Origin: Pohlia nutans
Lineage: Eukaryota; Streptophyta; Bryopsida; Bryales; Mniaceae
Reading direction: 5' to 3'
DNA length: 64,000 nucleotides
Assembly (NCBI GenBank): GCA_022496805.1
Contig: CM040100.1
Coordinates: forward strand, 20,737,009-20,801,008
This document shows, in pieces, positions 1 through 64,000 of this stretch (positions are counted from its first letter, which is position 1; each line of letters opens with the position of its first letter). Position numbers and translations under genes: made by a program. The notes under the pieces were generated by a model, which had not been told where the DNA came from, ran no database searches, and saw only the letters and a list, made by a program, of their open reading frames with translations.

Positions 1-25
1 CCATGATTTGAAGTAGCATTTCCCA

Positions 26-208
26 ATGCAAAAGCATGTCCAGGCCATTAATAAAGATGATTATCCCACAAATAGCCCGGATTTCAAGCTCAAGAAGAAA
101 ATAGGAGACTCCACAACCTAGCGTGGCAAAGCTGATTTCTACAGAGGCCTTGCAAGAGAGGCCACTGGCAAACCCAAGGGTGGCCATGCTCTTAGGCTGT
201 ACAAGTGA
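26..208 (+). pseudogene. Broken coding remnant, unrecognised
   Basis: One reading frame runs from an ATG at 26 to a TGA at 206-208 and is interrupted by a single TAG near 119. The residues are protein-like and basic: a segment DFKLKKKIG comes before the stop, and GKADFYRGLAREATGKPKGG follows it. I do not recognise the family. The in-frame stop, the small size and the lack of visible flanking exons suggest a gene fragment or an old processed copy. It could also be chance, so confidence is low. Confidence 0.22.
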
Positions 209-345
209 AAATTGATTTGGAATATGTGACAGCTTGCTTTTGCAGGGCTGCATAACATTCAGAAGCCTCTGTGCCTTCGACCTTCCTTTCAACAGAATGA
301 TGTGGAATATTCCATATTACATTAGTAGCTATGGGGTAGGTGGCA

Positions 346-892
346 TTAACCCTTAAACGTACCACTCCTTTGTAAGAAAGTCAAACTACACAATTTAGCC
401 TTCAAGATTTATCAAAATATATTTTGTAATATTTTTCATGCATGGAATTGAATGTTTCCTATCAGTCTTGAAATTTTCATATTTTTTTGATCTAATACGG
501 CTTTTTTAACAAAATTTTAAGTCAAATACTTCAAAAAATAATTTTTATTACAAAAAAGCTTTAAAAAATTAATTTTTTTTTGGGAGCAGGTACAAATTAC
601 AATGGAGAATCACATGACATGTTTTCCATAGAATTTTTTTATTTACATTTTGAAATTCGAAAGGTGAACATCCTATGTAGTGTAATTCAAACCTTGAGCT
701 ACAAAGCTTGCACAAGCAATAAAATACTCAATAATTGGAATTTTTAAGATTTGAAAAGTGGAGTACAAACTAGACTTAATAAACTTCATTTTCTTAGTTG
801 GGTGTATTAGCAACAAAAGTCATCTTCAAGATCAAAATTGGGTTTGACCAACAAACGTCCAGAAACTGGACGCTGGGACGTTTAAGGGTTAA
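346..892. mobile_element. TTAA-flanked miniature element 1
   Basis: TTAA at 346-349 is followed by CCCTTAAACG. The other end reads CGTTTAAGGG and is followed by TTAA at 889-892. The body (350-888, 539 bp) is A+T-rich and non-coding. It belongs to the window-wide group of elements with TTAA on both sides and CCYT/RGGG termini, a pattern typical of piggyBac-type non-autonomous elements. Confidence 0.75.
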
Positions 893-2412
893 GCAAGAGC
901 AACTAACCATGGTGAATAGTAATCGAAAGCACTCACTCAGTCACAATTCAACAATGTCATGTAATTGTTTATTTGATTCGATAGCCCATTCAATTACAGA
1001 TCACTGGTCACTCCATCTATAGAGGTGGATGAAACTAACAAACAACCTTCTTGAAGGCTACTGAATGTTATGTGGAACTCACATGCACCTAGAACCAAAA
1101 GTAATAAACTAATGTCGCTGGTCTTGTTTGTGCCACAATCTCTACTTAGAGATGGCAGAAAATCATCATTTTTAAAATGATTTTGACGCATAAATAAAAT
1201 ATGAAAGAAGATCATTCTAATTAAAATCATGTTTTTAAAAAAAAGTATGAATTTGTTATTAAGTTTGAAAGTGTGTTGCCCTAAAGCTCATAAGTGCTAA
1301 GTCACTCAAAAACTATGAATAGTGCATACATAATGATCATCTTACTCATCTAAGATGATCAAAATGTAAAGGTCCTAAAAATGCCCATTTTTATTTATTT
1401 ATTTATGGTTTTATGCCTAAAAGGTACAAGATACTATTGTAGCCACCAAATCATTCCTACACTGTCACCTGTATATTCCAAAAGAATCACTTTTATACTC
1501 CATCATCTCAATTACTAAAAAATAGCACATTTGCACTTCTTGCGTGGTTAAAACGGAACCTTTACAACATGGCACAAATAGGATGATTTACCTTACACCC
1601 ATTTTGTCAAAATATCCTCGATTATTTGCTCAAGTCATATATTATAGGACATTATCTTAGAATATCACAAGTGACATGCTTTTATCTTTGTTTCACAGAA
1701 ATCTGTCTTTGTTTCACAGAAATAAATATAAATTGCATTAAAATTAGAAAGAGTATTTTACGATATAACATTCAAGAGTAGCGTACAATTTGCACCCTTT
1801 CCACTATAGCACAAAAAGAATCTAGAGCACTAAAATGTTGGGTAATTTGTTCCATTGTTGGACATTACAAGAGTTCAAGATTGTGCAGAAAAAGAACCTG
1901 AATTCCTTTTTGCCTCCCTGTTCATCAATTCCAAGGTATTCAAGCAACTTCTCAAGAATGTTTGCAGTCAAACAATTGCAAACAAGGTAAAATAAGCAAT
2001 TTGCACACCTGCCAAGGTCATTCAAGCTCTGTTACTAAGGTTCAGTCTCAGTGCCAATACCGATATAAGGAACATATCAAGCCTTTATTATTTACAACTG
2101 ATGAGGGAGGCAATGTAAATTATCATAACCCAGCATTTACACTACTTCCCCTTTTTCATGTGTACTGAAGTCACTATCCTTCCCCAGAAAGAATCCAGTT
2201 CAGAGGCCATAACATCTCCCTGATCAGACTCAGGTCCTTAAAATACAGCAATGCTATACAAGCCTTTGATAGGTAGAATACAAAAAAATCTCACCAGTAC
2301 AGACCATATCATAGGTCAGACATGAGTATCTCCACAAGTATTCACTAAACAACAGTTCGCTAAACACGTTTACAGGGCTTGTATTCCCATAAATACCAAC
2401 AGAATGAGTTGT
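893..2412. other. Intergenic, no gene seen
   Basis: A+T-rich sequence between the TTAA element and the 3' end of the ML-domain gene. Only short chance reading frames are present. Part of 2100-2412 probably holds the 3' UTR of the minus-strand ML gene, but I cannot place the poly(A) site. Confidence 0.5.
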
Positions 2413-4815
2413 CTAAGTGTGTGCCAAGGGTGCGTCTCTTTCCTTGTGCAGCTCAATTGGGTTGAAGCTCTCAAGAGTTTCCACAACACTCTTATTCCAG
2501 ACGATACTAAAGTTGATGTTCGCGCAAGCCAGCTGATCACCTTCCTCACCCAGAAACTGAAGCCTGATTCTGTAGCTCCCCTGCAAAACAGGAAGGTGGA
2601 TCTTTAGGATAAACCACTCCTCAGTTGTTGAAAGAACAAGGCATTAGTTAAATCAATAATGAGACAATAATGCCAAGTCCCAAGTTTCAAGGAAAATGTG
2701 TCACTTTCTTGCTGGCTGGTCATACAAAGCTTATGATCTATCACCCTTCTGCTCAATGTGAGCACTTTAAGGTTATAACCCATAACCTACTGTGTCCTTT
2801 TTTGAGGAGATGTGTCACAAGATGATAGGCTATTCGCTCATGGGTTAGAACTCATATCCAAAATTGTTCTTTTGGACCAATAGATCAACCAGAAAACTGA
2901 AATTGGACGATTTAGATTAAATGATTGCACAATAGATTATGTCCCATAACCCTTCCTATTCAATGCGAGCACTTAAATCAACCAAAAAGTATAGACTTAG
3001 GCGTTCATGATTCAACGGAATGACTTTATGTCTGATAACCTTCTCAGTTCTCAAAAGGTTATCTAGTCCATAATATCGATACAAAATGAAGTTGAGCAAA
3101 AACGTAAAGCTGGTTGTATCCAGTTCCTAGGTTAAAAAACAACCACCAGTCTAGAAAATGCAGGGCACATAAAACGTGGGGGAAAAAGAGTTATATCTAC
3201 ATAGTTCTTGAAATTTAGAAAGAAAAGCATTGCTGAAAGGAACAGGGAAAGCTAAAAGCCAAGTACAGAGATCACAAAAAAATTCGCATGCCTACCGGTG
3301 GTGTGATGCCAGGAAGGACTTGTGAGTTAACCAAAACAAACTCCCCAGGAGCAACTGGGCACTGCACTTTGCTGCAGAGGTCAATTCTCTCCGTGTGAAC
3401 AGGAACGCCATGAAATAAAACAGTTACAATTACACTGCCCTCGGCCATTCCCTTCTCTGCCAAAATTTAGAGACAAAAGTATGAATCTTTCTAATACTAA
3501 TGAGTCCAAAAAGTTATATACATACCTCCAGAATGAATTCTTTCAAACAGGATCAGATAAAATTCTATAGCACATAAAAATGATTGTAGGTTTAAGAAAC
3601 AAAAACTCAAGAAACTAATACTCCAACCCTGGAAAAATAATAAATAGGGCACTAACCTGTGTATGCAGGCACCTTTATGGTCATTTCGTCTCCACTGACA
3701 ACAGGGTCAGGGTTAATTGTAACATTTTTCACCACCACTTCATAGTTCGCACGTTTATCTGCACATCACATAACATTCTTGAGGAGCTGCCTCAACACCC
3801 TTGCAAAAGGAATCCAGATTCCTTTTGTGCAAAATCTTGAGCTCAAGTGGGAGGTACCAAAAGCTACAGGAAGAAGACATGTACTGACCAATACTTCTCT
3901 TTCTAGCGAAAATTAGTCTCTTGAGTCCATTATTTTGGCTGGCATCTACAGAGGAGAAGGATGTCATAACATTCAAACTTTCAAACCATCTCAATATTAA
4001 ACCTCTCCAGTATAAATGTTGTGAAGAGCCTACCATGTGCACTGGACACATCCAGGTAAATCTCCAAGGGCAGGCTCAGAGACAAGGTGACAATGAACAA
4101 AAATCCACAAAAACGCAAACCAAACACACATAATTTCAATCTTCTGCATCATGGACTCAACTAAAGAAAACTACGCTGAAACAACATGACCAATACTTAG
4201 AGAGAACTCCAGCAGAAACGAGAGTCTGTAGCAATGCAGTAATTTCGAGGTCTGCTACTCCTTGCAAGCCGGACTTAAAAAGAAACAGCAGAATGAAGCA
4301 ATCAACTCCGTCACTGATTAAGAAACAATAGGAACAACCGGATCTCATCAAACTAAACTCTAATCGCATAGTTGCATAGCCAACTAAGTTTGAAGTGTTG
4401 CCTACGGGACCAAAACCCTAGTTTACTAGAGCAATGGTTCGGGGCCTCTACTCTTAGAAGTTACTCCTCAATGAGGCATCAAGTGACAAGAGATTTTAAA
4501 CTGCATTAGAAGCAGAAACGAAGCAATTGCGCACTGCGAATTACGCACGCAAACGAAAAGAGAAAAAGATGGCACGCTAATAACCCTAGGAACGAAATGA
4601 AATTGCACGAAACGATCGTCACTCAGATTCCCGAAACAAGCTTCAAAAATCGGGCCGCTCATCGAAGTGTTGCACCGTTATCGTAAGAAACCCTAGAAAC
4701 TCGAAAACTTACCGCAAAGATGCCACTCGCTAGGTTTAGGAGGAAAAGCGCCAGCCAGAAACGCAAACGAAGCGATGAGCAGCAACAACATCACAGCATC
4801 AGCCATCCTCGCCAT
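2413..4815 (-). CDS. Secreted ML-domain lipid-binding protein (PG/PI transfer protein-like)
   Basis: Four exons on the minus strand: 4815-4713, 3758-3657, 3456-3296 and 2580-2413, all with GT-AG borders and matching phases, giving 177 aa. The ATG at 4806 is an alternative start that gives 174 aa. The protein opens with a hydrophobic signal peptide (about residues 5-23). An MD-2-related lipid-recognition (ML) domain follows. Its cysteines at about 34, 96, 101 and 141 match the family's disulfide pattern, as in DLCSKVQCPV and the LPGITPPGSY turn. The family binds lipids such as phosphatidylglycerol and phosphatidylinositol in the secretory pathway or vacuole. That role is family knowledge, not something shown here. 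The C-terminal tail after about residue 150 (~27 aa) is longer than I expect for plant members. The splice model was built by eye; exon joins are supported by the family motif running unbroken across them. Confidence 0.88.
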
Positions 4816-5079
4816 CGCAAAGCTCCGCAAGTTTGTCACCGCAATCGTGACAACCACAAACCTTGCAAACAACAACTGATTGCAACACTGATTTCACTTT
4901 AGCAATGAAAATCTTTGGAGTGAAGAGGGAACGAAGAGTAGTAGAGAGTATAAAGAGAGTCCAATGCAGAGAAAAGAGTACCGTAGACGGTACGCGTGGC
5001 ACTAGATATGGCCGTATAGGCGGGTAGGGCCTAAAAACAGGGCTGACGCAAAAACATACTGACCGTTCTCAGTGAACAA

Positions 5080-6370
5080 TTAAGATTGCAAATGCCGATT
5101 GAGCAGCTCTTGTTACAATCGCAACTTCGGTTGGTGAGTTCAAGCGCTGCCCTTTCGTGCGATGATTGTGCTCAATTTTGGTGTCAGCGTTCCTTCGGCG
5201 ATGGATTCCCGTATGCGTGAATCCCTGCTTGTGAGCAATGTCGGAGGGTTTATAAAAATATTTTATACAATCTATTATTATCAAGCTTCCAAGCTCACTC
5301 ACCTGCTCATTGGAAATCACGACACATGAATTTTTTTTAGTTTTTTATTTTTATTTTTCAAATTCGTGCCTTGATCGTGGATCAAATCTTAGTGTTGCTT
5401 TCTGCAGTTTCGTGAGCATCTTTTTCATTAACTTAATGCATCTTGGAATCCGAGCTTTGTGTTGCTTTCCGCAGTTTTGAGAGCGCATTTTTCATTAGTG
5501 CATCTTGGAATCCAAGCTTAGTGTTGCTTTCTGCAGTTCTGTGAGCATATTTTTCGTTGAAATCCAATCTTTGTGTTTCTTTCTACAATTTTGTAAATAT
5601 TTTAATTTATGAGTGCATCTTGGAATCCAATCGTTTGTGTTCCACGCTCACTCACCTGGTCATTGGAAATCACGACGCATGAGTTTTGCATTGTCCTTGC
5701 TAGAGTTTTCGGAGCGTTTTATTTATTTTTATTCAAATTAGCGCATCGTGGAATCGAATATTAGTGTTGCTTTCTGCAGTTTTGTGAGCGCATTTTTCAT
5801 CAGTGCATCTTGGAATCCAAGCTTTGTGTTGCTTTCTGCAGTTTTCTGAGTATGTTTTTTCGTTGAAATCCAATCGTTCATGTGAGCAATTTCGGAGAGT
5901 TTACAATAATATTTTATAAAATCTATTATTATCAGGCTTCCAATCTCACTGACCTCACTCACCTGCTCATTGGAAATCACATAGAAGTTACAGGAGAGGA
6001 GAGTTTTCGGAGCGTTTTTTAATTTTTATTTTCAAATTATTGCATCGTGGAATCGAATCTTAGTGTTGATTTCTGCAGTTTCGTGAGCATCTTTTCCATT
6101 AATGCATCATTCATTAGTGCATCATTAATCCAAACTTTGTGTTGCTTTCTGCAGTTTGCGAGCGCATTTTTCATTAACTTAGTGCATCTTAGAATCCAAG
6201 CTTTGTGTTGCTTTCTGGCTTTCTGCAGTCCGTGAGTATGTTTTTTCGTTGAAATCCAATCTTTGTGTTTCTTTCAGTACAATTTTGTAAATATTTGAAT
6301 ATATCAGTGCATCGTTTGTGTTTCTTTCGACAGTTTTGTAAATATTTGAATATATCAGTACATCATTGCG
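5080..6370. repeat. Higher-order tandem repeat upstream of the SDR gene
   Basis: A short module containing TTTGTGTTGCTTTCTGCAGT followed by GTGAGCGCATTTTTCATTAG recurs about eight times between about 5390 and 6330. A longer module recurs three times, near 5280-5400, 5645-5770 and 5930-6070. It contains CTCACTCACCTG, TCATTGGAAATCAC, then a T-rich stretch and GCATCGTGGAATCGAAT. Together they form a nested repeat of about 1.3 kb that stops about 40 bp before the start codon of the SDR gene. It must therefore contain or replace that gene's promoter or 5' leader. Confidence 0.8.
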
Positions 6371-6408
6371 TTGCGTTGTGAGTGTAGCTAGGGCGTTGAG
6401 TGAGGGCG

Positions 6409-9166
6409 ATGGGGGGAGGGCCGGTGTCGCCTCGGCGAGACGAAGTGGTGCTCATTACGGGCTGTTCGGACGGCGGCATCGGCGCGGCGCTGGCGCTCGA
6501 GTTTCGCGACCACGGCTTCACAGTAGTCGCGACATCTCGATCCCTTAGTACCATGACCAGCTTGTTGCGAGGAGGAACCCTAAACCAGCAGCAGCAGAAT
6601 CAAATTTCGCTTCTGGAGCTCGATCTGCTTTCGGCGGACAGCATCAAGCAGGCCGTGGCCTCCGTCATGGCCACGCACGGCCGCATCGACGTCCTCGTCA
6701 ACAACGCCGGCGTGCCGTGCACGGCGCCCTTGGCCGAGATCCCTATCGAAGTTGTGGACACAGTATACCGCACCAATTGCCTCGGTATGTACGCCGCCCT
6801 GTATTATTAGAATGGTTAGACTTTGAAATATTCTTGTTAGGAAAGGAAATTGGATTCCAACGCACCAAAGAATGCATTGTTTCGGTTATCGTATGCAAAA
6901 GTTACAGGGGCTCAAAGTTTTTATTGGGAGATGACCTAAAACTAACAACGTTGAGTTCAGGTGTATGCAAAAGCTATAAGAGTTCAAAATTTGGTAGATG
7001 ATCTAAAACTAACAATGTTGAGGTGTTGAGGTGTGGTGTACATTCTCTAAAATTTGAGCATTTCGTAAAATTTTGGAGTGTTGCATTTAGATACCTTGAG
7101 GAATGGGTATTGAAAGAGAATGTGGTTGAAGTTGCTATTATTCAACCACAATATTATGAACAACATGAAAGATCATGCACAATTTGATGTTCAATTCAAA
7201 AGTTATTAGGGTTCAAAGTTTTATGGGTAGATGATCTAAAATTGACACTGAAATGTTGAGGTGGTGTATATTCTCAAAATCAGTATTTGGAGTGTCACAT
7301 TTAGGTATGTGTGGTTATCTTAGTGAATTTCAGAATGGGTGTTGAAAGAGAATGGGGTTGAAGTTGCTACTGGTCAGTCGTAGCATGAGAAAGGATGGAA
7401 ACTTAATGTTCAATTCAATGGTGCCATTACGCAATAGTGTTAGCATTGAAAACTTTAGTGTCCAGTTCCAAATTGCTACGTGGATATACACATTCACCAT
7501 CGAAAGCATTCATTGTGGAATCTTAGGTCCCATTATGGTGATACAAGCAATGGTGCCGCACATGGTTGCAAATGGGAAGGGCAAAATTGTGAACGTAGGC
7601 AGCATTGCCAGTTTTGCAACTGGTCCGTTTACTGGAGTTTACGGTGCTTCCAAGGCAGCGTTGCATGCCAGCACTGATGCTTTGAGGTGAGTGTTCAAAC
7701 ACACAGAATGGATGGTATGATGTAAACCACTATAACATTCAAGGGAGAATCAAGGTATCCAAGATTTAGTTGATTTGTTGAGTTCAACATTTGAATTTCC
7801 TGAATTATGAGGGTTTTAAAGTTGAAGTCTTGGAATATATGCCACATGGTTTTAAAGTTGTAAAGTCTTTGGACCACATGAATGTCATTATTACACTCTT
7901 CTATATACTTATTGTGGATTCATAAGAGTGTGAAAAGTGTTCATTAGGTTCTAAAATTTTATGCAAGATTAGGGTAGTATAAAAATTGCTTGAAACGAAG
8001 TGATTCACATTAGATAGACTCAAAGAAGAGTTCACAATATTTTTCAAAAAATCTTGGGTATAGTACTCTACCCAAGATTTTTTGATCTATGAGAGTTGGA
8101 GTACTCTGTATGTATTGGGGGTGAAATGAGACCTTTGAGCTTCACTTTCGAGGTCAAGGGTTTAGTTCTTTTAAACTAACCACTCATGAACCAAACCACG
8201 CTTTGTACTTGAAGGATTCAAATTGGCACTATGTAGATTTGAGTGCATGACCTTTGGAGTGCATAAATTCTGAAATTCTACCGCCACTAATAGCCAACTT
8301 CCATGAATTTGAGAAGTTGCCCATGGAAGTAGGCAAGAGGAGGGGATAAGTTGTATTACACTTTGTCTATTTCATATCCTGCCATGAAGTGGTGCACATT
8401 GACGTTTTGATTGATGATATCGTTGTCCTTAGTACTACCTTGAAAAGGGTGCAAGCTCAACACCACCCCATGAACGAATATTTAATTTTTTTTGAAAAAT
8501 AAGGTTCACTCCTCAAAAAATGAATTTCTTGATTTTTGTTTCTGAGAAAAAAATGATAAAAATGGCCCAACATAGTCCAAAATAGCTTAGAAATAGCAAA
8601 ATATATCTTAAAATAATTTATTCTATTTTCGTTCTTCTGTCCTCATAATCTCTGATTTTTTACGTTTTTTTTTTATTTGAATTAATTTTTGGCGAACCTG
8701 CTATGATCCTACGGTACTACCTGAATCTTATGACAAATAGCCTCACATGGACTACTTTGACACATCAAGTGGTCTCATATGTGTTGCTTACTCTTGTGTT
8801 GTTAGGTTGGAGTTAAAACCATTTGGTATTGACGTGATGTTGCTGGTTCCGGGAGTAGTCACGGGCCTGGCCTCGAAAGGAGTGGATGTCCTGCGCAGCA
8901 ATTTGAGCGCGCTCCAAATCTTCAAGCCCTACCAGGAGTATTTGCTGCAACGGGCCATGTTGTCACACCATCCAGACTCAACTCCAGCTCCTTTGTTTGC
9001 CAAGAAGGCCGTCGGTGCCATTCTAGCAACACCTACTCCTGCCTGCTACATCTACGGTTTCCTGTCTAGCATTTACCGTGTTCTCTACTTTTGTCCCTAC
9101 TGGATTCGAGATTGGTGGTTCTCTTCTAAGTTGCCGAAAGGGATTGATTTGAAGAAACATGCGTAA
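6409..9166 (+). CDS. Short-chain dehydrogenase/reductase, AYR1-like
   Basis: Three exons: 6409-6784, 7527-7686 and 8806-9166, with GT-AG borders and phases that join to 298 aa. It is a classical SDR: nucleotide-binding TGCSDGGIG at residues 17-25, NNAG at 98-101, catalytic Ser151, and Tyr164 with Lys168 in YGASK. The ATSRS segment after strand 2 suggests NADPH preference. The closest family I recall is plant NADPH-dependent 1-acyldihydroxyacetone-phosphate reductase-like proteins, which reduce acyl-DHAP in ether-lipid and phospholipid synthesis. Substrate is inferred, not shown. The aromatic C-terminus (CPYWIRDWWF) may associate with membrane. The first exon is G+C-rich, and the introns are A+T-rich with internal duplications. 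A donor-like CAGGTGAG 25 bp after the stop suggests an intron in the 3' UTR. The ATG at 6409 is the first plausible start; the frame opens only a few codons earlier. Confidence 0.9.
6885..7270 (+). repeat. Tandem duplications in SDR intron 1
   Basis: Three diverged copies of a 70-80 bp segment lie near 6890-6960, 6962-7030 and 7195-7270. Each has a variant of CAAAAGTTA..GGGTTCAAAGTTTT, followed by GATGATCTAAAACTAACA and TGTTGAGG. They are fully intronic. No coding role is seen. Confidence 0.6.
8045..8084. repeat. Perfect 16-bp hairpin in SDR intron 2
   Basis: CAAAAAATCTTGGGTA (8045-8060) and its exact inverse (8069-8084) are separated by 8 bp. This is an intronic inverted repeat that would fold as a hairpin in the pre-mRNA. 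It may be the core of a decayed foldback element. Confidence 0.6.
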
Positions 9167-10278
9167 GACCTCGCCACACACAACCCAACAGGTGAGACCT
9201 TGTAGCAAACAATTTTGACTTGTTTTGACTTGTTTTGTTCAAAAAGTTGTGATTTAGTGTCCAAGCCACTATTTCTTAACAGGGATACTATTTTGGAGAT
9301 ATAATGTACCTGTAAAAGAATTGTTGTAAAATTTTAAATGATAAAAACTTTAAATAAACCGTTTGGATGTAGTGTTTCAATGACGAATGACAACTTTATA
9401 ACAAACATGGCATGCCAGCTCATGTCACTCTCAAACATGGCACTTTCAGTGAAAGTGGGAATGACAAGTGACAAACTCCTATGTATTGTAGGGACATTAT
9501 TTCCTCACCTTTGAACTAAATGTGGTCACTAACTCACAATTTTAATGTAATTGTTTTTGGAATTGGCCAAACTGGTAGCTCTTGGTTTACCATGAATTGG
9601 TAATTACAAACTTAGTGAAGAGGTTTTGTTTAGGCAATTGACATATATACCCTTGTGCATAGTTTCTTGTATACAAAACTACCTTTTAACCTTTTCATTA
9701 TCTGTTAGTATGGCCTTGGCATGAGGAGGCTTTTATTTTGGTAATTGGAGCTACTAAAACATTGTTTGTAAGATCTGTTGGGCTATTGAAAGATTGGTTG
9801 ATTGGCGATTAAGAAACTGACCACTAGTTTGAAGAATATAAGATAATTTTCTTTTAAGAGTTTAAGCTATCTCTGAAGAAAACGGATTACATTTGGACTT
9901 TTTACATTTACTTGTTTTTACAGAAATGGCCTGCCAGCCAATTTTCCAGCGTTGTGCGGCCCTGCGTTCAGGTATGGAAAATCCTTAATGCTGAGTTAGG
10001 CCACATGGCTCATTCAATTTCTTATTAGGGTTGGCTTTGGTGAGGACCCCAAAAGTTGTTGTATAGTCCACGCCCTTCCATGTGGTTTTGTAACTTTGAT
10101 GCCAATCTGTCTGTCTCCTATAGAACCAGATCTGTTACAGACTATGATCTAGCAATAACAGTAGATTGTAATCCAGCTACAAGAAGAAACTTTTTATTTG
10201 CCATCCAAGTGTTCATTCAACACCTTTTGTTGTATTGAAAGCTTTTCCTTTTGTGTTCAGTTGCAAGGAAGATGTATA
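9167..10278. other. SDR 3' flank, no second gene seen
   Basis: The first part is probably 3' UTR. Possible splice signals are a donor at 9192 (CAG|GTGAGA), an acceptor before 9925 (TTTTTACAG) and another donor near 9971. I see no conserved reading frame. Confidence 0.45.
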
Positions 10279-10948
10279 CTGTAGTTTACTAGCAAGTTCG
10301 GCACCTTGCTGCCTAATAATTAATTAAAGTTCAAGAAGTAGGTTCAGCACCTAAAAATAGTATATGAATAATTTCGGCAGTTTTTTATTTAAATTTTTAA
10401 ATTTTCGGCTTTTTGTCAAGTCCAACTCCCTTTCCTTGGTTGACAAGTAAGATTTGAGTAGAAAGAGTTAGAAATGCTCTGTGCTTTATACAAGTGGAGT
10501 GGAGTTGTATCCAACAATGCATGTGGGATATGTGAACTTTGAGGTGAAGCACCTAGTTAGTCTTCATTTTTATAACACGCATAGTTTTTGCATAAAGTCT
10601 TCAAATGACATAAAATTTGTTGGAGGTGAAAGATTACTTGATTTCTAAACTTTTCTTAGACCGACAAAATTCCAAAAAGTTGATCTTCTATGCAAAAATG
10701 AGATTCGAAAAATTGTTAGGAACACATTTTGATTTTTTGAACTTTACACAGCTGCGTTGTTTTGTCCATATCTTTTGCATAAAGATTTATTTTGACACAA
10801 AACTTGTTGGAGGTGGAAGAAGACTTGATTTCTCAACTTTTGTTAGTTAGACGCAATTCTATAAAACTTCATCTTCTATAATCAATTGGACTCCAAAAAT
10901 CTGTGAACACATTTCAAAAGCCTCACCTAAAGTCTTGCTACTTCTCAA

Positions 10949-12268
10949 CCCTTAAACGTCAAGAGGCCTTGGGCAGGGCAGCCCGGAAGGCATCTAAATT
11001 TTCGGAAGGAAAAAATTTTGAAATTTGAAATTTTAAAATTTTAAAAAAATAATTAAAATTTTAAAAAACGGCTCTGTTGGCCAGTGTTGGATAGCATTGT
11101 AGCACTGCGGCACTTTTCTAAAAAAGACCTCAGTTGCTCCAACCTCAACTCCTGTTCATTTTGATAACTTTGATTGCTTGCCAATGTTTCCACAATCTCC
11201 TAAATGAGGCGCAAATTTGGAATCTAGATCGCTTTTTCAGTAGTTTTCCAACGCACCAATCCTCACTTGATTTGGTTGAGAAAATCCACTTTTTTCTTCA
11301 TTATTCTCTCATAAATAAGCTCATGGGGCTTACTTTGACGTTTAACCCCTAAAGGACCATGCTCATTCCTAAAATTTTATCACTTTCTCGTGATGCTTTC
11401 AGAAAGGCAATTGTATCTCTTGATTGGTATTCATGTAGAAAACTTCACCGTTGAAGTTCATAAAGGACTTAGTCATGAGAATGTACATTAATTTTCAGAA
11501 CAATCTACCGTATATATTACATGATTATAAGGTTTGATCACAAGTTGATTTTTGAAAATTTTGAATAAAACCAACAGGTCATTCATTGCAAACTTTCTCA
11601 TAAATTTAGAAACCATGATTAGCGTTTGAAAGTTTAGGAGCATACAAAGATGTACTATATCTAGGTGCCCACAAAAAATGGTGTTCTAAAACTAAATACA
11701 ACAAAAATGATTGATTCTCAAAGATTTATGTTTGAGTGAGGTGACTTGTTGGTGACTCGTTGAGCCGGTGTTTGTGATCATTATTAATTTTTACATTGCA
11801 ATTTTTTTTAAAGAATTCAAATATATATTTGGAATATTTCAAAATATTCCAAAATAATATAAAATATGTTGAAAAGATTCCAATTATTTTGAAAAGATTC
11901 CATTTAAAATATATTTAAACATTTTCCGTAATTATTATATAGTGTTAATGATGCAATAATGGCAAATATTTTACATATTGTATACTTCTTTTTTTAACGA
12001 ATGTGACGTCCAAGTGTGAAAACGCCTTCCAAGTCATCAACCGCCCTAACTACTATGTCCCAAGTTCACCTACGTTGACGTTTTAGTTTTTTCCCAATGA
12101 ATCAATCAACGTAATTGCAAATCTTGAAGTTTTTTTGTGTTCTTGAAACGAACATTTTCAATTCTCTAGTTAACATTGAGTCAAAATTATGAAATCCAAA
12201 CAAATTATTCAAGTAATGAAATTATTCGTGGACACAATGTGTCCTCCTGGTCCTTTAGGGGTTAAAGG
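10949..12268. mobile_element. TTAA-flanked element 2 (A), nested in X
   Basis: Starts CCCTTAAACGTC after TCAA (10945-10948, one change from TTAA). Ends GACGTTTAA...AGG before TTAA at 12269-12272, with element B inserted inside its right terminal repeat. The second X copy at 48.8-49.7 kb has an uninterrupted TTAA at the matching point, so this is an insertion into a TTAA target with target duplication. No coding capacity is seen. Confidence 0.8.
11346..12261. mobile_element. TTAA-flanked element 3 (B), nested in A
   Basis: Starts CCCCTAAAGGACCA after TTAA (11342-11345) and ends TGGTCCTTTAGGGG before TTAA (12262-12265); 916 bp. Removing it and one TTAA restores the right terminal repeat of element A (GACGTTTAAAGG then TTAA). 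The interior is A+T-rich and non-coding. Confidence 0.82.
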
Positions 12269-12584
12269 TTAACCCATATTCTTTGTGAACTAATGTACAT
12301 GAACTTGATTACAAGAGCAACACTTTCTCTCCAATGAAATTCACAAATGCTTCCAAACTAAGTGAAAATCTAGTGGAAAATAACAACTTCTCACTTTTAG
12401 GCAATTTTAAATTATAATTTATATTATATTCGGCAAAAGATGCCAATAATTTCCCAAAAATTTAGGCATCTACTTTTAGAATTATTTTCTGCCGAACCCG
12501 CTAGTAAACTACGGTATAATATCCACGAGGTTTGATGTTTGTTTCAACTGTTAATATAATTATTTTGGAGTTTTGTATGTAAGC

Positions 12585-13230
12585 ATTAGGGGAAATTTGG
12601 GGTCTCCAAAAGGCCCTGTAAGACAACCCGGGTTAGGTGACTTGTCTACCCAAACGTCTCTCCGATGGTAGAAATGTGAGTTCCCGTCGCTGCCCGCAGA
12701 GTTGATTGTATGAACTGACACTGTTGAAAGCGAATTGCATGAACAACGGGGGGCCTTGTTGGCACCAACGTGTCGACGGTGTTTGGCGAACGACCTTTTC
12801 ATTGTATTTATTGCTCTGCACCAGCAATGAAGGATCTTGGCAGAGTGAGTTACTAAGTGGAAGATTAGATTCTTGTTAGTTCACTTAGAATTGAACTTGG
12901 GAAGGAAGTTCACTAACACAACGGTAACTTCATTGGCACAACGGTAAGTTCACTGGAATTGAAGCGTGACCTTTAAATGCAAATGCTCCTGCCAGCATTC
13001 AGAAGTGTTTGGGGTTTGTGCACCGCAGGTGCATTCTTGTTAGTCCCAACATCGTCTCTCTCGAGGCACACACGCGCTTCCTCACAATGATTGGGTCGAC
13101 CTACTCTTCCCACAGTGCTGGCAGCGTTGTGGCACCATTGGTGCCAGCCTCAAAAAGTGATGGGCATACCCCAAAATTTGTGGCACGTGAGAAATCTCAG
13201 GGCCTTTTGGAGACCCAAATTTCCCCTAAT
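12585..13230. mobile_element. Inverted-repeat element with ~33-bp termini
   Basis: The left arm 12585-12618 starts ATTAGGGGAAATTTGGGGTC. The right arm 13198-13230 is its inverse with one G missing. The inside is G+C-richer than the neighbours and has reading frames of 64-80 codons on both strands, but none looks conserved. No clear target duplication is seen. Probably a non-autonomous DNA transposon. Confidence 0.65.
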
Positions 13231-13723
13231 GGTTAGGTTATTCTAGGTAGACGTGTTTTTTTTATTTCTTTAGCTATTTGGAAGTGTATACACCCTGACC
13301 TCCTTAATGACCTCTTTGGTGTCTAGGTGTTCAAAATGTATGTGAATGTATAGAGTTATAAAACATTGCAGTGTTGGGATAATAGTGTTGCATGTAAAAA
13401 TGACAATAAAAAAGTATTTTGGGTCATAGAAGTGAAATAAGGTAATTTGCTTAGAACTTTTTCGTGCTTGTCCATAACTTTATTATTGTATTTATATGCA
13501 AGTTCTTGTGATATAGCAAAGTGTAATATGGGAATAAGAGTATAAGCGTGAGTCTTAAATTGGGTACATTTGTCCCAACCCTTTAATTTTAAGCAAAATA
13601 GTGCTAGATTGTAATAGAAACAAACTCTTGGCTAATGTTCTTTAGGAAAATTCAGAAAAAAACGATTTTTTTGCTATAAGAATTATTTGTCAAAGGTTAA
13701 CTAAAGAAGAAAGGAAGAAGGAA

Positions 13724-13984
13724 GTGCAAAACTCGAAAGATCATTGTATGAGTCCTATTCACCTGTGGGCTACAAATTTCAACGACCTCAGGAATGAGAA
13801 TGGTTCATTGCGCACCCGTGAGGATTTGAATTTGGAACTGAAGGTAACAATGATCCACTTTTTGCTCAACCCACTAACCAAACTCAGTAATATGAACTAT
13901 CAGCTCGTAACTACTACTATCAAGGAACGAACCAAAAACAAATGTAAAAAAGATGAGGCACTCAATATGATCACTTTGCTTTGA
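13724..13984 (+). other. 86-codon open frame, unrecognised
   Basis: An open frame beginning at a GTG, with a polar, mixed composition (for example NDLRNENGSLRTREDLNLEL in its middle). It could be a fragment of a transposon or host gene, but no motif is recognised and no splice partners were found. The rest of 13231-14298 shows nothing. Confidence 0.2.
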
Positions 13985-14298
13985 TAAATAACTCTAATAA
14001 CTTCATTTGCATATGGCTATCATCCATTGGTTGAGAATTTTTCACTCATTGTACATAGTTATCAATAATCGTGTTAGTTATTAGTCTATTCATGAGATGT
14101 TAATATGTGACATTGTTTATTAAAAATGTGCACCATAGGGTGAGCGTGTTCCCTAGACAGATAAATCAACTTTTAAACTTGGAGAATGTTCTCAACTCAT
14201 TAGGGTGTGGCGTCAAAAGGCACTTAAAAAGTACTTAGTTAATTGTGTTATTCTTACCTTCACAAGCAGCCGCACATTTTGCATGATATGGGATGCAT

Positions 14299-15098
14299 TT
14301 AACCCTTTAACTGTAGCTGGGTTCACTGGTTTTCATTGGGTTTTTCCACTATAATTGATACTGCCAGAAGTAAAATGGATTAAATTAGAAAGTAACTGTA
14401 CAATTGTATTCTCAACTGGAATGCAGACATTTTGCCAAAATTAAAGAATCATCCGATGGTGGGATTGGAAGATCATACTATGTCTTTGAACCATATAATG
14501 CACACTCAAAAATGAGATTTTGGAGGGTGTATGACTTCAAAGTTAAATAGAATTTGGATTAAATTTTCTAAATTGAAAGTGAAGATGTTCAGCAATGACC
14601 TATATCAACACCTCTTCGTTGCAATCTTTCATGTTAAGAACGGACTCACACATAATTATTGTGAATTTAATAAGTGAAAGTAACTTATCCATGTACGGTT
14701 TAGGACAAAAATTTATACGTTAAAATATGAAGGGAGTTGGTACATGGATCAAGATTGGAATACATATACTAACGGAACACGAACAAGAGAACACAATCCA
14801 AAAAAATAAAAATAAATAACAAACTTCCAAACTCAAGAAATACCGCATAGTACATGTGTTGTATTTGTAAGTATTTACTGTATTTTCAAGTATTTACAAT
14901 ATTTTTGTGTTTTGTTCATAGGTATTTCGATAGTTGCACAACTCCAAATTGAAATTTTCTTTTTCTAGAAGATGTATATTATAACGCTCATAATCTGAAC
15001 TTCACAATTCAAAATCCAATTATTCACGGATTTTCCGTTATTCGCGTTTTCGACACATTAGAGACCACAATGTGATCACTTGAGCACTAAAGGGTTAA
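14299..15098. mobile_element. TTAA-flanked element 4
   Basis: TTAA (14299-14302), CCCTTTAACTG ... GCACTAAAGGG, TTAA (15095-15098); the body is 14303-15094. Its interior from about 14460 to 14965 recurs at 16142-16640, outside a recognisable terminus. The second copy is therefore a truncated relative. Confidence 0.75.
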
Positions 15099-15262
15099 CA
15101 GAAAGTAGAAGTCTAGAATTGTTTTTATGCCACAAAATCGGCAAGAGACTACAAATTTTGTTGGGAGTTAACTTTTTACCGCCTAGCCCTGTTTTGGAGA
15201 AACTAGAGATTTTTAGTGTTTTAAAAAAAAAAAACTCTCGTTGTTTAAATTAGGGATATATT

Positions 15263-16077
15263 TTAACCCCTAATCGTCTCAACGTCCATATTCTGAACAT
15301 TTTTTAGTTACTTTCATTTTTGACGAGCTATTACTTTTGCATATAATGTTCGATTTCAATGAAATTTTGGAAAAAAAGCCCTTGAATGATGTCTAGTTTG
15401 AGTGGTAAAAATTTCAGATCAATCTGAGATGTATTGAATTTTTGGGAATCATTTGAAAGCAGGGGTTTTTTTTTGGACAGTTATTGTGCATTTTGATAGC
15501 TGCAAATTTGAAGGCTTGTATCTCCTTCATCTAATGACCATTTTCAATTAAAAATTGTCGGATTAGATTTCCTTTGAAGTCTAGTTATCATGGTAACATT
15601 TTCATGTCAATTCATGTTGTTCCCAATGTTTGAGTCATTTTAGTGTACATGTCAATTTTGGACACTTTTTGCTTTTTGGGTCAAATGGGTCACTTTTTGG
15701 ACTACTTTTTGACATTGCAAGGTCATTTTAGGGCACATCAAATTTTCTCATGGGTTTTTTTGGTACCAATGTGTTTATATGATGATTTTGAACCACTTTT
15801 ATTATAAAAAAAAAAATCATTTGAGTAGTTTTGAAAATGAATTTCACCTCTAATGTGTTGCTAGGAAAATTTCTGCATCCTTTTTTAACACTAAAACATT
15901 ACGATCTTGCGATCTATGTGGCCAAATGACTCCAAAATTTGATCCACATCATCTACAACATGTATACTACAAGATTATACAATTGAGATTTCTATAACTC
16001 ACTTACATTTAGACCTATAATACATCAAAGCAATGATGTTTTTAAGCCCAAAAAGGCTAGGGACATTTAAGGGTTAA
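15263..16077. mobile_element. TTAA-flanked element 5
   Basis: TTAA (15263-15266), CCCCTAATCGTC ... GACATTTAAGGG, TTAA (16074-16077); the body is 807 bp, A+T-rich and non-coding. It sits between two related sequences (element 4 and its partial copy at 16142-16640), as if it had landed in or beside a tandem pair. Confidence 0.72.
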
Positions 16078-16141
16078 TAGTATTCAACTGTATAAATATA
16101 ATCATAGTTTAATTAAACAAGTGTCGGTTAAACCTTGGTTA

Positions 16142-16640
16142 GATTGAAGCGTTGGATTGGAAGATCATAGTGTGTTTTTGACCCATATAATGCACTCAAA
16201 AAAACAAGATTATGGAGGGTGTGTGATTTCAAAATTAAATAGAATTTGGGTTAAATTTTCAAAAGAAAGTAGAGAGGTTCAACTATGAACTATATCAACA
16301 CCTCTTCATTGCAATCTTTCATGTCAAGAATGGACTCACACATAATTATTGTGAATTTTATAAGTGAGAATGATTTATCCATATACATTTTAGAACAAAA
16401 TTTATATGTATAAATATGAAAGGAGTTGGTGCATTGATCAAGATCGGAATACATATACTAATGGGACATGAACAAGAGAACACAATCCAAAAGATAAAAA
16501 AGAGATAACTAACTTTCAAACACAAGAAATACCGCATAGAACATGTATTGTATTTGGAAGTACTTGATGTATTTTGAGGTATTTGCAGTATTTTGGTGTA
16601 ATGTAGATACTTAGGTGTTTTGATAGCTTCACAACTCCAA
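16142..16640 (+). repeat. Partial copy of the interior of element 4
   Basis: Begins TTGGATTGGAAGATCATAG and stays collinear with 14460-14965 for about 500 bp (shared AACACCTCTTC, GGACTCACACATAATTATTG, ACACAATCCAAAA). The TTAA-type termini are missing. From 16640 to 17070 nothing further is seen apart from A+T-rich sequence. Confidence 0.65.
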
Positions 16641-17067
16641 ACCAATTTTTTTGTTTTTTTTTTTTTTTTTGAAGTGTGTATGAGATGAATCCCCACATTC
16701 GAGCTTCAAACATTGATGTTTGGTTTGGAGTAGATCTTACGGTAGATTGCAAAAACATGCCTCTGCATATATGTGTGTGTGTACACATCTTGGAGAAGTC
16801 ACTTAGTGTAAATTTTGGGTACATATGAGCGTACAAAGGGTATTTAATAGGGGGTTATGAAATAATTGGAATATTCTACTGTTTATTGTACATTTAGGGT
16901 ATATTCCATATTATTCTAAGAATATTCCTAAAATATTCCCAAATTGGTTTTAAAACACCCTATATTACTTCTATAAATTTATAATTTTTATCTCAAATGA
17001 ATAAAAGACACCCTATATTTGTTCTCTCATAGTTATCTAAATTCTTGACAGTGACCTCCCCGGGACA

Positions 17068-17311
<244 letters not shown>

Positions 17312-17540
17312 GATGATTCTATCCATTCTTTCCTTACCAAGCTACATCCCAGTGTGTATATCGCTCTAGCAACAAAAAAACAAACAAAATTGGTTGCTTT
17401 ACTAATAACATTTTGCAACTTAGATCAGTGAAGGTGAGGAATTTCAGCCTCTTTAGCCAAATTACCATAGATGAGAAGATTTAATAGTCAATTTTGGCGA
17501 AATATTCTAAATTCCTTAACTCATTTGTAGCAAACTACTC

Positions 17541-17669
<129 letters not shown>

Positions 17670-18072
17670 AACTAGATAATTTCGGGAGAAGCCATTTGCG
17701 AAGCCATTTGGCTAAAAGTTAGTGGCTAATTCCCTCAAAAATGAGTAAAAATTAGCGCCAAATTTTTTTAGCCACTTGGCTAACATTCGCAGAAAACATT
17801 TTCACTGGCCTAGATGCAACTGAAGCCCAAGCATATGATTTCTGCCTGCCCGTGGTTATCTGTATAGCCAAATGCTAGCTAAATACGGCTTATTTCATAG
17901 ACTAATCTGAAGCTGTAGGGTGGCCAAGCATCATCACAAAGTTCAAAAACAGTTCAAGATCCAAAATCCCTTGTGCCAGCAGAAATCATGATTTCAACAT
18001 GCTGTCAACCCTTTTCTAATGACATGCTCTGCAACTGCATAAATATATTCCCTGAAGGCAGAAGTTCTGAAA

Positions 18073-18312
18073 GACTCTAAATCCCCGGACGTTAATGCAA
18101 GAGGACAAAAACTGCCCACATTAAAAAAATAACCCCCTCTTTCAAGGGTTTAAAATTTCCGAGGGGTTCCCCTGGACCAAATTTGAGCCGTAGGTCCCAA
18201 ATTTGCAAAACAAATTGCCAAAAAAAGACCCTAGGGTGCCCAAAATGGAAATTTCAGAAAATAGGGCCCATGGGTGAACAGTGCTTGTATTAACGTCCGG
18301 GGATTTAGAGTC
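18073..18312. mobile_element. 240-bp MITE with 24-bp perfect terminal inverted repeats
   Basis: The arms 18073-18096 (start GACTCTAAATCCCCGGACGT) and 18289-18312 are exact inverses. The interior is non-coding with runs such as GGGGTTCCCC. No target duplication is obvious at the borders, so the superfamily is undetermined. 18313-18708 shows no feature. Confidence 0.82.
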
Positions 18313-20595
18313 GGGGAGAAGTTATGTTGAGCACAGTTATCTCATTGAATAAAGTTGTGAACGTAAATGAGAGTGAAAACAGAAATCCATGCATTTACAG
18401 TGGCGTGAGTGTCATAAGTCATGAATACCACTTGCGTCACTCACAAGCTAAGATAGCTATCCCATCATCTCAATAACGATACATGATTTCTTTTTAGAAA
18501 GGTAATATACTCTATTTCCAACGGCATTTTCATTGATCTCATATGAAGAGACCTGTTTAAAATGAGAACTTCATTTGAAGAGGCATTCCAATGTATATTT
18601 CTTTCCAAAACCATGCTCTTTGAATCATTTCTACCATTTTTCTCTCGTCCTTTAAACTGAACAAAGTCTTAAGTTCATGTAAGATCGTGCAAGTTTATAT
18701 TATCAACCTTAAGGGCCCTTCACACCTGGCCTTATGTAACCTAAGCGAAAATTGTGTAAAACCTGGGTTCTGAAATAAAGGACTTCTATTCACACTGATG
18801 GGCTTTTTGGTTTTGGCTCCCGTATAATACGGGCGGTTGTACGTATCCGTTGTTCAGACATACGGGGTCATTTTCTGATATTGGCCCGTTGCTACGTAGT
18901 GAATGAGGAGGGTGTCACACCAGGGAGTGGGTCTTACGTGACGTCAGACGTTTTGGAACCAGTCTGGACTTGTCAAGCCCTGTCTTCTCTTTCTCTGTGC
19001 TTCTGTTTCGCCTATGTAATCCCCCCTCTGGAGCGATTATTGTAGCATTCACAAGCGTTCCTGATTCTGGAAGCACCTGTCGTTGTTTGCGCGTGTATGA
19101 GTGGGTCCGATTTGCCGGGGATAGTGCGAAAACTGTTGCAAGTTTGGCGCATTTGTGAATCGGGAATTTGTTGTGAGTGCGCGCGTTCTGTGAATTACAT
19201 TGGCGCTGCTGCTGCGCCTTGAGCCTGCTGTTGGCGTGCAACTTGCGTGGTCGTTTATGCTTCCGCCTTGATGTTTTTTGCGTTGTTGCGGGCATTTTCT
19301 ATCAACGCGACGCGGCGCCACAGATCTCGAGGTGAGTGATTTACGACATTGTTGGGGTTTCTTTTTTTCTTTTTTTTCGTTTTGCTATTGATGCCTTCTG
19401 TTTCGCATGGAATTAAGCGCATCTGTACAGGCTGTTCTTCCGTAGATTTATGTTGCAGGTCATATGTAGTCGTGAATATTAAATGGGTGTTTTTTATTTG
19501 GATATTTTTCCTCGTGCTCAATGGGCCTTTGAGGGACTAGGGCGATCTGTGCAGGGTCTCGCTGTAGGGTCCATTCAACTCGGAGTACAGCGGAGCTCCT
19601 TATGGCATGCGGTGATTCACGAAGCGCATCGATATTGTAGAAAGGTATGTCGACGACTTTCCCTTCTTTTAAAAAAAAAATTATTTTGGGTCCCCGTGTT
19701 TGCTAGACGCTCTGTTCGTCTTTTTTAAAGCTATGTTTGTACACTGTAATCGGGGCAATTGCGAAGTGTCTCAGCAATCGCTACAGACATAATTCATGAA
19801 GGTTTAGTAATTCTTTATCAATAATGCTGTCACTAATTTTCAGTCGTACATGTTCCAGTTCATTAGGGTTCGAAGGGTGCCGTGACGCCTCATACTGTAA
19901 TTGGAAGCACTACTCAGGTGTTCAGCACAGTGCGCTTCAGGTATGTTTCCATCTGACCTTCATTTTGGCATCAGTGAAAGTTTTTCGCATGTATGATCCG
20001 CTGCACATTTGCTGTGGACATGTTAGGGTTCAGGATTCGTGTTAATACTGTGTGACAGATGTAGGGTTCCTTAATTTCATACATTTCCAATGATTCAGTG
20101 AGTGCTCTTCGTGCATGAATGTATGATTGTAATTCATAGATCGTGGTTCTGGGATTTCATAGAGTTCAGAAATCATGTTGATTTTACGGTCATAAAGAGT
20201 TTAGGGTTTCAGGGAACATACACATGTCTCTGTGGTGCTTAAGGTCCTGCATTTCAAGTCTGTAGTGCATTCCGTATCCAAGTTTCTGTATTTCTGTTCC
20301 ATAGTGTACAGAAGTGTTAGGGTTTATTTCAGGGTTCATAGTGGTTCCTTGTTTAGGATTTAGCGATTGAATTCATTGAAATGAATCTCTGATAGGGAGG
20401 GTGTCCATAATTTTCCATACCTAGTAACACTATAGCTACACAGTATAATCATATACAAGTAGTTATGTCCTAAAGTATTGGAACTCCTGTTTTTGACCAT
20501 CACATTATTTCGAAGTCTGTAGTAGTTGCTGGCAATGTGTTTCATGTGTGTAGTAGTTGCTCCTGGATGCAGAAGTGACCTTGACCGATCCAACA

Positions 20596-21945
20596 ATGTT
20601 TTCCTTGACTGATCCAACGAATGCTGTGACGTTGAGTGTGTGGATTCTTCTATTGCTGTTGAACAGCAACGACGCCCATGTTCGGCCTATTACGTGGGAA
20701 GACTCTGACACTGAAGAAGACCCGTTGCAAGCCATTGTCGACAATGTCCACAGTCGTTTCCAAGAGGCCCACAATGAAATGCGTGCAACACTGCACCACT
20801 TCAGGTTATGCATATCTTTCAACTTCTTGGATGACGACTTAGGGTTTTGGGTTAAACCTAGATCAACCACGTGGTTTAGCCGTTTTCTTCTTGAGCAATA
20901 TGATAATGGTCGATGGGTTGAAATGTTTCGTATGACTAAACCTGCAGTAATGGCCCTAGCAGATGTCTTACGTCCCCATGTCCACAGAGAGAACACTAGG
21001 TATAGGCTTGCGATACCAGTCCTCGTTCGTGTAGCGTGTACGCTGTTCAAACTATGCCACGGTGCGAATAGTACAGTGTGTAGTGAGATGTTCGCTATTG
21101 GTAGGAGTACCGTGTCTTTGGTTCTGAGAGACGTAGTGAATGCTATCAATGATACATTACGGGGTGAAATTAAGTGGCCGACGGGTGATAGGTTGCGCGA
21201 GACTCAGTCTAAGTTTTATGATCTTTGTGGATTACCTGGTGTGGTGGGATCGATTGATGGTATGCACGTGGCTATTGCAAAGCCTCCTCTTGGACCCGCG
21301 GATTACTATTACTTCAAGAGTGGGGGTAATACGCTGAATTGCCAGGCTGTAGTAGATAGTGATAAGCGATTCTTGGACTTGTATTTGGGAATGCCCGGCT
21401 CGACAAATGATTCGCGTATGCTACGTAGGTCATCGTTATACAATTTGGCTATGAATGGGAACTTGATGGGGGGCAATCATTTAGACCATGGGTTCACTCC
21501 ATACCTAATTGGAGATTTAGGTTACCCGTTACTTCCGTGGCTTATGATCCCGCACAAGAGTGCAGGCCAATTGTCCGTTTCAGAGTCTTTGTTCAATAAG
21601 AGGTTGCGGCGAGGGAGGTGCGTTGTGGAGAACGCATTTGGGATTTTGAAACAGTCCTTTCGGGAGTTGTTGGTTAAATCGGACTTGCACGTTACATTCA
21701 TGCCTGATGTAATATTGTATTGTGCGATATTACACAACATACTCCTTGGGCAATCCCATGAGGAAGTTGAGGAACTCCTTCAAATCCTACGCAATGAAGG
21801 ACTCGATGGTGCAGTAGTGGATGAGGAGGGTGGTGCACCAGAAGTTGGCGGTTTCGTGGATGCACGTGGTGCTGCAGTTGGGAGTCAGAAGCGTGCTGAG
21901 TTGGGGATATTTCTTAGCATGCAGAGACGCCGACAACCCTACTGA
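20596..21945 (+). CDS. PIF/Harbinger DDE transposase
   Basis: An intact single-frame 449-aa protein from the ATG at 20596. The frame opens 13 codons earlier at a TTG, which is not expected to be used. It carries the DDE_Tnp_4 nuclease core: D221 in GSIDGMH, D272 in GSTNDSRML and E345 in RCVVENAFGILK, with LIGDLGYPLLPWLMIP (about residues 304-319) between the second and third. An N-terminal helix-rich region (about 105-180, FRMTKPAVMALADVL...) matches the family's conserved segment before the core. Residues 12-22 are oddly hydrophobic (VTLSVWILLLLL), so an upstream intron and a different true start are possible. Harbinger transposases cut at TWA targets and need the partner protein encoded by the convergent gene. 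Confidence 0.93.
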   Translation: MFSLTDPTNAVTLSVWILLLLLNSNDAHVRPITWEDSDTEEDPLQAIVDNVHSRFQEAHNEMRATLHHFRLCISFNFLDDDLGFWVKPRSTTWFSRFLLEQYDNGRWVEMFRMTKPAVMALADVLRPHVHRENTRYRLAIPVLVRVACTLFKLCHGANSTVCSEMFAIGRSTVSLVLRDVVNAINDTLRGEIKWPTGDRLRETQSKFYDLCGLPGVVGSIDGMHVAIAKPPLGPADYYYFKSGGNTLNCQAVVDSDKRFLDLYLGMPGSTNDSRMLRRSSLYNLAMNGNLMGGNHLDHGFTPYLIGDLGYPLLPWLMIPHKSAGQLSVSESLFNKRLRRGRCVVENAFGILKQSFRELLVKSDLHVTFMPDVILYCAILHNILLGQSHEEVEELLQILRNEGLDGAVVDEEGGAPEVGGFVDARGAAVGSQKRAELGIFLSMQRRRQPY

Positions 21946-22308
21946 ACAAGGTACATCACTCCTTCTCTTCTTTACTTCAGCCCATTGCACATCGTGTTCA
22001 GTCAATTTTTATTTTTTTTTTCTCAACCTCTGTTAGTTTTTGCATAACATTCAAAGAAGTGTATAATGTAATTATAAGAATCTGATTTTGTCATTGCAAT
22101 ATATGTGGCATACATGAGGAAAATTGCATATGATATGCAAAAGCCTACTTCACACTTAACCGCAATTCAGATGTATAATAGATTTTTTTGGTTGGCCTCG
22201 CATGTACCCTACACCGCACTACAGCTACAATATCAGCTGCTGATCCTATAGTCCACAGCAGAGCAGGGACGGCTGCAGTTGCTAGTACACAGCTCCAGGC
22301 CGAAACAG

Positions 22309-23850
22309 TCACGGTGCAGAGGTGAAACCGGTCCCTCGGCCTTCGATGTTGCAGTTCCCCTCGGTCACAACATAGGGAAGCCTTGCACCTTCCGGCAGTA
22401 GTGCATTAGTCTTCGGCAGTAGTCCACTATGTTCTGTAGCTTCAGTGGTAAGCAGTATTCCATGAGTCTCCGGTACAGCAGCTGCTGATGTAGCTCGATC
22501 AGTGGGGGTTTGGTAGGCAGGCATGCCATGCTCGGCAGAGCTATGGTGTGCAGTAGTGTGTGGGTCACCAGCAGAGATGTGTTTGCCAATGTTGATCGGC
22601 TGACCACCGAAATTGTTGTGAGCACCAGAGTAGGGAAATGAAGTAGTTCTAGTGTGCTGTGGGGCAGTGGCTGCCACGCTTGAATGTCTTGAAAGGTTTG
22701 ACATGTTCAAGCCACTACTTAAAACATGTGAGAGTTGTGATAAACAACTGACCATCTCACCTTGCTTCATGATCGCCAATCTGGCATTTTCATTCGCCAC
22801 CGCTGCATTTTCATACATACGTCTATCTTTTTCTCTCTGGTACGCCATCTGTTCCGAGAAAAGCTTGAGTTGAACGTCGATTTTTGAACGTTCAAGATCC
22901 CGACTAGCATCTGCTATCTCCTGCATCTGTGCAGCCATTATTGCCCCCGTAGCCTTCGTGGCTTCTGCTATGACGGTGTGCCCTGATAAACTTTTCCTTC
23001 TAACTGCTGTGTTACCAGGACGTTTGTGAACGGCATATTGAGAAGTATCTGAGGAGCTAATCACCTGGGGGTTGATGCCGGGGGGCAGGCCGTTCACTGG
23101 TCGCTGAGCAGGACTTCGTGACGCCTGAGGTTGAACTGCAGGTTGGGAGGCGGTGGAGACACTTCTTCGACATGGCGGCGGCGGGGACGATTCTTCAGTA
23201 GTCTCAAAGGCCTCGGGCTGCGGGATGTCCAACGGGTCGTCAATTTCCGGTTCACTCTGAACCTCCTCCAAGTCATGATGTCTGTCGCGTACTATTGGCC
23301 TGTAGTTAGCGTCATTTGGTGCAAGCAAGTCACGAATGTGAGGAGGCTGGATCTGGGGGCGGTTACCGTACCACTCATGAATCGCATCGTACACATCTTG
23401 AGGAAATAGTCGTGGTAGGCTTTCTGCTTTCCGTTCCGCTGCACTCAGGTCCCAATAATCAGGTGCGTTTCTCCCCGTGCGGCTCAAGTAGTCAAATATT
23501 TTTTTGTAGTCGGGAATCAATTGATTCCATTTAGTCTTGCATGACGGTCCGTCACGTAGACACGGTGACAGTCCTGCTCGCATGATGTGTTGTGAGATCC
23601 TGTGCCACTTGGTACTCTCTGGAGTCATGAGATCGCGTCCATCGATTGTATCAAGCTCCTCTAGATACATCTCACGTTTGGCAGAAATTAGAGCGAAAAT
23701 TTCGTCTGGCAACCAGTTAGGCCCGCGGTCCTTACGAGCCCTTTTCGACTGGCTGGACTCAGCAACAGCAGGTACAATCGGTGCCGGACGTGTCACTCCC
23801 GCAATGGGCGATACACGGGCGGGTGCTCTAGGTGGCCCAAACGTTGCCAT
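22309..23850 (-). CDS. Harbinger trihelix/MYB-like partner protein
   Basis: An intact 513-aa frame from the ATG at 23850. The frame extends 14 codons further up to a GTG. A basic patch SKRARKDR (residues 35-42) looks like a nuclear signal. It is followed by a trihelix/SANT-like domain (about 44-140): NWLPDEIFALISAKREMY, KWHRISQHIM, GPSCKTKWNQLIPDYKKI and a YWDLS segment. A proline/serine-rich linker precedes a predicted coiled coil (about 305-370, IAEATKATGAIMAAQMQEI... LKLFSEQMAYQREKDRRMYE). The C-terminus is low complexity. In Harbinger elements the second protein carries the transposase to the nucleus and to the element's ends. The trihelix form and its tail-to-tail position fit that role. 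It could be mistaken for a host trihelix factor if seen alone. Confidence 0.88.
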   Translation of the reverse strand: MATFGPPRAPARVSPIAGVTRPAPIVPAVAESSQSKRARKDRGPNWLPDEIFALISAKREMYLEELDTIDGRDLMTPESTKWHRISQHIMRAGLSPCLRDGPSCKTKWNQLIPDYKKIFDYLSRTGRNAPDYWDLSAAERKAESLPRLFPQDVYDAIHEWYGNRPQIQPPHIRDLLAPNDANYRPIVRDRHHDLEEVQSEPEIDDPLDIPQPEAFETTEESSPPPPCRRSVSTASQPAVQPQASRSPAQRPVNGLPPGINPQVISSSDTSQYAVHKRPGNTAVRRKSLSGHTVIAEATKATGAIMAAQMQEIADASRDLERSKIDVQLKLFSEQMAYQREKDRRMYENAAVANENARLAIMKQGEMVSCLSQLSHVLSSGLNMSNLSRHSSVAATAPQHTRTTSFPYSGAHNNFGGQPINIGKHISAGDPHTTAHHSSAEHGMPAYQTPTDRATSAAAVPETHGILLTTEATEHSGLLPKTNALLPEGARLPYVVTEGNCNIEGRGTGFTSAP

Positions 23851-25339
23851 AAGAACTGAGCCTGCTAATGCAATCGTGTAGGTTGTTAGCACCGTGTTTA
23901 CGTGACGATTTTTTTTTATTTAGCATTTTCTCATTGAAACATCGGAGTGTGTGTGATGTGCAGGTCTTTTGTCTATGCAGGAGAAAAAAAGAAACTTAAC
24001 TACCATTGAAATTTAATTAAAGAGGAATGAATGAAGAACGAACAAAACTGTAAACTTTGAGAAAGTACTTACCAGCATCAACTGGCATTGCCATGGGTCT
24101 CACGGGCGTGGTGAACTGATGAGGACTCCTGCGATTTTCCATCGTGAAATATGGTCTTCCTGCGGCAATGTGTACACATGTTACTTTCGAAGCCCAAAAA
24201 AAAAAAATTAAACCCAAACAGGAAGGTTTCTACTGACGAATTCTACTTTGATTCATACAGGTTCCTACAGCGTAAGGAAATGGGAGATCTGTACAATGTG
24301 CACACTCTGAAATGAGTGTTCTGCAATGACAACCCGGAATGTGTTAATGTAGAAGGCATTCAATGCCGATTCTATGCAGCATTGCACTCAGCATAAGTGA
24401 TCTGTCGTTGTATATATATGTTCTAAAAAATTACTGACCCATTTAATGTCCTGAACTACCGATTCCTACAGTCAATGCAATGCAGGGATCTTGGAGTCAC
24501 ACAGATCGTACTACCCTGACACTTGTGCGTGCAAAACAATGTTACAAGTCCCTGAACTACCGATTACGATGGCCCTGAAGTGTGCTAAATTCAATAGTGC
24601 AAAGGCTGAAATGAGCGAATTGAAATGGCATACTGCTGCGTTTGTGATCGGAATCGGACAGGAGAATTCAAGAGAAAACCGCAAACATTCAAATAAATTG
24701 AAGTAGAATCTAGCAAATTGCTTCCACAGGATCGCGAGGAGGGAGAGGGCAGCGTACCTGCGACAATCGACGGCGATTGAGGTACGTACTTCAGAAATAT
24801 TGATATTTTATAGCTCGCTGGAACGAAGTCAGAGGTCACAGTACAGTTGTAGGGTCGTGCCAAGTTGCCGACAAGAGTGCGCTAAAACCAAAGACCGATG
24901 TTACGTAATTCGCCCTCGCAGGCTCCACTAGATAAGAGCGCCCTCAAATGACTCACATCTACAGAATCACTAGATTTTAATTTGCTATTAATCTGCCACT
25001 GATTTCGAACTTTCCCCAAAAGCTACGGCTGTCTTTTCCCTAACACCGCTCTTACAGGAGTGCCATGTAAGCATCCACCTAGGCTCGGTGAATACCAACC
25101 AGCGTAAATGTGAACACCACATTACTTTTAGCACAGTTTTAGCTATAACAACGCGGCCTTAAGGCCAGGTGTGGACGTGCTTTTAGATGGTGAAAAATGT
25201 CAAGTGTCTTTATTGAACCGGGTTCTTTACAGTACAATGAATGATCATTCATAATCTAGTGGAGATGCTCTAAGTTCATATCATCACGTATCTTTATTGA
25301 ACTAGGTTCTGCACAGTACAATCAATACAGCACAAGGAA

Positions 25340-25340
<1 letters not shown>

Positions 25341-25382
<42 letters not shown>

Positions 25383-25428
25383 ATATATTTATATATTTAT
25401 ATGTATTTATTTATTTATTTATTTATAT
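25341..25428. repeat. (AT)n/(TTTA)n microsatellite
   Basis: About 18 TA units followed by a TTTA/ATTT-rich stretch. It lies just outside the right end of the Harbinger element. The segments 25200-25430 and 25440-25900 are also partly repetitive: the AGAGGAATCA, GTAAACGGAGCCCTTG and AAAATATAATACAGT motifs each occur twice, indicating a ~250-300 bp duplication downstream of the CPBP gene. Confidence 0.85.
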
Positions 25429-25929
25429 CTTTCCTCGAAGAAAGAGGAATCAAACAGAGTTCAACGCAAACTTTGACAAGAGAGTAAACGGAGCCCTTGC
25501 AGATATTTTTTAATCCTGTGTTGGTTTTGAGTGTCCAAAATATAATACAGTAAGTCTGATGTCAAAGATATTACAGACCAGAAAAGGTTAAAATCTACAT
25601 GAGTGATCATTCGTCCATAATCTAGTCTAATAAAGATACACAAAATTCACAATCAAACAGAGCACCCAAAGAGTTCAAATATATTTCCTTGAAGAAAGAG
25701 GAATCACAGAGCACTCAAAGCAAGAATTTTGGAAGAGTAAACGGAGCCCTTGAAGATGTTTATTAATGAAGTAAGTCTGTTGCTTTCGTGACCAAAATAT
25801 AATACAGTGAGTTCTTCTCAAAAATATTACAAACCAGAGAGGTTAAAATCTATAATCATTCATCATTCATAAACTAGTCTACTAAAGATACACAAAACTG
25901 TAGGAAGAATGAAACCTCCATAAAATTCG

Positions 25930-27651
25930 CTATTCCGACCGCTCCGTAGCCAACAAACGTTGCCCGGAGATTTTACTCACGCGCTGCCGCAGCTTCTCAC
26001 GATTCTCATGAATCCTACGCAACCCGTTTCCCACAATCACAAGAGAATATAAAGTGTGCGTGATGATGGGCGCCAAGATGTTCCCCGTGTGCATCCATTC
26101 AAATCCCAAGTACAAAGCGAGTAACCCCTCCATCATAGGCGAGTAGATCTTCTTCTGTTGACGCCGCGCGTACCACGCCGCAACTCGTTCCTGAAGGTAG
26201 AAGCACCAGAAACTGTTAGTGACCAATTCCTGCCACCTATGCAATCCCAATCAAATTACTACAACAGTTAATTGTAGCAGTTTGGTGATCAATTATGAAC
26301 ACCAAGTTAACGAAGAGATTGGACTAGAAATAACGAGTATTGGCATCCCTACTAACATGTCAATTGTGGATTAGAAGCACCAGAAACTGTTAGTGACCAA
26401 TTCCAGCCATCTGTATCTACTTCGGGAGTTTCCAATCAAATTACTACACCAATTAGTTGTAGTAGTTTGGTGATCAATTATGAAAACCAAGTTAGCAAAG
26501 TTATTGGACAAGTATTGGCATCCCTACTAACATCAATAGTGGTATATGCAGATTGAGTTTAAAATTCAGAACAAAATCATACATTGTAACAAGAATTAAA
26601 TAAAAATTGGACTCGGTTCTTAAAGTTTTATGTGAAAGATTTATGCCAAAGTTTTATGTGCTGCAACTTTATATCATTGAAAACCACCTCTCTATAAAAT
26701 GCTTAAACTGGAAATTACTGTGTTTTTTACCTTAATATCAAATCGATTGTTCCTTCCACGAGTGACGGGCGCCACCACGTATTTTGGATCTTTGGGGCTC
26801 GTCATCACGTAATACATCGAGCTCGTCAAGGCGGCCGTCAAAGCGGTCGCAAAGAACTGCGCAAACGGTACAAAGAGCGGAATAACGCCCGTCAAAGCAG
26901 CCAACCCCACGGTAGTCCCTGTACCAACCCCTTTATCGCTCATCTGAAGAGCGTGTGTTAACCCGCCCTGAATCGCAACACGGAAAAAAAGCTCCTCCGC
27001 AATAGCCCCCGCCGCGACAACAAACGAGAATTGCCACGGTGACATGCCGCTGAAGAAAAACAGAAGCTCCTCGTCTTCCACATCACGAATCGCGCGAGCT
27101 GGTCCCCAGGATTTCACGATTTCGTCCTCGAGAATGAAGAGTAAGGCGATCATGGGGGGAACTGCGTATCCGAATCCCGTTGTGATTACTTGTGGAGAAA
27201 GCTCGAAACCCCCCCAAAGATCCACCCCGGTAAAACTACAAATCACATGCCCGGCAAACGCAAGACCGCCATACATCGCGACGGAATAACACATCCGGAA
27301 CACCATGGAAATCTGCTCCCAGCTCGCGTCCGCGTTGGGATCCGTTTGTTGAAGATTTACATTCCAATTCGCGTCGAGTGCTGGCGAGGTTTCACTCAAA
27401 TCCTTCGGCGAAGACGACTCCCCAATCTCCCGTCCGCCCGCCATAGCCACGGCGTGTTTGCCATTTCTGAATTCGTGATGAGTTCGAACCTTAACCCCTC
27501 GTGATAAAAACAAACCCTGATGATTCCTATCTCGCCATGGCGATGATTCTAACAAATCAAATTGCGAGGAAAATCGGATTGACCTCTCCGCTTGCGGAAT
27601 TTGTCCACAGAAGCGATCCTGCAAACCGAACGCGCGGAGAGGCGACGGCAT
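25930..27651 (-). CDS. CPBP-family (CAAX-protease/bacteriocin-processing-like) membrane protein
   Basis: Two exons: 27651-26731 and 26190-25930, joined in phase 0 to 393 aa. The N-terminal ~100 residues are Ser/Arg-rich and poor in acids at first, as expected of a plastid transit peptide (inference). Several membrane segments follow (about 120-142, 155-175, 205-217, 245-282, 328-358). The family's active-site motifs are present: EELFFR at 219-224, FEWMH (FxxxH) at 337-341 and a further His at 352 in the last membrane helix. CPBP proteins are intramembrane glutamic or metal-type endopeptidases, or scaffolds related to Rce1. Plant members are mostly chloroplast proteins of uncertain substrate. 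The 540-bp intron contains a tandem duplication that repeats the sequence next to its acceptor. The upstream region 27652-28030 is the likely promoter. Confidence 0.87.
26200..26533 (-). repeat. ~165-bp tandem duplication in the CPBP intron
   Basis: 26200-26363 and 26373-26533 both start AGAAGCACCAGAAACTGTTA and end GGCATCCCTACTAACAT. The first copy abuts the exon 2 acceptor, so the duplication carries the polypyrimidine region. The last few bases of the real acceptor (CTTCAG) are not in the second copy. Confidence 0.8.
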
Positions 27652-28029
27652 CCTGATGGATCAAACAAGAAAAAAACAAACAGGGAGCAAGCAATTTAGC
27701 ACAACTGACTAGTCGTCATCACTGCAAATTCTTGCACATGAATCCTTGCTTCGAATTGTCAAGTGGGGGAAATGAATTGCGGTGCGTGACCGACCATGCA
27801 GGCAGGGCTAGCTAACCAGGTGGCTATGGCGAAGCGAGCTTTAAAGGGGCTATTATAGGGAGGGAGGGGCTACAATAGGGAGGGATGAAAGGATATGAGT
27901 TTCTGTGGCTGGAATAAAGCCGGGTCGCTCATTGGCTGTTGCTAAACCCTTGTTGCTGCTCACTTGTTGGGGAGATTTTCTGTGTGCTAGGCTTGGCTTT
28001 TTGAGTTCCTAGCCTCAGCCATATCTGAC

Positions 28030-29140
28030 TTGGCATTTGGCATATCACCTCTGGTTTTAAATGGGCAATCTAATTTAATGGTATTTGGGAAAGGCTTGTG
28101 TTTCATTTGTGGTTTTTGATTGTGAGCCTTCAGTTGGTTGATGAATCATTAATATCGTCTTTTGGGTTGATCTTTTGATTGTTAGTTACATGATACTGCA
28201 GTTTCTGCACTTACTTGCTGTGGGGAAATTCATGTTAAAACGTAGGATGGCATCTGCCTACGTACTGGATGTTTATTTTTGTCACATAGAATTCTATGTG
28301 AATTTTTGCAATCTAAGGGATTAAAATCAAATGGTATTTGTGAAAGCCTTGTGTTTCATTTGTGCTTAACCCTAAAGGACCACAGTGGTCCCCTACAGTC
28401 TGTATTTGATGATTTGAAGCAAGTTTCATGCAAGGTGAACTACAAAGTTGTGGGCAAAGTTGAGAGTGAAATTGTGAAAAAAAAATCAAAATTTTCTGAG
28501 TGTTTATACAGATTTGTATTTATTCAAAACGACATGTATTCTTGTATTCTACATGATAAAGGAACCTTGGAGAGGGAGAAGCTGGTGAACATATATGCAA
28601 GGCGGTGGAAGTTAGGATTTGCCTCACCTCCCTCTTGAGAGCTCACATTGAGGTTTTTGGAATTTTTTTTCCCGTGATATGGAGAATCAAGTCATGGATC
28701 TAAAGAAAAAATAAAAATTTGCAAAAAGACTATTTGAGCAAGTTTTATGGCTTGTGTAATTCCAAGTCTTCCATTAGATTTGCAACATTCCCATACCGGT
28801 ATATGGTCATTCAGAATCGATTTTTTTTTTACTCCCAAAAATTCTGAAAAAGAATTCATGCTCAACGAAAAGTCATCCATCTACAATATAAAAAAATAGA
28901 ACTTTTGGCCCATTTCCCAATACACTATACCACTATCAATATATTGAGAAAAATACGCCACAGGGAGAAGTATGTGGCTCCTTTAGGGGTTAAATTTGGT
29001 GGCTTGCCTTGGTTGATGAATCATCGTTTTTTGGGTTGGATCTTTTGACTGTTACATACTGAAGTTTCTACACGTGCTCACTGTGGGGAAATTCATGTTG
29101 CCATCTGCCTCCCTCCGTACTGGATGTCTCTTTTCTTGAT
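28030..29140 (+). repeat. Segmental duplication interrupted by a TTAA element
   Basis: 28081-28275 is repeated at about 28332-28365 plus 28994-29140. Shared blocks include GCCTTGTGTTTCATTTGTG, GTTGATGAATCAT and TGTGGGGAAATTCATGTT. The second copy is split by TTAA element 6. Non-coding. Confidence 0.7.
28366..28993. mobile_element. TTAA-flanked element 6
   Basis: TTAA (28366-28369), CCCTAAAGGACCACA ... GGCTCCTTTAGGGG, TTAA (28990-28993). The body is 620 bp. An open frame of 119 codons crosses the left end and is probably chance. Host sequence on both sides belongs to one duplicated unit, so the insertion limits are clear. Confidence 0.8.
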
Positions 29141-29210
29141 CGGTAGAACTTTATATGGATAGTTTAGGATTTTTTTTTAAATTAATATAAAATAGGCATG
29201 CTTATGGAAT

Positions 29211-29948
29211 ATTGTACCTATATATAACAATTTTGTATGTCTAAAATCATGACTTTTTTTGGCATCCACATCACTCTAGCAAATGATATGTGTTATTTTT
29301 TTCTTCAGAAATAGTAATTACTTTTGGATGATCATGGTATGTGATTATTGATGAACGTGACTTATATAGCTGTCGTTCTTAGTTTTTTTTATTATGTTAA
29401 TTCTGGAGCATTGAACATAGCATAATAGAGCAATGGGAGTGAACACCCTTTTGTAATGGGATCACAGTCTAGTTACGATTAAAAACTTAGTGTACCTGGC
29501 AATGATATGATAGTCCCAAAATTCATGGAATATAAATGACATTCCTTCATTACTTCAAAAAATGAATCTAAGTGAAGATTCTCTTTCAATTCGATTTTCA
29601 ACTCGGTTTTCAAAAGGATGCTCCATTACACTGTTCTATTTATGCTATGTAAGATTTATAAATTTTATAATAATAATAATATATTATTAGTAATCAATAA
29701 TTAATAACTTAATAAAAATAATAAATAAACACATCCCTATAGAATATTGTACCCATATGTAGCTAGTTTGTATGTCTAAAATCATGATTTTTTTGGCCTC
29801 TACATCACTTGAGCAAATGGTAAGTGTTATTTCTTTCAAAAATAGTAAGTTTTTTTTTTTGATGAATATGGTATGTGGTTATTGACGAACGTGAATTATA
29901 TAGATGTTGTTTTTAGTTTTCTATTATGTTGATTCTGGAGCATTGAAT
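29211..29948 (+). repeat. Direct duplication of a ~205-bp A+T-rich segment
   Basis: 29211-29417 and 29749-29948 share TTTGTATGTCTAAAATCATGA, GAGCAAATGGTA-like and GATTCTGGAGCATTGAA blocks about 540 bp apart. Nothing coding is seen in 29140-30530. Confidence 0.6.
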
Positions 29949-30529
29949 ATTCGCTTAAAGTTGCATCTTTTTTATTTTGATGAATTTTTAAAACTGTAGT
30001 ACACACCAAATATTTTTCAACTAAAAATAGCCCAATTGTTACACTTGAAATACAATGGTTAATTTTAATGAAGGGTTTTTGAAAATATGAAAGGAAAAAT
30101 AACCAAATACTTAGGGTGAGTAGTCAGAATTTGCCTACGTATTACCTAGGTATCATCATGGTAACACCAAGTATCACCAAAGTATTGTGAAAAATATTGG
30201 CTACCTGGGAAAATCAAAAAAAAAAAAAATTTAAAATACGCTAGTAGACACTACATCATGGTCTTTATTTATTTTGGCCTAGTTTCGTGTGGGATTGCCT
30301 TGTGTAATTAAGTACATCTAAAAAGCGACCAAATAAACTTTTGAATATGGCTCCTATCATCATATTACTATATTTAATTTGTTGGGTCTTGTTAGCAACT
30401 AAAAAAAATCCAATATATAGAAATATGAATGTTTTAGACATTGTATGAGTAAATTGAGAATTTCCACAAAATTGATTACAAGCATGATAGAGGGCTGCTC
30501 GTGTACTAGTGATTGCGCACTAAATTCAA

Positions 30530-31108
30530 TTAACCCTTAAAGGACACATGTGATAAGCCTGAGGGGTTTAGTTTTGAGGGAATAATTTTAAAACTTTAGA
30601 AATAGTCTACGAAAAAATGTGAGAACTGTTTCATTTAAAAAGTTGTGAAACTGCAATTATAGATTCTTCGCAAATGCTAATAGAGGTGGATTAGAGTTAT
30701 GTTGGAGTTGAGGCAAATCATCGGGTGGAGAAGAGAGAGTTTTCTCTCAAAGTTTCTTTTTCACGTCGAGGCTAGACACTGGTTGACCAAGCTCTTGCAC
30801 CGGAGTTCAATTAGTTCACACAGGAGCTTGCTAAGGGCTTGACATGCTTACACACTCTTTGTGTGTGACATGTGGCAGCGGTTCACTAGCAGTAAGGAGT
30901 TGCGGTCATCCTTCATCACCTTGCATTACTACAATCAAGTTGCATAGATGAGGCTATGTTTCATGCCTCTATGCCTTCATTGACGCGAATTAGGGATAGT
31001 CTCCCATTTTGAAATAGGGGCAACCTAAGAGGGATGCCCACACTTGAAATTTGGGCTTAGATTCCTACGGGCTTGTCCCATTTCAGCTCTATGTCCTTTA
31101 AGGGTTAA
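30530..31108. mobile_element. TTAA-flanked element 7
   Basis: TTAA (30530-30533), CCCTTAAAGGACACA ... ATGTCCTTTAAGGG, TTAA (31105-31108). The body is 571 bp. Its middle is less A+T-rich than that of the other members. The terminal repeats agree with those of elements 3 and 6 for about 12 bp. Confidence 0.8.
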
Positions 31109-31349
31109 GAGTAGTGGTAGGAACTTGCAATGAAACTTCATATTCATGTGCTTATTCACCAAAATCAATTATCATATAAGAAATAATAGGAAAAACAAAA
31201 TTAATCGCCCTTTTGACCTATGTGTACAAGAAGACACTATTTAGATAACATGCACTTGTAAAACTAACACTTTGTTGAATAAAAGTAAAAACTTGAATTT
31301 TGAGATTGTGGTGAAATTCTTCTCGAAAAGACTTTTTTGTGATTCCATC

Positions 31350-31464
<115 letters not shown>

Positions 31465-31719
31465 AATTAGAGGAATAGAAGGAACAACTACCCAATACCC
31501 AATATCAACCTTGGAGGTTGATGTTCAATTTGTGTCCATTTTAAGCAAGAATTTGTAGAGATCGCTTTTGGGTTAAGGTTGAAATTAGATATAATAACCT
31601 TTAGTTAATAGTTCTCAAAAGAGCAATTCAGCTGAGAATGCAAGCATGGAATAATACTGCAACTCAATTGTTAACCTAGAGTAAATAATAAAATAGTATG
31701 GTCAATGTAATAGAAGGTG

Positions 31720-31920
31720 CACCATTTCAGTGTATTTTGACCGACTGCTAATCTGTCGACCTTATACTATCAGATGATGGAGAGGGGTACGCAAAGGTGG
31801 AACCTCCCCTGCAACGGGATGCTAAGAAGTAACTCGTCTGGTTGCCGTGGGTTGCAAATCAATTCGTGTGTAAATAAAAATTAAAAATAAAGAAAGAAAG
31901 AAAGAAAGAAAGAAAGAAGA
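31720..31920 (+). repeat. Possible retroposon tail ending in (GAAA)n
   Basis: A G+C-richer block (31735-31860) ends in TAAATAAAAATTAAAAATAA and then a (GAAA)n run (31890-31919). A stretch GGGTTGCAAATC resembles, weakly, an RNA polymerase III B box. It could be the 3' end of a SINE or LINE copy. No reverse transcriptase is present. Confidence 0.3.
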
Positions 31921-32450
31921 AACATTTATAAGTTAGCTAACTCCTTCTATTACCATAGATGGACGGAAGGGTTGGTATAAAATGTTTTTTAACTAGGGAT
32001 TTTTCACGGGTGCACTATACTAAACACGTACAAGTATATGTGAGTGCACAGAAGGGGTATTCGTTTGAACACTGCCATATGACGTATACATACAATAAAC
32101 GTATAAATATTGACGTATACTTACATTAAACATATATTTAGGACATAATAGATCTATATACAAAGGTTTTTTGACATATAACCCCTCTATACATGTGATT
32201 TTTAAAGGGAGTCATGAAAGCATATGATTCTCAAACATAATGTAGAGTGCATCCCAACAAAAAAAAATCAATTTTAAAAAAAAATTTAATGATGAAAAAA
32301 TAATTATTTGCGAATATATTTCATTTTTTGAACTTTATTTTTCAAAAAATAAAATAAGCATTCATATCAAATGTGCCGACCCTGCCTTCCACCAATTGCA
32401 TTTTAGGCAGTTTTTGGATTAGGTTGTGTGGTGGGAACTGATGGGCAAAC

Positions 32451-32819
32451 TAAGGGCGGCTTCACACTATGGCCGTCCAAGTCGAGAGGCCGTGGGATTG
32501 AGAGTCCAAACTTTGTTGAGAGTCCAAAGAAATCTACTGAAAATAGCCAATAAAATATAGTTTCATTTTTTATGAAAAGAAATCGACGGCCTCTCGACCA
32601 TAGTGACGGGTCTTGCAAAATGTAGGACCCAAACTTCCTCTCGAGAGGCCGTCACCTTGGTCAAAAAGTGTTGCCATGTAAGCATTTTGAAGGTCCACGG
32701 CCTTTGGACTTTGGCCTCTAGTGTGAAGGGTTGAGAGGCCGAAACCATGGTTTCTTGCAATTTGATTGGTGGAAACCAACGGCCTCTCGACCTTTGGCCA
32801 TAGTGTGAAGCGGCCCTAA
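32451..32819. mobile_element. Harbinger-like MITE, copy 1
   Basis: TAA (32451-32453) precedes GGGCGGCTTCACACTATGGC. The right end is the inverse GGCCATAGTGTGAAGCGGCCC, followed by TAA (32817-32819). The interior is full of repeated GAGAGGCCGT and GGCCTCTCGACC. The TWA target and GGGC..CTTCACAC ends match the autonomous Harbinger element at 18.7-25.2 kb, so it may be mobilised by that or a related transposase (inference). Confidence 0.85.
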
Positions 32820-33234
32820 GGTGGCTGGCGTTGTGGAACACAAAAGTCTGCTCCAATCAAGTACCAAATAGTTGACGGAGGTTTCTTGCAATGGAAGCAT
32901 TCATTTTCTAAATTGGCGGGCATTCCTCGCATCCATCTGACTTTGAAAGGGGCAAGCATACCGGTATGTATGGTGACAAAAATGTCTCCTTTGACAAAAT
33001 TGTCGATCAATGGTTAGTTCTCTTAGTTTAGCCACAAGTTCAAGCCTCAAGCTTACCATGTGTTTTAGAGCATCCACACCCATGCACGCTAAAGTTGACT
33101 TGCTAAAATTATTCATCTACATTTGAAAAGCCTTTGAACTTACACTCCTACACCCTTGAACTCCCCTGAAGCACCAAAACTGCGCATCAAATAGTCAATG
33201 GACCAATCACAAGTAGAATGTTGGATATAGTCAA

Positions 33235-34147
33235 TTAACCCCTAAAATTCTGAGCGACCATATTCTGGTCGTTCCACTTTTTGGGCAGCCTCTAGGGACC
33301 TCATACTTTTAAAATTTTCAATGATAATTTCAGTGTAGCTTCCAAAAACTACACTCTACATGTCGCACTTCGTTTCATGTCATTCCGATAAGTATTGCAA
33401 AAGTTATAAGCATTTGAAGTTTTTGAAGCGAGATCGGGCAACAAGAATTTTTTTATTTTTTACTCTTTTTCAAAATTTCTTTTTTGATTCATGATTGGTT
33501 GATCTTTATCTACAAATGAAGCTTTAAATCTACCCATTTTGAGCAATGGGATAAAAGTTATGAGGAGATATGTTTTTTGGGCAGTTTGGACCAAAAAAAC
33601 TTTGAAGCTCATTTCTAAACTCAATATTTTTTTAATGAAATAAAAGGCACTGGGTGAAGATTTCCAAGTACAACATTCTCACCGTTAAGATTGACATTTT
33701 ACAATTCCATGTCAAACTTATTAATGATTTTCTTTTTCCTTTCACTTTGTACCCACTTCTAGTAATTGTTTTATGAAAAAATTAATATGAGCTTTTTTCT
33801 TACAAGATTTTATATTTGAAGACTTAACTCAATTGCTAACATGGCCTTGCCATTCAATGAATTTCTAACCCATTCAAAAAGAAGATATTAATTTCTAAAG
33901 TTCAAATTTGTCACCGGATTGAACCCCAAAAAATCTTCTTTTGCAACTTTGATCCTTATAATCTAAGAATCTAATGGTCATTTTGCTCTCAAATTTTGTG
34001 CTCACATGAAAATTCAAGTTGGGTATTAGATCTTACGGTTAAATGATGAAAAAAATAAAAAAAACATGTGATTTCTTCTGCAACTTCCAAATGCTGCGTT
34101 TTTCATGGTTTTTTGTGAGAATACGGTCAAGGAATTTTAGGGGTTAA
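33235..34147. mobile_element. TTAA-flanked element 8 (intact reference copy)
   Basis: TTAA (33235-33238), CCCCTAAAATTCTGAG ... GGAATTTTAGGGG, TTAA (34144-34147). The body is 905 bp and non-coding. It is near-identical, inverted, to the two halves at 43.69-44.35 kb and 51.26-51.52 kb, and so gives the uninterrupted version of that locus. Confidence 0.88.
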
Positions 34148-35380
34148 ACTTAGATTTGAAGGGTCATTTCTCAACACGCTAGGATTGAGGGTCAAGAAGG
34201 ATTTTGGAAGGGCCCTTAGCATTTTTCATCTAGTTATTGCGTGTGTCAGACTCTAAGAGGGCATAGGTGCGGATGCTCTTAAATAAAAGTATGGAACATA
34301 CTTAAGGTTCTTTGGCAGTTGGTGGAATTCATCATTTTTGACAGTAGCATTGGAAGTGATCTCCCTGAGTTTAGAGGTTAAACTGCCCCTTTACACCAAA
34401 GAATCTACTTGATTGTTATGTTCAATTACTTCCTTCATTGTCTTAATGGTTTAATGGTATCACTTGGTGATCTCATTCTCATCCACTGAAGTATCTAAAA
34501 CCACTCTATTTACACCTACTTCCACGTATCACTTACTGCATTTAGTGTTCATTTGAAGTGAGGTGGAATTTGGAGATCACTATGATGGAGTGCGGAATTG
34601 AGTCATAGATGGTTTTAGGTATCATGTCCACTTTAGTTATTGTCTTAGGGAGTGTCACGGCTCTTTCAAGAAGTTGATTCTTTGAAGATTGGGAACGTGG
34701 GAAGAGAATTCAAGAGCCAATCGCGACCATTTTGCACGAACCAAGTGGTAATATCCTTTGAATGCGCGTGAAGAATGAAAACAGTAGTGAATTGGGAGAA
34801 TTTACCTGGGTTCAACATCGTGCCGCACCTCAACACAAACCCGCAACCAGTGACAAGGGTGAATTGTGACTAGGGTGAAAACTACTTTGCAGAGAATCAA
34901 AATCACATCCATTCTTCTCCTCAAGAGAAGAATGGAGCTTCTCAATCTTCACAAAATGGGTCAATTTTCATAGAATTCAAGGAGAAAGTGCCATGTACAT
35001 ATTCTCTGAATATTGAGAATTAGGGCATTTCTTTTTTCATTTTTTATGAAGTACCAAAATGGCAATATAAAATGTTATAGTCGGACGCTCCATATTTCAA
35101 CATGCATCCACATATTGGATAGAAAATATCACATTAGAAGACGTCACATATCCATAATTTTGTTTTCATCCACAATTTGACAATTTTATTCCAAGATATT
35201 TATTTTTTGAATTTGAAGTTTTATGACAAAAAAATTCCTGGTTTTTCGCCAGTTTCTAGCCAAACTCATTTTTTCTGGTGCAATCTGGCACTATTTCGCC
35301 CCAAAAGAAAATACCCTGCCACGTACCCATTCTCTGAAGATTGAGTATGGGAAGAAAGTGCCGCGACGTCCCCATTAACT
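34148..35380. other. A+T-rich intergenic, nothing recognised
   Basis: No convincing reading frame, RNA gene or terminal repeat was seen. Scattered G+C-richer patches (34640-34930) have no protein-like frame. Confidence 0.4.
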
Positions 35381-35394
35381 TATTGTTGTTATGC

Positions 35395-35645
35395 TATGAT
35401 GCCTGAGTATCTGGGATATTTTGGCCTTGAGTCTGACTAACCACAAATGTAGCTCCAAGCTCCAACGGTCCAGCCTCATGAGTAATGTAGAATGCCACAC
35501 GCATGGCCGCGATGAGTGCTCATGGTAGACGTACAAATTGCGACCAATCTGTCGCCTCTGAGCAGATTCCCAGGTTCGTAAAGTTGGGAAAAGCAAAACA
35601 ACTGTCCAGATATTGGCGCAACATGTTTGTCACTTGCACTTGAGT
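35395..35645 (-). pseudogene. Broken coding remnant, unrecognised
   Basis: Read on the minus strand, one frame gives a protein-like stretch: NMLRQYLDSCFAFPNF, then EATDWSQFVRLP, an in-frame stop, then ALIAAMRVAFYITHEAGPLE and TFVVSQTQG before its own stop near 35395. The even composition suggests a genuine gene or transposon gag/transposase fragment. The family is not recognised. Confidence 0.3.
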
Positions 35646-35829
35646 AGAAATTTTTACTGACGCGTAGTCTACTTCCCAAAAGAATTGGCGAATTTTTGCC
35701 AGGATTTTGGAGTGACTACTTTTACATTAGAAAAATGGGCAAAAAAGTGGAAGAAATCATCAATTTATTCTCTGAAATTTACTAAAAACGCCACCATTTG
35801 GATGGCAGTGCCTTATAATAGACAATTTT

Positions 35830-35935
35830 ATGGATGAGCATATATATATGTGGATGATTCTATTCATTTTTTTCCTTATTAGGCTACACTCCAAGGTGTT
35901 TGTTGCTCTACCAACAAGAAAATAAATTAAAAAAT
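35830..35935 (+). repeat. Second copy of the microsatellite-associated repeat
   Basis: A short ATATATATATG tract is followed by TGGATGATTCTATTCATT and a TTGCTCTACCAACAAGAAAA block, matching the flank of the (GT)n tract at 17311-17385. The remaining sequence to 36570 shows no gene. Confidence 0.55.
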
Positions 35936-36570
35936 GATTGTTCCACGAGGAGGCAACAAAGGTAGACCTTGCTACCAATACCATAGATAAACGAACTACT
36001 CTCAACAGACTCTTCATTTATGATGATCTTTGGACCAACGTTATTACTATTACTAGCACCTAGTATAACTTGTGTCATTGCCAATGGCCACTCCATAATG
36101 TAAGTTTTGTTATAAATTACATTTTAAATAATTATAGATTCTATTGTGTCAATTGCTTAGTATGATTTATGTCGTTGCTAGAACTACAACAGTTTAATTA
36201 GTAAAGGAATACTTGCATTCTCTAGGCAAGGTTTGGCCACGCAATTAGGAATATGATATTTTCCACAAAAATCCAAAATCTTTTTATAAACATGTAGTAC
36301 AAACTTGAGGAGGGCGCATTATTTTTCGATTCCTCACGTTACTAAATAAACTCATTATTAACTGTAATTTTTTCTATAATTTATCGTACATACAACATAT
36401 CCAAATTTAAAGTAGGGCCACTCACACACTCAAAATATAAATAGTGGCCTTAGGCACGACTGTCTTACTTGGTGTCAAAAGACCATCCTTTTTGCTCATG
36501 TAAATGTGTACAAAATATGATAAATTGTCACAATGACAAAGGATTTAAATAGAGTGATGGATGCACCAAA

Positions 36571-36810
36571 TTAACCTCCAAAGGTGACCAAGAAGCCCAA
36601 ATTGGACCTCATGTTTTTCTTAGCAGTTTTAAGTAGGTCCTTTGTGGATTTCTTTTTGTTTAAATTTATTTATTTTTTGACCAACACGAGCAATGCTCTT
36701 CACTGATTCTAGTGATATAAAATTTGGTCTCTTCCAAATGATATTTTTCACAATATGATCAATTTAATTTGAGATTTTAAAACCATGAATTCTTGCTCCT
36801 TTAGGGATTG
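36571..36810. mobile_element. Decayed TTAA-type element (tentative)
   Basis: TTAA (36571-36574) with CCTCCAAAGG on the left. On the right CTCCTTTAGGG is followed by ATTG instead of TTAA. The ends fit the family roughly and the size (~230 bp) is small. Only tentative. Confidence 0.3.
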
Positions 36811-37089
36811 AAAAGGATATATGTAACATAACTGTTACATCTGATTTCCAGTTTTCGGTCACAAAATCATCATCAGTAAAAATTTGTGAAGCTCGTAACA
36901 CTTTTCAGGTACTTATAAGATCTTATTAAAATAAAAGACTAAAAAATTGGACATTGTCTGTAGAGAGCACACAATTGGAGCAAAATTTTGAGCTCAGTAA
37001 GTGACTAGCACGTGCTTTTTTCTTGTAGTTTTCAGTATCTCCCATTTTACATGAGGTCAAAATTGTGCACATTAAAAATCTGTAAACAC

Positions 37090-37645
37090 TTAACCCTTAA
37101 GCGTCCACACTTCATTTACCTGGTCAAACCTCATCAATTTCTCACATTTTAAAATGTATTATATGTTTTTGGTATTTTTCTCATATGATTTATTCTTGAA
37201 CCAATTTACACTTATTTTTTCATAATTATTTAAATGAAATTGAATTTTGCAAGATTTTTCACATTTTTTTCTCTTGTAACAGCCATAGTAATTACAAAAA
37301 TGCCTAAAATAGTATGATTTTCTTAGGAAAAATGTAAATGATAGTGATGAACAACAAGGAGTAGATGGCATGCTTCTCGAGATTACAAAAAAAGAAATTT
37401 GATTGAAAAACTTTTTCTGCAGTGTATATTGAAATTTTAGGACTCTGAGCTTTAAAGTGTTTTTAAAAATGTAATTTTGACAATTTTGAAGAACTGTAAA
37501 TTGGACTAGAAAGTAGAAGATAGCTCCCACACTTTCTTAGTTGGGACCATTTTCATTTGAAATTAAGAACTAGGTGAAAATTAGAGTTTGACTTAAAAAC
37601 GATCAAATATGACCCCACGAGGCTCCTTGCACACTTAAGGGTTAA
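37090..37645. mobile_element. TTAA-flanked element 9
   Basis: TTAA (37090-37093), CCCTTAAGCGTCC ... GCACACTTAAGGG, TTAA (37642-37645). The body is 548 bp. A 123-codon open frame on the minus strand is Lys/Phe/Tyr-rich and looks like A+T-biased chance coding. Confidence 0.75.
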
Positions 37646-40600
37646 GGTGAGTGGGCCAACAACAAATGTTGATTATAAACTGACTTCTATTCTATAATTA
37701 CTTCATGAATGGCACTCCAGTGTGCCAAAAACCAATAATCACTAAAATAGTTTAGTGATTGTTGATTTTGAAGCATTATTTGGAGGCACCTCATTGGAAG
37801 GAACCATGTTTATTCAAAGTGATTTTATGATCCTTCAAGGCATATTCATTGTCAATTTCAATCCAAGTCTACTGTCATATATAAACAACCTAAACCTTGG
37901 ACTTTGAAAATTCATAACTTATCCAATATAAGTTCAAAAATTATGATTTAACTTGGGGTAGATTTAGAATCGATTTGCTAATCCATTTTAATTATCAAAT
38001 TGTACCTCAAATTACTGTAAATAGGCGTTGTGCTTAAAGTATTGGTTTATAGCCCACTCACCTTATACGTTTTCCAAGGATGTTCAACTAACATAGACAT
38101 ACTTTAGTTGATGTACACCACCAATACATGAGGATGGAATTGAGTGTTGGGTGATGATGGGTATGTCTACATTATGTTTGGATGTGGTGGCAAAAGTTAT
38201 TGCATTCCGTATAATTTTTGAAGTTTATGAAATTGTGACATTGTTACACAGTGGCCGATATACCGGTAGTGAATAGCTACAATTACATGAGGTCAACTAG
38301 TTTGTGGTGCATTTGTGGTGCAGGATGCAATATATTCCTAGAATAGTCGTTGACATTAACAAAAAAAAAATCCTAAACTCCAAATTCTAAACCCTGATTC
38401 CTAAACTCCAAACCCTAAACTACCACGTGGCACTGTTGATAGGACAAATATTCTGCACTTGCACCCCGCAACCCGCACCCCCTGCACTTTGCACCCCAAT
38501 CCCGCACCACGCAGTAGCCAGCCCCCAGTTACAGTATCTTATTACTGTAACATCTAGTGTATTTGCATTGTAGACATGATGCTTGTTTTATTCCTTGTTT
38601 GATACATCACTGAATATGCATGTTTACACTCATAACTCTTTTATATCACACCTTGCTAACCAACATTAACGAGTTCACAACTTGACATGTGGAAAGTGTC
38701 CAATCACATGTCTAAAAGATAGCAAATATTCTCTACAAATATTAGAATATGATATTCCCTTTGTGATCCATAAATATTGATTGTCCTAGTTTTTGGCGTG
38801 GTTTAATATAACGCTTTTTTGCCAAAAAACCATCTTAGTATTCAAAAAACGGTCTATTTTTAATAGTAGTTTGTAGTTTTTGTGTCACTTTCATTGTTCA
38901 TCCCGTTTGAAGTGGGTAGGGCTCACTTTTGAAGTATAAAACTTAAGACAAATATTGCAAAAAGGAAATTGTCGAAAATGAGGACAATTATTTCTAGTCA
39001 GGGGGGACATTGAAGAGTGTGATAACAACAAGTTCAAAGTGTACCTTCTTCAAATCCTATAGATATACCTAAGCACCCAAATTCACTCACCTCTTCATTG
39101 TGAGAAGAAAGACTTTGAAGTTTTGGTCTCTAAATTCTATTTGTTTCCAATAAGTTGATCATATATGTTTCAAAAAGTCACATGTTTATCAAGCCAATTG
39201 TAGTCTATATTAGGGTTGTACATGTACATAGAGGACTAATCAATATGAAATAAGGATATGAATATGAATGTCAAATATGAGACCAATTTGGTATGAGTTA
39301 AAACAATACCTCAATTAGACTCTTATTGCCCTCAATAGCATTTGTTTCTGATACTTTGATAGAGACTATTATTGCCAATAAACATCGTAATTTCATATTA
39401 TAAATTGATATTATCTGATATCCTACTAGGATACATATGTACTATTACAAAATCCTCAAAATGACTTACTTCAAAATTTTAAAAATGATCCTTTGAACTA
39501 TTGGTATTGGATTTGTTTTATTCCTCCCAAAATGAATTATATGCGCACTAGTTGGTATGTTGAAACTTTAATACCAATACAACATTATAAGTTTGTACCA
39601 TTGAGGTGTCTTTTTGTCATATAGTACATTTGTTATTATGCAAATTGCAAATGTTATACTACCGGTATAGATATTAAAAGGAATGATGAATCTTCAAGGC
39701 CAAATTATTATAGAATTTCCTTCTAATGAATGATGTAAAAGAAAAGAAAGCATAGCTGTGAAAGTTTAAGAATAAGTTTCAAAAGTATATTTATTGTTTC
39801 TCTTTTGTATGCGCCCTTAAGTTTGCTTCAGTTTGTCAAAAATATCAATGCTACATGGTAGTGAAAGCTTTGTACTATGAAAATGAAGGTAATTTGCAAA
39901 CATGAATTGATATTTTTGGAATAATATTTTGGAATGATATTTTCAGGCTCAAAATTGTTTAGGAAAAACTTGAAAAAAAATATTGCTCAACAAATTGCAA
40001 GCTCCAACATCCCCAATGCATATGGTCAAATATTCCAACTACCACCCCAATCCTTGCAGATAATTGAATTACATCACTAAAATTTGCAATTCCGAACTCC
40101 AAAGCTCTAATCTTTATTTTACCTAAAGTTTTGAAAGTTTCACTTATATTTTGTCCCCAACACTTCGACACCTCTTCAGTTCTTTAATACATATTCACTT
40201 TCTCCAAATTCCAATTTCAATCTCACAAATAATTTTTAGTATTGTACACAACAACAAGCCACGTGATACTTATCAATCACATCTTAGTAGTTATTGTTAG
40301 CATTATGACTACCAACCACTTCACCTAATATTTAAGACAACACCTAATATTTTATACAAATGGAAGTACAACAGTTTGCAACCTTTTGTGTCTGTCAAAA
40401 ACTGTCAATTCACATTACGTGCATCTTTGTGGCTTACCTTATAAATAATGGACACAATACACTTCCTTATTAAGTGACCTTATGACACAATACACGTCCT
40501 TATTAAACGACATTTATGAAGTATACTGACATAATGCATGTCTATATTAAATGACACGCTGCATTAATTAGCACCATATAGCATCAATTGACCGAGTAAT

Positions 40601-41446
40601 TGACACCTTGCTATCAAGTGACACCAAATATAAATGATTGACAAATTGTAATGCACCACATTTTTGGAATTTTTGTCTTGTAACTTATTATAATTGATAT
40701 TAGCATTGAAATGGAGCAAGACGTTCATTCAATCCTAATAATAAAAAGTATCCATAACCATTATTTAGGTGACTTTGATCATAGGCATATTGTGAAATGC
40801 AGTGATCGATTTGGGCCAAGAATGCAATGAATTTACTTGAGACTACGTTCTTAGCAACATCACACAAACTTCAATCGTGGTACAAGAGGCACCATCATAC
40901 AATTTGTTTCACATTCATTTATTCTTTCTTAAAATCCCACTATAGATGGCTTTATGCAAATTTCATTTTGCAGTACAAAGCACATTTGTAACCATAAACT
41001 CAATAAATCAAACATCTATAGAAAAAATGTTGGAAAATAATTTGTGTCTTTAAAGAATTTCATCATTTGATTTGATAATTGATTGAGAGTCACGAGGTTA
41101 AAGGTGGTTTTTGGACATATCCAATGCGTATGCATACATTGTGGATGTTTGGGAATTCAATTTTTGGTCAATGAGATATCTAGCTATGTTAAGTAGTGAG
41201 GTTATGCTATATAACCCTCTCCTACTTGGCAAATTATATCTACTTGATTGATCAAAAAGCAACATTTCTCTTGAATATATAAGAGAATGAAGACACATGA
41301 TTACATTTCTATGTTTGCATTTATTAAGGTAGTGCCGACAAAAATTATTATGGAGAAAATAGGATTTTGATGTTTATCGAATGCACGATTTGTAACTTCA
41401 TGGTATAAAAGAAAAATCAAGATATTTTTCTTTTCTAATTTACTAT
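37646..41446. other. Long A+T-rich gene-free stretch
   Basis: No gene is recognised. Small features inside: a degenerate telomere-like run of CCTAAACTCC/AAACCCTAAAC motifs at 38365-38425, next to a C-rich block at 38455-38525. A short degenerate repeat of GACACAATACAC..TCCTTATTAA lies at 40450-40560. Confidence 0.45.
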
Positions 41447-41981
41447 TTAACCCTTGAAAGCCCGAGGGGTATTGGACAAAACATAGATGTGTTATAATAC
41501 GTGCCTTTCATACGTTTGATGAAGTTTGGTGCAATAGACAAAATGTTGGGCGTCATCTCTACAATTTATCCATATAGTTGAACCTTCAAAAATAACTTTA
41601 GATTTTTTTAATGAATTTAAAAGCAATATCCTTTGAAAATTTGTATAAATTGCAATTTTCACTTTTAGAGTTTAAAATTTAGTAGGATTAGTTAAAATTG
41701 GTTTATCTACTGTAAACTTTAAAAAGCAAAAGAAATGATGGAGGGAACATCATTACTTTCTCCAAATAGAGAAATTTATAACACTAAGACTATATTTAGG
41801 TGATCCACTTCAAAAATTTCTCTCCGGTGGAATTCAACTTGAATTGACATAATTCAAACTACATTGGAAAGTAGACTTGATATAGTATTTTCATTTAATC
41901 TAATTTTTTCCAAAAACTTATTTTTTGGTTTTGGGCATTCCATTCAAAATAGGCATGGACCTATAAATGGTTAAGGGTTAA
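41447..41981. mobile_element. TTAA-flanked element 10
   Basis: TTAA (41447-41450), CCCTTGAAAGCCC ... AATGGTTAAGGG, TTAA (41978-41981); the body is 527 bp. The termini match the family less well than others, consistent with age. 41982-43687 is A+T-rich with no feature seen. Confidence 0.65.
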
Positions 41982-44900
41982 CAAAGAATAAAACTGAAAT
42001 AGTAATTTATTGAATAAACATATTAAAATTCGAGTACGCATTATTTTGTTTATAATTTGGTCCCACAAATTTAGATAAAAAATCAAATATTTGGAGGGAT
42101 TTGGAAGTATTTTGGTTCAATTAATTATTGAAGTTTTTATTTCATATTCATATATGTTATCTCAATAATAAGTCAACATAAATATTGCTAAAATATTATT
42201 TTTCATGTTAATTTATAATTGATATTTCTTTCAAAGACCATAAGAACAATTATAGATACTAACCATAGTTATTTCATGTATATGCATGGCATTGATTAGA
42301 AGCATAATTTGTTCTTTAATATGCTTCAATCAAGATTACGGAGTACAAAGTATAAGAATTTGAGTACATACTTGAAACATGTTTTTTGCAACTTTTGAGT
42401 ATGGTAAATATGTACTTCTAATAAAATAATATTTTTCTTAAGCTTTTCAAAAAACATTTCACATTCATTTCAAGTTACTTTTGTCGGTGTTTGTATTCCA
42501 ATCTTAAATATTTGTTGTCGAAGCACTTGTGTTCATATGTACAAATGCATCATATTTTTTAACATTGCATAGTTCTAACATTGTTTGTGCAACCACGAAT
42601 TTTAAAAGGCATTATTATATCAAGCTACTTTTGGTATTATAATGTTGTACAAAACTTAAACTCATACAAATTTAAAAAAATATATATATGGACAAAAAAT
42701 ATTTAAAAAATCCAAATCAATATATAGTTGTCTTTTGGTTGATTTGAGCAATCACAAAATAAATCATAATTTTATATTTTAAATTTTATATATTTTAACT
42801 GGTATTGAGCTTTATCATAATAGAATTGTGCATATTTATTACCACCAATTGGTTTAATTGGCACATTAATCACAAAGCTATGTGACAAAAAAAAGATTCA
42901 CGTTATATAGTGCATATGCATAATTTAGTGAAATCTTTACTATAATGCATTTGATGTTGTTGATAAATTTCTTTATATTATTCAAAAAATTATTCTTATC
43001 ATCTATAAGTTCTTTTTCAAATGAGATGAAAAAATTGTAAGATAACATTGTAATATTGTAAAAAAATTAATATTGTAATTTATAATTATTTTAATATTGT
43101 AAGATATAAGACATTGATATTTCTAAATATTTTGATTTTAAATTGCAATACTACCAAAGAATTCATGGTATTCAGAAGGTTTGGCAAAATTTTAATCATG
43201 ATGCAAACCTCCTATATATAGAGATGGTTTCCAAACCATTTATAAAATTTGTAATTTATACGTTCAACTTTTTGTAGCAATAATGCAAAATCTCACCTTC
43301 AAGAAAAAACGCAAACTTCTCGCAAATTTCAACTATTGTTTGAACCAAAAGGTTTGATTTTGAAGTGCAAATTGTTGTTTTGGTGTAGAAAGGGTTTCCA
43401 TTTTCATTTGATTTTTGAAATTTCGTGTGATATTAATGCCAATGTTCAATAGATTCTAAAAGGCAGGTATTGTCGGTTAAGTTGGTTATTTACAAGTATG
43501 GCAGTAGATAGTTGGGAGTTGAAAATGTGTCATGAAGGAGGAAGTTTCAAATATAAGTAGGATGATCGTTTTTACTATTTTTAGCAAACAAGTGTGGTAT
43601 GACTCTTTTAGCAATCATCTTTTTGTGCACATTTCTACTTTTTCATTGATTAATAGTATATTTGTATACTCCTTTGTTCAAATTGGGTTAACCCCTAAAG
43701 GACTAGGACCGTATTCTCACAAAAAACCATGAAAAACGCAGCATTTGGAAGTTGCAGAAGAAATCATATGTTTTTTTTAGTTTTTTCATCATTTAACCGT
43801 AAGATCTAATACCCAACTTGAATTTTCATGTGAGCACAAAATTTGAGAGCAAAATGACCATTAGATTCTTAGATTATAAGGATCAAAGTTGCAAAAGAAG
43901 ATTTTTTGGGGTTCAATCCGGTGACAAATTTGAACTTTAGAAATTAATATCTTTTTTTTGAATGGGTTAGAAATTCATTGAATGGCAAGGCCATGTTAAC
44001 AATTGAGTTAAGTCTTCAAATATAAAATCTTGTAAGAAAAAAGCTCATATTAATTTTTTCATAAAACAATTACTAGAAGTGGGTACAAAGTGAAAGGAAA
44101 AAGAAAATCATTAATAAGTTTGACATGGAATTGTAAAACGTCAATCTTAACGGTGAGAATGTTGTACTTGGAAATCTTCACCTAGTGCCTTTTATTTCAT
44201 TAAAAAATATTGAAAATTGAGTTTAGAAATGAGCTTCAAATTTTTTTTTGTCCAAACTGCCCAAAAAACATATCTCCTCATAACTTTTATCCCATTGCTC
44301 AAAATGGGTAGATTTAAAGCTTCATTTGTAGATAAAGATCAACCAATAACAAGGGTTTCGTTAAAAGTGCCTATTGAAATGTGCACTATTTTTTGGGATT
44401 ATTTTTTAATATTTTAATCACAAATTTTGGTATGTATAAGCAATAATATTGTACTTTGGCTAGAGTCTTTTCAGATACTATTGATTGAAAATAAATCCAA
44501 AGCAAGCTATGTAAAATATATGTGTGTCATATTTATTTTGTGCTTTAAGTTTATAATCAAGAATTTTTTATAATATTAGATCAATTAAACGGCTAAAAAA
44601 CATTATTTTGTGCATCTTCAATAATTGTTTGTAAGTTTGATAGAAATTGTAACACTTACACCCTAATTTTTAGTTAAAAGATTGAAAAATAAACCAATCC
44701 TAATTGGCAAGACACACCATGGAAGCAAAAACATTTAAAATGATAAATTCAAAAAAAAAGAATAATGTACTTGTGTCACTTTATATTTGAATACTTAAAA
44801 ACAATAAAGTCAAACAAAAAAATAAAGCATGTGTCTTATTTATGTATTTGAAGTTCTGAAATTTTAATAATTAGAAGAACAACTAAAAAATATATACTAA

Positions 44901-45509
44901 GTTTTGAGAACCATATCCATAGTGGTAATCTTAATAAATCCATACAATCAATTAAACCAATTTTGTATTTAAATTTACATATTACAATGTAAACTATAAT
45001 GAGATTGAATGTGTGATACTTTTTATGAAAATAAACTTTAAATCATAAAAAAATCTTATTGAGGCAATTCCAAGCAAACAAACTAAATTGAATTTGTTGA
45101 TTATGTGTTTATACAGTAAATTCTTTGAAGGAATTTGAAAAAAGATACACCATGATAGTAAAACACAATAATATATAGTATACTCAAGTAATAAGTTACA
45201 TGGTAACAAATATTCTATACTCTATATCATATCACTATAATACTATAATATATTATTAATATCAACTAAACAAATCTAGCCATCCAAAGAGTCTAAACCC
45301 AAGCCTAGAGAAAACATATTCTTGCGCACATCTGGATGTATCAATGCATTTTCTTCTTTGGGGGGGGGGGGCCTTTGAAGGCCCGCCCCCTTTACTCCGC
45401 ATGAGAAGTCCTCCAAAAAGACCTCCTAAAATCACACAATAACATCAACAAACAAACAAATAGTCAATATGCATGAAAAACTACGAATAATAAGAATAAG
45501 TGATTTTTA

Positions 45510-46930
45510 CTAAAAGAGTGCGACATGTGCCACACCTCCAAAAACTTCAATTGCAAAAACACTCAAATTTATAAAGATTCATTCTTTGTACAATCAATCA
45601 AAGAAATGCCACACCTTTCAATATAACATCAACAATAGGAGTAAAGCATATGCATCACCCCCTCAATTCTACATAAGCAAAGAAACTTAAGTACAACTAA
45701 GTTCAAAATTATACAGAAAGAGTGTGGCATGTGCCTCACCCCCTAAATTCAAGAAAAGCAACAATGCAAAAAATACATACAATCACATCGAGAATAAGAA
45801 TTAAACACATTGAGTGAGACATGTGCCTCATCCCCGAAATCCCATATGAAAAATAACAACTAAAAACGTTATAAATAAAAATTAAACACAAAGGGTGTCA
45901 CAACCTCACAAAAATATGAGAGTATAAACTCAATGACATCAAAAACAAAAAAACAAACACAACGGAGGAGGCATGTGCCTCACCCTCACAAAAATACAAG
46001 AGCATAAACTCAAGAACATCAAAAAAAATTAAACACAAGGGGGTGAGCCATATGCCTCACCTTCAAAAAAAATATGAGAACTTAAACTCAATGACATCAA
46101 GAACAAAAACCAAACACAAAGGGGTGAGGCATGTGCCTCACCTTCACAAAATTATGAGAGCATAAATATAAGGGCATAAACTAAATGACATAAAAAAAAA
46201 ATCAAACACAAAGGGATGAGGCATGTGCCTCACCCTTACAAAAAGATGAGAGCATAACCTCAAGGACATAAAAAAAGAAACTAAACATAAAGGGTGGGGC
46301 ATGTGCCTCACCCTCAGAAAAATATGTGAACCTAAACTCAATGACATCAAAAACAAAAATCAAACACAAGAGGGTGAGGCATGTGCCTCACCCTCACAAA
46401 AATATGAGAGCATAAACTCCATGACATCAAAAACAAAAATCAAACACAAGGGGGTGAGCTATGTGCCTCATCCTCAGAAAAATATGAGAGCATAAACTCA
46501 AGGACATAAAATAAAAATAAAAAACTTAAACACAAAGGGGTGAGGCATGTGCCTCACTCTTAGAAAAATATGAGATTATAATCTCACTGACATCAAAAAC
46601 ATGAATCAAACACAAAGGGTGAGGCTTGTGCCTCACCTCCAAAATGGCACATGAGCAAAATCAATCAAGTACAATCAAAATTGAAATCAAACATAGCAGG
46701 GGTGAGGCATGTGCCTCACCTTCTAAATTCTACATGAGTGAAATGCATAAATACAATCAAAACGAGAACCAAACACATGGAGTGAGATATGTGGCATACA
46801 TTTGGTATGTTTGCATAATGAACATAAAATGAGATTGTGATTACGATGCAAGGAGTGAGGTATGTCGTGAGTTTAGAAATTTAAAATCAGATTGCAATTC
46901 AAGTAGTGAGGCATGTGCCTCATTCCAAAA
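45510..46930 (+). repeat. Left array of palindrome-containing repeats (~78-bp units)
   Basis: About 18 units, each with a core close to GGTGAGGCATGTGCCTCACC, a 20-bp imperfect palindrome. The spacers resemble AAAAATATGAGAGCATAAAC, then TCAATGACATCAAAAAC and CAAACACAA. Core arms are more conserved than spacers in several units. Short reading frames through it are repeat artefacts. A run of 11 G and GGGCCTTTGAAGGCCC (45361-45390) lies just before the array. Confidence 0.9.
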
Positions 46931-46939
46931 AATGTTCAC

Positions 46940-48060
46940 AGAAACTCCACACATCCTCCTCAAATTGAAAATAAAAAACATTGAATTTTAAATTTTAGAA
47001 TTTGGTAATAAGTGAGATGAGAACTTAATTACAAAACTCATAATCTAGATTTTGAGATTGTGTCGTCAAGTGATATATGTCCAGAACCCTAAATATTTAC
47101 AACTTTAAAGGAATGTGAGTTATAATACAAATAATTTAACATATTGATGATTCAAAAATTCTCAAAGATGCAAATTTCAGAGTTTTATAAATACAAGCAA
47201 ATGTTATTGGAACTGAGATTTGAGATTGTGATGTGCACATAGCAACAATTTGGTGGTTGAATACTAAATGAAGCTGGAAACCCTAAAAAGAATTTAGATC
47301 TAGATCTAGATGAAATTTGAAAGTCGGAAACTTACCCTTATTTTAGTACTGAAATGATAAACACAATAGATCTGAAGGAAACTAAGAATCAGAAGCGCTC
47401 CAAAGTAGATCTTAGTACGAGAAGTTAGGGCCCAAGTGAGATAAATCAACAAGATTCTTGGTAGTGTGTTGAATCTTGTTTATAGATGAGGTGTTAACCG
47501 CGTAGTAGAGTTGAAGTGATGCAACCTGTAGCAAGAAGGTAGAAGGTTTAGTACCACACAAACAAGGTTATCTAGATATGCAGAACAAGTAGATCAGAAC
47601 GTGGGTTGTACCAAGGCGGAGGCATTAATGTTGCAAATCACCACTATACAAGATTCGGCACTTTGCAAGCGAAGCAAGACGGTGGAGAAGAGAATCGCCG
47701 CACAAGCAAGGAGTGGCAGAGAGGAAAGGCGGCGGAGAAGAGAGAAAGGTAGGAAGAAGCGAAAACACGACCTAAACCCTATTTAGGTTTTTCAAATTTT
47801 AATTTATTTATCTTTTGTGAGATCTCCAAGTCTGTATAGCTCTAACTTACACAGATTTAAGAATTTTGACTTGAATTTTTTTGGGAGCGCCGGTGGCACT
47901 ATATTAATAGCACCCTTAAAATGGTTAGGCATGTGCAATATTAATTCCTCTACTTAGTTTCATTTACTTCAACTTATTACTCTGCAATTTAATTTTGCTT
48001 GTGACTAAACAAGGTGACGTAAATCTTACAACCTTGATAAATTTATTTGGTTTTATGAGG
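46940..48060. other. Middle segment of element Y, possible gene remnant
   Basis: Between the arrays the sequence becomes purine-rich and then G+C-richer (47550-47770). A 61-codon plus-strand frame (47601-47786) ends in a strongly basic stretch. Read on the minus strand, the same part looks like a CT-rich plant 5' leader. It may be the promoter or first exon of a lost element gene. No domain is recognised. Confidence 0.3.
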
Positions 48061-48061
48061 T

Positions 48062-50222
48062 TTAAAAGGGTGAGGCACATGCAACACCCTTTATGAGAAT
48101 AATCACCTTTGTTGAAGTCAATTTCACTTAAGTTTATGAGGGTTGAGATACATGCTACACCATCTATACATGTAATTGGTTAAGTTAGGATTTTAGGGGT
48201 TACGCATGTGCCACTTCCTTTATGAATTTAATTGCTAGGCTTGCGAGTAAGACACATGCTACACCCCATATGACACTAATTAACTTTGTTAGAATTTTAA
48301 GAGGTGAGGCACATGCCACACTCTACATAACAGTATTAACTTTGTTCAAATATGAAGGCATAAGGTAGGTGGGACACCCCGTAAGACAATAATTTGCCTT
48401 GATAGAAATTCAAGAGGTGAGACATGTGCCACACCCCATATAATTTTTTTTTGCCTAGTTAGAATCTTAAGAGGTGAGGCACATGCCACACCCCTTAAGA
48501 CAATATTTTGCCTAGTTTGAATCTTAAGAGGTCAGGCACATGCCACACCCCTTATGACAATATTTTGCCTTATTTGAATCTTAAGAGGTGAGACATGTGC
48601 CACAATCCTTATAACAATATTTTACCTAGTTTAGATCTTAAAGGGTGAGGCACATGCCACACCCCTTATAACAATATTTTGCCTAGTTTAAATCTTAAGG
48701 GGTGAGGCACATGCCACACCCCTTATAGCCCTATTTTGCCTAGTTTAAATCTTAAGGGGTGAGGCACATGCCACACCCCTCATGACTATATTTTGCCTAG
48801 TTTGAATCTTAAGGGGTGAGGCATATGCCATACCCCTTATACCGTAGTTTACTAGCAGGTTCGGCAGAAAACAATTCTAAATATATATGCCTAAAATTTC
48901 GGAATATCATTGGCATTTTTTGCCGAATATAATATAAATTATAATTCAAAATTGCCGAAAAGTGAAAAATTGTTACCTTCCACTAGATTTTACTTCGTTT
49001 GGATGCATGCGTGAATCGTAGTGGAGAGAAGGTGTTGCTCTTGTAATCAAGTTCATTTACATCCGTCCACAAAGAATATGGGTTAAGAAGTAATAAGACT
49101 CTAGCTTTTGAAATGTGTCCTACACAGATTTTTGGAGTCCAATTGAACATAGAAGATGAAGTTTTATAGAAATTTGTCCAACTAACAAAAGTTGAGAAAT
49201 CAAGCCTTCTTCTACCTCCAACAAGTTTTGTGTCAAAATAAGTCTTCATGCAAAAGATATAGACAAAATAGAGCAGCCGTGTAAAAGTCAAAATCAAAAT
49301 GCGTTCCTAACAGTTTTTCGGAGCTCGTTTGTGCATAGAAGATCAACTTTTTTGGAATTTTGTTGGTCTAAGAAAAGTTTAGAAATCAAGTAATCTTTCA
49401 CCTCCAACAAATTTTATGTCATTTGAAGACTCTATGCAAAAGTTATGCGTATTATAAAAATGAAGACTAACTAGGTGCTTCACCTCAAAGTTTACATATC
49501 CCATATGCCTTGTTGGATACAACTCCACTCCACTTGCATAAAGCACAGAGCATTCTCCACTCTTATCTCTCATCTTACTTGTCAATCAATGCAAGAGAGT
49601 TGTACATGACAATAAGCCGAATTTTAAAAAATTAAAAGAGAAAATTGCCGAAAGTATTAATATACTATTTTTAGGTGCCGAACCTACTTTTTGAACTTTA
49701 ATTAAATATTAGGTAGCAAGTTGCCAAACCTGCTAGTAAACTACGATAACAATATTTTGCCTAATTTAAATCTTAAGGGGTGAGGCACATGCCACACCCC
49801 TCATGACGATATTTTGCCTAGTTTGAATCTTAAGGGGTGAGGCATATGCCATACCCCTTATAACAATATTTTGCCTAGTTTAAATCTTAAGGGGTGAGGC
49901 ACATGCCACACCCCTTATAGCCCTATTTTGCTTAGTTTAAATCTTAAGGGATGAGGCACATGTCACACCTCTCATGGCGATATTTTGCCTAGTTTGAATC
50001 TTAAGGGGTGAGGCACATGCCACACCCCTTATAGCCCTATTTTGCCTAGTTTAAATCTTAAGGGGTGAGGCATATGCCACACCCCTTATAACAATATTTT
50101 ACCTAGTTTAAATCTTAAGGGGTGAGGCACATGCCACACCCCTTATAACAATATTTTGCCTAGTTTGAATCTTAAGGGGTGAGGCACATGCCACACCCCT
50201 CATGACGATAGTTAATTTTGTT
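48062..50222 (+). repeat. Right array of palindrome-containing repeats (~58-bp units)
   Basis: About 21 units with a core near AAGGGGTGAGGCACATGCCA followed by CACCCCTT, a 28-bp near-palindrome. The spacers are close to TATAACAATATTTTGCC and TAGTTTAAATCTT. The first few units (48060-48400) are diverged; the later ones are nearly identical. The array is split at 48842-49745 by element X copy 2, and the spacer resumes directly after it. Confidence 0.92.
48842..49745. mobile_element. TIR element X, copy 2, inserted in the right array
   Basis: Left CCGTAGTTTACTAGCAGGTT, right CCTGCTAGTAAACTACG, inverted copies. The interrupted repeat unit gives the empty site: CCTTATAACAATATT occurs in neighbouring units, whereas here ATA is present on both sides (48839-48841 and 49746-49748). 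The body is 904 bp and non-coding. It matches, inverted, the outer parts of the copy at 10279-12514, and lacks the TTAA insertions seen there. Confidence 0.88.
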
Positions 50223-50403
50223 CGCATTTAAGAAATTAAGGCATAAAGTTACATCATCTATTTTGATTATTGTTGAATTACATAAAACTTTTTTTTTAAC
50301 ATGTTCTTACAATCATCTTGTTTTTTTGTATGACCAGGCATTGTTTTATCTTAAAAAAAATCATATGGATTGAAACTTAGGCATTCCTTTTTTTCTGGCA
50401 AAA

Positions 50404-50619
50404 GTGCTCTCTCTAAGTCAACAAGCTTGTGAGAACGGTATTACAAACGTTCTCTGGTATCAACCAAGAATGCCAAGAGGATTACAAGATGTAGAAGGGA
50501 CGTTTCACAATTGGTACACGGATTGTATACACCGTGCTTGGGAACCCTCTCGAGAACCACATGGTTGTGTTCCAATTGATTCTATTTTTACTGCTTGGGA
50601 GAATACCGTTGGGACCTAA
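50404..50619 (+). other. 71-codon open frame inside element Y, unrecognised
   Basis: The frame starts at a GTG and gives a protein-like mix with many Trp and Cys residues (NVLWYQPRMPRG, HNWYTDCIHRAW). It is less A+T-biased than its surroundings. It could be an exon or fragment of a transposase or captured gene. No family was recognised. Confidence 0.3.
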
Positions 50620-51526
50620 AATTTGATTATTGTTTTTGGTGTTAGAACCGAGAGAGAGTTAAAAATTCCAAATGGTGAAAAGTTTCATTTTGAATATCAC
50701 CTTAACCTTTTAGAATAGATTTGCCATATTAGCTCTATATTGTACTTTATACTTGACAATTTATACAATACGATATTGATATATAATTTTGTCAAGGTTT
50801 CATGTGAATGAGATTTTTTATGACTGAAAATTTCTTGCTATTAAGTGTGTATTTAAATATCCAAACTTTGTCATATGCAATGATGTTTTCTCAATATTAG
50901 ACGTGCATGTACATACCTCAATCTTTTATCTTGTAAGTAAAATATATATTTTTTCAAATATATACTTAAATTTATAACCATATTTGAATTAATAATATAA
51001 GAAAAAATTTAAAATTATAAGAAATTTCTAGCAAGGTTTCTCATATTATTGTTAACTCAACTTTTTTTATAAAAATCACAAAATTGTAATTTGATCAATA
51101 ACCAAGCATAATGAACCTAAAATGTACCCATGTCTATATTCTTTATTTTTCTTACTAGGATAATTATAAAATGATCATATTTTCAATGAAATTTATAAAT
51201 TTTCAAAAAAATGTTCATGTGCACTTTTACATATTGAAGTGCACTTTTAACGAAACCCTTGTTCAATCATGAATCAAAAAAGAAATTTTGAAAAAGAGTA
51301 AAAAATAAAAGAATTCTTGCTGCCCGATCTCGCTTCAAAAACTTCAAATGCTTATAACTTTTGCAATACTTATGGGAATGACATGAAACAAAGTGCGACA
51401 TGTAGAGTGTAGTTTTTGGAAGCTACACTGAAATTTTCATTGAAATTTTAAAAAATATGAGGTCCCTGGAGGCTGCCCAAAAAGTGGAACGACCAGAATA
51501 TGGTCGCTCAAAAATTTAGGGGTTGA

Positions 51527-53600
51527 TGTGAGTGATTGGCAATTGTCTAAGTGTTTTTTTTGTTGTGTGAATGTTGAAGTGTGAAGTTTGAATATAGCCA
51601 ATGATTGTGGGCTATAATATGGAGATAGTTTTATTGGAATGATTGCGTGATTGTTGGTTTCTGCACAAGTGTAGTTCAGTTTGAGTGTTTGAAAATTAGT
51701 GTAAGTTGTTCGACTGACACTTTGTATATGCATTGGATGTTGGCTATGAACTATGGAAGCAATTTGATTGTAATAAAAAATATATTTATAACTAATTGTA
51801 TGAGTGTGTCTGTTGTCAATGTATGTTGAACTTGTTTGTAGCCAGAGTAATTGAAAAGCTATATTTTTGAATGAATGGTGTTTGTATGACATGTATTGAA
51901 ATTGAATTATACAAGCTAAGGCACTTAGAGTGGGGTCATAGCCATGGACTGTAAAAAGAGTTGTTTCATGTGGATAATCAATGAGAGCTGTAGTGTTTGT
52001 GATTGAAGTAATTAAGGCTATAGTCTAGAAGTATGGAAGTTGATATGTGATTATGTTGGTGTTTGCCACTATGATTAAAAGTTGAGAGTGGAAACAATTA
52101 TTGTGTTGTGAGTGGAGACAATAGTACACTCCAGTTGAGTGAGAATCAATATTGTTGATTCAAATTGATCATAGCCATAGTCTGTGAGATTATTGCTTGA
52201 ATGGTGTGAAGTCTAATTATAGACATTGACTTTTAGAGTAAATATGTTAAAGCTATAAATTGTGTATGGGAATTGCTAAAGACTTAAACATATCATTGTG
52301 TGAATGCCTTGAGCATATTATAGCACGAAAGTACAATGTGTTTTGATTGTCATTCGAGATGAGCAAATGGCATATAGAATGATAATAGCCAGTGGATATA
52401 TCAATGTAATAGAATGACTATAGTAAAATGTGAATACCAAACACAAGTTGTATAAACCAGAGGCTATTGCCTTTGATGTAATTTAATCAACTATGATATA
52501 GAAAATTATGCCGAGGATTACACTCGCTGAGTGGACAGTTTAATAGAAATGGCTGCATGATGTTCATGGCCATAAATGCAACAATGCCATAGTCGAGATT
52601 AACTAGTGTAATTGTAAAAGTATTGTCTGGGTGGTTGGATCAATAAAACATATACTTGCTTTACAAAGACAATGAACATAAAGTATATATTTTAGAATGA
52701 TAATTGATTATAGACAAATCATATAAGATAATTATGATGGAGTAGATGAAAACAATGCATGTAATTGCATGACTTGAGAATACATGAAATTGCTAATGCA
52801 TGAAAGTGAACAATAGAAACTACGGTGTGCGGATTGCACGATTATTGCCAGACTATTGCCTAAAAGATCACCATACATTAATTGATTATTGCCAATGAGT
52901 AATGTGCATTGAGAGAACCCTACTCCACAGTGTTTTATAATTTATTTATAGAAGACTGCATTTGCATGGAATTGCATTCATAAAGTCTATTAATTGACAA
53001 ACATTTTTATGGACCTCACTCACGGGATTGTGCACAGGCTTTTACAACTAACATCTTCTTTTAACCTATTTAACATATTATTTCCTAAATAAAACATCAT
53101 TTACCTATATGTGACCTTAATTATCTAAAGCTCTAGCTAGCTCGAGTCTTTTCCAAAAAGAATTCAATCTTTTGGTGTATATCTATGGATGTTTATTTCT
53201 ACTTTTTTGTACTACATAATGAGAGTCTAATTTGTAAAATAATGAATACTTTTGTATTTGTAATATAATAATAAAGATAAGATCTTCAAAAATAGAATAT
53301 GAGAACATTTTGACATATTCCAACTATATAAATTCTATCCCAACTTCAATAAATAAACCTCCTTTTTTTTTTTTAGTAAATTTTGATAGTTGTCCAAAAT
53401 GTAATTCTAAATTTTTAAATTTTCTCATGCAATGGAGTGAAATAAGATTTCATAAAGTTACCTTTATTTTTTATTTTATTTTTAAAATCAAATTCAAATT
53501 TCAAATTTCAATTAAATAAATAAACAAAATTGAATATTTTTTTTAACTCCAAAAACCTTGGCTACAAAATATGGTCGTCTTTGCACTTAGTGATTAAAAC
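51527..53600. other. A+T-rich intergenic with weak repetition
   Basis: No gene seen. The part 51600-52900 has recurring ATAGCCA..TGGA and TATAGTC-like phrases, suggesting a very degenerate short repeat. There are no conserved borders. Confidence 0.35.
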
Positions 53601-55960
53601 TCCCTTAGTATATGTTTGTTACAAGCTTGATAGGTCATAATTAGTAAAATATAGTATAAGAATATCTTAAATCTAATTCTACTAGAAAGGTATCTTTATC
53701 CTACGTTCAAATATTTGAAATTTTAGAAAATCCTATATGAGGATTTAGATCAAATTGTCTTAAATAATGATAACAATTCTTTTTGTCAAATGGATCCAAG
53801 TTGTTAAAAACTTCCTTTAAGAATGTTATGTCAGACATAACAAGTCAGAATCAACAAAAGAAAGGACACATATATTTTAAATCTAGATTTTTCCAAATTT
53901 TAAGATATCCTCCTTACACGCTAAAATAGTTTAAATTTAGAAAAATCTTTCTATTGCATGGAACCAAGTTACTTGTGAAAATTTCCTTTTAAAAATGTTA
54001 TATGAAGGCAAACAAGAGAGAATATGTACAAATATAATTTAATAATTTATCCCATCTAAAAAATTTAAATGTCTTTTGTTCATTTTAGGATTTTCAAAAT
54101 ATTGGGAAAAAAACATCAAATCATCTTACAAACATGATTTTTTCTATGAGGTATATTATAGGTATTGAAAAACTCCTCTTAAGAATGCCATGTAAAGCCC
54201 TAAAAGTTAGAATGAACATAAGGATGTCTACTCTCGAAAAGCCTATGCAAATCTTTAGTAATTGTCATTGTTCTCTCAAACACCCACGGGGAAAGTGTTG
54301 AACAATTAGACTCTCAATACATCCCAATTTCATTAAAAAAAATCGAAGTTAATTCCTTCTCCCAATACAAAAATACCTTATTCAAAAATTGAAATATCTT
54401 TATGTACCTTTAAGATAACTCAAATCTGGAAGAATTCTAGATTTGAGATCCCTTTGGATTAAAAGAATTGTGTACAAATAAAAAAAAAGCTCAAATAAAA
54501 CTCCATCACAAGGTATTTCAAATGTGAACTAATAATTGTCCATCTCCATTCTAACGCCTCACTTCATGAACATCCCATGAAGATTGTCTCATGTGTATCT
54601 TTAGTATACATTAGAATATTTCCAGTTTTAAATAATTGCAAATTAAATCATTTCAAATACATACATTCTTCTCATCAAATGAACTAGAGTTGTTAATATC
54701 TCATTTGAAGAATGTTATGCAAAGTTTGAGAAGTCATAATTATTGGTATACAATACAAAGATATCTCAAATACAGATTAATGTAAAAGTTAAAATATCAT
54801 TATTCTATTCTACGATAATTCAAAATTTAAAGAGCTATGAATTAAATCATCTTGAAAACCACTTGTGATTCCTCATGTCAGACAAACCTAAAGTGTTAGA
54901 AATTTCCTTGACGTATGTCAAATCAAACTTGTCAAGTCATAATCAATTAGACATATTTCAAATACATGTAAATTGTAATTCCATTCAAAAATTAAAATAT
55001 TTTTATCCTACTTTGGGATATTTCAAAATTTTGATAAATTTAAATTTAATCGTCTCACATATTGTACCTTGGTTTTTCATGTTTAATGTATACAAGGTGT
55101 TAATTGATTTTTTAATATAAAGTCTTATGAGTAAAATTAGTAAGATATATTATAAGTATAAAGATATTTGAAATGTAGATCTATTCAAAATTTAAGATAT
55201 TGTTATCATACCATAGGATAGCTAAAATCCACAAAATTCACACTTAATTAATTTTTCACACTAAGATTCTTTTTCTTTTAGTAATCCAAGGTGTTATAAA
55301 TTCATTTTAGGAATTTTATGCAAAGCTTGAGAAATGAGATTTAGTGAGACAAACTATAAAGATAATTAATTTAATACAACAAATCTAGATTCATTTTAGA
55401 TATCTTTATCCTATCTTACAACATTTTTAAATGTCTATATAAAACCATCTTAAATGCCATGATTTTATTTATCACATGGACCCAAATTGTTAAGAAATCC
55501 CTTGAGGAACGTTATGCCCCTAGTAATGCCACCCTAAACAAGTCATAATTAGTTGGATATAGTACGAAAATGTCTCAAATTTAAACCCACTCAAAATTAT
55601 AAACATTATATCTTACCTTTGTTATATCCTAGAATAACTTAAGTTAAAAAAATCTTCTTATGACAAAGAGCCACGAGTTGTTAAAATCTCCCTTTAAGAA
55701 TGTTATGCCAAGACAAAGACAAACAAGTGAGAATCTTATGCCAAGACAAACAAGTGAGAATTTTGTAAAATACATTATAACATTTTTTTCCATTCAAAAA
55801 ATTAAAATGTTAAATATACTCTATTTTAGAAAATCAAGAAACATAAAATCATCTTACCTAACATAATTTTCCTTGTCAATTAGATCAAAAGTGTTAAACA
55901 ATTCTTTTCAACCCTCACATGCCATACCAAGCCGCTCAGGCTTAGTTTTTTCAAGAGATA
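53600..55960 (+). repeat. Degenerate satellite, ~190-bp period
   Basis: A phrase close to AAGTTGTTAAAA, then CTTTAAGAATGTTATG, ACAAGTCATAATTAGTA, AAGATATCTCAAAT and TTATCCTAC recurs roughly every 170-215 bp. Clear copies lie near 53800, 53965, 54170, 54690, 54895, 55110, 55290, 55485, 55675 and 55885. Units are strongly diverged. Weaker echoes continue at 57220-57300. Confidence 0.72.
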
Positions 55961-57640
55961 TTAGAAAAATATTTAGATTTTGTTAACCTTTAACTGCCCA
56001 CACGTTCATTTTTTGGATGATGTACAAATTTCATCCACATTTTTTCATCCGTCATGCACTTTTTGCAGTGTGAATTTTTTGCTATAGATTTTATGGGAAG
56101 TTAGCTTCATGCATACGACAAGTCATAAGAAAACGGATGAATTGTGAATTTTTTATGCCTCATTTAATGTTGGAGTGATTCACTAAAAAATTCTAAGATT
56201 GTAGTTCAAAAGTGTTCAAAGGTGCTCTTGAAACAGTCAACTCATAAAATTGAGCAACCAAAAATTCTCCAAAAATCACTACACTTAGAGTATTACATTT
56301 CAACCTATCACAACAAATATAATATATAGATTGTCAACATCTTATTTGTAAGTGAATTACAAATCATTTTAAATTTTGAGTTTCAAATTTTACACAAAAA
56401 CATTGGTGATTGCAATCATAGATTCAAGAGTATGGATAGAATCTAAAATTCATAATTCACAACTTTTATTCATACATCAAGTTCAAAATATCCCTCTTAA
56501 TTGCATTTTATAATGCAAAACTGCCCAATTTCGAAAGGGCTGTAGGCATTTAGGGGTTAAACATTTTTCAAATGGAAAAACACATTAGAAAATTGATTGT
56601 ATTGCGAGGCAAGATTCCCTTGGGAGCTTGAATCCGATTGACAGACATAGCTTTATAAACATGATCAAATTGCAAGGTGGAGGAGAAGTTGAATGACGAG
56701 CATAATTCGAAGTTGAGGCGTTACTTGCTTCACAACCTTGAGGCTACCATGTGGCGACATTTGGTTGGACAGGTAGAGGTGTTCATGAGGTTAGAAATTG
56801 CATCATCCTATTGTGGATGTCCTTTCAAGGACTTTGTGATGTTTAAGAATACCATGTCAAATCAAAATAAGGACTAGGATGTCAACTCCTCAAAAAAACT
56901 ACGTAAATCTCTAGTAACTGTCACTTGTCACTATTCTCTCAGAACTGTCACTTGTCACTATTCTCTCATAACTGTCATTTGTCACTATTCTCTCAGAACT
57001 GTCACTTGTCACTATTCTCTCAGTCACCCACCTCGGAGGTTGAACTAAAAGACACTAGATACATCTTAGTTTCAATAAAGAAACTGTAGTTAATTCTCTC
57101 TCTTCTCTTAGTTGCCCACCTCGGACATTGAACTAAAGGACCCTAGATACATCTCAGTTTCAATAAAGAAACTATAGTTAATTCTCTCTCTTAGTATGAG
57201 GATGTATCATTTAAGATTTGAAATATCTTTATAGTACCTTAAGAAAACTCAATTCTTAAAAACAACTTTAGATTTAATATATCCTTATACTACATTAAAA
57301 AGGGATATTAAAGTGGATTCAAAATTAGGGTGCTCACCTTGTAAAATTCATGGCTCACGATACTAAATTAGTGAAAATAAATATGATTCTTAGTTCTAAA
57401 GTTCTATTTAGTTTTGCATACATCTACACATAAAAGAAATAAGATTTATTTTTATTTTTTACAATAAAAAAATATATATCTATATAGTGTTAAATGTAGA
57501 TAGATTAGTACAAGTCCCCTTAATACCACTATTTAGTGTAGAACAACCATGTAGAATGAAAATAAAAACTCCATCACCCTAGTGTGAACGCGTTCTTGTC
57601 TATCCCGGTTCTAACGGCTCACTTCATGGGCAACCTGTTT
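54240..57640 (+). repeat. Two related blocks flanking the satellite (54.24-54.59 and 56.88-57.64 kb)
   Basis: Both blocks contain, in order, a CTCTCAGTCACCCAC-like segment, ATACATCTTAGTTTCAATAA, GTTAATTC and a final CTCCATCAC...TCTAACGGCTCACTTCATG. In the second block the first part is amplified: CTGTCACTTGTCACTATTCT is repeated four times at 56936-57021, and the following ~105-bp unit twice (57022-57190). Confidence 0.65.
55983..56560. mobile_element. TTAA-flanked element 12
   Basis: TTAA (55983-55986), CCTTTAACTGCCCAC ... GTAGGCATTTAGGGG, TTAA (56557-56560). The body is 570 bp and sits in the satellite region. No protein is encoded. Confidence 0.75.
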
Positions 57641-57699
57641 CGCCGGTCGTCGGGCTTGACTCCCGACCCTCCAATCCGCTCTAGAATCTATCACTACAA

Positions 57700-58861
57700 A
57701 TCAGCCCAGGACGTACATAATTGTTTAGATTGGTAGATTTCGGGTGCCGTCCTGGCAGGAGTACACCCTCTCCGCGTTCTCTGACTGCTGTGTCTCGCTC
57801 CTCGCCTTTCTCTCTTTGTTGTCGTCTCTCTTCTCCCCCATCGCATTTTGCTTCACTGCCTACACTCAAATCTGCCCGTTCCCGGAACCCGAATCGTGTT
57901 TTTTTGGGGGGCTATGGTGGCGGAAACTCGCGATCTTTCAGTGGCGTTTGCAGGTGGCGTTGGCGGAATTCGTGAACCTCGCAATCTTTCATGTAGTAGA
58001 TCTATGTAGGGTTTGGGGAGCATGGGGTGTTGGCCCGAAGTCACAAGGCCGTGAAGCGGAGAATGGGCGAGGAATCCTAATGCGGGTTTGTTCTTCTTGC
58101 TCCAGTGTCGGTGGACAATCCGGGGAGGTTTTGAAGGATGCGTCAGTCGGTGCAGCAACTTCGTCCGCAACACCAGGTTAGGTCAATGGAGTGCAGTGTG
58201 ACGATCACGTACATCAGCTGAGGAGAACAAGAATTGCTTCTTTTGGTATTGGTTTTGCGTACTGGAGATCAAGTTTGGGCTTTTGGATGCTATTGGGACG
58301 ATTACCTGGGTTTTTGTATTGTTTGCAACATCCACAGTAAGATTGTTCTGTAGCTTTCACCCCGCATTTGAGACAGGGTTCCATAGTTTTCCATAGTTTT
58401 GCGTACGGGAGCCTTTTTTAATCAAGTTTGGGCTTCTGAAGGGACGATTAGCCGGTTTTTTGTAGTGAATGCAACATCCACAGTAAGATTGTTCTGTAGC
58501 TTTCATCCCACATTTGAGATAGGGTTCCATAGTTTTCCACAGTTTTGCGTACTGGAGCTTTTTTTTAATCAAGTTTGGGCTTCTGAAGGGACGATTAGCT
58601 GGTTTTTTTTTTTAGTGATTGCAACATCCGCATAGATTGTTATGTAGCTTTCATCCCACATTTGAGACAGGGCGTTCGGGGAGGATCAAGCTCGGTATTC
58701 CACTAGTGATACCTCGTCACTGAAATAAGGTGGAAGGACGGGGATTTCGTTAGTTGTAAGGACAAGGGATGGGATGGTTATGACATAGTGGGCATAATTA
58801 TAGAGATTGATTGGCACTGACAGACATCGGCAATAGGAAGAATCCAAGTGGGGGTGCGATC
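57700..58861 (+). other. Promoter and leader of the kinase gene, with a triplicated segment
   Basis: Base composition changes sharply at about 57600 to a G+C-richer, CT-rich sequence typical of a plant promoter and 5' UTR. From about 58320 to 58670 a ~145-bp unit is present three times. It contains GCAACATCCACAGTAAGATT, TTGAGACAGGGTTCCATAG and AATCAAGTTTGGGCTTCTGA. The leader probably contains an intron; I cannot set its borders. A 145-codon frame (57744-58181) in it is not recognised. Confidence 0.55.
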
Positions 58862-60421
58862 ATGGCGACGCAGCATGATTTCTTCATGTTTCAGGATGAC
58901 TATTACAAGAGGTTGGGGGAAGCATCAGACATGTCCGTGGAGAGCACGGGAAGCATACCGATGAGTATGAGTGTCGGTGGGAACAACTCAGTGTCCATGT
59001 TGTCACAAGCAGACAGCAGTGTTGGATCTAATGGTGGAGGCTCATTACACACAAGACTAATGCATGATGATCTGCGCACGCGACATGCGACTCGGAATGC
59101 CTCAGTGTCGCACAGTGTGGTGATGCCAGGCATTGTCTCACATACTGTCGGTGAAGACATTCTTGCCAGTGCTCTTATGGACCCAAGGTAAGTCGAAGAA
59201 CTTCTGACTCTTATTGTGATAAGGGTTTAGGTTTTGTAATGGACTGTCTTAGGGTTTAATGGTGGAGGTAATTGCAGGTTTCCGACCGAAGGTTTCGAAG
59301 GGTACGACGACTGGACGATTGATTTGCGGCGACTGCATATGGGCCCTCCGTTTGCGCAGGGCGCATTCGGCCGACTGTACAAAGGCACATACAACGGGGA
59401 AGACGTGGCTGTGAAGATCTTGGAGAGACCGGAGAACAACGTCGAGAAGATGCTGATGATGGAGTCTGCGTTTGCCAAGGAGGTCACCATGCTTGCAGCT
59501 GTGAAGCATCAGAACGTGGTACGCTTCATTGGTGCGTGCCGGAAACCCATGGTGTGGTGCATCGTCACGGAGTACGCGCGAGGAGGCTCAGTGCGTTCCT
59601 TTCTCAGCAAACGCCAGTCTCGTGCTGTGCCACTCAAGCTCGCAGTGAAGCAAGCTCTGGACGTTGCTCGCGGCATGGAGTACCTGCATAGCTTGGAAAT
59701 CATCCACAGAGACTTGAAGTCTGACAATCTCCTCATTGCCACAGACAAGTCTATCAAGATCGCCGATTTCGGTGCTGCTAGGATAGAAGTGCAAGTTGAA
59801 GGCATGACACCGGAGACCGGAACGTATCGATGGATGGCTCCGTGAGTATCTAACTGTTGTTAGGGTTTGCACTCCTCGAAATCGAAATCAAGTTTTGATC
59901 TCTTCTTCTGTCCTCGTAGTTGTTTTTACATGCCCTGATACCATGATTACGGTTCTGTTTGTTACCAATTGATTTACAGGTTGAATTGACAGAGTCTGGG
60001 TCTGGTTTGGAACAAATTCGTTGTGTGATTTGACTGAGTTTCGAGTGTACGAACTAAGCGGGGCTTTTGTGTGTACAGGGAAATGATCCAGCACAGACCC
60101 TACAACCACAAGGTGGATGTTTACAGCTTTGGTGTGGTGTTATGGGAGCTTGTAACAGGCTTGCTACCGTTCCAAAATATGACGGCAGTGCAAGCAGCTT
60201 TTGCAGTGGTGAACCGCGGCGTCCGGCCTCCAATTCCTGATACATGTCCTGCGCAAGTGGCAGACATCATGAGTCGGTGTTGGGATGCGAATCCAGACGT
60301 CCGTCCCAGCTTTGCACAGGTGGTGAAGATGTTGGAGCAAGCGCAGGACGAGCTGTTGACCAAAGTTGGACGTGCGCGATTCCGGTGTCTTTGCTTGAAT
60401 CGGCCTCTAACAAGTGACTGA
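58862..60421 (+). CDS. Raf-like MAPKKK-type Ser/Thr(/Tyr) protein kinase, STY13-like
   Basis: Three exons: 58862-59187, 59278-59841 and 60079-60421, GT-AG borders, phases joining to 410 aa. The N-terminal ~115 residues are Ser/Met-rich and match the conserved lead-in of plant group C Raf-like kinases ([31 protein letters not shown]). The kinase domain (about 130-390) is complete: glycine loop FAQGAFG, Lys155 in VAVK, Glu177 in helix C, HRDLKSDN at 252-259, DFG at 272-274 and APE at 296-298. The tail [15 protein letters not shown] also matches the subfamily. These are cytosolic signalling kinases; specific inputs are unknown here. One oddity is DFGAAR where most relatives I know have DFGVAR. 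The ATG at 58862 is chosen because the frame before it opens only at a TTG. Confidence 0.93.
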
Positions 60422-62312
60422 TTGCTCTCTTCGTCGTCTTCTTATTTTTGAAAAAGGTAAAAATCTAAGTACCAGCTCATTATTGAAAGATGCGCACTAG
60501 GCGGAGTGCTCAATCTGTATATTGCAACGTCGATGTTTCATAGAAGAGAGGCTCCCGTGTGCTCTGTCTGCACATATAGTTAGTAGTTGCAGAGGCAGAG
60601 TAGTCAGGGGGTCTTGTAATAGAATTGGCCTCAGGAAAAAAAGCAATGCTAGTGTAATCTATTTCCTCTCTTGTAAGAGGTATATTTGAGAGAGAGATAA
60701 TGGAACATGGTTAGTTCTGAGTTGGAAGAGCTGGGGCTCAAGATTTTTCCTCGTTGAGATATCTGGAGGATTAGCCTACTTGTGTAGAAAACAAAAAGAG
60801 TCTGTCTGTCTCCTGAGTAGCCAGATATGGCTTCGAGGAGGCGGTGGCACGGCACTGCACTGCACTGCTTTTTCTTTTCTGAGGATCTCTCTATGGTAGA
60901 CGCGTTTATTCATGATCCTCCACGTGAACAATTCAGCGTACTAGTTAAGTCGTGCCTTAGCCCTGTAACACACCTTCCTGAATCACATTTGCTTAGTGTG
61001 TCTCCACTCTTGTTGTGCTATCTTCTTCCTCATCTCCATCCTTCCAAACTCGTCTTTCTAAATCACACAAGGTGGCCAACTCTGTGCAACGGGTAATACT
61101 TTTAGGAAAGAAGGAATTGTGGTGTGTTCAATTTGGTAACAAACAAACTTGCATGAATTGCAAATGTCTAACAGCTGTATCAGTGTTTTGTAATGGGCTC
61201 TAATGGGCCTCTAGTTTAGGTCTCTATGTATAAGCAGCTAGGATGAAGTGCTTCATGGGAACAAACACCTGTAGTGATGGTGGTAGCTAGAATTATGCGT
61301 GCTTGTTTCTATGATGCATCAGGAGGCTAGCTGGATTTGGTTTTCTGAATTGTCACTATTTTTGAGGAGTGCCAATACTTTTTGAAAACACAAGTTTTCA
61401 CAAAATCCACTTAGGGGGTTCAAGATTTTTCTTGCCTTCAAAAGTGGAATTTGAAAATCAAAACCAAATTCTAGTTTTGACACCCACTATTGTTACTTTC
61501 TTTGCACATACCGGTAAATAAAATCATGAGAAATTTGTAGAAAAGAATATAGTTCATACAGTTGAATCCATAGTTACACAGGTTCATACCAAGGGATGGA
61601 ATTCCTGAAAGTAAACCCGATCAAGTGACATTTACACCTTCTGTTGCACACGTTCACTACAAATCTTGAAAATTTGTATAAACCTACACTATACGTTCAT
61701 GGGTTCTGCAGCAGTGAATGAAAATAACACTTGGGAAAATTTCTGTGAGACAAGGAGGGAGCACCTGTGATTAGCTAGATACTCATCGTAGACAGAGATT
61801 CGGAGTGAATGTGAATCCATGCAGAGTTGGTTGCATTGACGCATTTGACCGTGGATGCAAAGAAATCCGGGTGCGTTCACACGGACTGTGCCACTTGACT
61901 GCGGTGGCTCACGTCGAGGCATGTGGAAAGCACAGGAACAAACTATCTTGGAAAGGTGACTCTGCATGACTGACTATCTGAACTGAAGCAGCCGCATTCA
62001 GTTCATTTGATGATAACTCACACGGACTCTGTCGTCGACTGAGTGGTGAGAATAATTTTGGAAGAAGCAACTCGACGTCAGATTGAAGACGGACGGGACG
62101 AGAGGCCGGTGGGGTCCGTCGTGGCTTCACCGATTGGCTCCAACGTGGCCGAACGATGGATCCAGGATCGGCCGACACATGGGCTACTTGAGCTACTTAG
62201 CCACCGGTCCCATCAGTCAGTCAACAACCGGCCCTCTCGGTCCACACCCAGTTCACCGTAGAGCATTCCCACCGGGTGTTCTGCCCCTAAAAAGTCAATG
62301 CACATGGCGATC
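60422..62312. other. Kinase 3' flank, no gene recognised
   Basis: 60422 to about 60800 is likely 3' UTR. 61860-62290 is G+C-richer with frames up to 110 codons on the plus strand, but they overlap the following MITE and show no conserved motif. It may be the edge of another gene or a promoter. Confidence 0.4.
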
Positions 62313-62682
62313 TAAGGGCCGCTTCACACTGTGGCCGTCCAAGTCGAGAGGCCGTGGGATCCAGTGGCCAAACTGTGTTGAGAGTCCAAAGAAATGGGCT
62401 GAAAATAGGCAATAAAATATAATTTTTGATATTTTATGAAAAGAAATCGACGGCCTCTCAACCATAGTTTGGGTTTCTATTCCTGTTCGACCCAAACTTC
62501 CTTCTAGAGTCTGTCAACCTTGGTCAAAAAGTGTTGCCATGTAGGCATTTTAAAGAGCTACGGCCTTTGGACTTTGGCCTCTAGTGTGAAGGGTCGAGAG
62601 GCCGAATTCTTGGTTTTTTGCAATCCGATTGGTGGAAATCAACGGCCTCTTGGCCTTCAGTTGTAGTGTGAAGCTGCCTTAA
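62313..62682. mobile_element. Harbinger-like MITE, copy 2
   Basis: TAA (62313-62315), GGGCCGCTTCACACTGTGGC ... TAGTGTGAAGCTGCCT, TAA (62680-62682). It is collinear with copy 1 at 32454-32816 throughout (GTCCAAGTCGAGAGGCCGTG, AGTCCAAAGAAAT, CAAAAAGTGTTGCCATGTA). It is slightly more diverged at its right end. Confidence 0.86.
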
Positions 62683-62724
62683 GTCAGTCCAATACATATG
62701 AGATCTTGCTTGTTCTCTAAATGA

Positions 62725-62838
62725 GCTTTGGATAGATAATTGGGTCTAAATGAGCGTCGGGATAGATTATTGGGTCCAAATGAGCGTCGGGATAGAGAAT
62801 TGGGTCTAAATAAGCGTTGCGATAGAGAATTGGGCCAA
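62725..62838 (+). repeat. 31-bp minisatellite, four units
   Basis: Units of the form ATTGGGTCTAAATGAGCGTC followed by GGGATAGATA are repeated with few changes. Open reading through them is incidental. Confidence 0.85.
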
Positions 62839-63409
62839 ACTTTTACAGATCTCTATATTTTAGAGATACAATATGAGGAGAACCGTGAGTGGGGACGTTG
62901 TTTTTGTATCCCCATCTCCATCTGAGGTCCTGTCTCTAAACGGCTTTAGGGACATAGAAAATCTGGTGGAAATGCTTTTATTAGAGCCGCTCCCTATGAA
63001 ACACCCGACCTTGCTATTACAGAAAACAGGCAACTGGTTCGCTGCTCAATCTCCTTTGATTCTCCTTTAATAAAAGTGAGAGCGGGTTTTTGAAAGACAA
63101 GATTAAAAGAGATTTGAAACCTTTGGAGGATCATTTTGATGCTCGTGCAAGAATCTATTCATTTTTTGTATTTTAAAAATAATATATATAAGATTTTTTA
63201 TATAAAATATATATATATATATATATTTAAAATTAAAACATATTTAAATGTATTTAAAAATTGATATTGAATCTGACGTGGTTGAGAGACGGCCACATCA
63301 GATCCAAATCAAATTGAAGTTTTAAAATTTTTTATTTTTTATTTTTAGAAAAGTAAGTCTCAGCTTTCTAAAGGCCTTAGATTTCCTCTAATGCAACCAT
63401 GTTTTTAGG

Positions 63410-63645
63410 AAGTGCTAAGCCCGCTCAATCCCTCTAGCACATGTCTTTTAATCCAAAGCAGGAACTAAAATTAGTTTATTCTCTCTACGGAGAGCGGGCG
63501 CGGGTCTCTCATGAGGATCCTTCCTTAAGGGAGGATGTCCATGATAGACCCACGCCTGCTTGGCACAGAGAGAATAAACAAATTTTACACCATGCTTTGG
63601 ATTAGAGGACGGGTACTAGAGCGATAGGACGGGTTTGGCACTTCT
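63410..63645. mobile_element. Foldback element with ~110-bp imperfect arms
   Basis: 63410-63525 and 63535-63645 are imperfect inverse copies: GAAGTGC...CCCG, TAATCCAAAGCA, TTTATTCTCTCT and GGGTCT appear in both, inverted. The loop is only about 10 bp. It would transcribe into a long hairpin RNA. Confidence 0.7.
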
Positions 63646-63649
63646 TCAA

Positions 63650-63945
63650 ACTATTACAAAAAATTACATGCCTCCAAAAGGCCGTTAACTTAGCCAAACT
63701 GCCATGCAAAAGAGATAATATAATATTATTAAAAAAATTACAAAAAATTAAAAATGTATAATCTGTCGTGGCACCATTTCGGCCACGTCATACTGGATTT
63801 TTTAAATATTTTTTTTTAACTTTATAAAACTTTTAAAACTTGTTAAATATTATTATATTATTATTTTTGCAAGGCAGCTTGGCTGAATTAACAGCCTTTT
63901 GGAGGCCTGAATTTTTTTGTAATGCAAGGTTGTTGTCTTACACAA
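63650..63945. mobile_element. Foldback MITE with GCCTCCAAAAGGC termini
   Basis: The left part TTACAAAAAATTACATGCCTCCAAAAGGCCGTTAA (described here in pieces: ATGCCTCCAAAAGGC, then TTAGCCAAACTGCC, TGCAAAA, AATAATATAATAT) is matched in inverse order at 63840-63940. The middle has a CGTGGCACC..GGCCACGTC core also seen, diverged, near 63270-63300. Borders are approximate. Confidence 0.65.
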
Positions 63946-64000
63946 ACATGCTCTTACTTTTATTAGAGGATAATCATAGGATACTGAACAATGAACCGGT

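What the first reader, a model, noticed from the sequence alone, without database searches (positions are those of the whole stretch)
44348..51263. A 6.9 kb element with perfect 23-bp TIRs that houses two arrays built on the same palindrome
The ends are exact inverted repeats with a CAAT target duplication, and an uninterrupted copy of the target exists at 33.2-34.1 kb, so the borders are secure. Inside are two tandem arrays with unrelated spacers and different unit lengths (~78 and ~58 bp), yet the same palindromic core, GTGAGGCA-NN-TGCC(T/A)CAC. About 40 copies of one palindrome in one mobile element suggests selected protein-binding sites, hairpin-RNA production, or an amplification mechanism acting on hairpins. 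I know of no described plant element with this design.
Basis: partly seen in the sequence, partly recalled or inferred. Interest (0 to 1): 0.88.

Follow-up and report, generated by a model that had tools for sequence, protein, structure and literature searches.

The report
Transposon with paired palindrome arrays
This is one of many gene-deleted copies of a two-gene jumping element that carries two clusters of the same 20-letter palindrome, one just ahead of each of its two genes in the gene-bearing copies examined, probably as docking sites for one of the element's own proteins.

Summary
The element spans 44348-51263, with perfect 23-bp TIRs, a CAAT duplication and an empty paralogous site. 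Its two arrays have unrelated spacers and one shared palindrome.

The family is large. In the 698-Mb source genome the TIR matches 917 times (control 4). All 17 long copies fetched have 4-bp duplications. The palindrome matches 2,600 times (control 0); all 16 complete clusters listed (all on C1) lie in this family, so this is not a free satellite there.

Two gene-bearing copies explain the design. They carry gene A (minus strand, no Pfam hit) and gene B (plus strand, Pfam DUF7869; 1,027-aa open frame in one). Array 1 lies just upstream of gene A, array 2 just upstream of gene B. The window copy lost both gene bodies and kept the arrays. All 20 short derivatives (299-351 bp) fetched keep one or two palindromes.

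A relative (54% in the gene B stretch compared) has the same layout; both its arrays carry a symmetrically altered palindrome, GGTTAGGCATATGCCTAACC.

Most likely the palindromes bind an element-encoded dimeric protein (autoregulation, perhaps transposition): inferred, not shown. The 4-bp duplications resemble Sola; membership is unproven. Medicago MtPH-A6-4 elements have analogous arrays.

The parts
44348..44370 (+). left TIR, AACAAGGGTTTCGTTAAAAGTGC
   Evidence: 917 genome-wide matches with <=3 mismatches vs 4 control
51241..51263 (-). right TIR, exact inverted repeat
44344..44347 (.). target site duplication CAAT, left
51264..51267 (.). target site duplication CAAT, right
33231..34160 (-). 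paralogous empty target site (another copy of the ~930-bp element that was hit)
44371..45356 (.). left arm; with the TIR, the first 1009 bp of the element are 96.6% identical to the left end of a gene-bearing copy
45357..45364 (.). junction where about 3.06 kb (most of gene A) present in the gene-bearing C1 copy is missing
   Evidence: L052 1047-4102 has no counterpart here
45365..45402 (-). remnant of the gene A start (MRSKGGGPSKAP...)
   Evidence: same N-terminal residues as the minus-strand ORF of L052; near-identical in L054
45517..46924 (+). array 1: 15 sites scoring >=15 of 20 to the palindrome consensus, ~80-bp spacing; upstream of gene A in the two gene-bearing copies
46925..48068 (.). 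centre between the arrays
   Evidence: >=84% covered in 15 of 16 other long copies; no blastn hit over 250 bp in gene-bearing copy L054
48069..48841 (-). array 2, first part, mostly 57-bp spacing
48842..49745 (.). nested 904-bp element with TIR CGTAGTTTACTAGCAGGTT, inserted in array 2; also present in 10 of 16 other long copies
   Evidence: gaps of 840-965 bp between array-2 sites in those copies
49746..50197 (-). array 2, second part
50198..50374 (+). leader between array 2 and gene B; the junction with the gene tail lies at about 50368-50378
50375..50718 (+). remnant of the 3' end of gene B (DUF7869 protein tail); in-frame stop at 50617, final stop at 50716
   Evidence: P0001 94% over 104 aa (50404-50715); the gene-bearing copy L050 reads from DUF7869 towards this tail
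50719..51240 (.). right arm; the last 889 bp of the element are 96.9% identical to the right end of a gene-bearing copy

Best explanation
Shown: the 6.9-kb element is a non-autonomous deletion derivative of a large DNA-transposon family (4-bp TSD, 23-bp TIR). The gene-bearing copies examined have the layout TIR - gene A (read leftwards) - array 1 - centre - array 2 - gene B (read rightwards, DUF7869) - TIR. Each palindrome array lies just 5' of one of two divergently oriented genes, and the window copy lacks both gene bodies but keeps arrays, centre, leaders and ends.

Inferred: the palindrome is the binding site of an element-encoded dimeric protein (gene A product or a DNA-binding part of the gene B protein). 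It probably makes the arrays operators for autoregulation of both genes. Because the ~300-bp derivatives still carry one or two sites between their ends, it may also help assemble or recruit the transposition complex. Copy number then grows by ordinary tandem duplication of site plus local spacer, separately in each array. The motif changed symmetrically in both arrays of a diverged subfamily, as expected if site and protein evolve together.
For: Family and TSD: 462+455 TIR matches vs 2+2 control; 16 of 16 single-locus long copies with identical 4-bp flanks; the 17th, L022/L023, shows TATT on both sides.

Gene-bearing copies: 132 scored matches to P0035; C1 copy, 11,678 bp, TSD CCAC/CCAC, ends 96.6% and 96.9% identical to the window element; its gene B match holds one TGA; C15 copy, partly fetched: gene B open frame 1,027 aa, DUF7869 E 1.2e-57; array 2 ends 187 bp before its first ATG; array 1 starts about 87 bp from the gene A ATG.

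Same motif, unrelated spacers. Motif kept where the spacer is lost: 11 edge units are 0.75 alike in the motif, 0.32-0.46 in the nearest 20-30 bp and 0.25-0.31 farther out (0.28 expected). An unbiased 14-mer scan of the edges picks the motif (13 sites; 30 shuffles: max 9, mean 5.1). Motif vs spacer identity 0.88 vs 0.70 (array 1) and 0.90 vs 0.83 (array 2).

Derivatives: 20 of 20 copies of 299-351 bp fetched keep 1 or 2 motifs (one, L036, has its palindrome altered by a small insertion, score 16 of 20). L029 = right 120 bp + one array-2 motif + left 135 bp.

Diverged relative: L056/L058/L059 (54% identity in the P0035 match), TIR 21/25 identical, TSD TCAA/TCAA, gene A homologue, 15 + 19 sites of GGTTAGGCATATGCCTAACC in two arrays. 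A third group (61%) has 11 sites of GGGTGGGAACATGCCCACCC upstream of gene B.

Exclusivity: 16 of 16 complete motif clusters in the capped list lie in family members.
Against: No protein-DNA binding was or could be tested. Among 12 recent copies, motif columns of array 1 are not clearly less variable than spacer columns once base content is matched (pi 0.054 vs 0.067 at C/G, 0.017 vs 0.019 at A/T) and are slightly more variable over all sites (0.039 vs 0.033), so no current purifying selection is visible. The 45%-identity lineage examined (L057, one copy, 5.5 kb) has no such array, so arrays are not general in DUF7869 elements. In the 61% copy (L055) only the array next to gene B was found; no second array appears in the 3.8 kb farther left that was fetched. 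The 299-351-bp derivatives may descend from only one or two deletion events, so motif retention there could be chance. The inverted orientation of the two arrays alone has a 1-in-2 chance.
Confidence: 0.6

Rival explanations
1. Host-factor sites: the palindrome, which contains CATGTG/CACATG, is bound by a host transcription factor and the arrays are enhancers or boosters for the two element genes.
For: Position just upstream of both genes. The CATGTG/CACATG core resembles plant bHLH/NAC sites (recalled, not tested).
Against: The palindrome differs symmetrically between two subfamilies of one genome, which a shared host factor would not predict unless the core alone matters (GGCATRTGCC stays). 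Gene-less derivatives of ~300 bp keep it although they have no gene to express.
Confidence: 0.15
2. Neutral minisatellites: two tandem arrays grew by slippage, unequal exchange or gap repair inside the element, seeded by a hairpin-prone palindrome, with no function.
For: Multi-unit duplications in array 2. Copy number varies among copies. No lowered diversity in the motif among recent copies. Transition-rich decay, 41 ts: 10 tv in 35 units. No array in L057.
Against: Two independent spacers carry the same motif and edge units keep little but the motif. The same paired layout with a symmetrically changed palindrome in a relative whose gene B match is 54% identical is hard to get neutrally. All 16 complete clusters in the capped list are in this family.
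Confidence: 0.14
3. RNA hairpins: arrays lie in transcribed leaders and act as hairpin RNA (translation, stability or small-RNA source).
For: Stable hairpins and inter-unit duplexes in silico (five stretches, z -2.7 to -6.9). Relative to each gene's direction the motif mostly has the same sense in both leaders. A symmetrical change between subfamilies also preserves pairing.
Against: Among 33 units only 1 of 297 pair cells looks like a two-sided change and 62 of 297 lack a Watson-Crick pair (about 14 of these would be G-U in RNA); array 2 has a fixed mismatch. Single stems are only about 10-12 bp. The ~300-bp derivatives have no leader or gene. Transcription of the arrays was not tested.
Confidence: 0.11

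Closest known systems
MtPH-A6-4 PIF/Harbinger elements of Medicago truncatula (PMC2213677, passages read)
   Same: [quoted passage not shown] repeats found with at least residual element ends at the other 27 genomic sites; deletion derivatives; empty sites.
   Different: 3-bp TSD and PIF/Harbinger transposase; one repeat rather than two arrays with unrelated spacers sharing one palindrome; the passages read do not mention palindromes, array placement upstream of two divergent genes, or lineage-specific motifs.
Sola superfamily (PMC10741241, passages read; Bao et al. 2009 not held)
   Same: 4-bp TSD, TIR length within 11-1124 bp, sizes in the stated range, and a transposase-like protein with conserved D-containing blocks seen by eye (compatible with a DDD enzyme).
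   Different: No Sola reference sequence was available, so homology of DUF7869 to Sola transposase is untested; no array design is described for Sola in the passages read.
En/Spm (CACTA) elements with TNPA sites (recalled)
   Same: Clusters of a short site for an element-encoded protein in both orientations, serving transposition and regulation.
   Different: CACTA termini and 3-bp TSD; sites lie subterminally; different proteins.
Galileo / Foldback elements of Drosophila (PMC3573991, passages read)
   Same: Tandem repeats in or near TIRs, proposed to hold secondary transposase sites as a convergent trait.
   Different: Repeats are within long TIRs; here the TIR is 23 bp and the arrays lie internally, more than 1 kb from the ends of the window element.

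Membership tests
Own family (23-bp TIR, DUF7869 gene B) | TIR AACAAGGGTTTCGTTAAAAGTGC and 4-bp TSD | tested here: met
Own family (23-bp TIR, DUF7869 gene B) | both ends homologous to a gene-bearing copy | tested here: met
   (96.6% over 1010 and 96.9% over 890 aligned bp, C1 copy)
Sola | 4-bp TSD | tested here: met
   17 of 17 long copies (the 17th read from L022/L023 flanks); 11 of 13 short copies exact, 2 with one mismatch; TCAA/TCAA in the relative after a one-base shift of the automatic boundary
Sola | TIR of 11-1124 bp | tested here: met
   23 bp; range from PMC10741241
Sola | DDD transposase homologous to Sola transposases | tested here: inconclusive
   gene B carries DUF7869 with DNCGRENKN and GHTHEDIDQ blocks; no Sola reference to compare; Bao 2009 not held
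PIF/Harbinger | 3-bp TSD and DDE_Tnp_4 transposase | tested here: not met
   TSD 4 bp; only DUF7869 in gene B
CACTA (En/Spm) | CACTA termini, 3-bp TSD (recalled) | tested here: not met
   termini AACAAGG, TSD 4 bp
Ginger | TG...CA termini, gypsy-like integrase | tested here: not met
   termini AAC...GTT; no integrase family in gene B at E <= 0.1; features from PMC10741241
MULE | 7-12 bp TSD | tested here: not met
   TSD 4 bp; range from PMC10741241
Foldback | long TIRs built of subrepeats | tested here: not met
   perfect TIR 23 bp, only weak similarity beyond it
Transposase-site array (works like) | an element protein binds the repeated site | not testable with these tools
   needs a binding assay

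The most novel reading that the evidence does not exclude
A two-gene transposon lineage (DUF7869 transposase plus a gene A protein without known domain) carries paired operator arrays: dozens of copies of one ~20-bp palindrome just upstream of each of two divergent genes. In each subfamily the palindrome and its cognate element protein co-diverge in step across both arrays, and a single site is retained in the minimal ~300-bp derivatives because it is needed for mobilisation.
Probability: 0.4. Interest if true: 0.78.

Novelty: new variant of a known kind. Interest (0 to 1): 0.63.

Why it matters
DNA transposons with internal repeat arrays are known, but what the arrays do is usually inferred. 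Here gene-bearing copies, gene-deleted copies, minimal derivatives and a diverged relative sit in one genome, and the same palindrome, or a symmetrically changed version, marks two subfamilies on both sides of their two genes. That gives a direct test (which element protein binds which palindrome, and whether the site is needed for movement). It also points to DUF7869 as the transposase of elements with 4-bp target duplications, a kind (Sola) that one review calls not common in flowering plants (PMC10741241).

Tried and rejected
Pfam scan of nine stop-free stretches of the window element (chosen by me, not every frame): nothing. The structure model of the gene B tail was useless (mean pLDDT 50), so no fold search was run. 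IMG/VR and GTDB contig scans: TIR 0 in viral contigs; palindrome 0 in viral contigs and 1 in genome contigs, a match without an array in a bacterial contig (L001). Protein-to-contig scans: none confirmed. Paper searches for the exact motif and TIR strings: 0 papers; DUF7869: 0 papers. In one search (Sola with subterminal/tandem repeats) 19 papers held at least 4 of 5 terms and 15 were listed; no title or abstract start announced such an element, and I opened passages of only three of them (PMC10741241, PMC2213677, PMC3573991). KDZ elements were considered and dropped: the TSDs given are 7-8 bp (PMC12730594, passages). Passages of PMC9297572, PMC9033089 and PMC10294476 were also seen and added nothing decisive. 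Rfam: no match at gathering score in the window. PDB sequence search with gene B: none. Purifying selection on the motif among recent copies: not seen. My first automatic TSD check on the C7 relative failed because the inverted repeat ran one base too far; it was resolved by reading the junctions.


Full report
OBSERVATION. The 23-bp ends, the CAAT duplication and the borders are exact. A paralogous copy of the target at 33231-34160 (minus strand; 96.4% and 95.1% identical on the two sides) reads ...GATCAACCAATCATGAATC... with one CAAT, where the window has CAAT-element-CAAT. A perfect 23-bp inverted pair is expected about 1.5e-4 times in such a window. The target is itself a ~930-bp repeat with ends TTAACCCCTAAA...TTTAGGGGTT.

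ARRAYS. In one common orientation (array 2 reverse-complemented) both arrays give GGTG(A/T)GGCATGTGCCTCACC. With N at the variable base, 36 sites score >=15 of 20 in the element (15 in array 1, 21 in array 2), 40 score >=13, and nothing above 14 occurs in the other 57,044 positions. Spacing: array 1 mostly 77-92 bp, array 2 mostly 57 bp. The two consensus spacers align no better than shuffles (565 and 823 of 1000 shuffles as good, for the two orientations). Regular units are more alike in the motif than in the spacer (array 1: 0.883 vs 0.701, 9 units; array 2: 0.903 vs 0.832, 13 units). Eleven irregular edge units are 0.75 alike in the motif, 0.32-0.46 in the nearest 20-30 bp and 0.25-0.31 farther out, where 0.28 is expected from composition. 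These edges were chosen by motif match, so an unbiased check was made: the commonest 14-mer family of the edge DNA is GGGTGAGGCATGTG with 13 sites, against a maximum of 9 and mean of 5.1 in 30 first-order Markov shuffles. Within the palindrome of 33 of the 36 sites, 235 of 297 pair cells are Watson-Crick and 1 of 297 shows a two-sided change that keeps the pair; one pair is mismatched in all 20 array-2 rows. The relative orientation of the two arrays is one event and has little weight.

NESTED ELEMENT. Array 2 is split by a 904-bp element (48842-49745) with its own inverted ends; a second copy, itself interrupted, lies at 10281-12519. It is present in 10 of 16 other long copies, again inside array 2 (gaps of 840-965 bp between sites), so the array element probably amplified after that insertion.

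A GENE REMNANT. The right arm encodes the tail of a protein. Translated matches run from 50341 to 50715, but DNA alignment to the gene-bearing copies puts the start of the tail at about 50368-50378; one in-frame stop lies at 50617 and the final stop at 50716. Three protein searches gave 38 relatives (P0001-P0038). One of them, P0035, joins this kind of protein to Pfam DUF7869 (E 1.6e-21).

THE SOURCE GENOME. The genome search was mostly busy and answered three times. The window lies in a 697,796,988-bp assembly (G000:C16). The TIR (<=3 mismatches) occurs 462+455 times against 2+2 for the control (only the first 100 places are listed, all exact). I fetched the 17 long and the 13 short pairs visible in that list, and 9 stretches beside single ends. 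Flanks: 16 of 16 single-locus long copies have identical 4-bp flanks of varied sequence; the 17th (L022/L023, 12.3 kb) shows TATT on both sides. Among the 13 short copies 11 have identical 4-bp flanks and 2 have one mismatch. Of 16 long copies compared, array 1 is covered to >=90% in 16 and array 2 to >=76% in 15; L014 lacks array 2. The gene tail is found in 13 of 17 copies.

SHORT DERIVATIVES. The 301-bp form is the right 120 bp, one array-2 motif and the left 135 bp; the 351-bp form has two motifs. The 13 short copies, and 7 more (299-351 bp) with a diverged partner end, each keep one or two motifs: 20 of 20; in L036 the palindrome is altered by a small insertion. The other two single-end stretches hold a 1.6-kb copy with 2 motifs and a 3.7-kb copy with 9 (L045, L041). 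The short forms may stem from only one or two deletion events.

MOTIF ELSEWHERE. GGTGWGGCATGTGCCTCACC with <=1 mismatch: 1118+1482 sites, control 0+0 (first 100 exact places listed, all on C1). These fall into 16 complete clusters and one cut by the list. Twelve of 16 have an exact TIR nearby. For the other 4, flanking DNA aligns to the element's right end (L061, L062, L063, L064); the left end of the L061 cluster was not in the 2.6 kb fetched on its left (L060). So 16 of 16 are in this family; the other ~2,500 sites were not examined one by one.

GENE-BEARING COPIES. P0035 gives 132 scored matches out of 1,505 first-look candidates; three lie beside TIRs listed (C1:48735413, C5:12510985, C5:7219744). 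The C1 copy 48725640-48737317 is 11,678 bp, TSD CCAC/CCAC, right TIR with one mismatch; its P0035 match holds one TGA. Its left 996 bp are 96.6% identical to the window's left arm, and its right 890 bp are 96.9% identical to the window's right end. Between them lie minus-strand ORFs (gene A, no Pfam match above cut-off), array 1, the centre, array 2, and plus-strand gene B with DUF7869 split over two fetched stretches. A second copy (L054, C15; its left end was not fetched) has an uninterrupted gene B frame of 1,027 aa with DUF7869 at 483-672 (E 1.2e-57) and an exact right TIR. Its array 2 (23 sites) ends 187 bp before the first ATG, and its array 1 (15 sites) starts about 87 bp from the gene A ATG. 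Its centre gives no long hit to the window's centre. The C5:12510985 copy was fetched only at its right end, which matches the window's over 897 bp at 97.4% (L051). Compared with the C1 copy, the window element lacks about 3.06 kb (gene A body) and about 2.7 kb (gene B body) but keeps both arrays, the leaders and the centre. By eye, the window centre holds a TATA-like and CT-rich stretch facing gene A; this was not tested.

RELATIVES. Upstream DNA of three more diverged DUF7869 genes was examined, one copy each. (i) C7 (54% in the P0035 match): element 13199784-13213092 with ends AACACCCATTTCGTTAAAAGTGCAC (21 of 25 as ours), TSD TCAA/TCAA, gene A homologue on the minus strand (tblastn 32-50% identity for 4 of 5 gene A ORFs), and two arrays, 15 and 19 sites scoring >=14 of 20, both with consensus GGTTAGGCATATGCCTAACC; spacers no more alike than shuffles (837 and 97 of 1000 as good). 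(ii) C5 (61%): 11 sites of GGGTGGGAACATGCCCACCC, ~60-bp spacing, upstream of gene B; no second array in the 3.8 kb farther left, and nothing beyond was fetched. (iii) C8 (45%): no such array in 5.5 kb. Relative to ours, the C7 palindrome changed on both arms at the same pair and in the centre, in both arrays; the two motifs still overlap (6 L056 sites score >=17 to our motif, 7 window sites to theirs against 31 to our own).

INTERPRETATION. Shown: family, layout in the copies examined, derivation, association of the listed clusters with the family, and symmetrical divergence of the motif in one relative. Inferred: binding by an element protein, autoregulation, role in mobility. Against: no lowered diversity at motif columns among 12 recent copies; no array in one lineage and only one array seen in another; no binding data. 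RNA hairpins fold well in silico and cannot be excluded.

KNOWN WORK. PMC10741241 (passages) lists Sola as 4-bp-TSD, DDD, TIR 11-1124 bp and not common in flowering plants. PMC6786969 (passages) mentions SOLA elements in ferns. PMC2213677 (passages) describes Medicago PIF/Harbinger elements with opposed 60-bp arrays. PMC3573991 (passages) argues that tandem repeats in or near TIRs hold secondary transposase sites in several superfamilies. None of the titles and abstract starts listed by my 10 searches of the held library described this design, which is not proof of absence.

Noticed in passing
20557-23919: A PIF/Harbinger-type pair: DDE_Tnp_4 transposase ORF (462 aa, +) and a Myb/SANT-like ORF on the other strand (536 aa, -), unrelated to the element studied.
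   Followed up: partly
48842-49745 and 10281-12519: Two copies of a ~0.9-kb element with ends CGTAGTTTACTAGCAGGTT; the second is interrupted by about 1.3 kb.
   Followed up: partly
33231-34160 and 43677-51531: A ~930-bp repeat with ends TTAACCCCTAAA...TTTAGGGGTT, perhaps TTAA-flanked; the 6.9-kb element inserted into one copy.
   Followed up: partly
L015 about 5540-6070: A derivative in which the gene B start region is joined directly to its C-terminal domain, so a tail-only protein might once have been made; the matches now lie in two frames.
   Followed up: no
L054 1706-4729: The stretch between the arrays shows no long match to the window's centre and has its own 23-27-bp tandem repeats, so the centre seems exchangeable while the arrays stay.
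   Followed up: no
L057: A DUF7869 copy of a lineage 45% identical to P0035 with no tandem palindrome array in the 5.5 kb fetched upstream.
   Followed up: partly
26692-27660 and 59240-59845: Fragments of ordinary genes: a CAAX-protease-like ORF (below the Pfam cut-off) and a protein kinase exon.
   Followed up: no
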